A DNA stretch of 64,000 nucleotides from Labilithrix sp. (GCA_019637175.1 JAHBWD010000025.1:1-64000), one strand, 5' to 3'; shown: positions 1 to 64,000, counted from the stretch's first letter. The notes: a model not told the origin generated them from the sequence alone. Program-made: numbers and translations.

Positions 1-2
1 CG

Positions 3-554
3 GCGGTCGCGGAGGCGCCGCGCGAGCTCGGCGTGCGCGGCCCGCGCGACGCCACGGTCGCGCGCCTCGCCGTCGACGACGCGCTCGCGCGCGGCGATCG
101 CGAGGCCACCCTGAGGCGCGCGACGCGCGGACACGTGCCCGCGGCCGAGGTCGCCGCGCGCGCGCTCCTCCTCGAGCGCCAGGAGCTCGCGACCGAGATC
201 GCCTCGTCGGTGCTCGCGGCCGATCCCACCGCGAGCGGCGCGCAGATGGTGAAGGCCGCGATCGCCGTGACGGCCGGCAACGCGGGAAAGGCGGCCGACG
301 GCCTCGCGAAGGTGAGCGATCAGCCCCCCGAGCTCTGCGCGTTGCTCTTCGCCGATCGCCTCGCGATCGCGGCGGGCAACGAGGCGGCTCGCGCGTGGCT
401 CGCGCGGATCACGTTCACGCCGATGGCGGCCCACGACCCGCTCGCGGGTCCGCTCGCGACCGATCTCGTCGCGCGGGGGATCCTGCCGCCGCGCGTGGGG
501 CCGGCCGAGCGCGTCAGCGCGACGCCGGGCGAGCGGCCGCCGGCGAACGACTGA
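3..554 (+). CDS. C-terminal part of a repeat (TPR-like) protein, 5' end outside window
   Basis: The reading frame is open from the left edge, so this is the 3' part of a gene whose start lies outside. The visible ~184 residues are alanine/leucine/arginine-rich helical sequence with TPR-like pairing (around the segment ELATEIASSVLAADPTASGA), ending in a Pro-rich polar tail. A GTG at position 33 exists but has no ribosome binding site, so an internal start is unlikely. The stop at 552-554 overlaps the 3' end of the convergent kinase gene by 41 bp. No catalytic motif is visible. TPR-type scaffold is the best guess from composition only. Confidence 0.6.
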   Translation, partial: AVAEAPRELGVRGPRDATVARLAVDDALARGDREATLRRATRGHVPAAEVAARALLLERQELATEIASSVLAADPTASGAQMVKAAIAVTAGNAGKAADGLAKVSDQPPELCALLFADRLAIAAGNEAARAWLARITFTPMAAHDPLAGPLATDLVARGILPPRVGPAERVSATPGERPPAND

Positions 555-2370
555 GCTCGGTCTCGTCGGAGACGAGCTTGCGGAGCTGCCATGCTTGCAG
601 ACGCATGGCGTGCTCGTTGCGCGTGTAGGCGTTGCGCAAGACGCTCACGAGGAGCGCCGGCGCGATGAGCATGCCGAGGACGGAGACGTAGAGATAGAGC
701 GTCGTCCACGCGGCCGGCAGGCCGATCACGTGAGAGTGGATCACGACGTCGCCGTCGACGAAGCGCATCGTGTCGGGGAAGAGGCCCCAGCGATCGCCGA
801 AGACCGAGATCGTCCATCCAACGCACGCGAGGCTCAACATCGTCACCCGCAGCGGGCGATAGCGGACGAGCGAGTAGAGCACCGCGTGCATCCCGAGGAG
901 CGGCGCCACGACCAAGAACGGGCCGTACACCTTGGTGATGTAGACGCATGTGATCATCCCGAAGAGGAAGGCGGCGAAGAGCGTCACGTACGAGCGCTTC
1001 CAGATCGTCGCGAGGCCGGCGAGGAACGCGCATCCCCAGAGGACGTGCGCGACGACGAACGTCGTCACGTCCTTCACGCCGAGCTGCCAGGTCGAGAACC
1101 CGTTGAGCGAGACGTAGCCGTAGGCGATCGCCGCCGCGAACCCGCCGAGGCGGATCTGGCGCTTCAGCTCGTGCTCCTCCTCGTCGATCACCTCCCGAGG
1201 CGTGATCTTGGGCGGCGTGGTGAGCAGCTCGACGAGCGTTCCGAGCGCGTCGCGGTTGGACGGATCGAGCGCCAGCGCCTTTCCCACCTCGCCGAGCGCG
1301 GTGACGCGCCCGGCCTCGTCGTCGCGATCGGCCGCGACGCGCGCGCGCGAGGCGTGACGCTTCGCGCTCTCGCGGCGCAGCTCCTGATCGCGATCGCCGT
1401 CGAGGTAGGCCTCGATGGCGTCGTGGATCGCGATCGCCGACGCGACGCGATCGGCGGGGTGGAGGCGCGTCGCGGCGACGCAGAGCGCCTCGAGCTCCGG
1501 CGCGACGTCGGCCTCCGCCGCGCGGAACGCGGCGCGCGTATCGATGCCCTTGACCACCGCGGCGACCACCTCGTCGAACGATCCCTTCGGATGGAGCGGG
1601 CGAAGCGTGAGCAGCTCGAAGAGGACGACGCCGAGCGCGTACACGTCGGTGCGCGCGTCGACGCTCGCGCCGAGGGCTTGCTCCGGCGCCATCGTGCTGA
1701 GCGTCCCCATGACGATGCCCTGGCCGGTGTGCGCGCCGTCGGGCGCCTCGATCGCGTCGTCGGACGGACGCCGCGCGCGGGCGTCGGCTTCGTCGGCGAT
1801 CTTCGCGACGCCCCAGTCGAGCAGGTAGATCTCGCCGTACGGCCCGAGCATGATGTTGCTCGGCTTGATGTCGCGGTGGACGACGCCGCGTTCGTGGGCG
1901 TAGTGCACCGCGACGCAGAGCTGACTGAACGCCGAGAGGAGCTTGCGGCGGGAGAAGCGAACGTCTTGGCCCGAAGCCGCGCGCTCGACCAGATCGGAGA
2001 GCGACTCGCCGCGCACGCGCTTCATCGTGAAGAATGGGCTTCCGTCGGGCGAGACGCCGACGTCGTACACGGGGACGATCGCGGGGTGCTCGAGCTGTCC
2101 TTGGAGGCGAGCCTCTCGGTTGAAGCGGGCGCGCGCCTCGGCGCTCGGCCCTTCGGCGGCCTTGAGCTGCTTGAGCGCGACGTGCCTGCCGACGATCCGG
2201 TCGCGGACGAGGAGCACGGTGCCCATGCCTCCTTCGCCGAGCAGCCGCTCCGTGGCGTAGCGCTGGTCGGGCGCATCCGGCGGAGCGTCGGCGACGTCGA
2301 CCTTCTGCGGCGGATCCTCCGACGGCGCGCTCGGAACGACGGTCACGGTCTCGTTGGGTCGTGACGGCAT
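514..2370 (-). CDS. Membrane-anchored Ser/Thr protein kinase
   Basis: Hanks-type kinase of about 618 residues. The kinase domain covers roughly residues 36-300: glycine loop GEGGMG at 45-50, ATP lysine K67 (VALKQLK), catalytic loop HRDIKPSN with D167, K169 and N172, and an MAPEQ activation segment. The DFG motif reads DWG (185-187), a substitution I recall from other myxobacterial kinases. After a short helical linker, residues about 400-585 hold several hydrophobic segments, so the kinase sits in the cytoplasm on a C-terminal multi-pass membrane domain, not the usual single-span PASTA or PEGA tail. The start is the ATG at 2370; longer in-frame extensions run antisense into the FHA gene and are not real. 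It is divergent from the FHA-sigma54 activator 55 bp away, an arrangement that suggests the activator's FHA domain reads this kinase's output (inference). Confidence 0.93.
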   Translation of the reverse strand: MPSRPNETVTVVPSAPSEDPPQKVDVADAPPDAPDQRYATERLLGEGGMGTVLLVRDRIVGRHVALKQLKAAEGPSAEARARFNREARLQGQLEHPAIVPVYDVGVSPDGSPFFTMKRVRGESLSDLVERAASGQDVRFSRRKLLSAFSQLCVAVHYAHERGVVHRDIKPSNIMLGPYGEIYLLDWGVAKIADEADARARRPSDDAIEAPDGAHTGQGIVMGTLSTMAPEQALGASVDARTDVYALGVVLFELLTLRPLHPKGSFDEVVAAVVKGIDTRAAFRAAEADVAPELEALCVAATRLHPADRVASAIAIHDAIEAYLDGDRDQELRRESAKRHASRARVAADRDDEAGRVTALGEVGKALALDPSNRDALGTLVELLTTPPKITPREVIDEEEHELKRQIRLGGFAAAIAYGYVSLNGFSTWQLGVKDVTTFVVAHVLWGCAFLAGLATIWKRSYVTLFAAFLFGMITCVYITKVYGPFLVVAPLLGMHAVLYSLVRYRPLRVTMLSLACVGWTISVFGDRWGLFPDTMRFVDGDVVIHSHVIGLPAAWTTLYLYVSVLGMLIAPALLVSVLRNAYTRNEHAMRLQAWQLRKLVSDETELSRSPAAARPASR

Positions 2371-2425
2371 CCCCCGAGCGTACGTCCTGCTCCGCGCGGC
2401 GTGGAAACAAGCTAGTATCGGGACG

Positions 2426-3751
<1,326 letters not shown>

Positions 3752-3784
3752 TCATCTGATCTGGGATCCACGCGCCGCAGCCTC

Positions 3785-3802
3785 TGTCGCGGGATCGTGA
3801 CG
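3785..3802. promoter_or_regulatory. Diverged copy of the 18-bp palindromic activator site
   Basis: TGTCGCGGGATCGTGACG agrees with the 18-mer found at 9034 and 17798 at 14 of 18 positions, and is likewise preceded by a CAGC-containing stretch. A second imperfect element (TCTCGCG ... CGCGGGACA) follows at 3811-3833. The site ends 49 bp before a -24/-12 promoter. It is read as an enhancer for a sigma54 activator. Confidence 0.4.
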
Positions 3803-3851
3803 AAAACAGGTCTCGCGCGCAGCAGACGCGGGACAATCGCAGGCTTCGGCG

Positions 3852-3867
3852 TGGCACCGCGGCTGCA
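3852..3867 (+). promoter_or_regulatory. Sigma54-type (-24/-12) promoter
   Basis: TGGCACCGCGGCTGCA has GG and GC at the spacing required by sigma54 (consensus TGGCAC-N6-TGCA form). The predicted transcript start is near 3878, with the GGAGGA ribosome site at 3880-3885 and ATG at 3892. It lies directly downstream of the FHA-sigma54 activator gene. Confidence 0.5.
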
Positions 3868-3891
3868 ACTCGTTCGCGCGGAGGACCGAAC

Positions 3892-4080
3892 ATGAACGAT
3901 CCGATGGACGAGCACGAAGAGCTGGAAGCCGCCGAGACGATCGAGAAGGCGAGTCAGAACGCGGTGGTCGCGAGCACGCCGCACAGCCTCCAACTGAGGC
4001 GCTCGCGGCGCCGCCAGCGATTCACGCGGCGGAGCCGCGAGCGGCGCACGAAGTGGCTCGGCGTCTCGCGCGGACGATGA
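3892..4080 (+). CDS. Small basic hypothetical protein (62 aa)
   Basis: A 62-residue ORF starting at ATG with a good GGAGGA ribosome site 6 nt upstream. The N-terminal half is acidic (MNDPMDEHEELEAAETIEK) and the C-terminal half strongly basic, with Arg-rich clusters (RRSRRRQRF, RRSRERR). No known domain, signal peptide or membrane segment. It sits immediately behind a -24/-12 promoter next to the FHA-sigma54 activator, so it may be the activator's nearest target; a nucleic-acid- or phosphoprotein-binding adaptor is possible but unproven. It could also be spurious, as GC-rich DNA gives many small ORFs, but the promoter and ribosome site together argue for it. Confidence 0.5.
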   Translation: MNDPMDEHEELEAAETIEKASQNAVVASTPHSLQLRRSRRRQRFTRRSRERRTKWLGVSRGR

Positions 4081-4088
4081 GCGGCAGG

Positions 4089-5012
4089 TCAGAACGCGTG
4101 CGCCGCCCAGACGCCGAGCGGGCCGACGGCCACGCGCGTCTTCGTGTTCCACATCGTCGCGAACAGGACGGCGGTGATCCCAGCGGCGACGAGCGTGGCC
4201 CCGCCGAGGACGTCCGTGGCGAGCGCGAGATCGTTCTGCTTCGAGCGCGCGCGATCGACGTCTTCGCGCGTGACGCCGAAGCGCCCGACCGTCTCGTCGA
4301 CGTCGGACTTCGCGCCGAGCGTGAGCACGCCGAACGTGACGGTGGCGGCGGTGAGCACGCCGGTGATCCCGACGCCGATCCACACCGGCGTGCGGTTCGG
4401 CGGACCGTCGGTCTCGGTCTTCGGGGGTGGCTCGGCCTCGGTCTTCGCGGGGGCGACGGCGAGGGTGACCACGAGCGTCTCGCCGCCTGCGACGTCGACG
4501 ACGCGCGAGACCGGCGCGGCCGCGCCCTTCGACGCGGAGATCTTGCGGCGCCCGGCCGTCACGAGGGCGGGCGCCGCGAGCGGGCTCTCGCCGACGCGAA
4601 CGTCGTCGACGGCGATCTCGGCGCCGTCGACGTCGACCACGACGTTCACGCGACCGACGAGCGCGCGCAGGCGCCGGAGCTCGCCCTCGGCGGTGTGGCG
4701 GCGCGCTGGAGGATCCTTGGAACCTCCCTCGGCGAGGTACTTCTCGAACGCCGTGAAGGCGCACGCGTAGTCTTGGAGCTCGACGCACGTCTGCCCGATG
4801 TTGAACTGGATGCGGTGGCTCGGGGCGGCGGCGTACGCCTTGTTGAACTCGACGAGGGCGGCGCGATACTCGCCGGCGCGGAAGAGCGTCACGCCGCGGG
4901 AGAAACGCGCGCGTCCCTCGTCGACGCCGGCGGGCTCTGCGCGCGCGGCGCCCGAGGAGGTCGAGAGCGCGAGCGCGATCGCCGCGGCGGCGTACGCGAG
5001 GCGTCGCTTCAT
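4089..5012 (-). CDS. Periplasmic TPR/PEGA-like protein
   Basis: 307 residues with an N-terminal signal peptide (MKRRLAYAAAAIALALS, cleavage near ARAEP). One to two TPR-like helical pairs follow (about residues 35-100: FRAGEYRAALVEFNKAYAA), then a beta-rich PEGA-type segment (about 115-180: VNVVVDVDGAEIAVDD ... VTAGRRKISA). A Pro-linker leads to two hydrophobic segments near the C terminus. The ATG overlaps the stop of the upstream kinase gene by 4 bp, so the two are translationally coupled. The architecture matches the protein at 11001-12002, and both are last genes of their operons. An envelope scaffold or sensor role is likely; no enzymatic motif is seen. Confidence 0.8.
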   Translation of the reverse strand: MKRRLAYAAAAIALALSTSSGAARAEPAGVDEGRARFSRGVTLFRAGEYRAALVEFNKAYAAAPSHRIQFNIGQTCVELQDYACAFTAFEKYLAEGGSKDPPARRHTAEGELRRLRALVGRVNVVVDVDGAEIAVDDVRVGESPLAAPALVTAGRRKISASKGAAAPVSRVVDVAGGETLVVTLAVAPAKTEAEPPPKTETDGPPNRTPVWIGVGITGVLTAATVTFGVLTLGAKSDVDETVGRFGVTREDVDRARSKQNDLALATDVLGGATLVAAGITAVLFATMWNTKTRVAVGPLGVWAAHAF

Positions 5013-6619
5013 CGCCGGTACGGATCCTCGTCGTCGATCGTGCGCCGCGCGGGTTTGCCGCGCGGCGGCGGTCGGGCAGCGGGCGCCGCGGTGCGCGGCG
5101 GCGCGCTGATCGGCGCGAGCGCCACGTCGAGGCTCAGGTCTTCTTCGACGACGATCGTGCGCTCGTACGGCGCGAAGCTCGGCGCGTTCGCCGCGACGTG
5201 GACGCGCGCGCCGCGGGGGAATCGACCTTGGTACGGCGTCGAGACGGGATCTCCGTCGATGACGAGCGAGGCGGAGTCGGGCGTCGTTCGGATCACGAGC
5301 TTCGGCAGCGCTTCGGGGGGCGCCGCTTCCGGCACCGACGACGCGGCGGCCGCGGCGGCCACGCCGCGCGACGGCGCGAAGCTCGCGCGAACGCCGAGGA
5401 TCGCGGTCGCGACGATCGCGATCGCCGCCGCTCCCGCGAAGAGCGCTCGCCTTCGCGGGCGGGCGCGCGGCATCGAGAGATCGGCGACGTGCGCGCCGTC
5501 GGTCGGCACGACGGTCTCGATCGAGGCCCCGAGATCGAGCGCGGGGAGGCTCGGCGGCGTGCTCGGACGCGGATCGCTCGCGGGCGCCGAGACCGGCGCG
5601 GTGAGCGTGATCGTCGTCTGCTTCGGGACGTCGAGCAGCGGCAACGACTGATCGGCGACCTTGAGCTGGTCTTCGATCGTCCGCTTACGCCGGGCGCGGT
5701 CTTCGCCGAACGCCGTTTCCATGAGCGCGGCCACCTGCTTCGCGTCGGCCCCTCCGGTGCGACGAAGATGCGCGTCGAGCGCCTCGTGCAGCTCGAGCGC
5801 GGTCGCGTAGCGCGCGTCCGGCGCGTGCATCATCGCCTTGTCGCAGATCGCGAGCAGCTCTTCGTCGGTCCCCTCGGGCGCCACGCTTCGGATGCTCGGA
5901 TCGCCGCCGGTCATGCGGCGCCCGAGCGTCGCCGCTTCGCTCTCTCCTTTGGGGGCGAGCCGGCGCTTGGCGATCGCCTCCCAGATCATGACGCCCGCCG
6001 AGAACACGTCCGCGCGACGATCGAGCTCCTTGCCGTGGATCTGCTCGGGCGCGATGTAGCCGACCTTGCCCTTGATGATCCCCGACTCGGTGTGGGGCGA
6101 GCCGGCGATCTTCGCGATCCCGAAGTCGACGATCTTCGCTTGCCCCGAGTACGTGACGAAGACGTTCTGCGGGCTCACGTCGCGGTGGACGACCGCGAGC
6201 GGGACGCCGTCGACGTCGGCGAGGGTGTGCGCATAGTGCAGCCCGAGGAGCATGTCGGCGATGATGCGGAGCTGCACGTCGACCGCGGTGTCCTTCGCGG
6301 TGTTGCTCGCGAGGATCGCGCTGAGCGATCGACCCTCGAGGTACTCCATCGCGAGGAAGAGCCGACCTTCGTCTTCGCCGGCTTCGTAGGTCTGCACCAC
6401 GTTCGGGTGGTTGAGCAGCGCGGCGACGCGGGCCTCGTCGAAGAACATCCGGCGCAGCTCCGGATCGGACGAGACGCTCGACCGGATCACCTTGAGCACG
6501 AGGAGCTTGTTGAAGCCCGCCGTCTTCTTCGACAGCGCGAGGTAGACGCGCGCCATTCCCCCTTCGCCGAGCCCGGCGACGAGACGATACCCGCCGATGT
6601 CGCGCGCGGACCGTGTCAT
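5009..6619 (-). CDS. Ser/Thr protein kinase with PEGA-type extracytoplasmic tail
   Basis: 536 residues. Kinase domain about residues 10-285: glycine loop GEGGMA, lysine K43 (LVLKVIR), catalytic loop HRDVSPQN (D147; the usual Lys is Ser149), DFG at 165-167, APEQ. The Ser in place of the catalytic-loop Lys recurs in one group of myxobacterial kinases as I recall, and need not mean it is dead. A Pro-rich linker precedes one transmembrane helix (about 390-410). Outside is a PEGA-like beta domain (about 440-510: LVIRTTPDSASLVIDGDPV). It overlaps both neighbours by 4 bp, so lipoprotein, kinase and TPR/PEGA protein are made together. The envelope tail suggests it senses cell-wall or periplasmic state. 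Confidence 0.92.
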   Translation of the reverse strand: MTRSARDIGGYRLVAGLGEGGMARVYLALSKKTAGFNKLLVLKVIRSSVSSDPELRRMFFDEARVAALLNHPNVVQTYEAGEDEGRLFLAMEYLEGRSLSAILASNTAKDTAVDVQLRIIADMLLGLHYAHTLADVDGVPLAVVHRDVSPQNVFVTYSGQAKIVDFGIAKIAGSPHTESGIIKGKVGYIAPEQIHGKELDRRADVFSAGVMIWEAIAKRRLAPKGESEAATLGRRMTGGDPSIRSVAPEGTDEELLAICDKAMMHAPDARYATALELHEALDAHLRRTGGADAKQVAALMETAFGEDRARRKRTIEDQLKVADQSLPLLDVPKQTTITLTAPVSAPASDPRPSTPPSLPALDLGASIETVVPTDGAHVADLSMPRARPRRRALFAGAAAIAIVATAILGVRASFAPSRGVAAAAAASSVPEAAPPEALPKLVIRTTPDSASLVIDGDPVSTPYQGRFPRGARVHVAANAPSFAPYERTIVVEEDLSLDVALAPISAPPRTAAPAARPPPRGKPARRTIDDEDPYRR

Positions 6620-7512
6620 GGGAGCGGAGTAGGGGGGAAGATGCTGGTGGTGACGAAGCCGGAGTTGATGAAGAACTCGAGCTGGCCGTGCCGCCTGCCG
6701 CCGAGGCTCGGGATTGACGTCTCGAGGGTGACCGGGCCCGCCGGCACGTTGGCGATGCCGAACTGACCGAGCGCGAACGTCTCGGTGGCGGTGGTCGACA
6801 CCGTGTTGTTCTCGTTGAAGTAGAACTGGATCGGCGGTTTGCCGCCCGCGTCGGAGCGCAGCGTGACGGTCACGCCGCGCGCCGGGGTCTGATCGCAGTT
6901 CGTCGCCGCGCCGAAGAGGTGACCCGCCTCAGGATCGAGCGGCGCTCGCGCCGCGAGCTGTTCGCGCAAGGCGGCGCGCGGGACGAGATGGACGGCCTGC
7001 GTGGTCGGGATGTCGACGTCGAGCGGCTCGTCGCGATCTTGAGGCGGGAAGAGCAGGACCTTCATCTTCATGTAGTCCTGCGCCGCGAGCCTCTCGGGGA
7101 AGGTGTGCACTTGGAAGGTGCCGCGGAAGTTCTTGGGCACCTGCACGTCGGCCTGACCCTTCGCGTCGGTGAGGACCTTCGACTCCGGCGACGTGCAGTA
7201 TTCGTCGCGCGTCGCGCAGACGAGCACCTCCAGGCCCTCGACGTTGCGCTCCCAGAGATCGACGAAGCGAATGCGGGAGCGACGGCGCTCCCGCGTGTCC
7301 TCCGCGCCCCACGTGACCTTGCCGAAGCAGGCCCTCGCCGCGTCGATGCAGACCGCATCGACGCACGCCGAGCCGGCGAAGGCCCCGCCCCGGGCAGCGC
7401 AGTCGCCGTCGGCCTTGCATTGGACGACGTCGCCATCGACCACGGCCTGACACGAGGCGACGGTGCACATGGCCGACATGGCCGAAATGATCGCCAGTGC
7501 CGCTCGACGCAC
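6616..7512 (-). CDS. Lipoprotein of unknown function
   Basis: 298 residues from a GTG start with a lipoprotein signal ending in a VASC lipobox (Cys near residue 21). The next ~45 residues carry several Cys (VVQCKADGDCAARGG), resembling the small Cys-rich modules of myxobacterial surface lipoproteins. The rest is beta-rich with an Ig-like or carboxypeptidase-regulatory-like feel (LTDAKGQADVQVPKNFRGTF; FALGQFGIANVPAGPVTLE). The stop overlaps the downstream kinase start by 4 bp, which makes it a candidate ligand or partner for the kinase's outer domain. Not assigned to a named family. Confidence 0.75.
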   Translation of the reverse strand: MRRAALAIISAMSAMCTVASCQAVVDGDVVQCKADGDCAARGGAFAGSACVDAVCIDAARACFGKVTWGAEDTRERRRSRIRFVDLWERNVEGLEVLVCATRDEYCTSPESKVLTDAKGQADVQVPKNFRGTFQVHTFPERLAAQDYMKMKVLLFPPQDRDEPLDVDIPTTQAVHLVPRAALREQLAARAPLDPEAGHLFGAATNCDQTPARGVTVTLRSDAGGKPPIQFYFNENNTVSTTATETFALGQFGIANVPAGPVTLETSIPSLGGRRHGQLEFFINSGFVTTSIFPPTPLP

Positions 7513-7524
7513 CCTCCGAGGATA

Positions 7525-8859
7525 TCACGGCGACCCCGGGCAGCCGGGCGCGCCCGTCGGCTTACCGCCTTGCACACAAGGGGCGCAGGTCTGGACGGAG
7601 CTGCAGTTGCCGCGGGCGAGCGCGACGCCCTGGATGCCGAACTTGACGCAGTTGCTCACGCAGACGCCGGTGTACTTGCCGAGGACGAAGGAGTCGGCGT
7701 TGCACGCAGTCGCCTTGTGGGTGGGATCGAGGTTCTCGGCCGGTGCGCAGAGCTCCTTGCCCTCGACGCAGTCTTCGTCGTCGAGGCGAGACCGCGACGA
7801 GGCCGGCACCATCGAGATCGGCACGCACTTGCCGCGCGGTGACCCGCCGAGCTTGCAGCAGCTCGCGAAGGTGACCGCGGGCTTCTTCGGCGCGTCGCAG
7901 CTCACCGTGCGGCACGCGCCGGTCTCCTTGCCGTCGCCGGGGTTGAAGCAAGGCGCGCAGCGCTCGTTCGCGTCGCACGCGTCTTGCGGGAGCTGATCCT
8001 TCTGCGACTCGACCGCGGGGACGTTGACGTTCACGCAGCGACCCTCGGCGCCGGCGACCGACGCGCACGTCTTCGGCAGGTACTGTCCGCCCGCGGCGAT
8101 CGACTTCTCGGGCGCGCAGAGGCCCGTGGGGCACTTCTTGAGCATCGACGCCGACTCGGCGGGCACGGCGCCTTCGGGGACGCAGCGCGCGCCGTCACCG
8201 CAGGCAGGGAACATCGTGACGTCGACGACGGGAGGTCCCTCGTAGGGGCACGTGCCGGCCGGCGCCGTTCCGCCGCCGGGAGGCGTCGACTGCGTGGACG
8301 TGTCCTCGCACTCGACGGGCGCGCTCGACGACGTGCCGATCTCGCAGACGCCCGTGGGCGCGTTGTTCTTGAGCGGGTTCGTGCACGGCGCGCAGCGCTC
8401 GTCTTCGGCGCAGGTGTCGCCTTCGCCGCGATCGAGCAGCTGCGCGTTCTTCGCGACCTCGGGGACGCAGAGGCTCATGCAGCGGCCTTCACCGAAGGGC
8501 GACTTGCACGTCGGCGGCGCGCCGCCTCCGCTCTTCACGAGCGGATCGGGGACGCACGCGCCGCCGCCTGCGACGTCGCTGCATCCCTCGAGCTGAGCGG
8601 CGAGGCTCTCGGGCAGATCGCTCTTGGCCACGCAGCGCGCGGCGCCGCCCTTGGCGCAGGCGCACTTCGGGAGCGTCTCGGGATCGGTCGGCTGGAGACC
8701 CTTGGCGCTTCCCTTGGGCACGCAGCCGGCCGGCGCCTTCGAGGGTGCGGGCGTCGCGTTGTCCTGATCGAGGGTCGTTCCCTCGATGTCGGCCACGGAG
8801 CACGCGACGATCGTGAGCGTGCAGAATCCCAACGACGCGAAGACGCCTAGACGGTTCAT
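7525..8859 (-). CDS. Cys-rich modular lipoprotein
   Basis: About 444 residues. A lipoprotein signal with the lipobox IVAC is followed by an Asp/Pro-rich spacer. Then come roughly five copies of a 60-90-residue Cys-rich module, each with a GRC-x-PxxVP-like opening, an acidic CxxDERCAPC core (seen at CAEDERCAPCTNP and CDANERCAPCFNP) and a closing CxxxC. Even spacing of Cys implies disulfides outside the cell. ATG 8859 is preferred to 8862 because GGAGG then lies 5 nt away. Proteins like this are often mislabelled in databases as tryptophan synthase alpha chain; nothing here supports that enzyme. It is first gene of the operon running to 4089. Confidence 0.82.
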   Translation of the reverse strand: MNRLGVFASLGFCTLTIVACSVADIEGTTLDQDNATPAPSKAPAGCVPKGSAKGLQPTDPETLPKCACAKGGAARCVAKSDLPESLAAQLEGCSDVAGGGACVPDPLVKSGGGAPPTCKSPFGEGRCMSLCVPEVAKNAQLLDRGEGDTCAEDERCAPCTNPLKNNAPTGVCEIGTSSSAPVECEDTSTQSTPPGGGTAPAGTCPYEGPPVVDVTMFPACGDGARCVPEGAVPAESASMLKKCPTGLCAPEKSIAAGGQYLPKTCASVAGAEGRCVNVNVPAVESQKDQLPQDACDANERCAPCFNPGDGKETGACRTVSCDAPKKPAVTFASCCKLGGSPRGKCVPISMVPASSRSRLDDEDCVEGKELCAPAENLDPTHKATACNADSFVLGKYTGVCVSNCVKFGIQGVALARGNCSSVQTCAPCVQGGKPTGAPGCPGSP

Positions 8860-9033
8860 CATGACCTCCACTCCCGAGCTCCCGACAGGGCCCGACTTCA
8901 AGAGCCGGACCAAACGTGACGCGCGCGGTGCCGGCGTGATTTCCACGCGGGAAACACGGCGAGGACCCGATGTCGGAGCGAGGCCGACACCGGAAACCGC
9001 AAGGCTTCCGTTGGGCTATGAGGGGCCCAGCGG

Positions 9034-9051
9034 TGTCGCGGGCGCGCGACA
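9034..9051. promoter_or_regulatory. 18-bp palindromic activator site, copy A
   Basis: TGTCGCGGGCGCGCGACA: perfect 7-bp arms around GGCG, preceded by GGCCCAGCG. The same 18 bases occur at 17798-17815 in the orientation equivalent with respect to its promoter. It lies 73 bp upstream of the -24/-12 element at 9125, inside the 308-bp divergent region, so it could also act on the minus-strand lipoprotein-kinase operon starting at 8859. Confidence 0.6.
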
Positions 9052-9124
9052 AGCGTCGAGGAGATCGGCGTCGCCGAGCGCGCTGCCTTCGCGTCGCGCG
9101 CGTTCGGCGGCGGCGCGAGTCGCG

Positions 9125-9140
9125 TGGCGCAGCGCATGCA
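9125..9140 (+). promoter_or_regulatory. Sigma54-type (-24/-12) promoter of the copper monooxygenase gene
   Basis: TGGCGCAGCGCATGCA keeps GG and GC at sigma54 spacing. The GC is 28 nt from the ATG at 9168, with GGAGGA between. No convincing -35/-10 pair is seen in this intergenic region. Confidence 0.5.
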
Positions 9141-9167
9141 GTCTGCACGCGCTCGGAGGAAGCAATC

Positions 9168-10526
9168 ATGAAGCGCGTCTCGATCGACACCGCCCTCACG
9201 GCAAGCTCCATCTCGGCGGTCCTCGCGATCGTCACCGCCGCGGCGTGCGCCTCGCCGACGATCCCCGGCTTCGGCAACGGCCGCGACGAAGACCCCACGA
9301 GCCCGGGCAGCAAGCGCGGCGACGGCGGAGCGACGAGCGGCGCGCCGACGCGCACGGGTCTGCCCTGCGACGTCGACAAGGTGCTGAAGACGAAGTGCCA
9401 GGCGTGCCACGGCGCTTCGCCGTCGGCGGGCGCGTCGACGTCGCTCGTCACGTACGCCGATCTCCAGAAGACGGGGCCCGGCGGAGCGAAGGTCGCCGAT
9501 CTCGTCAAGGAGCGGATCCAAGACGCGGCGCGGCCGATGCCGCCGGGCGCGCTCCTCCCGCCCGCGGATCGCGCGCCGCTCGACGCGTGGTTCGCGGCGG
9601 GCGCGCCGGAGTCGGACGCGGAGTGTGACAACGGCGAAGCACCGTCCGGGACGAAGCCGCTGTCGTGCAAACCCGACTTCGTGCTCAAGGGATCGCGGCC
9701 GTACGCGATGCCCGCGGGGAAGGTCGACGAGTACGTCTGCGTCGGTGTCGACGTGAACCTCGCGAAGAAGCGCCACGTGATCGGCATGGCGCCGAAGGTC
9801 GACAACGCGAAGATCCTGCACCACATCCTCCTCTTCAAGACGAAGAAGGCCGTGCCGAACGAGCCGACGCCGTGCGGAGCCTTCAACTCCGCCGGCCTCG
9901 ACTGGACGCTGGTGACGGGATGGGCGCCCGGCGGCGGCAACATGGAGCTGCCGCCCGAGGCGGGCTACGCCGAAGAGGTGGGGACGACCCACTGGGTGCT
10001 CCAGTTCCACTACAACAACGCGGCGAACGCGCCGAACCAGGCCGACAACAGCGGCTTCGAGTTCTGCACCACCGAAGAGCTCCGTCCGAACGACGCCGGC
10101 ATCGTCGCGTTCGGCTCGATCAACTTCAGCATTCCCCCCCGCGCGACGCACAAGATCAAGTGCGATCACCCGCTGGGCCCGCAGTTCGCGGGCGTGACGT
10201 TCTTCAGCGCGTCGCCGCACATGCACACCGCCGGCGCGTCGATGTCGACCGAGCGCGTTCCGAAGCTCGGTCTCGGGAAGCCGGAGATGGTCTTCGCCGA
10301 CAACGCGTTCAACTTCGAGAAGCAGGAGCACCACCCCATCCGCACGTCGGTCGCTCCCGGCGACATCATGCGCACGCGCTGCGCGTGGAAGAACCCGACC
10401 GACTCCGTCATCGGCTTCGGCGAAGGCACGGGCGACGAGATGTGCTTCCACTTCATGGCGTACTACCCCGACAAGCAGGTCCCTTGGGTGATGCCTTCGG
10501 TGCTCACGAAGTGCTCGGTGGAGTGA
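9168..10526 (+). CDS. PHM-like copper type II monooxygenase with N-terminal cytochrome c motif
   Basis: 452 residues from ATG 9168 (GGAGGA upstream); a longer in-frame extension has no signal peptide and is rejected. An export signal with a possible lipobox (TAAAC) is followed by a short c-type heme segment, C77-Q-A-C80-H81. A copper type II ascorbate-dependent monooxygenase-like fold makes up the rest. All ligand positions of peptidylglycine hydroxylase are present: H218-H219 (ILHHILL) and H281 (QFHY) for CuH, H351-M-H353 (SPHMHTA) and M425 (DEMCF) for CuM. The spacings 62, 70 and 72 nearly match the 64, 70 and 70 of the animal enzyme. It is probably periplasmic or surface-exposed, with the heme delivering electrons in place of ascorbate. 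Substrate unknown. Confidence 0.88.
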   Translation: MKRVSIDTALTASSISAVLAIVTAAACASPTIPGFGNGRDEDPTSPGSKRGDGGATSGAPTRTGLPCDVDKVLKTKCQACHGASPSAGASTSLVTYADLQKTGPGGAKVADLVKERIQDAARPMPPGALLPPADRAPLDAWFAAGAPESDAECDNGEAPSGTKPLSCKPDFVLKGSRPYAMPAGKVDEYVCVGVDVNLAKKRHVIGMAPKVDNAKILHHILLFKTKKAVPNEPTPCGAFNSAGLDWTLVTGWAPGGGNMELPPEAGYAEEVGTTHWVLQFHYNNAANAPNQADNSGFEFCTTEELRPNDAGIVAFGSINFSIPPRATHKIKCDHPLGPQFAGVTFFSASPHMHTAGASMSTERVPKLGLGKPEMVFADNAFNFEKQEHHPIRTSVAPGDIMRTRCAWKNPTDSVIGFGEGTGDEMCFHFMAYYPDKQVPWVMPSVLTKCSVE

Positions 10527-10584
10527 GGGCGCCGTCTGAGCCACAGGCCCGTGCTCCTCGCGCCCGCGCGCGAGCGAGCGGGGA

Positions 10585-10710
10585 GTGGTCGGTGTCTCGC
10601 GTCGACGGCGACGCGTCGCGCTCGTTGCCCTGGCGGCGGTAGCCGCCGGGGCGTGTGCACCGCAGGTCGAGGGCGCGAAGTGGTTCGTCCCGTGCGCGTC
10701 GAGACGCTGC
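10585..10710 (+). pseudogene. 5' fragment of a lipoprotein gene, truncated by a mobile-element remnant
   Basis: From GTG 10585 the frame encodes a Arg-rich N terminus, a hydrophobic core and a lipobox-like AGAC (MVGVSRRRRRVALVALAAV, then AGACAPQVEG): a typical lipoprotein signal. After 42 codons it runs into the 12-bp repeat that bounds the IS110-type remnant and stops at 10776 without any sensible mature domain. No continuation is seen beyond 10995. Read as a gene broken by insertion and decay; a chance signal-like ORF is the alternative. Confidence 0.4.
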
Positions 10711-10995
10711 TATGAAGTGACCCTGTCGAGCGGCGCCACGTCGTCTCGATTCGGATCAACGTGTTCATGCTCCTGAAGCGTGGATGACTCGAAGACCGGA
10801 GTAGGCAGCGTCGTGTCGCGGTACGGCCAACGGGCTTGGACGAGCGCGCGGCGAATGTGCCCGTTGCCCGTCTTCGTGATCTTTCCGTGACGAGCGCCGT
10901 CGCCGCTCGCATGGCCCGCGAGCGCACGCCCGCGATCAGAGCGTGGGCGCCCAACGGCTGCTCACGACCTCGCGATCGGAGCCGGTCACTTCATA
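10711..10995 (-). mobile_element. IS110-family transposase remnant bounded by 12-bp inverted repeats
   Basis: On the minus strand, 10818-10910 translates to ASGDGARHGKITKTGNGHI followed by RRALVQARWPYR. This is the conserved C-terminal Transposase_20 region of IS110/IS116/IS902 transposases (typical form: G-ITKTGN-H-RR-LVEAAW-YR). The rest of the enzyme, including the DEDD catalytic half, is absent; an in-frame stop precedes the fragment. The segment is bracketed by TATGAAGTGACC at 10711-10722 and its exact reverse complement at 10984-10995. It lies between the copper monooxygenase and the ABC operon and fills most of the 474-bp gene-free stretch 10527-11000. Confidence 0.6.
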
Positions 10996-11000
10996 CGTAC

Positions 11001-12002
11001 TCAGAAGCGGCCCGCGAGGCTGGCGCCGCCGACGCCGGCGCCGATCCAGGGTGTGATCGACGTGCGCTCCTTCGGCGCGAAGAAGTACCAGCCCGCGGCG
11101 AGGGTCATGCCGGTGATACCGACGATGAGGGACGTGGTGACGGCGCCGTCGAGGTCGCGCGAGAGCCTCTCGTTGCGGCGAAGCGACGCGCACGCGTCCG
11201 CGACGTCCGGCGTCGGCGCTTCGCAGCGGCTCCGCGGGACCTGAGCTCGCGCGAGCGCGCCTTCGGCGACCTCCACGCTCAGATCGGCGTTCGCCGACAT
11301 GCCGCCGATGATCGCCGCCGCCGTGAGGCTCGTCAGGCCGATCGCGCCGGCCACGTAAACCGGCCAGGTGGTGGTCGGAGGCGACAACAGGCTCGCGCTC
11401 TCGGCGTGGGGCGCCTGCGAAGCGGCCGCAGGTGGCTCGCGCTCGTGGTCGTCGCGGCTCTCGTCGACGTCCTTGGGCGCCGCATCTCGCATCGGTCGAA
11501 CCTCGACCACGGAGCCCGCCTCCGCGTCGATCGCCTCGGAGGCGGTCTCGGCGCCGACCGTCACGGCGATCGTGTGCGTTCCCGGCGTGACGTCGAAGGC
11601 GCCGTCGCTCGCGGCTGACGCGCGCCGGCCGTCGATCGTCACGACCGCGCCTTCGGGGGCGACGACGCGGACGCGGGCGGTCTGCGCGCGGGCCGCGCGG
11701 CGCGTGGCGTCGACGAGCTCGCGCGTCTTCGGCGGCGGATCGGCGACCTCGCTCTCGTACTCGTCGAGGTATCTCAGCGTGGCGAGCGGGCGGCCGGCCT
11801 TGAACGAGCAACCAGCGAGGAGCAGCGTCAGCGACGCACGCCGCTCGACCGCGCGCGTGCGCGCTTCGCGGAACGCCGCGCACGCCTCGTCGTACCTCTT
11901 CTTGTGGTAGAGGCGCAGCCCCTCCGCCTCGAGCTTCGGCGAGGCGAGCGCGGACGCCGGGGCCATCAAGAGGGCGGCGGTGACGAGGAGGGGAATGCGC
12001 AT
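11001..12002 (-). CDS. Periplasmic TPR/PEGA-like protein, paralogue of the protein at 4089-5012
   Basis: 333 residues. Signal peptide (MRIPLLVTAALLMAPASALA), a TPR-like stretch (about residues 25-85: LRLYHKKRYDEACAAFREA), then a PEGA-type beta unit (about 110-170: VRVVAPEGAVVTIDGRR ... DVTPGTHTIAVTV). A Pro/acidic linker and two hydrophobic segments close the protein. The order of parts is the same as at 4089-5012. It starts 7 nt after the outer-membrane barrel gene, so it is the last gene of the five-gene operon that begins at 17690. Probably an accessory or sensing protein of the export system; no catalytic residues are recognised. Confidence 0.78.
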   Translation of the reverse strand: MRIPLLVTAALLMAPASALASPKLEAEGLRLYHKKRYDEACAAFREARTRAVERRASLTLLLAGCSFKAGRPLATLRYLDEYESEVADPPPKTRELVDATRRAARAQTARVRVVAPEGAVVTIDGRRASAASDGAFDVTPGTHTIAVTVGAETASEAIDAEAGSVVEVRPMRDAAPKDVDESRDDHEREPPAAASQAPHAESASLLSPPTTTWPVYVAGAIGLTSLTAAAIIGGMSANADLSVEVAEGALARAQVPRSRCEAPTPDVADACASLRRNERLSRDLDGAVTTSLIVGITGMTLAAGWYFFAPKERTSITPWIGAGVGGASLAGRF

Positions 12003-12008
12003 GGGACC

Positions 12009-13622
12009 TCAGAACGAGTGGCGAGCCGTCACGTAGGCGGTGTCGTTGCGGCCGTAGACGCCACCGAAGGAGCCGCGCTCGCCGTCGACGAGCAGGAGCC
12101 CGACGCGGACGGTGAACGACGGCGCGTTGTAGCCGATCTCCGGCCGGACCATGTACCAGGTGGGAGAGACGCCGACGAACGAGCGGGTCTCGAAGACGAG
12201 ATTCTCGAAGAACGACCAGCGAACGAGGCTCGCGACGCCGACGTTGTTCTCGTCGGAGAAGAGCAGCGGACCGCGGTTGGCCGGGTCGAGGACCGGAACG
12301 AGGCGCATCTCCGGCCCGACGAGGCGCATGTACCAGGCTTCGACGGAGATCACTTTGTCGAGCGCGCGCTGGTACTCCATCCCCACGACGCCCTGCGCGG
12401 CGCCGCGCGCGACCGAGTTGAGCGTGCCTTGGGAGAAGAACGTCATCGCGGTGTCGTACGAGGCGTCCGCCCTCAAGACGAGCGGGCCCGCCGTCGTCGT
12501 CGCGTCGAACCCCACGTGGTGCCGCCGGTAGTAGCGAATCACCAGCGGGCCGCCGTACGCGGCCTCGGCCTTCTTCTGCTGCGATTGAAACGCGTCGAAG
12601 ACGAGGCCGTCGACCTTGTCGGGATCGGCGATCTCGAGCTGACGCGAGAACGCCGGATCGAGGTAGATGTACGGCGTTCGGTCGCGCCCCCAGTGGTAGT
12701 AGAACGACGTGTCGAGCTTGCCGGCGTGGACCTTGAACGACGCGCCGATCGACGCGCCGTCGAGCGGACCGCTCGGCGAGCGCGCGCCGACGAGCGCGGC
12801 CTGCGCGTCGTCGATGTGGTTGCGGTCGCGATCTTCTGCGTAGAGCCCGAAGAGGCGCCGATACGATCGCGGGCTGTCGGGCTGCACGAGCGACCAGTTG
12901 CCGCCGTAGAGCGAGAGGCGGTCCGGGACGAAGAACGGCTGGACGACGACGCCGAGGATGCCGACGCCGAGGTCGAAGTCCGCGCGCACCGCCGGCGTCG
13001 GGAGATCGATCATCTCTTGGTCGAGCTGCATGCGATTGCGCACGTCGCGCGCGTTGAGGACGTCGTTCGGCGCGAGGCCGCCTCCCGCGCCCCACACGAT
13101 GCGCTGCTGCCCGAGGCGCAGATCGACGTGCTCGCCGTAGATCCCGACGTAGGCCTCGCGCAAGACCGGCTCGACGCGGCCCGACTCGAGCTTGCGCTCG
13201 GCGCCGAGGTAGCCCGGGCGGCTCTCGGCGAGGTAGCCGCCGTAGGCGAGCGATCCGGAGAGCACCGCCTGGAAGGTCTTGCCGCGCGAGTACTTGACGT
13301 CGAGGTACGTGTGGGTGGTGAGCGCTCCGCGGTCGTAGCCGACGCGCTCCTCCGAGGGCGCGCCCGCCGGCGCGATCTCGCGCGCGGCCATGCCTGCCGC
13401 GAGCGTCAGCCGCGTGAAGCCGCGGAACGCGATCTGGTCAGGGCGCTCTTCGGGGGCGCGCTCGGGCTTCTTCACGGGTCGCTTCGCCTCGTCGTCCTCG
13501 ACGATCTCGACGATCTCGTCGGGCTCCTTCGCGTCGGCTTCCTTGGCGTCGACGCGCGACGCGAACGAAGAGACCGAGGCGATCGAGAGGAGCGCGGCGA
13601 CGGCGACCACGCTGGACTTCAT
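12009..13622 (-). CDS. Predicted outer-membrane beta-barrel protein (DUF1302-like)
   Basis: 537 residues from ATG 13622. A signal peptide (MKSSVVAVAALLSIASVS) is followed by an acidic/Lys-Pro linker (about 25-65). Alternating aromatic/polar beta strands fill the rest (LREAYVGIYGEHVDLRLGQQ, FDLGVGILGVVVQPFFVPDR), ending in ...YVTARHSF with the C-terminal aromatic typical of outer-membrane barrels. The motif LRLGQQRIVWG resembles DUF1302-type proteins, which occur beside LolA-like proteins and ABC or RND exporters. The gene lies 11 bp after the permease, so it is probably the outer-membrane end of the same trans-envelope system. The exact family is uncertain. Confidence 0.75.
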   Translation of the reverse strand: MKSSVVAVAALLSIASVSSFASRVDAKEADAKEPDEIVEIVEDDEAKRPVKKPERAPEERPDQIAFRGFTRLTLAAGMAAREIAPAGAPSEERVGYDRGALTTHTYLDVKYSRGKTFQAVLSGSLAYGGYLAESRPGYLGAERKLESGRVEPVLREAYVGIYGEHVDLRLGQQRIVWGAGGGLAPNDVLNARDVRNRMQLDQEMIDLPTPAVRADFDLGVGILGVVVQPFFVPDRLSLYGGNWSLVQPDSPRSYRRLFGLYAEDRDRNHIDDAQAALVGARSPSGPLDGASIGASFKVHAGKLDTSFYYHWGRDRTPYIYLDPAFSRQLEIADPDKVDGLVFDAFQSQQKKAEAAYGGPLVIRYYRRHHVGFDATTTAGPLVLRADASYDTAMTFFSQGTLNSVARGAAQGVVGMEYQRALDKVISVEAWYMRLVGPEMRLVPVLDPANRGPLLFSDENNVGVASLVRWSFFENLVFETRSFVGVSPTWYMVRPEIGYNAPSFTVRVGLLLVDGERGSFGGVYGRNDTAYVTARHSF

Positions 13623-13633
13623 TGCGTAGCCTT

Positions 13634-16129
13634 TCAGCCTGCGGATCCTCGCGCGCCGCGGAGAACGGCCGAGAGATCGAGGCGCATGAGCGCGCGGGCG
13701 CCGGGGATCGTCGCCGCCAGAAGAAACGCGAGGGTCGGCGCGGCGACGACGCCGAAGTCGTGCGCGCGAAAGTCGAGCGGCACCGAGAACCACGCCGCGG
13801 CCATGGGCGCGCGGAGGACGTACGCCATCGCGACCCAGCTCACGAGCGACGCCGTGAGGCCGAGGACGCCGAGGCACGCGATCTCGACGAAGACGCTGCG
13901 CGCGATCTCGCGCCAGCCGTAGCCCATCGTGCGGAGCGTCGCGTACTCGCCCTCGCGCTCGAGGAGGAGGAACCCGAGCACGCTCGCGAGAAAGAACGCC
14001 GCGAGGATCGCGCCGAGCCCGACGAACGGGACCACGACGGCGTTGAACGCCGAGAGGTAGCGGACGGTCGCGCCGGCGAACTCGGACTTGATCTGCACGC
14101 TGGTGACGAGCTCGTTCGCGAGGAGCGCCGTCTTCGTGCTCACGTGCTCCCGCGGCGCGCGCGGCGCTTCGCTCGCCGGCGCAGGCGCCGCCTCACCGAG
14201 ATCGATCGCCTCCACCGTGTCGGGGCGCGGGCCGGGCGGCGGCAGCGCGAACGCGGCGCGCGGCGCGCGCGGCACGCCGTGCTTCATGTAGACGCCGGTG
14301 ACCTTGTCGCCGAGGCCGAAGATCTCCTGGGCGGTCTCGCGGGGCACGTAGAGGGTCGAGAGCGACGCGTCGGCCACCGTGCCGACGACGACGAGATCGC
14401 GGCGCTTGCCGCGATGAACCACGGTGACGATCTCGCCGAGCGCGGGAGGTGGTAATCCGCGCGAGAAGGCGACGTTGAAGACCGCCTCGTCCGCGTCTTC
14501 GGCGCTGAAGGTGCGGCCGCTCGCGAGCTCGAGGCTCACCATCTCGCTCGGCACGGGGAGCCCACGGACGCGCATCTCTTCGGGGACGGCGCCGGGCCGC
14601 TCCACCGTCGCGTACGCCTGGACGTAGCCCTCGTAGTCGCCGGCGCCGGGCGCCGCGAGGATCTCGTCGACCTGGCCGCGCGCGAGCGGAACCTTGAAGG
14701 TGACGATCGCGTCCCAGCCGAGGCGCGCGGCCTGCGCGTCGGCCCACGTCTGCCACGAGGCGATCGACGTGAGCAGGCCCGCGGGCATCGTGACCGCGAG
14801 CGCGACGAGCGCGACGGTCGCGGCCGACAGACGGAGGCGCCGGAACACGTTGCGCACCGCGAAGCGCACCGACGGGCTCCCCGCGAGGAGCCGCTCGAGC
14901 GGCCGCCACAGCCCCGTGAAGCGGATCTCGTCGCCGCCGCGCAGCGCGTGGACGGGGCGCACGCGCAGCACGCCGAGCGCGGGCACGAGCGCGGAGACGA
15001 CGCCGACGACGATCGCCGAGACCGAGGCGAGCGCGAGCTTGTGCGCCGCGATCGACATCATCGGCGGGGGAAACCCGGCGATCGCCGCGTTCGTCCGCGC
15101 GAGCTCGGCGGCGAAGAGCATCGCCGCGGGCGCGCCGAGAACGGCCGCGGCGACGCCGGGGATGATCCCGAGGACGACGAACGCGAGCACCAGCTCGCGC
15201 GGCGCGAAGCCATGCGCGAGGAGCGAGCCGATCTCCCGTCGGCGCGAGACGACGATGCGGTGAACCGAGACGATCGCGACGACGCCGGCCATGAGGCCGA
15301 GCAAGAGCGCGATCGTCGGCATGACGATCCGCGATCCGGAGAGCATCTCGTCGACGTAGCGATGACCGAAGTTCGAGCGCCGCGGAACGACGCGCTCGAC
15401 GTCGACGTGGTGATCGGCGAGCGCGCGCCGGATCTCGCGCGTCACTCGGGCCGCGTCGGCGCCGGGTCGGAACGTGAAGACGAGGTTGTTGTAGAGCTTG
15501 TCGGTGAACGTCCGGTCGAGCGCCTCGCGCGAGGCGTAGAGGATGCCGAGCGAGCCCCGGTGCGGGACGAGCATCTCGGGGTTCGCCGTGGGCACGAGGT
15601 ACTCGGGCGAGAGCGCGACGCCGGCCACCTTGAAGCGGCTCGCGAAGCGATGGGGATTGACGACGAGCTCGTCGCCGAGGGCGAGCGCGTGCGCCTCGGC
15701 GAAGGAGCGGTCGGCGATCGCGAGATCGGGGCGGCCGGGCACGAGGAACGATCCCGCGCGCATCTCGATGTCGTCGACCTCCGGATGGTCCGAGGGATCG
15801 AGGTAGTGCACGACGACGGGCAAGAGGCCGCCGTCGCGCTCGATGTGCCCGAAGCCCACGAACCGCCGGCTCACGCGCTCGACGCCGGGGATCGCGCGGA
15901 GCGTCTCGAGCGAGGGCATCTCGCCGCTCGCGGCGGGCGCGAAGCGAACGTCGAGATCGGCGAGGTGCAGGCGATCGTAGTAGTGATCGCGCGTGTGGAG
16001 CAGGCTGTCTTCGACGACGAAGCCGCCGCCGAGCGCCGCGACCTGCACCGTGAGGACGAGGACGATGAGCATGACGCGGCCCTTCGCGCGCATGAGCTCG
16101 CGAAGACCGAACCGCAGGAGCGTCTTCAT
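13634..16129 (-). CDS. FtsX/MacB-type ABC transporter permease
   Basis: 831 residues from ATG 16129. Two permease halves: an N-terminal helix (about 17-38) plus a large periplasmic core (about 40-275, with R/V-rich MacB-like sequence), three helices near 280-400, then a second helix, periplasmic domain and three C-terminal helices (about 720-825). This is the LolE/MacB-like duplicated FtsX layout with eight helices, used to move lipoproteins or hydrophobic cargo from the inner membrane without a classical pore. It overlaps the ATPase gene by 4 bp (ATGA), showing tight coupling. Cargo is not known; the LolA-like first gene points to lipid or lipoprotein handling. Confidence 0.9.
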   Translation of the reverse strand: MKTLLRFGLRELMRAKGRVMLIVLVLTVQVAALGGGFVVEDSLLHTRDHYYDRLHLADLDVRFAPAASGEMPSLETLRAIPGVERVSRRFVGFGHIERDGGLLPVVVHYLDPSDHPEVDDIEMRAGSFLVPGRPDLAIADRSFAEAHALALGDELVVNPHRFASRFKVAGVALSPEYLVPTANPEMLVPHRGSLGILYASREALDRTFTDKLYNNLVFTFRPGADAARVTREIRRALADHHVDVERVVPRRSNFGHRYVDEMLSGSRIVMPTIALLLGLMAGVVAIVSVHRIVVSRRREIGSLLAHGFAPRELVLAFVVLGIIPGVAAAVLGAPAAMLFAAELARTNAAIAGFPPPMMSIAAHKLALASVSAIVVGVVSALVPALGVLRVRPVHALRGGDEIRFTGLWRPLERLLAGSPSVRFAVRNVFRRLRLSAATVALVALAVTMPAGLLTSIASWQTWADAQAARLGWDAIVTFKVPLARGQVDEILAAPGAGDYEGYVQAYATVERPGAVPEEMRVRGLPVPSEMVSLELASGRTFSAEDADEAVFNVAFSRGLPPPALGEIVTVVHRGKRRDLVVVGTVADASLSTLYVPRETAQEIFGLGDKVTGVYMKHGVPRAPRAAFALPPPGPRPDTVEAIDLGEAAPAPASEAPRAPREHVSTKTALLANELVTSVQIKSEFAGATVRYLSAFNAVVVPFVGLGAILAAFFLASVLGFLLLEREGEYATLRTMGYGWREIARSVFVEIACLGVLGLTASLVSWVAMAYVLRAPMAAAWFSVPLDFRAHDFGVVAAPTLAFLLAATIPGARALMRLDLSAVLRGARGSAG

Positions 16130-16887
16130 CGCCGGCCCGCGATCGCCTTCGGCAGCACGGCGGGCGGGGCGAGCGAGGCGATGCGGCGCATGCCCGAGCC
16201 CTGATCGCTCGCGGCGTGCTCGATCACGCTGCCGTCGCGGAGGTGCACGGTCACGTCGGCGCGCGCGGCGAGCTGGGCGTCGTGCGTGACCAGCACGCAC
16301 GTGACGCCGAGCTCGCGCTGGAGGGCGCGCATCGACGCGAAGACCTGCTCGCCGGCCTCCTGGTCGAGGTTCCCGGTCGGCTCGTCGGCGAGCAGGAGCT
16401 TCGGCTCGCGCGCGAGCGCGCGGGCGACGGCGACGCGCTGCTGCTGGCCGCCCGAGAGCTGCGCGGGGAACCGATCGGCCGTGCCCGAGAGCCCCACGCG
16501 GTCGAGGTAGTCGAGCGCGCGCCTCCGCCGCGCCGACGGCCCGAGCGGTAAGAACTCGAGGCCGGCCTCGACGTTCTCGAGCGCCGTCAGCGAGGGCACG
16601 AGGTTGTAGAACTGGAAGACGAAGCCGACGCGGCTGCGGCGGTGCTCGAGGATCTCGTCGCGCGAGGCGGTCATGAGATCGAGCCCGTCGACGACGACGC
16701 TGCCGAAGTCTCCGCGGTCGAGGCCGCCGAGGATCGTGAGCAACGTCGTCTTGCCGCAGCCGGAAGGGCCTACGATCGCGGAGAGCGAGCCGCGCGCGAG
16801 GCCGAGCGAGACGTCGCGGAGCACTGGCGTGTGCAGCGTGCCGAGGCGATGGGCCTTGCGCAGATGGAGGACGTCGACGAGGAGCAT
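16126..16887 (-). CDS. ABC transporter ATP-binding protein (LolD/MacB-like)
   Basis: 253 residues. Walker A GPSGCGKTT, Q-loop (VFQFYNLVPSLTALENV), signature LSGGQQQRVAVARALA, Walker B LLLADEPTGNLD and the H-loop histidine (VTHDAQ). The ADEPTGNLD sequence and overall size place it with LolD/MacB/FtsE-type ATPases that partner FtsX-fold permeases. ATG 16887 is the likely start; a longer in-frame reading upstream is antisense noise in the LolA-like gene. It couples with the permease through a 4-bp overlap and follows the LolA-like gene by 5 nt. Confidence 0.94.
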   Translation of the reverse strand: MLLVDVLHLRKAHRLGTLHTPVLRDVSLGLARGSLSAIVGPSGCGKTTLLTILGGLDRGDFGSVVVDGLDLMTASRDEILEHRRSRVGFVFQFYNLVPSLTALENVEAGLEFLPLGPSARRRRALDYLDRVGLSGTADRFPAQLSGGQQQRVAVARALAREPKLLLADEPTGNLDQEAGEQVFASMRALQRELGVTCVLVTHDAQLAARADVTVHLRDGSVIEHAASDQGSGMRRIASLAPPAVLPKAIAGRR

Positions 16888-16892
16888 GACGG

Positions 16893-17690
16893 TCAGCCCT
16901 TCTCGATGGCGCGGACGGAGAAGCTCTCGAGCGGGATGTCTTCGCGCCGGTCGATCTTCTCGAGCAGGAGCTCGGTGCTGCGGCCGGTCGCGGCGTCGGT
17001 CATGCGCGAGCTCGTGATGAACCACCGACCGCCGAGGCGCTGGAGCTCGCGCGCCGTGAGCGTCTTCACGAGTGTCGACTTCTTGTCGTACATGACCCAT
17101 TTGAGCGGGACGTAGTTGTCCTTGCGCACCCAGAGCTCGATCTTCCCGTAGACCGAGTCGGCGTTCTTCGGCGTCACGTCGACGTGCCAGCAGTCGAACT
17201 TGCCGATCGTCTCGTCGGCGCGGAGGGCCGACTGGCTCTGGCGGAGATCGCGCGCGTCGAGATCGGCGTAGGAGAAGTCGGTGCCCATGAACGACTCGCC
17301 GCGGTTCGATCCGGCGATGCGACGCGAGCGCTTCAGCTCGGGCGCGTAGAGGAAGCGCTCGTCGTCGGCGCCTGCGCTCTGGATCTGGAGGAACTTCATG
17401 CCGGCGACGTCGGCCGGCGCGCGGAACGTGATGACGCTCTTGGTGAGCGGAGGCGTGTCGCGCCGCGACTTGGCCTCGAAGGCGAGCGAGCGGCGCTTGC
17501 CGCCCTTCTCGGTCACGACGGCGCGGGCGTTGACCTCGGCGCCGCCGAAGCCCCAGGGATCGGCCTCGACGACGCGCGCGACGATCTGGCTCGCGCTGAG
17601 GGAGGGCTTGGCGTCGGCGACCGCGCGCCCGGGCGAGGCGGCGACGACGGCGAAGAGGGCGGAGGCGAGGAGGGGGAGACGAATCTTCAT
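16893..17690 (-). CDS. LolA-like outer membrane lipoprotein-sorting family protein
   Basis: 265 residues with a signal peptide (MKIRLPLLASALFAVVAAS). The mature part has a LolA-like pattern: an initial helix (SASQIVARVVEADPWGFGG), then strands that would build the half-barrel, with the conserved YAPELKRSRRI and GTDFSYADL elements seen in COG2834-type proteins. These bind lipids or lipoprotein acyl chains in the periplasm. ATG 17690 is preferred over GTG 17699 because the -24/-12 promoter at 17711-17726 puts the transcript start close by. First gene of the operon running to 11001. Confidence 0.85.
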   Translation of the reverse strand: MKIRLPLLASALFAVVAASPGRAVADAKPSLSASQIVARVVEADPWGFGGAEVNARAVVTEKGGKRRSLAFEAKSRRDTPPLTKSVITFRAPADVAGMKFLQIQSAGADDERFLYAPELKRSRRIAGSNRGESFMGTDFSYADLDARDLRQSQSALRADETIGKFDCWHVDVTPKNADSVYGKIELWVRKDNYVPLKWVMYDKKSTLVKTLTARELQRLGGRWFITSSRMTDAATGRSTELLLEKIDRREDIPLESFSVRAIEKG

Positions 17691-17710
17691 CGGGGTCACT
17701 CTCGGTCTCG

Positions 17711-17726
17711 AGCAACGTCGGTGCCG
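17711..17726 (-). promoter_or_regulatory. Sigma54-type (-24/-12) promoter of the ABC/outer-membrane operon
   Basis: Read on the minus strand: CGGCACCGACGTTGCT. GG and GC are correctly spaced and the -12 part TTGCT is a consensus match. The GC lies about 22 nt before ATG 17690. It is the best sigma54 match in the window. Confidence 0.6.
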
Positions 17727-17797
17727 TGCTCGGGAGGGCTGGAATTTCGGGAGAAAGCGCGATTCTTCGAGGTTTCACGACGGTGGGGGCCGGCCGG

Positions 17798-17815
17798 TGT
17801 CGCGCGCCCGCGACA
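17798..17815. promoter_or_regulatory. 18-bp palindromic activator site, copy B
   Basis: On the minus strand it reads TGTCGCGGGCGCGCGACA, identical to copy A at 9034-9051, and is again preceded by GGCCCAGCG. It lies 71 bp upstream of the -24/-12 promoter at 17711-17726, against 73 bp for copy A. Confidence 0.6.
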
Positions 17816-17830
17816 AGCGCTGGGCCGCGC

Positions 17831-19096
17831 CTAACCGGTGGGACAAGCGCGCCTGCTTCGGGCGCGAATGATGTCGAAGTGGCGGGGCTGCAGGCCGCTC
17901 GCGCGCGCCGCGCCCGTCTTCGTGACGTGGCGCGAGAGCGCGCGCTCGACGTAGCGGCTCTCGAACTCGCGCACGACGCGGACGCGCGCCTCGGGGAAGG
18001 AGAGGCCCTCGTCGACGATGGCGTCGAGGAAGTCTTCCTCGTCCGGTCGGGCGGGCTTCTGCCGTGACTCGAAGAGATCGCCCACGGTGCGACGCGCGAG
18101 GACGGCGGCCTTGAGCTCGCGGACGTTGCCCGGCCACGCGTAGCGGTCGAACCGCGGGAGGAAGTCGACCGGAAGCTCGGGATCGCCGCCGTCGTTCGCC
18201 GCGGCCTCGCGCCAGAAAGCGCGCGCGAGGTGGGAGACGTCGCCGTCGCGATCGCGCAAGGCCGGCAGCGCGACGCGGCCGCCGGCGAGCATCAGCGCGA
18301 GCACGGCGTCGAAGCCGCGCACGGTGACCTCGCGCCCGAGATCCCGCCGCGTGGCGGCGATCACGCGCAGATCGGCCGGCCTCGAGAGCGCCTCGCGCAC
18401 GAGGCGCTGGCTGTCGGCGTCGAGCGCGGCGATCTCGTCGATGAAGAGGACGCCGCCGCGCGCGGCCTCGAGGGATTCGGCCATCGCCGCCGCGTCGGTC
18501 GCGCCCGTGATCTCGACGAAGGGACCGCTCGCGCGCCGCCCGGCGCGGTGGATCTCGCGTGCCGCGAGCTCTTTGCCGGTGCCCGCTTCTCCGTGCAGGA
18601 GCAAGGGGTTGTCGAGCGCCGCGAGGGCCGCGAGCGACTGGAAGATCTCCTGCATCGCCGTGCTCTTGCCGAACAGGCGCCCGAAGCCGCTCGCCCGCGT
18701 CGCCGCCTCGGCTTCGCGACGCACCTCGATGAGCGTGTCGCCGAGGCGGATGATCTCGCCGCCGCGCAGGAAGGCCTCACGGACGGCGGCGCCGTTGACC
18801 ATCACCGTGCCGGTCCCGCCGACGTCGACGATCACGAGGTGACCGTCCGCGGCGTGGATCGACGCGTGGCAGCGCGCGACGCCTTCGTCGGCGAGGCGGA
18901 GCGTGCACCCGAGCCCCGTTCCGATGACGGCGCGATCGAAGCCGCCGTCGATCGAGAGCGTCGCGCCGGCGTCAGAGCCATCGACGACCGCGAGGACGAA
19001 CGGCGTCTTGCGCGCTTCCTCGAGCGGCGCGCGCGCGAAGCGCTTGCGACGAACGGTGCTGTGTTCCCTCGGATCGCGAAATCGACGTGCTTGCAT
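17831..19096 (-). CDS. FHA-AAA+ regulator lacking GAFTGA (sigma54-activator relative)
   Basis: About 421 residues. An N-terminal FHA domain (about residues 25-115; strands LSIDGGFDRAVIGTGLGC and GTVMVNGAAV) precedes an AAA+ domain with Walker A GEAGTGKE and Walker B GGVLFIDEIAAL. The segment between them that should hold loop 1 (ELFGHERGAFTGA) is shortened and has no GAFTGA. A C-terminal HTH is present (TKTGAARASGLQPRHFDII). Without GAFTGA it should not remodel sigma54 polymerase, so it may be an anti-activator or a sigma70 regulator. ATG 19096 or 19099 can serve as start. The end lies just beyond copy B of the palindrome. Confidence 0.85.
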   Translation of the reverse strand: MQARRFRDPREHSTVRRKRFARAPLEEARKTPFVLAVVDGSDAGATLSIDGGFDRAVIGTGLGCTLRLADEGVARCHASIHAADGHLVIVDVGGTGTVMVNGAAVREAFLRGGEIIRLGDTLIEVRREAEAATRASGFGRLFGKSTAMQEIFQSLAALAALDNPLLLHGEAGTGKELAAREIHRAGRRASGPFVEITGATDAAAMAESLEAARGGVLFIDEIAALDADSQRLVREALSRPADLRVIAATRRDLGREVTVRGFDAVLALMLAGGRVALPALRDRDGDVSHLARAFWREAAANDGGDPELPVDFLPRFDRYAWPGNVRELKAAVLARRTVGDLFESRQKPARPDEEDFLDAIVDEGLSFPEARVRVVREFESRYVERALSRHVTKTGAARASGLQPRHFDIIRARSRRACPTG

Positions 19097-19285
19097 CATG
19101 CACGGGCATGGTGGCAAGCGCGGTTCCATCCGCGATCCTCCGAGAACGACGCAGATCGCGCGCGCCGAGATCACGATCGGTCGCCCGCCGGCGACAACGT
19201 CGCGCCGGAGCGATCCAGTGATCGACCGGAGATTCGTGAATGATGATGTAGGTCTGAGAGCGACAGTCGCGGCCTGGCGCGATCG

Positions 19286-19894
19286 CTAGGCCTTTGCGTA
19301 CCAGGCCTTCACGCGCTCGTGATCGCGGACGGCGGCGTGGAGGCCGAGGAGCTTCGGATGACCCTCGAAGATCGACGCCGGGACGTGATCGAGCTTTCCG
19401 CTCGACAGCCAGACCACGACGACGAACAGCTTGAGATCGACGACGTGGACGCGGTCGCCCGCGAAGAAGGGACCGGCGATCTGCTTCTCGACGCTGGCGG
19501 CCCACGTCGGGAGCGTCGTCGCGACGATCACCTCGCGCGCCTTCTTCTTCTCGGCCTCGTCGCTCATTCGCATCGACGGGCCGAGGGCCGCGCGGAGATC
19601 CTCGACGTGCTGCATCATCGCCTCGTGACGTGCCGCCTCGAAGTCGTCCTCCGGGTGCAGGTCGTGACGGCGGCCGATGAGCGTCAAGATCGCGTTGCTC
19701 TGCGCGAGCACGCCCTCGCCCGGGATCTCGAAGATCGGGACGGATCCGAACGGCGTGCTCGGCTTCAGCGCCAACCATGCGTCGCGCGCGAGCCTGACGT
19801 CGTCGAACTCGACGCCCGCGATCGTGAGCGCGAGGCGGCACTCCTCGCCGCGGCTGATGGGGGCATCGAAGTACGTGAGCTTCGGTCTCGGCAT
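19286..19894 (-). CDS. Glutathione S-transferase family protein
   Basis: 202 residues, a normal GST length. The N-terminal thioredoxin-like domain (about 1-80) starts KLTYFDAPISRGEECRLAL and has the cis-Pro and gamma-Glu recognition region (FGSVPIFEI ... LAQSNAIL). The C-terminal helical domain (about 90-200) contains the usual hydrophobic core (FFAGDRVHVVDLKLFVVV). The pattern around Tyr8 (YF) resembles the sigma/alpha-type GSTs of bacteria. Role in detoxification by conjugation to glutathione is expected; the substrate is unknown. It is separated by 13 bp from the gene upstream on the same strand. Confidence 0.9.
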   Translation of the reverse strand: MPRPKLTYFDAPISRGEECRLALTIAGVEFDDVRLARDAWLALKPSTPFGSVPIFEIPGEGVLAQSNAILTLIGRRHDLHPEDDFEAARHEAMMQHVEDLRAALGPSMRMSDEAEKKKAREVIVATTLPTWAASVEKQIAGPFFAGDRVHVVDLKLFVVVVWLSSGKLDHVPASIFEGHPKLLGLHAAVRDHERVKAWYAKA

Positions 19895-19907
19895 GACGCG
19901 CAGCGTA

Positions 19908-21278
19908 TCAGGAAGCTTCGACCAGCTCGATCGCGCAGTCGGCCTCGAAGCGGAAGCAGCCGCGCGATCGCGAGGGGATGCGAACGTCGGGGCACTTCTG
20001 CTCGAGGCGCTTGCGCAAGAGGATGAGGCGGCTCTCGAGGTTGTCTTTGATCGGCGGGAGGCCGAGCCAGGGATCGAGCCGCAGCTCGCGGTTCGTGAAA
20101 TCGGTGCGCTTGTCGGAGAGGTAGCTCGTGAGCAGGCGCCAGAGGATGCGCGCGGCGACGTTGCGGATCAGGTACTCGCCGTCGACGAAGACGCTGTCGT
20201 CGCCCTTGTAGAAGCGGAAGGTGCGCTTCTTCTGCGCGAGCGCGGGCGGCGCGGGAGCCGGCGGCGTCGTGGCGTGGATCGGGATCTCGTCGTCGTCGAG
20301 CATGCGGTCGATGGCGATCGCCGCCTGGTTGCCGACGATGTTGAGGAAGGCCTCGTGCCACTCGTCGAGGCCGAGCGGGTGCTTCGACTCGACGGCGAGG
20401 ACGCCGACGAGGCGATCCTGCACCAGGAGCGGGATGCCGAGGTGGCTCCGCGCGTCGGGCAGACCGGGGAGGGGGATCTCGGCGGCCAGCTCGGGCCCGC
20501 CGCGCTTGGTCGCCTCGTCGCGGATCGTGCGGCCGTAGCGGATCGCGCCCTCGACGTCGGAGAGGCGGAGCACCTTGCGCTGTTGGGCGACGGTGCCGAT
20601 GAGCCCGTCGCCGATCTCGACCTCCGCGCCGACGCCCGACTCGCCGTAGCCGCGGCTCGCGACGGCGAAGAGCTTCGCGCCGGACTCGTCGGGCATGAGG
20701 AGCATCGAGTGCTCGAAGCCCATCTCGACCCGCAGCGTCTCGAGCAGCGACGTCAAGAGCTGGTCGAGATCGCGCGCGCGGTTGAGGCGATCGGAGACGA
20801 CCTGGAGCGCGCGGATCTCGCCGCGTCGCTCGGGCCCGCCCGCGGGGAACGCGGGGCCGGTCACGAGGTGCGGCTCGAGGAAGCCCTCGACCTTCTCCAC
20901 CGACGAGACGTCGTAGACGTCGGCCGAGAGGAGCTTGAAGATCCCCTTCATCCCCGTGTGCGAGGCGATGGCCTGGATGCGCACGGCCATCTCGTCGAAG
21001 AGCGGCCCCGAGGTCTCGGCGTGGAGGAAGCGCAGATCGATCTCGTAGGCCTCGAGCGTCACCGGATCGTACATGTGGATCGACACGTACGGGTTCTCCG
21101 CCACGTTCTGCCGCGTCTTGTTGAAGAACTGACACGAGAGCGCGACGCGACGAGGCCCCAGGTAGTGGACCTGGCTCAGGTACGTGACGTTGGGGACGCC
21201 GTCGCGCGACGACGTCGCGATGACCGCCGGCGCGACGCCCCAGAAGCAGCGCGGCGGAAGGATCGACAGATCGCTCAC
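19908..21278 (-). CDS. Flavin split-barrel (PPOX) - GAF - winged-helix regulator
   Basis: 456 residues from GTG 21278. Residues about 1-140 form a pyridoxamine-phosphate-oxidase-type split barrel (ATSSRDGVPNVTYLSQVHYL), a fold that binds FMN or heme. About 165-325 is a GAF domain (GFEHSMLLMPDESGAKLFAV ... SHLGIPLLVQDRLVGVLAVE). About 350-450 is an OmpR-like winged helix with the ESRLILLRKRLEQK recognition helix and an RSRGCFRF wing. It looks like a one-component redox- or ligand-sensing transcription factor. The start codon overlaps the stop of the small PPOX gene upstream by 4 bp. No target promoter could be identified. Confidence 0.82.
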   Translation of the reverse strand: MSDLSILPPRCFWGVAPAVIATSSRDGVPNVTYLSQVHYLGPRRVALSCQFFNKTRQNVAENPYVSIHMYDPVTLEAYEIDLRFLHAETSGPLFDEMAVRIQAIASHTGMKGIFKLLSADVYDVSSVEKVEGFLEPHLVTGPAFPAGGPERRGEIRALQVVSDRLNRARDLDQLLTSLLETLRVEMGFEHSMLLMPDESGAKLFAVASRGYGESGVGAEVEIGDGLIGTVAQQRKVLRLSDVEGAIRYGRTIRDEATKRGGPELAAEIPLPGLPDARSHLGIPLLVQDRLVGVLAVESKHPLGLDEWHEAFLNIVGNQAAIAIDRMLDDDEIPIHATTPPAPAPPALAQKKRTFRFYKGDDSVFVDGEYLIRNVAARILWRLLTSYLSDKRTDFTNRELRLDPWLGLPPIKDNLESRLILLRKRLEQKCPDVRIPSRSRGCFRFEADCAIELVEAS

Positions 21279-21757
21279 GACGACCCTCTCGCGGGCATCG
21301 CCGCGCCCGCCGCGGGACCGGGCGTCTGATCGAAGACCTGCTCGACGGTCACGTCGAAGGCGACGCTCGGACGGTTCGAGAGGCGAAGGCTCGTCGTGCG
21401 CGCGACGCCGATCTCGTGCAGCGCCTCGGCGAAGCCGTCGCGGTAGCGGACGAGGAGCGAGAGATCGTCTGCCGTCGGCTCGCGTGGGGCCGAGGCGCGC
21501 CCCTTGATCTGGACGCCGCGGTTGTCGGTCACGCGGACGAACGTGACGGCGGCGCATGCGTTGTCGGCGAGGTTGTCGAGCGAGCGCTTGCCGACCTTGG
21601 TCGGCAAGAGCACCGTGACCGATCGCCGGTCGGGCGCGATGCGGACGCCCATCAGGCGCGCGCACGCGGGGCGGTTTTGGGCGTCACGCGTTCCCAGCAG
21701 GATCGACACGTTGCTCTCGAGGAAGGGGATGAGCTCCTCGCTGATGCCGTCCGTCAT
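21275..21757 (-). CDS. Pyridoxamine 5'-phosphate oxidase-family (FMN split barrel) protein
   Basis: 160 residues of split-barrel sequence (ILLGTRDAQNRPACARLMGV; VTVLLPTKVGKRSLDNLADN; AAVTFVRVTDNRGVQIKG). It is shorter than PdxH and lacks its PLP-binding tail, so a B6 biosynthetic role is unlikely. Members of this family bind FMN, F420 or heme. Translational coupling to the PPOX-GAF-winged-helix gene (4-bp overlap) suggests it acts with that regulator, for example as a cofactor-binding partner or reductase. Confidence 0.85.
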   Translation of the reverse strand: MTDGISEELIPFLESNVSILLGTRDAQNRPACARLMGVRIAPDRRSVTVLLPTKVGKRSLDNLADNACAAVTFVRVTDNRGVQIKGRASAPREPTADDLSLLVRYRDGFAEALHEIGVARTTSLRLSNRPSVAFDVTVEQVFDQTPGPAAGAAMPARGSS

Positions 21758-21809
21758 CGACGCGCGTCATTGTCGATGTACGTCGCGTTTAACGCAAGGA
21801 GCGCTCTCC

Positions 21810-22754
21810 CTACCGAAGGATCGGGTGATACGGCGCGTCGGGCCCCGCGTCTTTGGGCGCGCCGGCGTCGGGCGGCGTCTTGTACTTCAGCGTGAGGTCG
21901 ACCTTCGCGACCTCTCCCGCCTTCACCTCGACCTCTGCGTCGGCGGTCGCGTCGAACTGCGGGTGCATCGACGAGACCTTCAGCTTGGCGCCTCCCGACG
22001 TGACGGGGACGCCCTCGATCCGATAGTAGCCCGTCGGCGTGGTCGCCGCGTGGAGCGGATGGAGGAACGCGTACACGTCGACGACGGCGTACTTCCGGTC
22101 GCGATCGACGAGGAGGTAGTGCCCAGGCTTCTTCGGGTAGATCTTGACCGGGTCGCCCTGGGGAGGCGCCATCATCAAGATCATGTTGGAGCCCGGCTCG
22201 AGCACGGGCGTCCAGAAGTCTTTCGAGAGGTTCTTCACCTCGAGGCGCTGGCCGAAGGTCATCGTCACCGTGCGCGCCGTGTAGCCGCAGCCCTCGATGC
22301 GGATCTCTTCGGCCTCGTCCTTCTCCTTGACGTAGAAGCCCTTGTAGCCGGTGACGACGACCACCGCGTCGGCGAGCGGACGCACGCCGCCCGGGCCGAG
22401 GACGCCTTCACGAAACTTTCGTCCCCACGTCTTCTCCGCTGCGGGGCAGCGCGAGAAGTCGGCGGTCGTCTTGGGCGCTTCGTCGCCGGTGACGGTGACG
22501 ACGCCCTCGATGACGCCGGTGGGGCCGGCGTACGCCGGCAGGCTCTCCGGGTTGACCATCCGCGCGACGCTCGCGGCCGGCAGCGTCGTCGCGTTGAGGA
22601 CGCCGCTGTCGCCGCCGCCGTCGTCACCGGCCGCGACTTTGACGTCGGGGGGCGCCGCGTCGTCGCTCGCCGCGGGGGCGCCGGCGTCGCCGCTCCCGCT
22701 CTTGGTGCAGGCGAGGAGGAGCGAGGCGAGCGCGAGCAGGCGGACGGCGTTCAC
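21810..22754 (-). CDS. Lipoprotein with cupredoxin-like and carboxypeptidase-regulatory-like domains
   Basis: 314 residues from GTG 22754. Lipobox LLLAC, then an Asp/Ala-rich spacer. A cupredoxin-like beta sandwich (about 75-200: GVIEGVVTVTGDEAPKTT ... RIEGCGYTARTVTMTFGQ ... NLSKDFWTPVL) is followed by a carboxypeptidase-regulatory-like unit (about 205-300: TPTGYYRIEGVPVTSGGAKL). C21-type copper ligands are incomplete, so copper binding is doubtful. Likely a surface lipoprotein. The first 45 bp downstream of its neighbour at 22799 hold no promoter signal, so the two may be co-transcribed. Confidence 0.72.
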   Translation of the reverse strand: MNAVRLLALASLLLACTKSGSGDAGAPAASDDAAPPDVKVAAGDDGGGDSGVLNATTLPAASVARMVNPESLPAYAGPTGVIEGVVTVTGDEAPKTTADFSRCPAAEKTWGRKFREGVLGPGGVRPLADAVVVVTGYKGFYVKEKDEAEEIRIEGCGYTARTVTMTFGQRLEVKNLSKDFWTPVLEPGSNMILMMAPPQGDPVKIYPKKPGHYLLVDRDRKYAVVDVYAFLHPLHAATTPTGYYRIEGVPVTSGGAKLKVSSMHPQFDATADAEVEVKAGEVAKVDLTLKYKTPPDAGAPKDAGPDAPYHPILR

Positions 22755-22798
22755 GCACGAACACTGCCGCAGTTCTCGATGCCGTGTCCAGCGGAGCG

Positions 22799-23605
22799 TC
22801 ACTGGAGGTCGAACGTGCAGTCGTCGTACGAGATGGTGCTGTCGCCCCGCGTATAGAACACGCCGAGCTGGACCTCGACGTTCGCGCCCGACGGCACGTC
22901 GCCGGAGAGGACGTCGACGCTCCGCGTGTTTCCTGCGAACGAGACGGTCATGCTCCCCGTGCCCCCGGCCGTCGTGAGCTCGAGGTTGATCCGCTCCCAC
23001 TTTCGTCGCGGGAGCGTGCCGACGGTCTTGGTGTCGCGCGTCCTGCCGTACTTCTCGACGAAGACCTCGAGGTCGTTGCTCGTGCCGATCTGCTGGAAGC
23101 CGGTCTGCGCGAAGAGGGTCTCGCCGCTGCCGGAGACGAGCAGCGTCACGCCGTTGGTGTAGCGGTCGTCCGGGTCGACGCGCATCATGCACGAGACGCG
23201 CACCGTCGCCGTCAAGGAGCCGAAGCTCCTCACCAAGAGGCCGCGCCCCGTCTGCGAGCCCTGGAGCCCGCGCGTCGAGAGGAGGTTCGGCGACGAGATC
23301 GCCTCCGGGTCCGGCTTGACCTCGGCGAAGCCGCCGGGGCGAGCCTCGAGCTTCCAGCCGGCGCCGAGGGGTTCGAAGTCTTCGCACGCGGTCGCGGTCT
23401 TGGTCGCGCAGAAGGAGCTCCCCGTCGTCGCGTCGCCGTTCGGGGTCGCGTCGCCGCCGCCCGGTCCCGCGTCGCCGGCGATCCCGCCGTCACCGTCGGG
23501 CGATCCCACGACTTCCGGGTCGCGCAGGCCGGTGAGATCGGTCAGCAGCGTGCAACCAGAGCAGATGCCCGCCCCCAACGCGACCGCGCCGAACCACCGC
23601 CCCAT
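22799..23605 (-). CDS. Lipoprotein with lectin-like beta sandwich
   Basis: 268 residues. Lipoprotein signal ending CSGC, a Gly/Asp-rich linker (PDGDGGIAGDAGPGGGDATP), then a conserved opening CEDFEPLGAGW and alternating strands to the end (TISYDDCTFDL). The opening (C-x-DF) and the closing D-D-x-x-C/F motif are shared with the lipoprotein at 63077-63919, and the strand pattern suggests a LamG/concanavalin-like lectin fold. Expected on the cell surface. No ligand residues can be assigned. Confidence 0.7.
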   Translation of the reverse strand: MGRWFGAVALGAGICSGCTLLTDLTGLRDPEVVGSPDGDGGIAGDAGPGGGDATPNGDATTGSSFCATKTATACEDFEPLGAGWKLEARPGGFAEVKPDPEAISSPNLLSTRGLQGSQTGRGLLVRSFGSLTATVRVSCMMRVDPDDRYTNGVTLLVSGSGETLFAQTGFQQIGTSNDLEVFVEKYGRTRDTKTVGTLPRRKWERINLELTTAGGTGSMTVSFAGNTRSVDVLSGDVPSGANVEVQLGVFYTRGDSTISYDDCTFDLQ

Positions 23606-23671
23606 GGGGGCTAGCGTAGCAGACGAGCTCAGCCGCCGAAGACAGCGCGTGACGAGCCCCGCGCGGAGCGC

Positions 23672-24076
23672 TCATCCGCCGTCCACCGTCCCGCCGTCGG
23701 CGCGCTCGGTGCCCGGGCATGGCACGACGCCGAGCGAGCCTCCGATCGTGTGGCACGACCACGTACCCGAAGGACATTCGCATCGCCACGTCGCCGCCGT
23801 CGGAACGACGTGGGTCATTCCCGGCTTGCACTCGGGCTTCGGGTCGAAGAACTCGCATTCGGCGCCCTCGACACACGCGCCTGCGGGATGATTGTCACGA
23901 GTCGTGCCGCTACCCGAGCACTGCGGATCCGTCGAAGTCTTGGCGAGCGCGGCGGTCTCCGTCCGCTCTTCGCTACTCGAACATGCGAGGCTCGCGAGCG
24001 CGCTGGCGAGGGCCGCTACGAGGACGGATCTCGGCAGGCGCGTCGACACTCTGCGACGAATCGGTTCGTAGCTCAT
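23672..24076 (-). CDS. Small Cys-rich lipoprotein
   Basis: 134 residues. A basic N terminus (MSYEPIRRRVSTRLPRS) and a hydrophobic stretch end in the lipobox SLAC. The mature part carries eight or so Cys in pairs (CVEGAECEFFDPKPEC, WRCECPSGTWSC), consistent with a disulfide-knotted surface module. No family recognised. It is downstream of the nuo operon but separated from it by a 102-bp gap with a hairpin. Confidence 0.6.
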   Translation of the reverse strand: MSYEPIRRRVSTRLPRSVLVAALASALASLACSSSEERTETAALAKTSTDPQCSGSGTTRDNHPAGACVEGAECEFFDPKPECKPGMTHVVPTAATWRCECPSGTWSCHTIGGSLGVVPCPGTERADGGTVDGG

Positions 24077-24140
24077 CGGCTCCCCCTCGCGCGACCTGCG
24101 CTCTTCGAGTGTAGCGAGCCGTTGACGCCGAGCAAAGGTT

Positions 24141-24160
24141 GCGCCGCCCGCACGCGGCGC
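24141..24160 (-). terminator. Possible terminator of the nuo operon
   Basis: GCGCCGC (24141-24147) pairs with GCGGCGC (24154-24160) across a 6-nt loop, 19 nt after the nuoN stop. The following minus-strand sequence (AACCTTTGC) is only weakly U-rich, so efficiency is doubtful. Confidence 0.3.
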
Positions 24161-24178
24161 CTGCGGACGTCGAAAGGC

Positions 24179-25663
24179 TCAGCCGCCGAAGACGGCCGCG
24201 GCCTGGAGGGCCATGTCGAGCGACTGGCTCGGAACGATGCCGAGCAGGAGCACGAGGATCGCCGAGACGACGAGCGCGGTCGCGACGTAGCCCGAGCGCA
24301 TCGGCGTCGCGATCGGCGCGCCGGCCGCGGGCTCGCGCATGTACATGAACACGAGCACGCGCAGGTAGTAGTAGACGGCGACGACGCTGTTCAAGAACGC
24401 GATCACCGTGAGCAAGTAGAAGCCCGAGTCGATCGCGGCGCGGAAGACGAACCACTTGCCGAAGAAGCCCGCCGTCGGCGGGATGCCCGCGAGCGAGACG
24501 AGGAAGAGGCCGAAGGCGAGGGCGGCCGCAGGGTGGCGGCGCCCGATGCCCGCGAGATCTTCGTACGTGACGGCCTCGGCGCCCTTGCTGCCGCAGAGGA
24601 TGAGCGCGCCGAACGCGCCCGCCGTCGAGACCGTGTACGTCAGGAGGTAGAACATGACGGCCGCGGTGCCCTGCGAGGGCGAGCGCATCGTCGCGACGAC
24701 GCCGACGAGGAGGTAGCCGGCGTGCGCGATGCTCGAGTACGCGAGCATGCGCTTGACCGACTCCTGCTGGCCGGCGACGAGGTTCGCCACCGTCATCGTG
24801 AGGACGGCGATCCACGCGAGCGCGGGCGGCCAGCCCGACGACCAGCTCATCGAGGCCTTGTCGCCGAAGCACGTGAGCAGCACGCGGAGGAGCATGGCGA
24901 AGGCGCCCGCCTTCACGACCGCGGCCATGTAGGTGGTCGCGGGCGTCGGCGCGCCTTCGTACGCGTCGGGCGTCCACATGTGGAACGGCACGGCGCTGAT
25001 CTTGAAGACGAGGCCGACGAGGACGAGGACGAGCGCGATGACCATCATCGGCGTCTTCTCGCCGCCGGCGCGGACGGCCTCGCCGATGCCGGCGAGATCG
25101 GTGTGGCCGGTCGCGCCGTAGAGGAGCGCGAAGCCGTAGAGGAGCAGCGCGGCGGCGAACGCGCCGAGCAGGAAGTACTTGAGCGCGCCCTCGGCCGATC
25201 GCGGCGACGTGCGGCGGAACGCGGTGAGCGCGTACGCGCCGATCGACATCGTCTCGAGGCCGAGGAAGAGGATCAGCGCGTCGCCCGCGGCGGCGACCAT
25301 CATCGCGCCGACGGTGGAGAAGAGGAGCAGCGCGTAGAACTCGCCGCGCTCGAGCCCGTGCTCGTGGAGGTAGCCGCCCGCGAGGAGCGCCGCGAGCGCC
25401 CCGCCGAGGCAGAGGAGGCCGTCGAAGAAGATGGTGAAGCGATCGATGACGAGCCAGGGCGCGACGAGCGACCGATCGGCGACCTCGTCGACGCCGTAGA
25501 GCCACGCCGCGATCGAGAAGGCGAAGCCCGCGGCGAAGACGATCGTGGCGCCGAGCGCGAGGCCGCTGCGGCGGCTCGGCTTGGCGAGCGCCTCGGCCAA
25601 CATGAGCAGCAGCGCGCCGCCGGAGACGACGAGGAGAGGCGAGAGAATGAAGGCGAGCATCAT
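24179..25663 (-). CDS. nuoN: NADH-quinone oxidoreductase subunit N
   Basis: 494 residues, the usual NuoN length, with about 14 hydrophobic helices. Antiporter-like core motifs include YALTAFRRTSPRSAEGALKY, KAGAFAMLLRV and VKRMLAYSSIAHAGYLLVGV, with the conserved Lys and Glu/His residues of the proton channel. It is the last gene of the nuo cluster and starts 15 bp after nuoM ends. Two adjacent ATGs (25663, 25660) can serve as start. Confidence 0.95.
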   Translation of the reverse strand: MMLAFILSPLLVVSGGALLLMLAEALAKPSRRSGLALGATIVFAAGFAFSIAAWLYGVDEVADRSLVAPWLVIDRFTIFFDGLLCLGGALAALLAGGYLHEHGLERGEFYALLLFSTVGAMMVAAAGDALILFLGLETMSIGAYALTAFRRTSPRSAEGALKYFLLGAFAAALLLYGFALLYGATGHTDLAGIGEAVRAGGEKTPMMVIALVLVLVGLVFKISAVPFHMWTPDAYEGAPTPATTYMAAVVKAGAFAMLLRVLLTCFGDKASMSWSSGWPPALAWIAVLTMTVANLVAGQQESVKRMLAYSSIAHAGYLLVGVVATMRSPSQGTAAVMFYLLTYTVSTAGAFGALILCGSKGAEAVTYEDLAGIGRRHPAAALAFGLFLVSLAGIPPTAGFFGKWFVFRAAIDSGFYLLTVIAFLNSVVAVYYYLRVLVFMYMREPAAGAPIATPMRSGYVATALVVSAILVLLLGIVPSQSLDMALQAAAVFGG

Positions 25664-25678
25664 GGTTGGCTCTCGCTC

Positions 25679-27634
25679 CTAGGGGTTGCCCGGGGAAGTG
25701 GCGTTCGCCGGCAAAGGCTTCGGTGCTTCGGAGCGGCGTGGGAGGAGCTTGATCGGGCCCGTGTAGTACTTCGGCGCCGGGCTCGACTCGACACGGGTGC
25801 TCATGTCGCTGATGGTGCGCGAGACGGCGTCGCGCATCTGGTTCAAGAGCAGGTTCGGCGCGAGCCCGATGACGAAGATGGCGATGATGAGCGGCGCGAT
25901 CGCGATGATCTCGCGGCTGTTCATGTCCGGCAGGTTCCTGTTCTCTTCGCGCGTGATCGGCCCGAAGAACATCTTCTGCACGCCGGTGAGCATGTAGAGC
26001 GCGGCGACGATGACGCCGAGCGCGGCGCCGACGGCCTGGATGCCGTTGACGTGACCGAGCTTGTTCGAGACGAACGTGCCGGTGATGACCAAGAACTCGC
26101 CGACGAAGCCGTTCAACCCCGGCAGCCCGATGCTCGCCATCGTCGCGATGATGAACATCGTCGCGTAGACGGGCATCGGCTTGGCGAGCCCGCCGAAGTC
26201 GTCGAGCTGGCGCGTGTGCCGACGGTCGTAGATGACGCCGACGAGGAGGAAGAGCGCGCCGGTCGAGATGCCGTGGTTGATCATCTGGAGCACGGCGCCT
26301 TCCATCGACGCCTGCGTGGCGGCGAAGAGGCCGAGCATCACGTAGCCGAGGTGCGCGACCGACGAGTACGCGACGAGGCGCTTGATGTCGTCTTGCCGCC
26401 AGGCGCAGAAGCCTCCGTAGAGGATGCCGCCGAGCACCGCGACGCCCGCGAGCGTCGCCGCGAATTCCGCCGACGCCTCGGGGAAGAGGCCCATGCAGAA
26501 GCGGAGGTACCCGTAGGTGCCCATCTTCAGCATGACCGCCGCGAGGATCACCGAGCCCGCCGTCGGCGCCTCGGTGTGCGCGTCGGGCAGCCAGGTGTGC
26601 ACCGGGAACATCGGGACCTTGATGAGGAACGACAGCGCGAACCCGGCGAAGAGCCAGATCTGGATGTTGCGCGGGAACACGATCCGCTGGAGCTCGAAGT
26701 AGTCGAAGCTCGTCGGCCCGCCCGTGACCTTGCCGTACGTGTACGCGACGTAAAGGATCGCGGCGAGCATCAGCATGCTGCCGAACATCGTGTAGAGGAA
26801 GAACTTGATCGCGCTCTTGATCCGGTTCGAGCCGCCCCAGACGCCGATCATGACGTACATGGGGATGAGGACCATCTCCCAGAAGACGTAGAAGAGGAAG
26901 AGATCGAGCGCGACGAAGGAGCCGATCATCGCCGCCTCGAGGAGGAGCAGCGAGAAGCACCAATCCTTGATCCTCGTGTTGATCGGACCGAACGACGCGT
27001 AGGCGGCGATCGGCGAGATGAACACCGTGAGGATCACGAGCCAGAGCGAGATGCCGTCGATCGCGACGTGATAGTGGATGCCGAAGCGCTCGATCCACAC
27101 GACGTCCTGGTTGAAGTGGTACTCGCGGCCCATGTCGACGCGGAGCAGCGGGATCGTCGCCAGCATCGTGGCGAACATCACGAGGAGCGTCGTCGCCTTG
27201 AGCAGGCGCGGCGCCTGACGCGGCAAGAAGAGGATCGCGATCGCGCCCGCCAACGGCAGGCCGATGAGCCACGAGAGGAGGCTCGTCGACTCCGGCGGCG
27301 GCTCGACGTCGGTCGCCGAGATCGCGGCCGAGGGCCACATCCGGATCACGAACAGCGCGAAGAGCGCCGCCATGATCGCGAGGGGGAAGCGCACCTTCCA
27401 GCCGTGGCCCTGCGGCACCAGGATGCCGACGACGGCGGCGGCCGCGAGGGGGAGGATCGAGCCGATCGCCGCGTTGGCCGCGCTGAAGGAGGCGGCGTCT
27501 TTCTGATCGCCGGCGCCGAGGAGCTGCGTCAGCGCGACGACGGCGATGACGAGCGCGAGGACGAAGAACGTCGGCGCGACCCAGGCCGGGCGGCCGGGGG
27601 CGGGCGTGTGTGCGGGGGAAAGCTTGGTCGCCAT
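25679..27634 (-). CDS. nuoM: NADH-quinone oxidoreductase subunit M
   Basis: 651 residues; typical NuoM is about 500-560. The antiporter core is clear (FLFYVFWEMVLIPMYVMIGV; FLIKVPMFPVHTWLPDAHTE; VAYSSVAHLGYVMLGL). The extra length is an N-terminal Pro-rich lead and two additional hydrophobic segments before the first conserved helix (about 1-125), plus a Pro/Arg-rich C-terminal tail. The gene lies 4 bp from nuoL. Membrane proton-pumping subunit of complex I. Confidence 0.95.
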   Translation of the reverse strand: MATKLSPAHTPAPGRPAWVAPTFFVLALVIAVVALTQLLGAGDQKDAASFSAANAAIGSILPLAAAAVVGILVPQGHGWKVRFPLAIMAALFALFVIRMWPSAAISATDVEPPPESTSLLSWLIGLPLAGAIAILFLPRQAPRLLKATTLLVMFATMLATIPLLRVDMGREYHFNQDVVWIERFGIHYHVAIDGISLWLVILTVFISPIAAYASFGPINTRIKDWCFSLLLLEAAMIGSFVALDLFLFYVFWEMVLIPMYVMIGVWGGSNRIKSAIKFFLYTMFGSMLMLAAILYVAYTYGKVTGGPTSFDYFELQRIVFPRNIQIWLFAGFALSFLIKVPMFPVHTWLPDAHTEAPTAGSVILAAVMLKMGTYGYLRFCMGLFPEASAEFAATLAGVAVLGGILYGGFCAWRQDDIKRLVAYSSVAHLGYVMLGLFAATQASMEGAVLQMINHGISTGALFLLVGVIYDRRHTRQLDDFGGLAKPMPVYATMFIIATMASIGLPGLNGFVGEFLVITGTFVSNKLGHVNGIQAVGAALGVIVAALYMLTGVQKMFFGPITREENRNLPDMNSREIIAIAPLIIAIFVIGLAPNLLLNQMRDAVSRTISDMSTRVESSPAPKYYTGPIKLLPRRSEAPKPLPANATSPGNP

Positions 27635-27638
27635 GGGG

Positions 27639-30410
<2,772 letters not shown>

Positions 30411-30412
30411 GG

Positions 30413-30718
30413 TCAGTTCTTCAAGAGGTCGGCTTCGTCCGAACGAACGGTCCGACGTACGCGGAAGAGCGAGAGGACGATGGCGAGGCCGACGGCGACC
30501 TCGGCCGCCTCGGCGGCGATGAGGAAGAAGGCGAAGACCTGACCGGTCATCGCGTCCATCCGCGTGCGGTTGAAGGCGACGAGCGCGACGTTGACCGCGT
30601 TGAGCATGATCTCGATGCTCATCAGCGTGACGATGACGTTGCGCCTCACGAGGAAGCCGACGCCTCCGATGGTGAAGAGCAGGGCGCTCAGGGCGACGTA
30701 GTAGTCGACGGGGATCAC
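30413..30718 (-). CDS. nuoK: NADH-quinone oxidoreductase subunit K
   Basis: 101 residues, the standard NuoK size, with three hydrophobic helices and the conserved membrane glutamates (MSIEIMLNAVNVALVAF and FFLIAAEAAEVAVGLAIV). GTG 30718 overlaps the nuoJ stop by 4 bp. Longer in-frame extension is antisense to nuoJ and not real. Confidence 0.95.
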   Translation of the reverse strand: MIPVDYYVALSALLFTIGGVGFLVRRNVIVTLMSIEIMLNAVNVALVAFNRTRMDAMTGQVFAFFLIAAEAAEVAVGLAIVLSLFRVRRTVRSDEADLLKN

Positions 30719-31308
30719 GATCCTGCCTCCGCGTCGGCCTTCTCGGCCGAGGCCGCTTGCGGGCCCTCGTGCTTGGCGCGGCCGCGCGCGACGGCGACGG
30801 CGCCGACGATCGCGACCATCAAGAGCAGGCTCGAGAGCTCGAACGGCACGAGGCCGTGGCTGAAGAGGACCTGCCCGAAGGAGTCGATGCTGCCGAAGTC
30901 GGCCGGCGCTTCCGGGAGCATCTTGCCCTTCACGATCGGCGGCGCCGATCGAACGAGGAGCGACATCGCGCCGAGCCCGGCGAGGCCGAAGAGCCCGGCG
31001 CCGATGGTGCGTACGACCTGACCTCGCTTGTCGCTCGGCGGCGTCGCGCTCGGACCGAGGAGCATGATGACGAAGAGGAAGAGGACGACGATCGCGCCGG
31101 CGTAGACGATGAGCTGGATCGCCGCGAGGAACTGCGCGTGGAGCGCGAGGTAGATCCCGGCGATCGCGAGGATCATCATCAAGAGGCCCATCGCGCCGCG
31201 GATGGGGTTCTTCGCGCTCACGGTGAAGAGCGCGCCGGCGACGGCCATCGCCGCGCACACGAAGAAGTAACCCTGTCCCAGTGCGAGCTCGGTCGGTGTC
31301 GGGTGCAT
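30715..31308 (-). CDS. nuoJ: NADH-quinone oxidoreductase subunit J
   Basis: 197 residues with five hydrophobic helices and the NuoJ signature NPIRGAMGLLMMILAIAGIY ... QLIVYAGAIVVLFLFVIMLL. The C terminus ends in a charged Ala/Glu-rich tail. It follows nuoF directly; nuoG, nuoH and nuoI, which lie between F and J in most operons, are missing here. Confidence 0.95.
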   Translation of the reverse strand: MHPTPTELALGQGYFFVCAAMAVAGALFTVSAKNPIRGAMGLLMMILAIAGIYLALHAQFLAAIQLIVYAGAIVVLFLFVIMLLGPSATPPSDKRGQVVRTIGAGLFGLAGLGAMSLLVRSAPPIVKGKMLPEAPADFGSIDSFGQVLFSHGLVPFELSSLLLMVAIVGAVAVARGRAKHEGPQAASAEKADAEAGS

Positions 31309-31325
31309 GGGTCTCCTCTCAGGTC

Positions 31326-32696
31326 TCAGGAAAGCGGGCCGAGGGGGGTGAGCGACGCGTCGTGGCTTCGCCGCTCGCCTCGTACGTGGGCCTCGAACTC
31401 CTTGCGGAACTTCTTGAGGAACCCGAGCGCGGGCATCGCGGTGCCTTCGCCGAAGGCGCAGATCGTGTTGCCCATGATGTTGTTCGCGATGTCGTGGAGG
31501 CTATCGAGCTCCTCCATGCTCGCCGTCCCCGCGACGAGCTTGTCGGCGATGCGGAGGAGCCAGCCGGAGCCTTCGCGGCACGGCGTGCACTGCCCGCACG
31601 ACTCGTGGCGGTAGAACTGCATCAGGTTCTGGAACGCGGCGACGGGGTCGGTGCCCTCCGCCATGACCGTCGCGCAACACGTGCCGAGCATCGTGCCGAG
31701 CGCGCGGTACGTGTCGACGCCGAGCGGAACGTCGAGCGCGCTCTGGCCGTGCCACGCGTGCAGCGGCGACTTCTCGTCGGGCGCGTGGACCATGTCGTCG
31801 GCGCGGATGAGCGGCGTCGACGATCCGCCGGGGATCGCGCAGAGCAGCGGCTTGTCGCCGAGGACGCCGCCGCCGAGATCGTAGATGAGCTCGCGCAGCG
31901 TGAGGCCGACCGCGCACTCGTAGACGCCCGGCTTCTTCACGTGACCGTTGACGCCGAAGAGGCGGACGCCGCCGTCGTTCAGGTGGTGGATCGACGAGAG
32001 CTTCGAGAACGCCTCGCAGCCGAGCATGAACGCGGTCGGCACCGCGGCGATCGTCTCGAGGTTGTTCACCGTGGTCGGGCAGCCGAAGGCGCCGGCCTGC
32101 GCAGGGAAGGGGGGCTTGAGGCGCGGCTCGCCGCGGCGGCCCTCGAGCGAGTTGAGGAGGCTCGTCTCTTCGCCGCAGATGTACGCGCCGGCGCCGGTGT
32201 GCACGACGCAGTCGACCGCGTAGTCTTTCCCGAAGGGGTTCTTGCCGAGGTAGCCCTTGGCCTTCGCTTCCTTGATCGCGCCCCAGAGGCGCGCCTTCGA
32301 GAGGTGCAGCTCGTCGCGCACGTAGATGTACGCGACGTGCGCGCCGATGGCGTAGCAGCCGATGATGCAGCCCTCGATCACGGAGTGAGGGTTCTCCTCC
32401 ATGAGCGTGCGGTCTTTGTGCGTGCCGGGCTCGCCCTCATCGGCGTTGATGACGAGGTACGCGGGCTTGGTCGCGTGGGGCTTCATGAAGCTCCACTTCA
32501 CGCCCATCGGGAACCCCGCGCCGCCGCGGCCGCGGATGTTCGCCTTCTTCGCCTCGTTCACGACGTCGGCGGGCGACATCGTGGTGAGGATCTTGCGCGC
32601 GATCTCGTAGCCGCGGACCTCGCGCTCGTAGACCGGGAGCGTCCAGCCGTTCGGCAGCCCGTAGACCTTCGTGAGGTAGTTGGTTTGCTTGAGCAT
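31326..32696 (-). CDS. nuoF: NADH-quinone oxidoreductase subunit F (NADH/FMN-binding)
   Basis: 456 residues. FMN/NADH-binding loop GRGGAGFPMGVKW, NADH site ICGEETSLLNSLEG, and the N3 [4Fe-4S] cluster ligands in ESCGQCTPCREG plus a later Cys (NTICAFGE). All expected catalytic parts are intact. It takes electrons from NADH and passes them to FMN. The gene follows nuoE by 13 bp; the C-terminal tail is a few residues longer than usual. Confidence 0.96.
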   Translation of the reverse strand: MLKQTNYLTKVYGLPNGWTLPVYEREVRGYEIARKILTTMSPADVVNEAKKANIRGRGGAGFPMGVKWSFMKPHATKPAYLVINADEGEPGTHKDRTLMEENPHSVIEGCIIGCYAIGAHVAYIYVRDELHLSKARLWGAIKEAKAKGYLGKNPFGKDYAVDCVVHTGAGAYICGEETSLLNSLEGRRGEPRLKPPFPAQAGAFGCPTTVNNLETIAAVPTAFMLGCEAFSKLSSIHHLNDGGVRLFGVNGHVKKPGVYECAVGLTLRELIYDLGGGVLGDKPLLCAIPGGSSTPLIRADDMVHAPDEKSPLHAWHGQSALDVPLGVDTYRALGTMLGTCCATVMAEGTDPVAAFQNLMQFYRHESCGQCTPCREGSGWLLRIADKLVAGTASMEELDSLHDIANNIMGNTICAFGEGTAMPALGFLKKFRKEFEAHVRGERRSHDASLTPLGPLS

Positions 32697-32709
32697 GGCG
32701 TCGCGGGCT

Positions 32710-33189
32710 TCAGTCTCGCTGGAGGCGGTCGAGGATCTCGTCGACGGCCGAGAGCGTGAGGTTCTCGTGGTAGTCCTTGTCGACCTGCATCATCGGGGCG
32801 GTGCCGCAGCTCGCGAGGCACTCGGCCGTGCGGAGCGTGACCTTGCCGTCCTTCGTCGTGTGGCCCGCCTTCACGCCGAGCTTCTTCTCGCAGTGCTCGA
32901 GCAGCTGGCCCGCGCCGCGGAGCGCGCACGGCAGCGTTCGGCAGACCCAGACCTGATGCTTGCCGACCGGCTTCTGGTTGAAGAGCGTGTAGAACGTCAC
33001 GACGCCCTTCACGTGGGCCGGCGGAAGGTCGAGCCTGTGGGAGACCCACTCGACGACCTCGTCGCTGATCCAGCCATTTTGGTCCTGGCAGAGGTGGAGC
33101 GCGGGTATGCACGCCGCCATCTTGTTGGGGTAGCGCTGCAGGATCTCGTCGAGCTCGCGATTGCGATCGGGCGTCAGAGCGAAGGGCAT
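32710..33189 (-). CDS. nuoE: NADH-quinone oxidoreductase subunit E ([2Fe-2S])
   Basis: 159 residues. The [2Fe-2S] N1a ligands are in the usual CX4C (VCRTLPCAL) and CX3C (ECLASCGTAP) pairs. First gene of the nuo cluster. No good ribosome site is seen before ATG 33189, but a candidate promoter lies at 33238-33267. Confidence 0.95.
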   Translation of the reverse strand: MPFALTPDRNRELDEILQRYPNKMAACIPALHLCQDQNGWISDEVVEWVSHRLDLPPAHVKGVVTFYTLFNQKPVGKHQVWVCRTLPCALRGAGQLLEHCEKKLGVKAGHTTKDGKVTLRTAECLASCGTAPMMQVDKDYHENLTLSAVDEILDRLQRD

Positions 33190-33237
33190 GGGGGCGGGCG
33201 AACAAATGTCCCGGAAAATCGGGGTTTTCGCGCGCGC

Positions 33238-33267
33238 ACGCTATTGCGAAGCGACGGTCTGTGTCAA
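33238..33267 (-). promoter_or_regulatory. Candidate sigma70-type promoter for the nuo operon
   Basis: Minus strand: TTGACA at 33267-33262, an 18-bp spacer, and TAGCGT at 33243-33238. The -35 is a perfect consensus; the -10 is weak. The leader to nuoE would be about 45 nt. Confidence 0.4.
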
Positions 33268-33305
33268 GGACGCTAGACGCCTCGCCGCCGCGCCATTGCA
33301 TGTAC

Positions 33306-33335
33306 TTGAGGAGCGCGGTCGCGTGCCGCTATGCT
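33306..33335 (+). promoter_or_regulatory. Candidate sigma70-type promoter for the zinc-ribbon/TM2 gene
   Basis: TTGAGG (33306-33311), an 18-bp spacer and TATGCT (33330-33335). It predicts a transcript start near 33342 and supports the TTG start at 33370 over the ATG at 33331, which lies inside the -10 box. Confidence 0.4.
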
Positions 33336-33369
33336 GCGCGCCGGATCGTCATCCGTAGCGGAGGTTCTT

Positions 33370-34482
33370 TTGTTCTGCCCGAACTGTGGGATGCAAAACG
33401 CCGAGACCGCGCAGACGTGCGCGAAGTGCAGCTTCGCCCTGAAGACCGCCGCCGCCCCGAAGTTCAAAGGGACGATGTTGATGATGAATCAGCCGGGCGC
33501 GATGCCCCCGCGGCCCGCCGCTGCGCCGGTGCCGACGCCAGCTCCGGCGCCAGCTCCTGCTCCCCCGAGCGGCGGCGCGGGCCCGGCGTCGAATCCGGGA
33601 TTCACCGCCGAGGCGGCGCCGATCGGCGCGGGTGTACCCGCCGCGGGCGCGAACGCCGCCGCGCCGAGCCGCTTGAAGGGCACGATCGTGGGCGTCGCGC
33701 CTCCGAACTTCGGGGCGGCTCCTGCGCCCGCCGCGCCGCCGCCTGCCGCCGCCGCGCCTGCCGCGCCGGAGCACCAGAGCTTCGGATCGCCGGCCGACGC
33801 GAACCCGCTCGCGGGAACGATGGCGCTCGACGCCCCGTCGCCCTTCGCCGCTCCTCCAGGCGCTCCGCCGCCTGCCGGAGGATCGCCGAGCAACCCGGGC
33901 TTCGGCGGACCCCCGGGCGATCCGTTCGGCGGGCCTCCTCCCGGCGGCGCGCCGGGGGCCAGCCCTTACGGCGCTCCGCCGCCGCCCGCCGACTTCGGCG
34001 CTCCTCCTCCTCCTCCTGCTCACGCTCCTGCTCCTGCCGATTTCGGCGGGCCTCCTCCCGGCGGCGCGCCGGGCGCGTTCGGCGGGCCTCCTCCCGGCGA
34101 CTTCGCGCCGCAGCCGGGCTTCGGCGGGCCTCCTCCGGGCGGGCAGCCCTTCGGCGCACCCCCTGCGCAAGACTTCAACAACCCCCACGCGATGGGCGGC
34201 GGCGCGCCGATGCAGCCGTACGCCGGCGGCCCGATGATGGGCGCGCCGCACGCCGGCATGATGGGCGCGCCGGGCGAGGGCAAGTCGTTCATGACGACGC
34301 TGCTGCTCGCGCTGTTCGCCGGCTCGCTCGGCGTGCACCGCTTCTACACGGGCCACACGCTCTTCGGGATCATCCAGCTCTTCACCCTCGGGGGCTGCGG
34401 GATCTGGGCGCTCATCGACATCATCATGATCGTCACGGGAAAGTACACGGACGCGCAGGGCCGTCCGCTCGTGAAGAGCTGA
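33370..34482 (+). CDS. Zinc-ribbon, Pro/Gly-rich, TM2-domain protein
   Basis: 370 residues from TTG 33370, with GGAGG 5 nt before it; it then begins (M)[19 protein letters not shown], a four-Cys zinc ribbon. Residues about 40-290 are low-complexity Pro/Ala/Gly, including repeated GGPPPGG-type units (for example [11 protein letters not shown]). The C-terminal ~65 residues are a TM2 domain of two helices around [20 protein letters not shown]. The layout is that of a cytoplasmic ribbon on a long flexible arm tethered to the membrane. TM2 proteins often bind envelope proteins, but this partner is unknown. Upstream ATG 33331 is not used (see the promoter). Confidence 0.85.
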
Positions 34483-34483
34483 C

Positions 34484-35967
<1,484 letters not shown>

Positions 35968-36100
35968 GGAAGGCTCATGCCGGTACCACGGTGGCGGCGC
36001 CCGTACAAACTGAGCTTGCGGCCGGCCGGCACGGCTCGAGGTTTCGAGGCGGCGACCTCGGCTTGACCCCTCCGGCGAACGGGGCCAAAACCCCCTCGAA

Positions 36101-37810
36101 ATGCGCGCGCCGAGAAACATCGCGGGGCTGCCGCGCGTTCACGCGCTCATGCGCGCGCTCGCGACGGAGCTCTGGCCGATCCGCCGCGCGTCCGCCCCGC
36201 GCGCGCTCGCGTGCCTGCTGCTCGGCGGAATCGCGGGCTACCTGCTCGTTCCGGCGCCGCCCGCGGCCGAAGCGACGCGACCGCCCGAGGTCACGCTCGG
36301 CGGCAAGCCGCTCCCCCTCGAGGGCGGCGCCGGAGCGACCCTCGACGCCGCGCGCGCCGTCGCACGCGCGTGGAGCGGGGGCAAGGTCGCGCTGACGGCG
36401 GCGTCGGCGACGACCGAGACGACGCGCGAGGCGATCGGCGCGCGCGTCGATCCGCAGCGCCTCGCCTCGCTGGTCGCGCAGATCCACGATCCGCGATCGG
36501 CGCTGCGCCGCGCCGCGAAGAAGAACGGGCGCCCGGTGGCGCTGCCGCTGCCGGTGTCGGTCGACGCGCCGCGCGCGCTGACCGCGCTCCTCGCGCTGAA
36601 AGACGAGCTCGATCGCGCGCCGGCGAACGCGCGCCTCGACGTGTCGGCGCGCAAGGTCGTCCCCGACGAGCCGGGCGTTCGGGTCGACGTCTACGCGACG
36701 CTCGCGCGCCTCGAGCGCGCGCTCGCCGACGCCGCGGACGAGACCACGGTCGAGATCGTCTCCGAGAGCGTGCCCGCCGCGCGCAGCGCGGCGCAGATCG
36801 AGGAGGTGCGCGAGCTCGTCGCCCAGGGCGAGGTGCTCGGGTACTTCGAGACGAAGTACGCGCGCGACATGAAGCACGAGGCGCGTACGTTCAACCTGAG
36901 GCGCGCGGCCTCGAAGCTCGACGGTCACGTCCTCATGCCCGGCGAGATGTTCGACTTCAACGAGGTCGTCGGGCCGCGCAACGAGGCGAACGGCTACAAG
37001 GTCGCTCCGGTCATCGCTCAGGGCGAGCTCGTCGACGGCATCGGCGGCGGCACGTGCCAGATCGCGGGGACGCTCCACGGCGCGGCGTTCTTCGCCGGGC
37101 TCGACATCGTCGAGCGCCGGCCCCACACGCGACCGAGCTTCTACATCAAGATGGGGCTCGACGCGGCCGTCGCGTATCCCACGATCACGCTGCGCTTGCG
37201 AAACCCGTTCTCGCATCCGGTCGTGTTGCACGAGACGGTGGAGAACGGCTTCGTGCGCGCGGAGATCCTCGGGCCGAAGCGCACGCGCGACGTGACGTTC
37301 GTGCGGAAGATGAACGACGTGACGCCGTTCGCCGAAAAGGAGATCCCCGATCCGAAGATCCCGAAGGGCGAGCGCGTGCTCTCGCAGCGCGGGATCCCCG
37401 GCTTCCGGATCACCCGGTGGCGGCTGCTCCGCGAGGGATCGTTCGCCGTGCGCGAGCGCATGCAAGACCACTATCCGCCGACGACGCAGATCTGGAAGGT
37501 CGGAACGGGCGAGCCGAACCCGAAGTTCGAGCCGCGCGACGACGAGCACCCCGAGTACGTCGCCGACGAGTACCTCGCCATCTCGCAGGGACCGTCGATC
37601 GTCTCCCCCAAAGGCGAAAGCAGAGGCGAGAAGAAGGAGCGGGGAGGTGTGACGGTGGAGTCGCGGGTAGCAGGTCGTTACGGCACGCACGGATGGATGG
37701 CGCGAGAGGGCTTCATCAAAGACGAGGGCGGAACTGAAAGAAGAAGAGGAGGGGCCGCGCGCAAGCCCTCGACCTCTCGTGGCGACGACGACGCCGTGCA
37801 AGTCGACTGA
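36101..37810 (+). CDS. VanW family membrane-anchored protein
   Basis: 569 residues. One N-terminal hydrophobic anchor (about 35-55: ALACLLLGGIAGYLLVPA) is followed by a YoaR-like region (about 70-265). The VanW domain (about 275-440) has the sequences LMPGEMFDFNEVVGPRNEAN, DGIGGGTCQIAGTLHGAAF and YIKMGLDAAVAYP. The C terminus is charged and low-complexity. VanW domains are found in vancomycin-resistance clusters and many envelope proteins; their activity is not defined. The gene is divergent from ychF. Nothing here suggests a resistance cluster. Confidence 0.87.
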   Translation: MRAPRNIAGLPRVHALMRALATELWPIRRASAPRALACLLLGGIAGYLLVPAPPAAEATRPPEVTLGGKPLPLEGGAGATLDAARAVARAWSGGKVALTAASATTETTREAIGARVDPQRLASLVAQIHDPRSALRRAAKKNGRPVALPLPVSVDAPRALTALLALKDELDRAPANARLDVSARKVVPDEPGVRVDVYATLARLERALADAADETTVEIVSESVPAARSAAQIEEVRELVAQGEVLGYFETKYARDMKHEARTFNLRRAASKLDGHVLMPGEMFDFNEVVGPRNEANGYKVAPVIAQGELVDGIGGGTCQIAGTLHGAAFFAGLDIVERRPHTRPSFYIKMGLDAAVAYPTITLRLRNPFSHPVVLHETVENGFVRAEILGPKRTRDVTFVRKMNDVTPFAEKEIPDPKIPKGERVLSQRGIPGFRITRWRLLREGSFAVRERMQDHYPPTTQIWKVGTGEPNPKFEPRDDEHPEYVADEYLAISQGPSIVSPKGESRGEKKERGGVTVESRVAGRYGTHGWMAREGFIKDEGGTERRRGGAARKPSTSRGDDDAVQVD

Positions 37811-37936
37811 CCGGTCGGCGCGCGCACCACCTCCTCGGCTCGCCTCCGACGTCTCGAAGCCGTCACGGAGGTGCGCGAAACTCCGGCCACTTCGCGCGTT
37901 CTGCGGGCGCCGATCTCTGCTATCCAAGTAGAGAGG

Positions 37937-38761
37937 ATGGGAGACTCACGCGCGTCCCCTGGCTTCGGGCAGGTCGACCTCGATCTCGATGACGACGGTC
38001 TCGAGAACGAGCCGCCGGAGTCTGCGTCGCGGAGCGTCGGCGCGAAGGAGCCGAACACCGGCGTGACGCGACGGAGCGCGTCCGTCCACGACGAGTCGAC
38101 GCGCGTCGTCGCGGGCGACGTGCTCGCGAGCATCACGCGTCCGCCGCCGGCGTTTCCGCAGAGCGAGCGCACGCGCGCGTGGGCGGAGATCGACGAGCAG
38201 CTCCTCTCGGTGGGCGCGCCGCAGGAAGACGACGCGCCGATCTCTTCGGGCGCGCGCACCGGATCGGCGTCGGCATCGGGATCGGGCATCGCCACGCGCG
38301 ACGACCGCGTCGCCGCGATGCGCGAGCTCTACGCGAAGGGCGACGCCGACGGCGCGCTCGCGCTCGCCGCCACGCTCTCTCGACCGCCCGAGCCGCCGCG
38401 AGGTCAGGACTACCCCGACGCGAGCGTGATCATCGAGTTCGGCGAAGACGAGATCAGCGATCCCTTCGGCGGGCTCATCCCGCTCGACGACGAGGGCGAC
38501 GAGCTGTCGAGCAAGCCCACGGTCGTGCCCCCGCAGCCGCCGCTCTTGACGCTGACCGAGCGCCACAGCATCCCGCGCGTGCTCAAATCTCCCGCCGAGG
38601 TGGCGAAGCTGCCGATCGATCATCGCGCGGGCTTCCTCCTCGCCCACGTCGACGGTATGCAGACGCTCGAGGAGATCCTCGACATATGCGCGATGCCCCC
38701 CGTCGAAGCGCTCGATCTCATCGGCAAGCTGCGAGAGATGGGCGTCATCGAGTTCGAGTAG
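37937..38761 (+). CDS. Hypothetical protein with acidic N terminus and helical C-terminal domain
   Basis: 274 residues from ATG 37937 (GAGAGG just upstream). The N-terminal ~200 residues are acidic, Ser/Pro-rich and probably disordered, with a short helical piece (RVAAMRELYAKGDADGALAL). The C-terminal ~70 residues are compact (SIPRVLKSPAEVAKLPIDHR ... LLAHVDGMQTLEEILDICAM), resembling the small helical domains I recall at the ends of many myxobacterial regulators. It precedes coaBC by 35 bp. Function unknown. Confidence 0.65.
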   Translation: MGDSRASPGFGQVDLDLDDDGLENEPPESASRSVGAKEPNTGVTRRSASVHDESTRVVAGDVLASITRPPPAFPQSERTRAWAEIDEQLLSVGAPQEDDAPISSGARTGSASASGSGIATRDDRVAAMRELYAKGDADGALALAATLSRPPEPPRGQDYPDASVIIEFGEDEISDPFGGLIPLDDEGDELSSKPTVVPPQPPLLTLTERHSIPRVLKSPAEVAKLPIDHRAGFLLAHVDGMQTLEEILDICAMPPVEALDLIGKLREMGVIEFE

Positions 38762-38795
38762 CCCGGTCGCCCCGACCGCGACGCGAGAGGGCGCG

Positions 38796-40004
38796 ATGAA
38801 GGGCCGCACGGTCGCGCTGGCGATCACCGGGAGCGTCGCCGCGTACAAAGCGGTCGAGGTCGCGCGCCTCTGCGTGAAGGCGGGCGCGAAGGTCTTGCCG
38901 CTCATGACCGCGTCCGCCGCGCGCTTCGTCGGCCCCGTGACGCTCTCGGGGATCACCGGCGAGCCGGTCGCGATCGACATGTGGGATCCGGCCTATCCCG
39001 GCGAGATGCACGTCGCGATCGCGGCGCGCGCCGACGTCGTCGCGATCGTACCCGCGACCGCCGACGTGATCGCGCGCATCGCGCAGGGCCGCGCGGACGA
39101 CGTCGTGACCGCGACGGTGCTCTGCGCGCGCGCGCCCGTGGCGATCGCGCCGGCGATGCACCCGAACATGTGGTCGCACCCCGCGGTGCAGCGCAACGTC
39201 GCCGAGATCGCGCGGCAGGGGAGGACGACGTTCATCGGGCCGGTGCACGGCGAGGTCGCCTCGGGCGAGAGCGGCCTCGGGCGGATGGAAGAGCCCGCGC
39301 GAATCTTCGAGGCCCTCGCGGCGCTGGTCGCGCCGCGCGATCTCGCGGGGAGGAGGATCGTCGTCACGGCCGGGCCGACCCACGAAGCCATCGATCCGGT
39401 GCGCTTCCTCGGCAATCGATCGAGCGGGAAGATGGGCTTCGCGATCGCCGCGCGCGCGGCCTCGCGCGGCGCCGACGTGACGCTGATCGCGGGGCCGGTC
39501 GCGCTGGCGACGCCGCCGGGGGTGTCGCGCGTCGACGTCGAGAGCGCCGAGGAGATGCAGCGCGCCGTCGACCGCGCGCTGGGCGACGATCTCTCGCGCG
39601 CCGACGCGCTCGTGATGGCGGCCGCGGTCGCCGACTTCCGGCCGAGCGCGCCGAGCGCGATCAAGATCAAGAAAGACGCGGGGGCGCCCGCGATCGCGTT
39701 GGCGAAGAACCCCGACATCCTCGCGTCGGTCGGCGCGCGGCGGAGCGGAGCGCGCCCCGTCCTCGTCGGCTTCGCGCTCGAGACGGGCGACGACGCGACG
39801 GTGCTCGCGTACGCGAAGAAGAAGCTCACCGAGAAGAAGGTCGATCTCGTCGTGGCCAACGCGGCGCACGAGTCGCTCGGTCACGCGGCGAGCCGCGTCG
39901 CGATCGTGGCGGGCGAAGGCGCGGAGCCGTTCAGCGAGGGCACGAAGGAGGCGCTCGCCGACCGGATCCTCGATCGGCTCGCCGCGCTCGCCGCGCGTCG
40001 ATGA
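38796..40004 (+). CDS. coaBC: Bifunctional phosphopantothenoylcysteine decarboxylase / phosphopantothenate-cysteine ligase
   Basis: 402 residues. CoaC half (about 1-185): flavoprotein start ALAITGSVAAYKAVEVAR, active-site His in GEMHVAIAAR, and PAMHPNMWSHPAVQRN. CoaB half (about 190-400): VVTAGPTHEAIDPVRFLGNR, AAVADFRP and the late AYAKKKLTEKKVDLVVANAA. Full length and complete motifs indicate working coenzyme A biosynthesis steps 2 and 3, cytoplasmic. The stop abuts the convergent HTH gene. Confidence 0.96.
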   Translation: MKGRTVALAITGSVAAYKAVEVARLCVKAGAKVLPLMTASAARFVGPVTLSGITGEPVAIDMWDPAYPGEMHVAIAARADVVAIVPATADVIARIAQGRADDVVTATVLCARAPVAIAPAMHPNMWSHPAVQRNVAEIARQGRTTFIGPVHGEVASGESGLGRMEEPARIFEALAALVAPRDLAGRRIVVTAGPTHEAIDPVRFLGNRSSGKMGFAIAARAASRGADVTLIAGPVALATPPGVSRVDVESAEEMQRAVDRALGDDLSRADALVMAAAVADFRPSAPSAIKIKKDAGAPAIALAKNPDILASVGARRSGARPVLVGFALETGDDATVLAYAKKKLTEKKVDLVVANAAHESLGHAASRVAIVAGEGAEPFSEGTKEALADRILDRLAALAARR

Positions 40005-40562
40005 TCATCGCGCGTCGCGCGCGTCGAGCAGGTCGACGATCGCGCGCGCCGCGTCGTCGGGCTTGCCGCGCGGGACGATCGCGCGGAGCGCGAGCTTCGC
40101 CAGGGCGGAGACCCGCGGCGGCGCGTCGTACACGACGAGGGCGACGTTCGCCGTACGCGCGGTCTTCTTGAGCGCGCGTATCGCGTCGATCGCCTTCACG
40201 TCGCTGCACTCCGCGTCGATCGCGAGCACGTCCGGCGGATCGCTCGCGACCGCGAGCAGGCCGTCGAGGGCGTTCGTCCACGAGACGGCCGAGGCCCCGC
40301 GCGCCTTGCACGCCTTGGCGATCGCGCGCTGCGCCGCGCTCGGTCGGCCGATCACGACGACGTTGCCCGCCGGGCTCGCGATCGCGCGCGGCATCGCGAG
40401 CCCGTTCTTCTCGCAGTAGGCGCGCACGTCGTCGGTGCGGACGCGGTACTGCGCGCCCGGCGTCTTGATCGCGGGGAGCTTGCCCTCGCGGATCCAGAGG
40501 TAGACCGTCTTCGGATGAAGCTCCCAAAGACGCGCGAGCTCCGAGGGACGCAAGAGCGCCAT
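40005..40562 (-). CDS. Excisionase-type HTH protein with receiver-like domain
   Basis: 185 residues. The N-terminal ~60 residues form a MerR/excisionase-type winged HTH (LLRPSELARLWELHPKTVYL ... EGKLPAIKTPGAQYRVRTDD). Residues about 65-180 resemble a two-component receiver fold (VVVIGRPSAAQRAIAKACKA; DVLAIDAECSD), with an Asp at the expected strand-3 end but unusual loops and no clear Thr/Lys switch pair, so phosphorylation is doubtful. Genes abut coaBC tail to tail. A dedicated or orphan regulator; the target is not known. Confidence 0.78.
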   Translation of the reverse strand: MALLRPSELARLWELHPKTVYLWIREGKLPAIKTPGAQYRVRTDDVRAYCEKNGLAMPRAIASPAGNVVVIGRPSAAQRAIAKACKARGASAVSWTNALDGLLAVASDPPDVLAIDAECSDVKAIDAIRALKKTARTANVALVVYDAPPRVSALAKLALRAIVPRGKPDDAARAIVDLLDARDAR

Positions 40563-40672
40563 CGCCCCGAACTATACGCCGGTTGACGGCGGGGCCTCAC
40601 CTCGACTAGCAAGCCGCCTCGTGGCGGGCTTCGCGACGTCGTCGCGCGGCTGTCGCCACACGCGCGTGGTCG

Positions 40673-40688
40673 TGGCGCAATCCCTGCC
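40673..40688 (+). promoter_or_regulatory. Possible sigma54-type promoter before the cobalamin riboswitch
   Basis: TGGCGCAATCCCTGCC has GG/GC at -24/-12 spacing and ends just upstream of the riboswitch. A promoter must exist here, but the motif is short and could be chance. Confidence 0.3.
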
Positions 40689-40689
40689 C

Positions 40690-40834
40690 CCAGGGTGCGC
40701 GTCCACACGGGAAGCCGGTGAAATACCGGCACGGCCCCCGCCACGGTGACCGGCGACGATCTCGAGCGTGCCACTGGGAAGATTCCTGGGAAGGGCTCGA
40801 GGGAGGATGACCCGGAAGTCCGGAGACCGGACCT
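40690..40834 (+). promoter_or_regulatory. Cobalamin (B12) riboswitch
   Basis: Recognisable class signals in order: GGGAAGCCGGTG-AAATACCGGCACGGCCCCCGC (the highly conserved P3-P4 region, 40709-40741), GCCACTGGGA, CTGGGAAGG, and GATGACCCGGAAGTCCGGAG near the 3' end. The order and spacing match the adenosylcobalamin riboswitch family. It is 67 bp before the ATG of the propeller-like lipoprotein gene and on the same strand, so it controls that gene. I cannot tell the AdoCbl from the methyl/aquo subtype by eye. Confidence 0.9.
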
Positions 40835-40862
40835 CGCGCGGAGACCTCTCGAGAGCAAAGGT

Positions 40863-40887
40863 GATCCGCGCGGGGCGTGCGCGGATC
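40863..40887 (+). other. Hairpin between riboswitch and start codon (possible expression platform)
   Basis: GATCCGCGC (40863-40871) pairs perfectly with GCGCGGATC (40879-40887) over a 7-nt loop. The GGGGTG ribosome-site-like sequence and A7 tract follow at once, then ATG 40902. No U-run follows, so it would act on translation, not as a terminator. Confidence 0.45.
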
Positions 40888-40901
40888 GGGGTGAAAAAAA
40901 G

Positions 40902-42251
40902 ATGAATCGGAAGTGGTTTGCGCTCGCCTTCGTGGCGCCGGCGCTCGGCGCGTGGGCCGTGGGCTGCGGTGACGACGAGATCTACGACGGCAACGACGCC
41001 GGCACGCTCGACGGCGGGCCGCTGCCCGACGTGGGCCCGCTCCCCGAGCCCGACGGCGGCCCGCCCCGCATCGGCTGCGGCGACGCCGGCGGCGCGCCCG
41101 CGCGGTTGCTCCTCTCGTTCAACACGGTGCCGACGAGCGAGCTCTCGGCGTTCAACCTGGCGACCAAGATGGTCGACGGGAAGAACCAGTACACGAGCGA
41201 CTTCGGCACGACGTACACGTTCGGCGCGGATCCCTACATCCTCGCCCAGGAGGCCGATCGCGTGATCCGCCTCGACGCGCGTGAGCCGTGGAAGGCCGTG
41301 TCGAGCTGGAACGTCCGCGGCGACGACGCGCTCGACGGCGGGATGCCCTACGCGAACCCGTCGGCGATCGTCGTGCCCTCGTGCACGAAGGGCTACGTGC
41401 TCCGGTTCAACCGGAACAAGATCGCCGTGGTCGACACCGACGTCGTCGCCGACGGCGGCGCGCCGGCGAGCTACATCGATCTCGCGCCGCTGCTCCAGGC
41501 GGGCGATCGCGACGGCATCGTCGAGATGACGAGCGCGCTCTACGTGCCCGGAAAGAATCGGATCTACGTGCTGCTCGGCAACACCGACTTCACGAAGATC
41601 GCCGGCGACGGCTACACCGCGCTCTGCGCCGACACGAAGCCCACGATCGCCGCGATCGACGCGACCACCGGGCAGCTCGTGTCGCTCGGCGGCACCGGGC
41701 CCGGCGGCTCGATCGAGCTCGCGGGCTACAACCCGCCGCTCGGCACGCCGCTCTGGTACGACGCGGCCGGCGATCGCCTCCTCGTGCTCTCGGCGGGCTG
41801 CAACACGGATCTCGGCGACGGCGGCGCGGGTCCCATCGAGCGGCGGCGCGTCGAAGAGGTGAACCTCGCCACCGGCGCCGTCAAGACGCTGCTGCCCCTC
41901 GACACGCAGGGGTTCCCGGGCGGCTTCGTGTTCATCGATCAGAACCGCGCCGCGCTCGCGTTCTTCGGGCAGGCGTTCCTCTGGAACCCGGCGGAGACGA
42001 CGCTGGGCCCGGAGATCCCCGGCGGGCTCGACTACCTCTCGTACGACGGCCAGGGCAACATCGTCGGCGCGCGCGTGAAGTACGTGATGGAGGACGGATC
42101 GTTCGTCCCCGGGCCCGTCGAGATCGTGTCGGTGCCGTACACCGACGCGGGAGCGGTCGACGCGGCTTCGGTCTCGGTCCTCGGCGCCGATCCGTTCACC
42201 AAGAACCGCGGCGGCTTCCTCTCCGGCGCCGAGGTCTGGCCGCGCCCGTGA
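40902..42251 (+). CDS. B12-riboswitch-controlled lipoprotein, beta-propeller-like
   Basis: 449 residues. Signal peptide with lipobox AVGC (Cys about 21), an Asp/Gly/Pro-rich tether (about 22-60), then repeated four-strand-like blades with periodic D-x-G and aromatic positions (SELSAFNLATKMVDGKN; PYILAQEADRVIRLDAREPW; GYVLRFNRNKIAVVDTDVV; KPTIAAIDATTGQLVSLGG). This suggests a seven-bladed or similar propeller at the cell surface. It is the only gene directly behind the cobalamin riboswitch. BtuG of Bacteroides is a B12-binding surface propeller lipoprotein, so a similar role is plausible; no sequence identity to BtuG is claimed. No TonB receptor is adjacent in this window. Confidence 0.8.
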   Translation: MNRKWFALAFVAPALGAWAVGCGDDEIYDGNDAGTLDGGPLPDVGPLPEPDGGPPRIGCGDAGGAPARLLLSFNTVPTSELSAFNLATKMVDGKNQYTSDFGTTYTFGADPYILAQEADRVIRLDAREPWKAVSSWNVRGDDALDGGMPYANPSAIVVPSCTKGYVLRFNRNKIAVVDTDVVADGGAPASYIDLAPLLQAGDRDGIVEMTSALYVPGKNRIYVLLGNTDFTKIAGDGYTALCADTKPTIAAIDATTGQLVSLGGTGPGGSIELAGYNPPLGTPLWYDAAGDRLLVLSAGCNTDLGDGGAGPIERRRVEEVNLATGAVKTLLPLDTQGFPGGFVFIDQNRAALAFFGQAFLWNPAETTLGPEIPGGLDYLSYDGQGNIVGARVKYVMEDGSFVPGPVEIVSVPYTDAGAVDAASVSVLGADPFTKNRGGFLSGAEVWPRP

Positions 42252-42260
42252 TCCGCTAGA

Positions 42261-43178
42261 ATGGTGCGGGCGATGCGCTGGATCTTTCACATCGTCCGCA
42301 CCGAGGAGCTCGGGTGGGGGCGCGACGGCCGCTACGCGCCGCCGTCGCTCGCCGCCGAGGGCTTCATCCATGCATCCTACAGGGATCGCGTCGGCGAGAG
42401 CGCGCGGCTGTATTTCCCGGAGGGCGCGTCGCTGCGCGTCCTCGCGATCGATCCGCGAAGGCTCGACGTGCCGATCGAGATCGCGGAGACGCCGCGCGGG
42501 CCGATGCCGCACGTTCGCGGGCCGATCCCGGTCGACGCCGTTCGCGTCCTCGAGCCCGAAGCGGTCGAGAACCACCCCGACGGCGTGACCGGGACACGGA
42601 TCGCGCTCGTCGCGTTCGAAGGGATGACGCTGCTCGATCTCGTCGGCCCCCTCGACGCGCTCTCGCGAATCGAGACGATGGGCATCGACGTCACGACGAG
42701 CTGCGAGGTCGTCGCGCTCACGCGCGGCGACGACCGCGCGTCCGTCTGGGCCGCGTGCGGGGCCGCCTTCAGCGTCGCGCGCTATCGCCCGGCGCTCGAC
42801 GCGTTCGACGTCCTCGTCGTGCCCGGGGGCATCGGAACGCGCGCGCTCGAGCACGACGCCGAGGCGATCGCGTGGATCGACTCCTTCCCACGCAACCGGA
42901 TCACCGCCTCGGTGTGCACCGGCTCGCTGCTCCTCGGCGCCGCAGGGCGCCTCGCGGGCCGGCGGGCGACGACCCACCGAACGGCGATGGGCGAGCTGGC
43001 TCGCTTCGGGGCGACCGCGATCGCCGAACGGATCGTCGACGACGGTCAGCTCGTGACCGCCGGCGGTGTGACCGCGGGGATCGAGCTCGGTCTCCACCTC
43101 GTGCGCCGCCTCGCAGGCGACGGCGCGTGGAAGCAGATCTCGACGCAGATGGAGGTCTTCGGGGCGTCAGTCGACTGA
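42261..43178 (+). CDS. DUF952 - DJ-1/PfpI fusion protein
   Basis: 305 residues. N-terminal DUF952 domain (about 1-100: WIFHIVRTEELGWGRDG, EGFIHASYRDRVGES), then a DJ-1/PfpI domain (about 112-300: RIALVAFEGMTLLDLVGPLD, VCTGSLLLGAAGRLAG) with the nucleophile-elbow Cys219. The segment RRATTHRTA matches the isonitrile hydratase/AraC-type amidase-like subgroup. The order implies two enzymes or sensors working on linked substrates. It may share the riboswitch transcript, being 9 bp after the lipoprotein gene. ATG 42273 (MRWIF) is an alternative start. Confidence 0.83.
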   Translation: MVRAMRWIFHIVRTEELGWGRDGRYAPPSLAAEGFIHASYRDRVGESARLYFPEGASLRVLAIDPRRLDVPIEIAETPRGPMPHVRGPIPVDAVRVLEPEAVENHPDGVTGTRIALVAFEGMTLLDLVGPLDALSRIETMGIDVTTSCEVVALTRGDDRASVWAACGAAFSVARYRPALDAFDVLVVPGGIGTRALEHDAEAIAWIDSFPRNRITASVCTGSLLLGAAGRLAGRRATTHRTAMGELARFGATAIAERIVDDGQLVTAGGVTAGIELGLHLVRRLAGDGAWKQISTQMEVFGASVD

Positions 43179-43247
43179 CGTCGGATCCGGCCCGGCGCCA
43201 TTTTCCCGAACGCACCTCGAGGCACGCGCCTTGCGTGACGTCGCCGC

Positions 43248-44378
43248 GTGCTTCGACCGATCTCGCTCTGGATGATGGCCATGGGCCTCGGCCTCTCCGC
43301 GTGCTCGGCGTCGCCGGGCGTGCCCGCGCCCGCGCCGCCGGGGGAGAGTCGCGAGCCCGTAGAGCCTCCGGCGCCCGACGAGCAGGTGGCGGCGTGCGCC
43401 GCGCAGACCTCGAAGCTCCAGGCCGGCCTCGACAAAGCCCACGGCAACGACACCGACGCCGTGATGGTCGTGAAGGACCCGTCGTGCGGGATGCGCGTCC
43501 TGACGAGCGGACCGTCGAAGCTCGACGCGTCACACCTTCATCGCATCGGCAGCGTGACGAAGACCTACGTCGCCGCGGTGATCCTCACGCTGGCGAGCGA
43601 GGGCGCGCTCGGCCTCGAAGACCCGGTCGCGAAGTTCGTATCCGGCGTGACGGGCGGCGACGAGATCACGGTGCGTCAGCTCCTGACGCACACGAGCGGG
43701 CTCTTCAACTACACGAACGACGAGCAGTTCCTCCAGGTGGCGCGGAAGAAGACGTTCACGCCGCGCGAGCTCGTCGATCTCGCGCTCGCGAACCCGCCGT
43801 CATTCGCGCCGGGCGAGGGCTGGGAGTATTCGAACACGAACTACATCCTCCTCGGCATGATCGCGGAGGCGGCCGGCAAGGCGAAGATCGGCGCGCTCGT
43901 CCGCGCGCGCGTCTTCGCGAAGGTCGGGCTCGCGGCGACGTTCTTCGACGGCGAAGAGCCCGTCGGCGGCGAGCTCGCGATCGGACGCGACGGGTGGGGC
44001 AGGGACGTCACGCGCTTCGCCGATCCGTCGTGGGCGTGGGCCGCCGGCGCGATGGTCGCGTCCCCCGCGGACACGGCGACGTGGATCGAGGCGCTCGGCG
44101 CCGGCACCTTCCACGATCCCGCGACGCAGGCGCAGATGCTCGTGCCCACGACGACCGACGACAAGAACCTCGGCTACGGCCTCGGCGTGATGCTCTTCGG
44201 CCGCGCGATCACCGGCGGCGCCGGCCCCGGGATCGGCCACGGCGGCGATCTCCCGGGTTATCACACGCAGGCGTTCTACTTCCCGGAGAAGAAGACGACG
44301 CTGGTCGCGATCGTCGACTCCGACGCCGAGAGCCCGAACGACGTCAGCGTCGCCGCGCTCGAGGTTCTCTTCCGCTGA
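43248..44378 (+). CDS. Serine hydrolase lipoprotein (beta-lactamase/esterase class C family)
   Basis: 376 residues from GTG. Lipoprotein signal with lipobox LSAC, Pro-rich tether, then a class C beta-lactamase-like fold with S102-V-T-K105, Y194-S-N and H331-G-G. All three motifs of the serine beta-lactamase/DD-peptidase/esterase superfamily are there. The activity could be peptidase, esterase or lactamase. Located outside the cytoplasm. Confidence 0.9.
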   Translation: MLRPISLWMMAMGLGLSACSASPGVPAPAPPGESREPVEPPAPDEQVAACAAQTSKLQAGLDKAHGNDTDAVMVVKDPSCGMRVLTSGPSKLDASHLHRIGSVTKTYVAAVILTLASEGALGLEDPVAKFVSGVTGGDEITVRQLLTHTSGLFNYTNDEQFLQVARKKTFTPRELVDLALANPPSFAPGEGWEYSNTNYILLGMIAEAAGKAKIGALVRARVFAKVGLAATFFDGEEPVGGELAIGRDGWGRDVTRFADPSWAWAAGAMVASPADTATWIEALGAGTFHDPATQAQMLVPTTTDDKNLGYGLGVMLFGRAITGGAGPGIGHGGDLPGYHTQAFYFPEKKTTLVAIVDSDAESPNDVSVAALEVLFR

Positions 44379-44387
44379 TCAATCCGA

Positions 44388-45041
44388 TCAATCGAGGCGC
44401 TCGTAGCGATAGGCCGAGAAGCGGCCCGAACCCGATCCGCTCTGGAGCGGAACGTAGGTGGTGAAGCCGTTCGGCGAGGCGTCGATGCGGTACTCGACGA
44501 CGTTGCCTTGACCACGGCCGCAGAGGATCGTGCGCGAGAGCCTGCCGTTCGCGAGCTTCCAGCTCATCGTGAGCTTCGTCGTCGGGTTGCCGTTGGTCCC
44601 GTTCGACGCGTAGTACTGCTTGGTCGCCGTGAAGAACACGGTCGTGCGCGACGACCCTTGCTGCGGGTTGGTTCCGCCGTAGTCGACGATCGACGTGACC
44701 CCGTACAGGCCGGGCGTGATCGCCGTGAGCGGCATCGTCTGCGCGGGCGGCGGCGACGGATTGGCCGTCGACGCGACGAGGGCGCCCTGCGGCTCGAGGT
44801 CGTGGCAGTCGGGCTCGGGGAGCTCGTTCACCGTGAGGCCCGCGTCGACCGGGCCCGCGTCGACCGGGCCCGCGTCGACGGACGGAGGCGGGCCTCCGGC
44901 TTCGGGCGCCGGCGGCGCCGCGTCGGGACGCGCGACGACGTCGCCGGCGCCGAACAGATCGGCGTTGCCGTCGCTGCCGCCGCACGACGCGACCATCACC
45001 ACGAACGGAGCGATGAAGCACGGAGCGAGCGAGCGGCGCAT
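44388..45041 (-). CDS. Lipoprotein of unknown function
   Basis: 217 residues. Lipobox VASC, then a D/A/P-rich tether with a tandem PVDAGPVDAGPVDAG-like repeat (about residues 50-65), and a beta-rich C-terminal region (GLYGVTSIVDYGGTNPQQGS ... ILCGRGQGNVVEYRIDASPN). No family recognised. Surface-exposed lipoprotein is the safe call. Confidence 0.68.
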   Translation of the reverse strand: MRRSLAPCFIAPFVVMVASCGGSDGNADLFGAGDVVARPDAAPPAPEAGGPPPSVDAGPVDAGPVDAGLTVNELPEPDCHDLEPQGALVASTANPSPPPAQTMPLTAITPGLYGVTSIVDYGGTNPQQGSSRTTVFFTATKQYYASNGTNGNPTTKLTMSWKLANGRLSRTILCGRGQGNVVEYRIDASPNGFTTYVPLQSGSGSGRFSAYRYERLD

Positions 45042-45067
45042 GCCTCGAACGTAGCGCGCTTCGCGGT

Positions 45068-46696
45068 CTACTTCGAGCCGCCGCGGACGCCCTTGCTCTC
45101 TTCGAGCGCCAGGAGGTAGTCGCCGAGCATGCGCCCGCGCCCCTTGATCTCCTCGGGGGTCGAAATCGCGCGCAGGATCCGATCGACGGCGACGCCGTAC
45201 CGCGCGTCGGGCACGACGCGCGCGAGGCGCGAGAACATCCGAACGGCCGTCACGTTGTCTTCGAAGGGTACGCGCCGCGTCGCGAAGACGCCGACGGCGT
45301 CGGGATCGGCGGTGCTCGCGAACATGCCGCCGCCGTCGTCGTCGACGAGCTCGCCGATCATGAAGTCGGCGATCTTGCGCGCCTCGCGGAGGTAGTCGTC
45401 GTTCTTCGTGACCTCGTGGAGGCGCACCAGCGCGAGCCCGAACGCCGCGTTGTCGGAGAGGTAGAGGACCTTCGGCGTCTTCTGCGGATCGATCGCGTCG
45501 TGCGTGATCCCGCCGCGCGCGCCCGCCCCGTGCGTCGCGAGCACGCGCCGCGCGGCCTTCTCCGCCGAGGCGAGCACCGCGACGTCCTTGGTGGCCTCGA
45601 ACATGGTGCAGTAGGCGCCGATCGCGAGCCCGTTCTCGCGACCGTACTCGTGCGTGTCGACGCGCGGCATGCCGCGCGTCAGCCGGCGCTTCTCGTCGAG
45701 CGCGTAGTAGTCGTGGCCGTTCATGAACGGCTTGTCGCGATCGTGCGCGTTCACGTCGGCGTCTTGCGACGCGTAGAAGGCCCCCTCGGGCCCCTTCATG
45801 AAGCGATCGAGGTAGCCGAGCATCGCCTTCGCGCGCGCGAGGTGCTTCGCCTCGCCGGTCAACCGATAGGCGGTCGCGTAGTTGTCGAGCGCCGGCGCCT
45901 GGAACGTCATGAGCTTCTCGAAGTGCGGCGCGTCCCAGTGGCGCGCCGCCGAGTACTGGTAGATGCCGCCCCAGACCGGATCGATGAGCTTGCTCTGCTG
46001 ATCGAGGGTGAAGAGCACGCGGGCGCGCGCCTCCGCGTCGCCCTTCGAGGCTTCGTGCAGGGCCCACGCGTTGTTCCAGCCGAGGGGCGCCTTCTGCGTG
46101 CGGCCCCAGCCGCCTTGGGTCTCGTCCCAGTAGTCGTCGAGCTCGACGTCGGTGGCGTGCTGGATCCACGCGAGGTGCTCCTCGGAGAGCGCGGTCCGCG
46201 GGTTCTTCACCGGCGCGGCCGGAGCCGCGTCGTCGCGGCGGTTCGCGATGCCGCTGGCGACGACCTCGCGGAGGATCTCGCGGAACTTCTCGGGCGCGAT
46301 GTAGCCGCGGTACTTGCCGATCTCGGTCGCGTCCGGCGAGAACATCACCGTCGCCGGCCAGCCCCAGTCGCCGTAGCGCTCCTCGAGATCGGGCCGCGCG
46401 TCGACGTCGACCTTCACCGCGATGAAGTGCGCGCTCAGGATCTTGCGCACCTCGGGATCGTGGTACGTCGTCGCCTCCATCACGTGGCACCAGTGGCACC
46501 ACTCGGCGCTGCCATCGAGGACGATGTACTTTCGTTCCGCCTTGGCGCGGGCGAACGTCTCCGGAGAGAACGCGGCCCACGGCAGCTCCTCGCGCGGCGC
46601 GCCTTCGGCGAGGGCGGCGTTCGTTCGGGTCGCCGCGCGGGTAGACGCACATCCTACCCCGAGCAGAGCGACCAACAGGCACGCGGGCAGGCGCAT
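45068..46696 (-). CDS. Thioredoxin-like DUF255 (YyaL/SSP411-type) lipoprotein
   Basis: 542 residues. The N terminus looks like a lipoprotein signal (LLGVGC). Next comes a thioredoxin-like DUF255 domain (about 45-150) with the redox motif AEWCHWCHVMEATTYHDPEV, then an alpha/alpha barrel-like region (about 180-520) with the usual PxW and QDAD motifs (FYASQDADVNAHDRDKPFMN). Most family members are cytoplasmic and ~650-700 residues; this one is shorter and apparently exported. Possible role in periplasmic disulfide handling. Confidence 0.87.
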   Translation of the reverse strand: MRLPACLLVALLGVGCASTRAATRTNAALAEGAPREELPWAAFSPETFARAKAERKYIVLDGSAEWCHWCHVMEATTYHDPEVRKILSAHFIAVKVDVDARPDLEERYGDWGWPATVMFSPDATEIGKYRGYIAPEKFREILREVVASGIANRRDDAAPAAPVKNPRTALSEEHLAWIQHATDVELDDYWDETQGGWGRTQKAPLGWNNAWALHEASKGDAEARARVLFTLDQQSKLIDPVWGGIYQYSAARHWDAPHFEKLMTFQAPALDNYATAYRLTGEAKHLARAKAMLGYLDRFMKGPEGAFYASQDADVNAHDRDKPFMNGHDYYALDEKRRLTRGMPRVDTHEYGRENGLAIGAYCTMFEATKDVAVLASAEKAARRVLATHGAGARGGITHDAIDPQKTPKVLYLSDNAAFGLALVRLHEVTKNDDYLREARKIADFMIGELVDDDGGGMFASTADPDAVGVFATRRVPFEDNVTAVRMFSRLARVVPDARYGVAVDRILRAISTPEEIKGRGRMLGDYLLALEESKGVRGGSK

Positions 46697-46750
46697 CGTG
46701 CCGACATTACGCGCGAGCGGCCCGACCGGTTGCGCGCGCGAACGAGCGCT

Positions 46751-47749
46751 TCACGCGAGGCCGAGGAGCCGCCAGTCGAGGGCGTCGACGAAGCGGTCGG
46801 ACGTCTTGTAGTCCACCGTCAGGCGCGACCCGATCGCTTCGCCGCCGATCTGGAGGGGCATCGGGCGGGAGAACGTCATGCGCACCTCGGTGGCGAACCA
46901 GTCGGTCATGCCGCGGAGCGGATGCTCGCCCTTCCACAGCTTGGGGATGTCGCGCACCGCCGTGGTCGCGGCCTGATCGTAGACCCTCACGTTCATGAGC
47001 CCGAGGACGCGCTCGGCGAACGGGTAGGCGCGGAAGCCGTAGCCGAACTCGGGGCAGGTCGCCGCGCCGGCGACGCTGGCCATGCCCTCGTAGAGGATGG
47101 CGCCGCGGCCCACGTCGTCGAGGCGCACGATCTTGCGGTCGCGCGTGACGGTGAAGACCTCGCGCCCGAGGTTCTCGACGATGACGTGCGGGCGTCCGTA
47201 GACGACCGTCTTTGGCACCGTGCGAAAGAGCATCGCCGAGAGGTAGCCCCACACGCTCTTCGAGATGCGGCTCGACGGCGACGCCTCGACCTGGAGCCGG
47301 TAGTCGTCGAGGATCTGCGCGTCCCACCCGCAGCCGGCGAAGAAGGTGAGCACGTCGTTGCACGTGAGGAGGCCGTATCGCTTCGTCGGCACCGCGCCGC
47401 CGTGCGAGGCGAGCGCGCGGATGCACGTGTCGAGCTTGCGCGCGCCGAGCGCGTGCGCCCACGCGTTGCCGGTGCCGAGGGGCAGCGCGCCGATGGGAGG
47501 GAACGGATCGCCCTTCGGGATCACACGATCGAGCGCGTTCAGGAGCGCGACGGCGGATCCGTCGCCGCCGGCGGAGAGGATGCAGCGCGGATCTCGGATG
47601 GTGCGCAGCCAGCCTTCAACCTCTTGGATGCTCTTCGTGAGGCGAACGCTCGCGCCCGGGAGCGCCCGCGCGATCTGCACCGCGATGCGGCGCCCGCCGC
47701 GCTTGGCGTTCGCGTTCACGACGATGTGGAAGCCCCGACCTGCGATCAT
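46751..47749 (-). CDS. Diacylglycerol kinase-like lipid kinase
   Basis: 332 residues with the DAGK catalytic domain. GGDGS glycine-rich nucleotide loop (SAGGDGSAVALLNAL) and the LPLGTGNAWAHALGA segment are present, together with C-terminal beta-sandwich features (GFRAYPF, EVRMTFSRPMPLQI). Family members phosphorylate diacylglycerol or related lipids at the cytoplasmic membrane face. The plsC gene upstream ends 11 bp before its start, so the pair fits a phospholipid recycling or phosphatidate pathway. Confidence 0.9.
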   Translation of the reverse strand: MIAGRGFHIVVNANAKRGGRRIAVQIARALPGASVRLTKSIQEVEGWLRTIRDPRCILSAGGDGSAVALLNALDRVIPKGDPFPPIGALPLGTGNAWAHALGARKLDTCIRALASHGGAVPTKRYGLLTCNDVLTFFAGCGWDAQILDDYRLQVEASPSSRISKSVWGYLSAMLFRTVPKTVVYGRPHVIVENLGREVFTVTRDRKIVRLDDVGRGAILYEGMASVAGAATCPEFGYGFRAYPFAERVLGLMNVRVYDQAATTAVRDIPKLWKGEHPLRGMTDWFATEVRMTFSRPMPLQIGGEAIGSRLTVDYKTSDRFVDALDWRLLGLA

Positions 47750-47759
47750 CGCTCGGACC

Positions 47760-48476
47760 TCAGAGCGCGCTCGCGATCGCGCGGCGCACCTCGGTCATCA
47801 GCGTGTCTCGCGCGGCCTTCTTCTCGAGCTTCGCGATCTCGGCGGTCTCGATGACCGGGTGGATCGTGACCTCGACCTCCACGCCGCGGCGCGAGCGCAT
47901 GCCCTTGGCCGGCAGCACGGCGCGCGTTCCCTGAATCGTGATCGGCAAGACAGGCGCCTCCATGTCGAGCGCGAGGACGAAGCCGCCCTTCTTGAAGGAG
48001 AGGAGCTCACCCGTCGGGCTGCGCGTTCCCTCGGGGGCGATCCAGATGTTGGTCCCCGCCGCGAGCTTCTCCTTCGCGATCTGGAGGCTCGCGATCGCGC
48101 GCTCGCGGTTGCCGCGGTCGACCTCGATCATCCCGGCGTCGCGGATCGCGCGGCCGAAGAGGGGCAGCCCGAAGAGCTCCTTCTTCGCCACCATGCGCAT
48201 GTTGCCGCCGAGCACGTGGTAGAGGACGGGCACGTCGTAGTGCGACTGGTGATTGGACATCACCACGAACGCGCGTCGGCGGTCGCCGTGCAGCGAGCCG
48301 TCGAGGTGGTCGCGCCCGCGGACGTCGACGCGGATGTCGGCGTTCTGCACGACGTGCGCGGCGAAGCGCTCGAGGCGCTCGTCGCAGTCTTCGGCGCGGA
48401 GCCTCCCGCGCGCGGCGTCGACCACGGTCGGCGCCGACACGGCGAGCGCCTCGTAGGCGTTCCGGAGCGACAGCAC
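47760..48476 (-). CDS. 1-acyl-sn-glycerol-3-phosphate acyltransferase (PlsC family)
   Basis: About 238 residues from GTG 48476. The acyltransferase motif I is SNHQSHYDVP (HX4D), motif II GGNMRMVAKKELFGLPLF, motif III IAPEGTRSPTG. Complete and of standard length. It would make phosphatidic acid at the inner membrane. The start is the weakest part of the call, because no ribosome site is seen and a longer in-frame start (TTG) exists upstream. It is divergent from the giant TPR gene. Confidence 0.88.
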   Translation of the reverse strand: MLSLRNAYEALAVSAPTVVDAARGRLRAEDCDERLERFAAHVVQNADIRVDVRGRDHLDGSLHGDRRRAFVVMSNHQSHYDVPVLYHVLGGNMRMVAKKELFGLPLFGRAIRDAGMIEVDRGNRERAIASLQIAKEKLAAGTNIWIAPEGTRSPTGELLSFKKGGFVLALDMEAPVLPITIQGTRAVLPAKGMRSRRGVEVEVTIHPVIETAEIAKLEKKAARDTLMTEVRRAIASAL

Positions 48477-48552
48477 GAGCGATGCGGATCGCGAAGAGGG
48501 CAGACGAGACAAACCGGCGCGCAGAGTGCCACAAAACAGGGCGATTGTGGCT

Positions 48553-48577
48553 CGGGGCCGATCGCCCCGTCTTTTTG
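48553..48577 (+). terminator. Terminator-like hairpin in the plsC / giant TPR divergent region
   Basis: CGGGGC (48553-48558), loop CGATC, GCCCCG (48564-48569), followed by TCTTTTT. On the plus strand it has the full intrinsic-terminator form. No plus-strand gene ends here, so it might be an attenuator or terminator of an unseen RNA. Confidence 0.4.
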
Positions 48578-48588
48578 GGCGGGCGCGC

Positions 48589-48617
48589 TTGAAAGCGGCC
48601 CCGCTGCCCCGTACCAT
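48589..48617 (+). promoter_or_regulatory. Candidate sigma70-type promoter for the giant TPR gene
   Basis: TTGAAA (48589-48594), 17-bp spacer, TACCAT (48612-48617). Good match to -35/-10 form and spacing. The leader to ATG 48690 would be about 66 nt. Confidence 0.5.
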
Positions 48618-48689
48618 CGCACCGCCGCTCTGTGTCGTGCTCGTAATCCTGAATGATCCAGACACGTTGCGTCGGGCGGCGACCCCACG

Positions 48690-51600
48690 ATGACCGCGAA
48701 AACGATCCGCTCCGCACTCGGCGTCCTCCAAGACGATCCGGACAACGACAAGGCCTGGTCCGATCTCCGCGAGGCGCTCGGATTCACGGAAGGCGAAGCC
48801 GCCGTCGATCCCGGAGATCTCGGCGCCGACGAGCTGGCGCAGCTCCTCGAAGCCGCGCGCCGTGCGCACGAGATGCGTCGCGAGTACGACGCGGTCGCCG
48901 ATCTGCTCGAGATCGAGGCCGCGCTCGCGACCGGACCGCGCGAGGCCGATCTGGTGAGCGAGCTCGCGCGCGTGCGCGACGACGTGCTCCTCGACGACGC
49001 CGGCGCGATGTCGGCGTACCGCAGGCTCCTCGGGCTCCGCCCGAACGACGCGACGGCCGAAGAGGCGATCGAGCGCAGCGAGGCGAAGCGATCCAAGTGG
49101 AAGGATCTCGCGCAGCGTTACTTCACCGAGTCGAAGTCGGCGGGCGACGCGTCGTTCAAGAGCTCGCTGCTCGTGAGCGCCGCGGAGATCGCGTATCGCT
49201 ACGGGCTCCCCGATCTCAGAGACGCCGCCCCCTCGGAAGAAGACGCTTCCGCCCCGCCGAAGAGCAAGCGCAAGGGCGGCAAGAAGAACAAGCTCAAGGA
49301 TCCGGCGGGCGCGCGCCGCGAGCTGCTCGACAAGATCATCGGCCTGCTCGCCGACGCGCTCGAGCTCGATCCGAAGAACCGCCGGGCCGCGCTCTTGCGC
49401 GAGCGCCTCTTGCGCGCCGAGGAGCGCTGGGAGGATCTCGTCGTCGCGCTCGAGAGCTTCGCCGCGGAGGTCCCGGCGAAAGACGAGAAGCTCGCGGCGC
49501 TCATCCGCCTCGCCCGCGTGCTCAAGAAGAAGCTCGGCGCGCCCGACCGCGCGACGGGCGCGTACGAGCGCGTGCTCGATCTCTCGCCGGGCCAGAGCGA
49601 GGCGATGGGGGCGCTCGTCGATCACTTCACCGAGCGCGAGATGTGGGATCACCTCGTGTCGCTCTACGACGGTCAGCTCTCCGGCGGCGGCGTTCGCCAG
49701 GGGCAGGAGGTCGGGATCATCCTCCAGATCGCGATGGTGAGCTGGAAGATGCGGGGCAAGCCCGAGGCGGCGGAGCCCTACTTCGATCGCCTGCGCAAGC
49801 TCGAGCCGGCGCACCCGGGAATGCTCGGCTTCTTCCGCGAGTGGTGCCCTGCGAAGGGCGAGCAGGCGCGGCTCGCGCAGATCCTGACCGACGCGCAGCG
49901 CGCGATGCCCGACGGGCCGGAGCGCGGCAAGCTCGCCGCCGAGATCGCGTTGCTCGCCGAAGAAGGCGCCAACGCGCAGAAGGCGATCGAGCAGTGGCGC
50001 GCCGTGCTGCGCTCGGAGCCGACCAACGCGGCCGCGCGCGAGGCGCTGAAGCGCCTCTACCGGCAGACGGGCACGTTCAACCACCTCGCCGATCTGCTCC
50101 GCTCCGAGCTCGAGCGGGTCGCGCCCGACGACGCGGCGGCGCGCTTGCCGATCCTCCGCGACATCGCGGCGATCTATCGCGAGCACATCAAGAGCGACTC
50201 TGCGCTCGTCACGGTGCTCTCGCAGATCATCGCCCTCGACGCGCAAGACGCCGAGGCGGTGCGCGAGCTCGCGCGCGTCTACGAGACGCTCGGGCGCTGG
50301 CGCGATCTGCTCACGACGCAGATGCGGCTCGCCGAGCTCGAGCCCGACACCGCGCGTCGCGCCGAGCTCTATCGCGCGGTCGCGCGGCGGTGGCTCGATC
50401 AGTTCTCGAACGTCCAGAACGCGGTCGAGGCCTTCGAGAAGCTCCGCGAGGTCGACCCCGACGATCGCGAAGCGGTCACGAAGCTCAAGGATCTCTACAC
50501 GAAGCGGCGCGCGTACCGGCAGCTCTACGACCTCTACGAGGGCGAGCTCGCGCGCACGGAAGGCGCCGAGCGGCGCGCGCTGTGGATGGAGATGGCCAAG
50601 ATGGCCTCGGATCGCCTCGATCGCGGCGCCGACGCCTCGCGCCTCTACAAGCTCATTCTCGGCGAGGATCCGAGAGACGCCGCCGCCCTCGACGCGCTCG
50701 AGAAGCAGGCCGAGCGCGACAAGGACTTCGCCACGGTCGCCGACGCGCTCGAGCGTCGCGCCGATCTGACCGACGACGCGCAGGCGAAGCTCGTCGTGCT
50801 CCAGAAGCTCGGGACGGTCTACGCCGATCGCCTCGAGGATCACGCGGGCGCGCTGCGCGTGTGGCGGCGCGTCCTCGAGCTGTCGCCTGGGCACGCGAAG
50901 GCGATGCGCATCCTCCGCGACAGCTACCTCGCCATCGGCGACTTCGACGGGCTCTCCGAGCTGTACGCGCAGTCGAGCGATTGGGAGGGCCTCGTCGAGG
51001 TGCTCTCGAGCGCGGCCGACCGCGCCGCCGATCTCCAGCTCAAGATCGATCTCTCGTTCCGATCGGCCGCGATCTTCGAGGAGAAGCTCGGCGCGCCGGA
51101 GCGCGCGTTCCGTGCCTACGAGCGCGTGCTCTCGGTCAAGCCCGACGATCGCCGCGCGGCCGCGGCGCTCGCGCCGCTCTACGAGGCCGAGGAGAAGTGG
51201 GCCCGCTTGCCGGCGCTCTACGAGGTGCTGCTCGCGCACACCGACGACGCCGCCGAAAAGCGTGCACTTTACAAGAAACTCGCCATCGTCAGCGGGAACA
51301 AGCTCTCCGACAGGGCGGCCGCGTTTCGCTACGCGGTGAAGGCGTTCGACCTCGCGCCCGCCGAGCCCGCGGCCGTTCGCGAGCTCGAAGAATGGGCGCG
51401 CGCGTCCGGCGAATGGCAGGCGTTCGCCTCGGCCCTCGAGGCGCGCGCGAGCTCGAAGTCGACGAGCCTCGACGAGAAGCGTGGGCTCCGGCTCAAGCTC
51501 GCCGAGGTGTCCGCCGTTCACACCGGCAACAGCGGCGACGCGATCGGCGCGTACCGCGAGCTCATCGAGGCGAACGAGAACGACGAAGAAGCGATCGCCG

Positions 51601-54600
51601 CGCTCGACCGCTTGCTCCGCGCGGCGCCCGATCGTCACGACGATCTGCGCTGGCTCTTCCGCCTGCGCGCCAACCGCGTCGAGGCCGGCCCCGATCGCGT
51701 CGCGGTCCTCGCCGAGTGGGCGCTGCTCGAAGAGGAGGCCCTCTCGTCTCCCGCCGAAGCGATCGGCCTCTACAAGGAGATCCTCGACGTCGACGCGCGC
51801 GAAGTGCGGGCGCTCCGCGCGCTCGGCCGCCTGCTGCTCGCTTCGGGCGACGCCGAAGGCGCCGCCGCGATCCTCCAGCAGGAGCGCGATCTCGAGGAGG
51901 GTGGGAGCCGCGTGGCGCGCGAGATCGATCTCGCCCGGCTCTACATGGGTCCGCTGAAGAAGCCCCGCGAGGCGCTCGCGGCCGCCAAGCGCGCGCTCGA
52001 GATCGCGCCGAACGACGCCGCCGTGATCGCCGTCGTCGAAGAGCTGCTGCCGCTGTCGGAGACGCGCGGCGCCGCCGCCGTCGTGCTCGAGCAGGCCTAC
52101 GAGGCGACGGGCGCGTGGCAGAAGCAGGGCGACGTCCTCGCCGTGCTCATCGCCACCGCGGCGTCGAAGGCCGATCGCCTCGCGCTCCACGGCCGGCTCG
52201 CCGACGTGAAGGTGAAGCTCGGCGATCTGCCGGGCGCGTTCGAAGTCGTCGCGCGCGCGGCGCAGGATTATCCGTCCGAGCTCGAGCTGTGGGATCGGCT
52301 GAGCGTCCTCGCGAACAAGACGCATCGCACGCAGGCCTTCGTCGAAGCGATCGCCGCCGCGGTGCCGGAGAAGGGCGAGACGGGGCTGCCTCCGCACGTC
52401 GAGATCGATCTCGCCGAGCGCGCGGCGACGCTCTACGACGAGATGCTCGGCGAGATCGATCGCGCGACGCCGTACCTCGATCGCATCCTCTCGCGCGACC
52501 CGACGAACGACCGCGCGTTCGCCCGCCTCAAGCAGATCTTGACCACGCGCGAGCGCTGGGCGGATCTCGAGGCCCTCTACGAGCGCGTGCTCGCCGCGAC
52601 CGAAGACGCGGGCCGTCGCGCGGACTTGCTCGCCGAGGTCGCCCTCGTCGCCGAGGAGATCACGGGCGACGCGAGCAAGGCGATCCACTACTACGAGCGC
52701 ATCCTCGAGCTCGAGCCGGGCCACGACCAGGCGATCTTCGCGCTCGACAAGCTCTACGCCGGCCAAGAGCGCTGGCAGAACCTCGCCGATCTGCTCCAGC
52801 GCCGCCTCTCGCTCGCGGGAAGCGCGGACACCACGCAGCTCAAGCTGCGCGTCGGCACGCTGCTCTTCAACCGCCTCGGTGATCCGAAGGCGGCCCTCAA
52901 CCACCTCGAGGAGGTCGTGAGCGCCGACTCGTCGCTCCGCGACGCACGCGAGCTCGTCGAGAAGTGCCTCTCTCACCCCGACCTCCGGCAGCGCGCCGCG
53001 ATCATCCTCGAGGGCGTCTACGCCGAGCGCGAAGAGATGCGCGATCTCGTGCGCGTGCTCGAGGTGCGCCTCGAGTTCGTCGCCGACGACGTCGAGCGTC
53101 GCGAGCTCTTGCGGCGCATCGCCGAGCTCCGCGACGAGCGTCTGACCGACGACAAGGGTGCGTTCGAGACCTACGGGCAGCTCCTGCCGCTCTCGCCCGG
53201 CGACGTCGAGGCCCGCCAGCGATACCTCGAGATCGCCGCACGCCTCGAGCGCCTCGACGCGGCCGCCGACGTCATCCTCGTCGCGGCGAAGAACGCCGAG
53301 TCACCGCAGCCGCGCGCCGAGCTCCTCGGCGACGTCGCGCGCATCTTCGAGCAGAGCGAAGAGAGCGATCGCGCCGAGGCGATCCACAAGCAGGTGCTCG
53401 ATCTCGCGCCGGACGATCCGTCGATCGCGCTGCCCGCCGTGCGCGCCCTCGAGCGCATCTACACGGCGCGCGGAAAGAGCAAGGATCTCGCGGACGTCCT
53501 TCGCGTGCAGGTGAAGCTCGAGGAGGCCGCTCCCGTGCGGCGCGAGCTGCTCGCGCGCCTCGGCGAGCTCGCCGAGGGCGACCTGAAAGACGACGCCGCG
53601 GCCATCGTGGCGTGGAAGGCGCGCCTCGACGACGATCCCGCCGACGAGGGCGCGCTCGCCGCGCTCGACCGCCTCTACGAGCGCGCCGGCGATCACCGCG
53701 CCCTCGTCGAGGTGCTGCGCGCGCGCGAAGGTCAGGCCGACGGCGCGGAGGCGCGCAAGGTGCTCATGGTGCGCGCCGCGCAGACGCTCGGCGATCGCCT
53801 GGGCGACGTGGCCGAGGCGATCCTCGCGTATCGCGCGGTGCTCGACGACTTCGGCGCCGACCGCGCCATCCTCGGCGCCCTCGCGAGCCTGTACGAGAAG
53901 GCGGAGCAGTGGCGCGATCTCGCCGAGACGCTCGAGGCCGAGCTCGCGCTGGCGACGGAAGACGCCGATCGCATCGGCCTGCTCACGCGCCTCGGCGACG
54001 TGCGTCGCGCGCGCCTCACGGAGGTGAACGAGGCGATCGAGGCCTATCGCCAGGCGCTCACGCTCGATCCTTCGCACGCGCCTGCGCGCGCCGCGCTCGA
54101 GGAGCTGCTCTCCGATCCCGAGGCGCGCCGCGAGGCCGCCGAGATCCTCCGGCCGCTCTACGAGGCGGCGGGGCAGGAGGCCAAGCTCGTTCGCGTCCTC
54201 GACATCCAGGTCGAGCACGAGGGCACGCTCGAGGGCCGGCTCGAGATCTACCAGCGCGCCACCGACGTCACGGAAGGACCGCTCGGCGATCCGTCGCGCG
54301 CCTTCGGGTACGCCGCGCGCGCGCTGCGCGAGGCCGCGGGCGATCCCGCGATCGAAGGGTGGGTCGCGCACGCCGAGCGCCTCACCGAGCGGCGTGAGGG
54401 CGGCGGCGCCTACGCCGAGCTCGTCGCGCTCTATCGCGACGTCGTGCCCGACGTCCTCGACGAAGAGCAGCAGCTCGCGCTCACGCTGCGGGTCGCGGAG
54501 CTCGCGCGGACGAAGCTCGCCGACGCCGCGCTCGCGAAGCAGTACTACCGAAAGGCCCTCGACCTGCGCGCCGACGACGCGCGCGCGCTCGTCGCGCTCG

Positions 54601-57600
54601 AGGAGCTGCACGAAGAGGCCGCGGAGCACGAGCAGCTCCTCGAGATCTTGAAGCGGCGCGCCGAGGGCGCGCCCGACGACGCGTCGAAGATCGCGATCCT
54701 CTACAAGGAGGCGCGCATCTGCGACGAGGCGCTCTCCGATCGCGATCGCGCGATCGCCGCGTACGAGCAGGTCCTCGAGGTGGGGCTCGACGCGCCGGCC
54801 GTGCAGGCGCTCGAGCGCCTGTACACGGCGTCGTCGCGCTGGGGCGATCTCGTCGCGCTCGCCGAGCGCGAGCTGGGCGCGCCGGATCTCGACGGCGCGC
54901 GCAAGGCCACGCTCCATCACGCGCTCGGGCGCGTGCACGAGAAGGAGCTCGGCGAGATCGAGCGCGCGTTCGAGGAGTACGCCGAGGCGCTCCGCGTCGA
55001 CGCGGCGCACGAGCCGACGATCGCCTCGCTCGAGCACATCATGAGCCAGAAGACCCCGGAGGCGGGTCGCGCGGCGGAGATGCTCGAGCAGGTGTACCTC
55101 GCACGGCTCGACTGGCGACGGGTCATGACGGCCATCGACGCCCGCCTCGAAGGGAGCGAAGACCCCGACGAGCGGCGGACGCTCCTCCGGCGCCTCGCGA
55201 AGCTTCACGAGGAGCAGGAGGAGAACTACAAGGCCGCCCTCGAGGTCACGGCGAAGCTCCTCGCCGAAGACGTGACCGACGAGAGCTCGTGGTCGGAGCT
55301 CGAGCGCCTCGCGCGCGTCGCGAACGCCGAGGATCGCCTCGCGGAGATCTACGCCGCCGAGCTCGAGAAGATCGCGAGCGACGAGCCGAGCACCGCGCGT
55401 CTCGCGTTCCGCACGGGCGAGCTGTTCGAGGCCCAGAAGCAGGGCGCGCGCGCCCTCGCGTTCTATCGCCGGGCGTACGCGTTCTCTCCCGAAGAAGAGC
55501 AGGCCGCGTTCCACGCGATCGATCGCCTGCTCGCGCAGGGGTCGAAGCCGGCCGAGCGCGTCGCGCTCTATCGCGACGCGCTCGAGTATCGGACGGCGCC
55601 GGAAGAGCGCGTCGCCACGCTGCACGCCATCGCGAAGATCGAGGAAGAGGAGCTCTCCGACGACGACGCCGCGGTCGCGACGCATCGCTCGATCCTCGAC
55701 GTCGACGAGACGGACGCGCCCGCGCTCGACGCGCTCGCGCGCCTCTACACGCGGCGCGAGCGGTTCCGCGATCTCGCCGATCTGCACCGCCGGCGGGCCG
55801 AACAGAGCGCGCTGCCGGAGGAAGAGGCGAAGTGGCGGCTCGCGCTGGGCAACGTCCTCGAGTCGAAGCTCTCGGAGACGGCGGGCGCGATCGACGAGCT
55901 CGAGGCCGTCCTCGCGCTCGTCTCGCCCCAGGCGAGCGACACCGGGCGCGCGGCGATCGCCGCGCTCGAGTCGATGGTGTCGAACGAAGACCATCGCGGG
56001 CGCGTCGTCGATCTCTTGCGGCCGATCTACGAGACCGCCGACGACTGGCGAAAGCTCGTCGAGGTCGCGAAGCATCGCTTCGCCCTCGCGACGACGCCGC
56101 ACGAGAAGGTCGCGGTCTTGCGCGACACGGCCAAGCTGCTCGAAGAGCGAGGCAGCGATCTCGACGGCGCGTTCGACTGCCTCAAGGAGGCGTTCGCGCT
56201 CGATCCCGACGACGGAGAGACGCGCGACGAGCTCGATCGGCTCGCGGTCGCGACCGAGCGCTGGGACGACCTCGCCGACGCCTACGAGCAAGGGATCGCG
56301 AAGACCGACGGCATCGGCCAGCGTGAGCTGCTCGGGCAGCTCGCGAAGCTCCACGACAAGCGACGCGACGATCCCCGCCGCGCCCTCGACGCGTGGGATC
56401 GCCTCTTCCGGCTCGACGAGAGCGACTCGGGCCCGCTCGACGAGATGGATCAGCTCGCGACGCTCCTCAGCGACTGGGCGACGCTCGTGCGCGTCCTCGC
56501 CAAGCGCGCGGAGCTCACGAACGACGACGAAGAGCGCGCGAGCCTCTGGCGTCGCATCGGCGAGTCGCGGCGCGACATGCTCGACGATCCGCAAGGGTCG
56601 ATCGACGCCTACGAGCGCGCCCTCGAGCTCGAGCCCGAGAGCGCGTTCACCCTCGACAACTTGATCGCGCTCTACGAAGAGAGGAACGACGCCGCGCGGC
56701 TCGTCGATCTCTATCGACGGCGCGTGGAGCTCTGCGGTGAAGACGACGGCGACCTCAGGCACCGCCTCTTGCTCGACGGCGCGCGCTGCTACGAGGTGGG
56801 GCTCAACGACCGGCGCGAGGCCGTCGTGCTGCTCGGCCAGGCGCTCGCCGCAAAGCCGGGTGATTCCGAGGTGATGCAGCGCCTCGCGGGGCTCTACGAG
56901 GCGGAGAAGATGTGGCCCGAGCTCCTCGACAACCTGCGCGAGCAGGCGACCGCCGAGGGCGACGCGGCGGCGCGCGCGGTGCTCACGCGGCGCATCGGCA
57001 AGCTCCTCGCGAGCGAGCTCGACGATCACGAGAAGGCCCTCGACGCGTTCCGTGAGGTCCTCGCGACCGCGTACGACGAAGAGGCGGCGCGCGCGGTGCG
57101 CGAGATCGGCGAGGCGCGCGACGAGCTCCGTCGCGAGGCGGCCGACGTCCTCGAGCCCGTGCTCCGCGCCGCGGGCAAGTTCGAGGCGCTCGCCGACACG
57201 CTCGAGATGCGCCTCCGCGCGCAGACGGAGCCGCTCGATCGCGCGGCGACCCTGAAGACGATCGCGCTCGTGTCGGAGACGTCGCTCAGCGACGTCGCTC
57301 GCGCGCAGGCCGCGCTCCTCCGCGCCCTGACCGAGCAGCCGCAAGACGCGGATCTGCACGCGCAGAACGAGCGCGTCGCGAGCCTCCTCGGAAAGTGGGA
57401 GCCCTACGCCGACGCCCTCGCCGAGCGCGCGGCGTCGATCTTCGACGCCAAGGTCACAGCCGAGCTCTTCTCGCGGCTCGGCGCGATCGCGGAGAGCCAC
57501 CTGAACGATCTCGCGCGCGCGGCGGAGGCCTATGCCCGCGCCGCCGAGCAAGGCGGCGACACGCCGGACGTGCTCGGCGCGCTCGAGCGCGTCTACGGCG

Positions 57601-60200
57601 GGCTCGACGACACGCGCGCGCTCATCGACGTGCTCGAGCGACGCATCACGATCGAGGCGGGCGCCGCAGAGCAGGCGGATCTGCATCACCGGCTCGCGAG
57701 CCTCCAGATCGGCGCACAAGGCGACAAGGCACAGGGTCTCGCGACGCTGCGTCTCGCGCTCGAGCGCGTGCCCGGCCACGACAAGAGCCGCGAGGCGGTC
57801 GAGCAGCTCCTGCGCGAAGACGCGCTCTTCGACGAGGCGTTCGAAACGCTCGAGGGCGTGTATCGGTCGACCGATCGCGGCGCCGATCTCGGGCGCCTCT
57901 ACGCGCGCCGCGTCGAGCGCGCCGACGGAACGCGCGAGCGTACGCGCGCCAGGCTCGAGCTCGCGCGCGTCTTGGAGAACGAAGGCGCCGATCCCGCCGC
58001 GGCGCAGCGCGCGGTCGAGGCCGCGATCGGCGACGATCCGCAAGACGAGACCGCGCTCGCGGAGCTCGAGCGGCTCGCGGAGCGCACGGGGAGCTGGCCG
58101 TCGGCGGCCGACGCGCTCGCGCGGGCGCTCGACGCGGCCGATCGCGCGGCGCGGGGGCAGTCGGGCCCGAGCGTCGCCGCGCTCGCGGCGGGCACGGGAG
58201 GCGAGCTGTGGGCGCGCCTCGCGCGGTGGCGTCGCGACCGCGTGGAAGATCCGCGCGGCGCCGAGCTCGCGTTCACGCGCGCGCTCGATCTCGATCCCGA
58301 GAACGCCGCGCTCGTTCGCGCGCTCGAAGCGCTGACGCGCGCGCCGGGGCGCGAGCGCGATCGCATCGCCGTCCTGCGCCGCCTCGGGCGGCTCGAGGGC
58401 GATCCAGAGCAGAAGCGCGAGCTCGCGCGCGAGGCCGCGAGCATGGCCGAGAACGTCATCGCCGATACGCGGCTCGCCGAGGAGGTCCTGCGCGAGCTGC
58501 TCCAAGAGAACGAGGCCGACGCGTGGGCGGCCTCGGAGCTCACGCGCCTCCGCGAGGAGGCGGGCGATCACCAGGAGGTCGTCACGCTCCTCTTGAAGCG
58601 CGCGGAGGCCGAGGGCGACGGCGCGCAGGCGGCGGCGCTCCGGCACCGCGCCGCCGACGTCGCGGCCGACAAGCTCGCCGATCGCGATCGCGCGATCGCG
58701 CTCTACGAGGAGATCCTCGAGCAGGATCCGACCGACGAGCGGGCTCAGGAGCGCTTGCGCGCGCTCTACGACGAGCTCGGCAAGTGGAGCGAGCTCGCGA
58801 AGCTGCTCTCGATGCTGGTCGACAACGCCACGTCGGCGGAGGCGCGCGCGACGCTGCGGCTCGATCTCGCGAAGCTCTCGCTCGACAAGTTCGAGGCGCC
58901 GCGTGACGCGGCCGACACGCTGCGCCTCGTCCTCGACGAAGATCCGGACCACGAGGGCGCGGCGCGCGCGCTCGCGTCGATCTACGAGAAGACGGAGCGC
59001 TACCCGGAGCTCGCCGAGCTCTGGGCGCAGCTCGTCGAGCGCGCAAAGGCACGGGGCGAGACCTCGCTCGAGCTCGAGCGCCGCGTCACGCTCGCGGTGA
59101 TCCTCGAGGAGCAGGTCAACGACGCGGGCGCCGCGCTGAAGGCCTACGAGGAGGTCCTCGAGCGCGACGCGACGCATCGGAGCGCGCTCGAGGCGGTGGC
59201 GCGGCTCGCCGAGGCGCGCGGGAGCTGGGAGAAGGGGGCCGGAGCGCTCGCGAGGCTGCTCGAGTCCGAGACGGGCGACGCCGCCGTGGCCGTCGCGCTC
59301 CGCCTCGCCAAGGCGCGGACGGAGATCGGCGACGACGCCGGCGTCGAGCAGGCGCTCGTGCGCGCGCTCGACGCTCAGCCGAAGAACGCCGACGTGCGCG
59401 CGCAGCTCGCGCAGCTCTACGAGAAGATGAAGAGCTGGAACGAGCTGGCGTCGCTCCTCGTCGGCAACGCCGACATCGTCGCCGAGGAGAACCCCTACGA
59501 GCCGCCGATCGTCGACGTGACGCTCGCGCGCGGTGGCAGCCTCGCGCCGGGCGCGGGGTCGATGGCTCCGCCGGGCGCGACGGTGCCGCCGCCGCCGGCG
59601 CACGTCGCCGAGCAGGTGAAGCTCCTCCGGCGCGCCGCCGAGATCCACATGGCCGAGCGTCGGGCGCCCGACGACGCGGTGCCGATCCTCGAGCGGGTCA
59701 CGAAGCTCGTGCCCCACGATCGCGAGCCCATGCTCCTCTTGTGCGACGCCTACACCGAGGCCAAGCGCGATCGCGAAGCCGCCGCGGTGCTCGAGCGGGT
59801 CATCGCGTCGTTCGGGAACAAGCGCACCAAGGAGCTCTCGCTCTATCATCACCGCCTCGGCCGCGCGCTCGCGTCGCTGGGGAACAAGGACGTCGCGCTC
59901 ACCCAGCTCGACATGGCGTTCAAGATCGATCCCGGATCGATCGACGTGCTCCGCGACCTCGGCGTGATGGCGCTCGAGGCCAACGATCTCGATCGCGCGC
60001 AGAAGACGTTCCGCGCGTTGCTCCTCCAGCGGCTCGACGGATCGAGCGGCATCTCGAAGGGCGAGGTCTTCTACTACCTCGGCGAGATCTCGATGAAGCA
60101 GGGCGACAAGGCGAAGGCGGTGCAGATGCTCGAGCGCGCCGTCGAGAACGAGCCCACGCTCGATCGCGCCAAGCAGATGCTCTCCGGCCTCAAGAGCTGA
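48690..60200 (+). CDS. Giant tetratricopeptide-repeat protein (3836 aa)
   Basis: One uninterrupted frame of 3836 residues. The main body (about 1-3600) is a tandem array of a roughly 75-residue helical unit, estimated at 45-50 copies. The unit reads like LYE--E-W-DLV-VLE-RLE-----ERR-LL-RLA-L-EE-L-D---AI-AY--VLELDP, that is two TPR-like helical pairs each; examples near 49545 (GAYERVLDLSPGQSEAMGAL) and 54020 (EAIEAYRQALTLDPSHAPAR). A Pro/Gly-rich linker (about 3605-3640) separates a shorter TPR tail ending MLERAVENEPTLDRAKQML. No signal peptide, membrane segment or catalytic motif, so a cytoplasmic scaffold is likely. TGATG couples it to the acyltransferase downstream. All long antisense frames in it are shadows. 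Confidence 0.93.
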   Translation: MTAKTIRSALGVLQDDPDNDKAWSDLREALGFTEGEAAVDPGDLGADELAQLLEAARRAHEMRREYDAVADLLEIEAALATGPREADLVSELARVRDDVLLDDAGAMSAYRRLLGLRPNDATAEEAIERSEAKRSKWKDLAQRYFTESKSAGDASFKSSLLVSAAEIAYRYGLPDLRDAAPSEEDASAPPKSKRKGGKKNKLKDPAGARRELLDKIIGLLADALELDPKNRRAALLRERLLRAEERWEDLVVALESFAAEVPAKDEKLAALIRLARVLKKKLGAPDRATGAYERVLDLSPGQSEAMGALVDHFTEREMWDHLVSLYDGQLSGGGVRQGQEVGIILQIAMVSWKMRGKPEAAEPYFDRLRKLEPAHPGMLGFFREWCPAKGEQARLAQILTDAQRAMPDGPERGKLAAEIALLAEEGANAQKAIEQWRAVLRSEPTNAAAREALKRLYRQTGTFNHLADLLRSELERVAPDDAAARLPILRDIAAIYREHIKSDSALVTVLSQIIALDAQDAEAVRELARVYETLGRWRDLLTTQMRLAELEPDTARRAELYRAVARRWLDQFSNVQNAVEAFEKLREVDPDDREAVTKLKDLYTKRRAYRQLYDLYEGELARTEGAERRALWMEMAKMASDRLDRGADASRLYKLILGEDPRDAAALDALEKQAERDKDFATVADALERRADLTDDAQAKLVVLQKLGTVYADRLEDHAGALRVWRRVLELSPGHAKAMRILRDSYLAIGDFDGLSELYAQSSDWEGLVEVLSSAADRAADLQLKIDLSFRSAAIFEEKLGAPERAFRAYERVLSVKPDDRRAAAALAPLYEAEEKWARLPALYEVLLAHTDDAAEKRALYKKLAIVSGNKLSDRAAAFRYAVKAFDLAPAEPAAVRELEEWARASGEWQAFASALEARASSKSTSLDEKRGLRLKLAEVSAVHTGNSGDAIGAYRELIEANENDEEAIAALDRLLRAAPDRHDDLRWLFRLRANRVEAGPDRVAVLAEWALLEEEALSSPAEAIGLYKEILDVDAREVRALRALGRLLLASGDAEGAAAILQQERDLEEGGSRVAREIDLARLYMGPLKKPREALAAAKRALEIAPNDAAVIAVVEELLPLSETRGAAAVVLEQAYEATGAWQKQGDVLAVLIATAASKADRLALHGRLADVKVKLGDLPGAFEVVARAAQDYPSELELWDRLSVLANKTHRTQAFVEAIAAAVPEKGETGLPPHVEIDLAERAATLYDEMLGEIDRATPYLDRILSRDPTNDRAFARLKQILTTRERWADLEALYERVLAATEDAGRRADLLAEVALVAEEITGDASKAIHYYERILELEPGHDQAIFALDKLYAGQERWQNLADLLQRRLSLAGSADTTQLKLRVGTLLFNRLGDPKAALNHLEEVVSADSSLRDARELVEKCLSHPDLRQRAAIILEGVYAEREEMRDLVRVLEVRLEFVADDVERRELLRRIAELRDERLTDDKGAFETYGQLLPLSPGDVEARQRYLEIAARLERLDAAADVILVAAKNAESPQPRAELLGDVARIFEQSEESDRAEAIHKQVLDLAPDDPSIALPAVRALERIYTARGKSKDLADVLRVQVKLEEAAPVRRELLARLGELAEGDLKDDAAAIVAWKARLDDDPADEGALAALDRLYERAGDHRALVEVLRAREGQADGAEARKVLMVRAAQTLGDRLGDVAEAILAYRAVLDDFGADRAILGALASLYEKAEQWRDLAETLEAELALATEDADRIGLLTRLGDVRRARLTEVNEAIEAYRQALTLDPSHAPARAALEELLSDPEARREAAEILRPLYEAAGQEAKLVRVLDIQVEHEGTLEGRLEIYQRATDVTEGPLGDPSRAFGYAARALREAAGDPAIEGWVAHAERLTERREGGGAYAELVALYRDVVPDVLDEEQQLALTLRVAELARTKLADAALAKQYYRKALDLRADDARALVALEELHEEAAEHEQLLEILKRRAEGAPDDASKIAILYKEARICDEALSDRDRAIAAYEQVLEVGLDAPAVQALERLYTASSRWGDLVALAERELGAPDLDGARKATLHHALGRVHEKELGEIERAFEEYAEALRVDAAHEPTIASLEHIMSQKTPEAGRAAEMLEQVYLARLDWRRVMTAIDARLEGSEDPDERRTLLRRLAKLHEEQEENYKAALEVTAKLLAEDVTDESSWSELERLARVANAEDRLAEIYAAELEKIASDEPSTARLAFRTGELFEAQKQGARALAFYRRAYAFSPEEEQAAFHAIDRLLAQGSKPAERVALYRDALEYRTAPEERVATLHAIAKIEEEELSDDDAAVATHRSILDVDETDAPALDALARLYTRRERFRDLADLHRRRAEQSALPEEEAKWRLALGNVLESKLSETAGAIDELEAVLALVSPQASDTGRAAIAALESMVSNEDHRGRVVDLLRPIYETADDWRKLVEVAKHRFALATTPHEKVAVLRDTAKLLEERGSDLDGAFDCLKEAFALDPDDGETRDELDRLAVATERWDDLADAYEQGIAKTDGIGQRELLGQLAKLHDKRRDDPRRALDAWDRLFRLDESDSGPLDEMDQLATLLSDWATLVRVLAKRAELTNDDEERASLWRRIGESRRDMLDDPQGSIDAYERALELEPESAFTLDNLIALYEERNDAARLVDLYRRRVELCGEDDGDLRHRLLLDGARCYEVGLNDRREAVVLLGQALAAKPGDSEVMQRLAGLYEAEKMWPELLDNLREQATAEGDAAARAVLTRRIGKLLASELDDHEKALDAFREVLATAYDEEAARAVREIGEARDELRREAADVLEPVLRAAGKFEALADTLEMRLRAQTEPLDRAATLKTIALVSETSLSDVARAQAALLRALTEQPQDADLHAQNERVASLLGKWEPYADALAERAASIFDAKVTAELFSRLGAIAESHLNDLARAAEAYARAAEQGGDTPDVLGALERVYGGLDDTRALIDVLERRITIEAGAAEQADLHHRLASLQIGAQGDKAQGLATLRLALERVPGHDKSREAVEQLLREDALFDEAFETLEGVYRSTDRGADLGRLYARRVERADGTRERTRARLELARVLENEGADPAAAQRAVEAAIGDDPQDETALAELERLAERTGSWPSAADALARALDAADRAARGQSGPSVAALAAGTGGELWARLARWRRDRVEDPRGAELAFTRALDLDPENAALVRALEALTRAPGRERDRIAVLRRLGRLEGDPEQKRELAREAASMAENVIADTRLAEEVLRELLQENEADAWAASELTRLREEAGDHQEVVTLLLKRAEAEGDGAQAAALRHRAADVAADKLADRDRAIALYEEILEQDPTDERAQERLRALYDELGKWSELAKLLSMLVDNATSAEARATLRLDLAKLSLDKFEAPRDAADTLRLVLDEDPDHEGAARALASIYEKTERYPELAELWAQLVERAKARGETSLELERRVTLAVILEEQVNDAGAALKAYEEVLERDATHRSALEAVARLAEARGSWEKGAGALARLLESETGDAAVAVALRLAKARTEIGDDAGVEQALVRALDAQPKNADVRAQLAQLYEKMKSWNELASLLVGNADIVAEENPYEPPIVDVTLARGGSLAPGAGSMAPPGATVPPPPAHVAEQVKLLRRAAEIHMAERRAPDDAVPILERVTKLVPHDREPMLLLCDAYTEAKRDREAAAVLERVIASFGNKRTKELSLYHHRLGRALASLGNKDVALTQLDMAFKIDPGSIDVLRDLGVMALEANDLDRAQKTFRALLLQRLDGSSGISKGEVFYYLGEISMKQGDKAKAVQMLERAVENEPTLDRAKQMLSGLKS

Positions 60201-60919
60201 TGTTCGCGCGCGCGCTCGCCGGCTGGCTGCTCGGCCTCGTCGCGCGCGCGTGGCTCGCGACGCTCCGCATCGAGCTCGAGATCGACCCCGAGCTGCGTGC
60301 GAGGCATGATCTGCCGTGGGTGTTCGCGTTCTTCCACGGCACGCAGTGGCCGCTGCTCGCGTGGAGGCGCAGGCGACCGACCGTGGTCATGGTCAGTCAC
60401 TCGGCCGACGGCGCGATGCAGTCGCGGGCGCTCACGCTGCTGGGCCTCCGGATCGTGCGCGGCTCGTCGTCGCGAGGCGGGGCGCGGGGGCTGGCGGCGC
60501 TCGTGCGCCGGATGAAGCGCGAAGCGCTCGACGCCGCCTTCGCGGTCGACGGGCCCCGCGGACCCTACGGCGACGCGAAGCCGGGCGTCGTGCTCGCGGC
60601 CCGCGCGGCCTCGGGGATCATCGTCCCGATGGGGAGCGCGACCGAGCGAGGAAAGGTCTTCGCCCGTGCGTGGGACCGCTTCGCCTTGGCTTGGCCGTGG
60701 AGCCGCGTGTCCGTCGTGTTGGGGGCGCCGCTCGCGCCCTCGGACGATCTCGACGCCGATCTCCGCGCCGTGGGGGAGGCCATCCGCGCCGCGAACGCTC
60801 GCGCGGCTGCGATCTTGACGCCAGCCCGCCCCAAGATGCTAGCATCGTTGGGATTTTCGGAGAGGTCCGTCGGAGGCGGGACCACGGATTCGTCGCCGTC
60901 TCCATTTGGCATTGAATGA
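60200..60919 (+). CDS. DUF374 lysophospholipid acyltransferase-like protein
   Basis: 239 residues. The N terminus is hydrophobic (MFARALAGWLLGLVARAWLA). DUF374 motifs are present: FFHGTQWPLLAW, MVSHSADGAMQSRALTLLGL, RGSSSRGGARGLAAL and AAFAVDGPRGPYGDAKPGVV. The family is distantly related to PlsC/LpxL-type acyltransferases, with HG--W as the catalytic His region. The ATG lies in TGATG with the stop of the giant TPR gene, so expression is coupled. Its substrate may be a lipid A or glycerolipid intermediate. Confidence 0.85.
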   Translation: MFARALAGWLLGLVARAWLATLRIELEIDPELRARHDLPWVFAFFHGTQWPLLAWRRRRPTVVMVSHSADGAMQSRALTLLGLRIVRGSSSRGGARGLAALVRRMKREALDAAFAVDGPRGPYGDAKPGVVLAARAASGIIVPMGSATERGKVFARAWDRFALAWPWSRVSVVLGAPLAPSDDLDADLRAVGEAIRAANARAAAILTPARPKMLASLGFSERSVGGGTTDSSPSPFGIE

Positions 60920-61019
60920 CTGTGCGGAGGGTTCGGTCCAATGCGAAGGCCCGCATTCCGCCCGCTAGCTTGCGCCGTGGGAGCCTTCGGCGAACACCCC
61001 GGCAGGAGAAAAATCGATC

Positions 61020-61862
61020 ATGCGTAGCTCGTCTCTCGCGCTCGTCGGTGTCATCAGCGTCGTCGGCCTCTCGGCGTGCAGCATCACCGCAGACGGCAAC
61101 AGCGTCACGTTCAAGACCGTGCCGGAGTTCGTCGACAGCAGCCAGCCGGCCAAGTCGTCGACGGGCGACTGGAACGGCGAAGAGATCAAGATCACGAACG
61201 CGGGCGTCAACCCTCTGACCGGCGAGGGCGGCATCGTCATCACGGTCGATCCCTCCGCGACGAAGGTCACCGCGAGCGCCATCTTCGCCGCGCGCGCGGA
61301 CACCGAGTCCGAAGCGCAGCTCTCGATCAAGGACGCCATTCAGACCTTCACGCTCAGCGAGAGCAACGGCTTCCAGATCGCCTGCGCGCACGGCCAGGAT
61401 CATGGAACCTCGAAGGTCGCGGCGTCGGGCTGCAAGCTCCTCCGCGTCACGATCCCCGCGGGCACCGTCGACAAACCGATGAACCTGAACATCTCGAGCG
61501 GGCAGGGCGGCATCCGCTTCAGCGGCACCGTCATCGCCAAGACGGTCCTCGCCAACGAGGCGGGCCTGGGCGACCTCGACATCAAGGTCACCCCCGTGAA
61601 GGACGCGGACATCAACCTCAAGGGCGACAACAAGGTCACGCTGTCTCTCCCCAGCGACTTCTCGGCGAAGAGCGTGACGTTGAAGGTCAACGAGAGCAAC
61701 GAGGCAGACGCGGCCAAGCGCATCATCACGACCGACTTCCAGGGCCTCGAGAACGGCGGGTCGTACCCCACCGCGGGCGCGACGGAGAACGCGGCGGCGC
61801 TCATCGCGCTCGAGTCGCGCGGCTTGCTCGACGACTACACCGTCACGCTCAAGCGGCAGTAA
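61020..61862 (+). CDS. Lipoprotein with repeat beta-helix-like domain
   Basis: 280 residues. Lipobox LSAC, then a region (about 40-110) that starts VPEFVDSSQPAKSSTGDWNG. A long stretch of alternating short strands follows, with a conserved CAHG/SGCKLLRV element in the middle and a C-terminal D/N-rich part (DADINLKGDNKVTLSLP). This may be a right-handed beta-helix or DUF4097-like adhesive fold. It is followed at 10 nt by a homologous gene (61872). Function unknown. Confidence 0.72.
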   Translation: MRSSSLALVGVISVVGLSACSITADGNSVTFKTVPEFVDSSQPAKSSTGDWNGEEIKITNAGVNPLTGEGGIVITVDPSATKVTASAIFAARADTESEAQLSIKDAIQTFTLSESNGFQIACAHGQDHGTSKVAASGCKLLRVTIPAGTVDKPMNLNISSGQGGIRFSGTVIAKTVLANEAGLGDLDIKVTPVKDADINLKGDNKVTLSLPSDFSAKSVTLKVNESNEADAAKRIITTDFQGLENGGSYPTAGATENAAALIALESRGLLDDYTVTLKRQ

Positions 61863-61871
61863 ACTGCACGT

Positions 61872-62654
61872 GTGAACGGAAAGCGGTTCTTCTCCACGCT
61901 GGTGGTGGCGGGCGCGACGACGAGCTGCGTCTCGTCACCGCTCGTGGAGAGGGCTCGCTTCGTGGAAGACTCGGTCGGCCGAACGTCCGAGGAAGACTGG
62001 AAGGGCGAGAAGATCGCGATCGAGCTCGACGGGGCAGGGAAGGGCTCCGCGGGCGCGCTCGAGATCGTGATCGACGCGCAGACGACCCGCGTGTACGCGG
62101 TCGCGCGATTCGTCGCCGTCGCCGACGCCGAAGACAAGCCCAGCGCCGATCGATCGATCGACGAGGCGAAGAAGACGTACCAGATCACCACGAGCGGCGA
62201 CACGATCCGCGTCGTCTGTCGTCACGGCCAGGCCGCCGGCAGCTCCGCGGCCGAAGATTCGGGCTGCGAGACGCTCAGCGTGTTCGTCCCCGCGGGCGAC
62301 GCGGCGCGGCCGGTCGCGCTCTCGGCCCGCGCCACGCAGGGGACGATCCTGGTGGCGGCGGGCGGCGCGACGCTGCGCGAGCTCGAGCTGCGCGCGGAGA
62401 GAGGCGGAATCGACGCGACGGTCGCGACGGCCGCCGGGGCGAAGATCTCCGCGATCGCCGAGACCGGCGACGTCGTCGCGCGCGTTCCGCCCGACTTCGC
62501 CGCCGACGTCGTCACGCTGTCGGCGCCGGGCAAGATCGACGCCTCGGCGTTCCCCGACGTCGAGAGCGGGCGCGGGCGCGGCCCTCAGGGCCTGGGCGCG
62601 CGCGCGATCGAGCTCGTGTCCCGTGACGGCAGCGTCACGCTCGCTTCTCGGTGA
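61872..62654 (+). CDS. Lipoprotein, tandem paralogue of the protein at 61020
   Basis: 260 residues from GTG 61872. Lipobox TTSC. Shared with the upstream protein: the opening (FVEDSVGRTSEEDWKGEKI versus FVDSSQPAKSSTGDWNGEEI), an internal CRHG ... SGCETLSVFVPAGDAARPV block matching CAHG ... SGCKLLRVTIPAGTVDKPM, and the strand-rich C terminus. The pair arose by duplication and probably forms one transcript. The stop overlaps the convergent ridA gene by 20 bp. Confidence 0.72.
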   Translation: MNGKRFFSTLVVAGATTSCVSSPLVERARFVEDSVGRTSEEDWKGEKIAIELDGAGKGSAGALEIVIDAQTTRVYAVARFVAVADAEDKPSADRSIDEAKKTYQITTSGDTIRVVCRHGQAAGSSAAEDSGCETLSVFVPAGDAARPVALSARATQGTILVAAGGATLRELELRAERGGIDATVATAAGAKISAIAETGDVVARVPPDFAADVVTLSAPGKIDASAFPDVESGRGRGPQGLGARAIELVSRDGSVTLASR

Positions 62655-63024
62655 CGCGCGCGATCGCGTCGATCTCGACGCGGGCTCCCTTCGGGAGGGC
62701 GCTCACCTGCACCGTGGCGCGCGCGGGAGGAGCGGCGGTGAAGCGCTTGGCGTAGGTCTGGTTGACCGCCTGGAAGTCGCCGAGATCGACGAGGTAGATC
62801 GTCGTCTTCACGACGTCGGCGAACGAGCAGCCCGACGCGGCGAGGACCGCGGCGAGGTTGTCGAGCACGCGCTCGGTCTGCGTGGCGATGTCGCCGGTGA
62901 CGAGCTCGCCCGTCTTCGGATCGATCGGGACCTGCCCGCTCAGGAAGACGAGATCACCCGAGCGGATCGCCTGCGAGTACGGACCGATCGCGGCGGGCGC
63001 GTCGTGGGTCGAGATGGCCTTCAT
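62635..63024 (-). CDS. ridA: RidA family enamine/imine deaminase
   Basis: 129 residues, the usual RidA length. Conserved AAIGPYSQAIRSGDLVFLSG, TERVLDNLAAVLAASGCSFA and the catalytic Arg region PARATVQVSALPKGARVEID. It releases ammonia from reactive enamine intermediates such as 2-aminoacrylate in the cytoplasm. ATG 63024; further upstream in-frame sequence is antisense to the neighbouring lipoprotein gene. Confidence 0.94.
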   Translation of the reverse strand: MKAISTHDAPAAIGPYSQAIRSGDLVFLSGQVPIDPKTGELVTGDIATQTERVLDNLAAVLAASGCSFADVVKTTIYLVDLGDFQAVNQTYAKRFTAAPPARATVQVSALPKGARVEIDAIARVTEKRA

Positions 63025-63076
63025 GGCCGCCACTCTCGCCCAAGCGCGCGCGAGCGACAAGGGCCGGCCCGCAGCG

Positions 63077-63919
63077 CTAGGGAACGAGATCGCACACGAC
63101 GTCGTCGAAATCGACGATCCACTGGCGCGCCGAGACGGCCGTGCCGGGGCCGAGCTGGAAGCGCGCCTCGGTGGCGGGCTCGGCCTTCGGGGCCGGGCTC
63201 GGAACCGAGGTCGCGGTGGCGGCGAGGATGAGCACACCGTCGAGCCGAACCGTCGTACGCGGCACGGTCGGCCGCATGTCGATCGCGATCGTGACCCACG
63301 TGCCGTCGGCGATGCTCGCCGATTTGGTGCTCTGGAGCACCGTGCCGCCGTCGAGGACCGTGCTCGCGAGCGTCGCGGTGAACGACGTCGTGGGCGCGGG
63401 ACCGAGCTGCAAGCCCAAGCGGCTCGAGACGTCCGGTGAGGGGAGGAGGAGGTCGAGGAAGTAGATCCCCTGCGCGGTGTCGCGCTGGACGACGCGCATC
63501 GCGAACGAACAGGTCATCCCCTTCGTCGAGCCGAGCGATGCCGCCGCCATCGCCGCGACCGCGTTCGCGCCGACCGTCGCCTGGAGGACCCGCGGCGGCG
63601 AAGGCGCGCCCGGCGCGAGTCGGGGCACGAGGGTTCCCTCGCCGATGAGGTAGGGCATCCACCCGCTCGAGGCGACCCCGTCGAAGTCGTCGCAGAGCCA
63701 GTGCGGCATCATGCAAGGACGAGCGCCGGCCTCCGGCGTTCGTCCGCCTTCGCGGCCCGAGTCCGGAGGGTCGCCGTCTTGTACGCCGCCTCCGTCGAGG
63801 CCGGCGTCGTCGTCGCCGCCCCCGTCCGGCAGGCCAGGCTCGTCGCCGAACGAGGCGCAAGCGCCCGCGGCGCCGAAGCCGGGCGTGAGCGCGACGAGCC
63901 AGAACGCGAAACGCTTCAC
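63077..63919 (-). CDS. Lipoprotein with lectin-like domain
   Basis: 280 residues from GTG. Signal ends in GAC, then an Asp/Gly-rich tether (EPGLPDGGGDDDAGLDGGGV). The mature domain begins WLCDDFDGVASSGWMP and ends IVDFDDVVCDLV, as in the protein at 22799-23605, with strand-rich sequence between, so a lectin/glucanase-like sandwich is expected. A weak minus-strand promoter (TTGACC, 17-bp spacer, TTCTCT) lies near 63935-63958. The remaining bases to 64000 hold no recognised gene. Confidence 0.7.
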   Translation of the reverse strand: MKRFAFWLVALTPGFGAAGACASFGDEPGLPDGGGDDDAGLDGGGVQDGDPPDSGREGGRTPEAGARPCMMPHWLCDDFDGVASSGWMPYLIGEGTLVPRLAPGAPSPPRVLQATVGANAVAAMAAASLGSTKGMTCSFAMRVVQRDTAQGIYFLDLLLPSPDVSSRLGLQLGPAPTTSFTATLASTVLDGGTVLQSTKSASIADGTWVTIAIDMRPTVPRTTVRLDGVLILAATATSVPSPAPKAEPATEARFQLGPGTAVSARQWIVDFDDVVCDLVP

Positions 63920-64000
63920 GCTCTACGAAGAGAATCCCAGGCGCGCCGGACGGTCAAGGTTGCTGTCAGAGCGATTGTCGTCCCGCGAGCGCGCGGCCCA

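Follow-up and report, generated by a model that had tools for sequence, protein, structure and literature searches.

The window, i.e. the whole stretch of 64,000 nucleotides of Labilithrix sp. analyzed here, contains near its start two divergent genes. One encodes a Ser/Thr protein kinase (PF00069; 514-2322, minus strand) and the other a sigma54 activator, here named EBP1 (2426-3751, plus strand), composed of an FHA domain, an AAA+ domain with GAFTGA and a putative C-terminal HTH region. An antisense ORF at 595-2364 was rejected as a conserved gene, the real gene being the kinase on the opposite strand. Next follow an ORF for a basic protein of 62 aa (3892-4080, plus strand) with GGAGG just upstream, a second kinase (5009-6619, minus strand) and a Cys-rich secreted protein, here referred to as P4 (7525-8862, minus strand). 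Searches of Pfam and NCBIfam gave no match for P4. Its relatives recur close to FHA-EBP and kinase genes.

Divergent from P4 lies a copper type II ascorbate-dependent monooxygenase (9168-10526, plus strand; PF01082, PF03712). It is followed by an operon on the minus strand from 17690 to 11001. The first gene of the operon encodes a LolA-like protein (16893-17690; PF17131, E 2e-56) and the remainder (11001-16892), according to Pfam, an ABC ATPase, an FtsX/MacB permease, a DUF1302-like outer-membrane protein and an unknown protein. A second FHA-AAA+-HTH protein is encoded at 17831-19174 on the minus strand. Elsewhere in the window, an open reading frame of ~3800 codons spans 48657-60200.

Palindromes upstream of sigma54-type promoters

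An 18-bp palindrome, TGTCGCGGGCGCGCGACA, was confirmed exactly at both places of the original prediction, at 9034-9051 on the plus strand (site 1) and at 17798-17815 on the minus strand (site 2). Arms of 7 bp surround a centre of 4 bp (TGTCGCG-N4-CGCGACA), and both copies fit the dyad TGT-N12-ACA exactly. The common orientation that had been described, with GGCCCAGCG ahead of each palindrome, was borne out as well: GGCCCAGCG stands on the promoter-distal side, 1 bp off at site 1 and 2 bp at site 2. A dyad of 19 bp, TGTCGGAGCGAGGCCGACA (TGTCGG-N7-CCGACA; 8971-8989), one base wider than the sites, is found 44 bp upstream of site 1.

Both sites precede GG-N10-GC elements of the -24/-12 type at the distances claimed earlier, 73 bp for TGGCGCAGCGCATGCA (9125-9140, plus strand) and 71 bp for CGGCACCGACGTTGCT (17711-17726, minus strand). 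On a 12-point consensus score they reached 9.5 (moderate) and 10, respectively. The genes behind them are those named before: the copper monooxygenase, of which site 1 is the predicted upstream activator site (UAS), and the LolA/ABC/outer-membrane operon, of which site 2 is the predicted UAS.

A scan of strong -24/-12 elements revealed a third site, TGTCGCGGGATCGTGACG (3785-3802, plus strand; here named site 3), located directly behind the EBP1 gene and 49 bp ahead of TGGCACCGCGGCTGCA (3852-3867, plus strand; score 10). It is the predicted UAS of the gene for the 62-aa protein. The first nine bases are those of sites 1 and 2, while the outer arms carry one mismatch (TGTC...GACG), the site ending in G. 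With 73, 71 and 49 bp, all three distances fall into the range of a UAS, i.e. tens to ~150 bp upstream of the -24/-12 element.

In the 9.1-Mb genome TGTCGCGGGCGCGCGACA has two perfect copies, both within the window, and all other matches carry at least 2 mismatches. The original prediction, which had seen no other perfect copy between genes of the window, therefore holds for the whole genome, the degenerate third site, like the second FHA-AAA+ gene, having been overlooked. The pattern TGTCGCGGGNNCGYGACR, composed after all three sites were known, matches the genome exactly three times, namely at sites 1-3 of this cluster, which stand 49-73 bp from their -24/-12 elements. Copies scattered without link to such elements, which had been put forward as grounds for dropping the prediction, were not found in this genome-wide search.

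The identity of the two 18-mers alone is weak evidence, since the window has many exact repeats of this length: at 70.6% GC it contains 59 repeated 18-mers, tandem arrays included, compared with a mean of 6.5 and a maximum of 19 per window under a trinucleotide model. The dyad TGTC-N10-GACA, on the other hand, is rare, with 0.27 expected per window and 2 seen. A repeat or hairpin of no regulatory role, be it a dispersed repeat, a terminator or a duplicated intergenic fragment, would fit the frequency of such repeats, the position of sites 2 and 3 just past stop codons and the repetition of GGCCCAGCG at sites 1 and 2. However, site 1 sits between divergent genes and orthologs retain the dyad while its inner bases change, so that we give next to no weight to this explanation. 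An intrinsic terminator was rejected, as sites 1 and 2 lack a T-tract and neither was called as a terminator; a dispersed repeat was rejected with two perfect copies in the genome.

Conservation in related genomes

Orthologs of the LolA operon were found in three other genomes, here referred to as G007 (74% identity), G006 (69%) and G001 (59%); the closest genomes of the comparison set belong to one genus. Gene order is kept in G006, and in all three the operon and a P4 homolog diverge from a region that holds the conserved dyad. A TGTC-N10-GACA 18-mer precedes the corresponding -24/-12 element in each of the three: TGTCATCGGCCGGTGACA stands 150 bp upstream of CGGCACCGACGTTGC in G007, TGTCATCGCAGCGTGACA 97 bp upstream of TGGCACCGACGTTGC in G006 and TGTCTCTCGGCGGCGACA 60 bp upstream of TGGCATCACCGTTGC in G001. 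At the -24/-12 element downstream of site 2, CGGCACCGACGTTGC is identical in G007, its counterparts in G006 and G001 being the two variants given. Outer bases and spacing of the dyads are constant and the inner bases vary between genomes.

TGTC with a gap of 10 was the sole arm/gap combination out of 2816 to occur in even three of the four LolA upstream regions, and it is present in all four. When these regions were shuffled, none of 2000 trials had any combination in all four. From the sequence comparison, we consider that conservation across genomes, and not the bare repetition of an 18-mer, makes the palindrome real.

Two further features accompany the dyads of the LolA operon. G001 carries a wider TGTC-N12-GACA next to its dyad, and in G007 and G006 (loci L040 and L041) a second conserved block, GATCCAGATC(A/G)AAT, is located ~10-25 bp downstream of the dyad, possibly as a site for a bending protein.

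Site 3 has a counterpart in G007. There, a small basic ORF that lies behind the P4 gene and resembles that of the 62-aa protein is preceded by the same 16-mer as the -24/-12 element of site 3, and CGTCTCGACAGCGCGACA, a dyad related to site 3, stands 61 bp ahead of this 16-mer. Only its position, its promoter and the similarity seen by eye in the DNA support the homology of this ORF to the 62-aa protein; tblastn with the 62-aa protein gave chiefly arginine-rich low-complexity matches.

Homologs of the copper monooxygenase with at least ~45% identity nearly all carry a -24/-12 element close to the start, which suggests that sigma54 generally controls the copper monooxygenases of this group. On contig C100 of G007, TGTCGCCCGCGCGTGACA precedes the -24/-12 element of such a homolog by 84 bp. 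In G001 the copper monooxygenase beside a 75% relative of EBP1 has the -24/-12 element, and a clear TGTC-N10-GACA is absent.

Dyad geometry at other FHA-EBP loci

Throughout 58 genomes the dyad combined with a -24/-12 element had 74 matches. The reversed pattern had far fewer, and a control with the -24/-12 spacing one base too long, whose gap range was slightly different, had 37. An earlier de novo scan had yielded p ~5e-12. Since that set contained the window's own loci as well as two preselected ones, we rely on a rerun with 38 loci picked by homology, solely for encoding FHA-EBP relatives.

In this unbiased set GTCC-N8-GGAC, one form of the geometry GTC-N10-GAC, showed the strongest enrichment of all dyads ahead of strong -24/-12 elements (p ~1e-7 before correction for ~2300 combinations). 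TGTC-N10-GACA itself reached p 0.002-0.05 before correction, and it is the wider geometry that carries the signal. One of the FHA-EBP loci, in genome G020, has two tandem dyads. On contig C24 of the Labilithrix genome (L208, 12250-12600), two strong -24/-12 elements that point away from each other share the single dyad CGTCCC-N6-GGGACG between them, close to another FHA-EBP.

As far as sequences can tell, the reading of the dyads as UAS is strongly supported, because dyad and -24/-12 element are conserved together across species, the third site has its counterpart in G007 and GTC-N10-GAC is enriched at FHA-EBP loci. The same evidence supports the activator-site role that had been proposed for the two palindromes. 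It is highly improbable that the dyads instead serve a conventional repressor or activator that has no connection with sigma54, e.g. a TetR- or PpsR-like protein. PpsR does bind the pattern TGTc-N10-gACA (PMC3949515), and arms shifted by one base could suit other dimeric regulators. Nevertheless, the conservation of the dyad is coupled to -24/-12 elements over loci and genomes, and the sites showed no recurring neighbour that encodes another regulator.

The probable activator

EBP1 matches PF00158 with E 1e-66 and carries the Walker motifs GESGVGK and GGTLFLDE as well as GHERGAFTGA, i.e. the intact GAFTGA reported before. At its C-terminus the HTH_8 match (19.6 bits) is below the 22-bit cut-off, and a NorR profile aligned to near the profile end. 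The AlphaFold model had a pLDDT of 47 and was too poor for use. RpoN (sigma54) is present in the genome. In the EBP1 family, SREH and SKNGT are retained in the FHA domain, whereas the arginine of the GR motif usually found there is missing; phosphothreonine recognition may therefore be non-canonical.

In the tree EBP1 belongs to a clade (support 100/99) whose members are two genes of G001 and single genes of G006, G007 and the window genome. Among twelve genomes of the genus these are exactly the four carrying the LolA operon at 59% identity or more, a match with a chance of 1 in 495 for independent genomes, an assumption that does not hold here. One gene of the clade in G001 adjoins P4 and the LolA operon and another adjoins a kinase and the copper monooxygenase. 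The window unites in one cluster what G001 splits. The kinase at 514-2322 has a 54% homolog at the latter place (contig C633), beside the EBP1-clade gene and the copper monooxygenase, and is a possible input to EBP1; that such kinases act via the FHA domain is our guess.

The original prediction had assigned the palindromes to EBP1. Neighbourhood, phyletic co-occurrence and the intact GAFTGA support this assignment and point to EBP1 as the probable binder of sites 1-3. Another EBP of the genome could be the binder, because these genomes encode many FHA-EBPs: in the window genome 18 EBP1-like matches reached E<=1e-80, and further FHA-EBP loci own GTC-N10-GAC palindromes near -24/-12 elements. 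Moreover, the operon of G006 is linked to a less related FHA-EBP (42%), and the closest EBP1 relatives of G006 and G007 lie on another contig than the LolA operon. We regard such a binder as rather unlikely, however, since the EBP1 clade and the LolA operon co-occur and, in two genomes, are linked, and site 3 follows immediately behind the EBP1 gene. In addition, the recognition helix ARTSFYRM is common to EBP1 and the LolA-linked copy of G001, the other three members of the clade having ARPSFYRM.

The second FHA-AAA+ protein (17831-19174) has an HTH region, and its gene stops 15 bp short of site 2. It might accordingly bind the dyads as a repressor, a co-regulator or a hetero-oligomer partner of EBP1. 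This is improbable: the entire GAFTGA loop is missing, so that the protein should not activate sigma54 alone, and no close ortholog linked to the LolA operon was found in G001, G006 or G007, its relatives (52% at best) being located elsewhere. FHA-AAA+-HTH proteins without GAFTGA form a large family across Polyangia.

A putative local regulon

Taken as a whole, the palindromes are probably the UAS of a small local sigma54 regulon with three promoters, and the binder is most likely EBP1. Several points weaken this reading. Each promoter of the window has one clear dyad as opposed to the tandem sites at many EBP promoters, tandem copies being common, though not universal, and therefore not decisive; site 3 is only 49 bp from its promoter and has the mismatch in its outer arms; and the copper monooxygenase beside the 75% relative of EBP1 in G001 shows no clear dyad.

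Activators of this class bind a dyad as a dimer, contact the promoter by looping of the DNA and remodel sigma54-RNA polymerase at the expense of ATP. By analogy, we infer that a dimer of a sigma54 activator with Fis-type HTH, most likely EBP1, would sit on each 18-bp dyad. Looping would bring its GAFTGA-bearing AAA+ ring across the intervening 49-73 bp to the RNA polymerase-sigma54 at the -24/-12 element, where ATP-driven remodelling could follow. The copper monooxygenase, the LolA/ABC/FtsX/DUF1302 operon and the 62-aa basic protein would thereby be switched on jointly, perhaps upon a signal from the kinase.

As sigma54 enhancer sites, the elements are ordinary in kind. The more interesting and unproven part is that one DNA code may be common to many FHA-EBPs of this group. 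It is possible, if not yet probable, that FHA-type sigma54 activators of Polyangia share the code (T/C)GTC-N10-GAC(A/G), with only the inner bases differing by paralog. Many parallel circuits of kinase, FHA-EBP and sigma54 could then control copper monooxygenases and cell-surface operons and be decodable from sequence. Myxobacteria have very many FHA-type sigma54 activators, and a conserved site tied to one activator and three promoters would offer a route to match activators with their targets from sequence.

Comparison with known systems

In the literature searched, most subscription journals being outside its scope, no published TGTC-N10-GACA site or DNA code for FHA-EBPs was found; relative to this literature, the proposed DNA site of the FHA-EBP subgroup would be new. 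FHA-type sigma54 activators have been described in Myxococcus xanthus (Jelsbak et al. 2005, as cited in PMC6971385). As far as this citation goes, they are of the same FHA and sigma54-activator class and the same phylum as EBP1, whose group differs in being a Polyangia subgroup. Nla28 of M. xanthus likewise governs a myxobacterial EBP regulon with repeated sites near sigma54 promoters, but these are tandem 8-bp repeats of the half-site CT(C/G)CG(C/G)AG (PMC9765219) and not a TGTC-N10-GACA dyad.

Closer in form are the enhancer sites of GcsR from Pseudomonas aeruginosa (TGTAACG-N4-CGTTCCG) and of TyrR (TGTAAA-N6-TTTACA) (PMC4894688). The sites of the window resemble this type in their 18 bp, the 7-bp arms around 4 bp, the outer TGT and the position upstream of -24/-12 elements. 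They differ in the GC-rich inner arms (TGTCGCG) and in occurring singly rather than as three tandem copies; furthermore, EBP1 has an FHA domain, and its N-terminus is not TyrR-like. The PpsR/CrtJ site TGTc-N10-gACA, bound by a FIS-family HTH (PMC3949515, PMC6899989), has the identical outer pattern and spacing, whereas PpsR, a PAS-domain protein, represses photosynthesis genes and acts without sigma54. By analogy, the sites at the Labilithrix locus would work like the TGT-N12-ACA sites of PpsR and TyrR type, although we do not count them as members of either.
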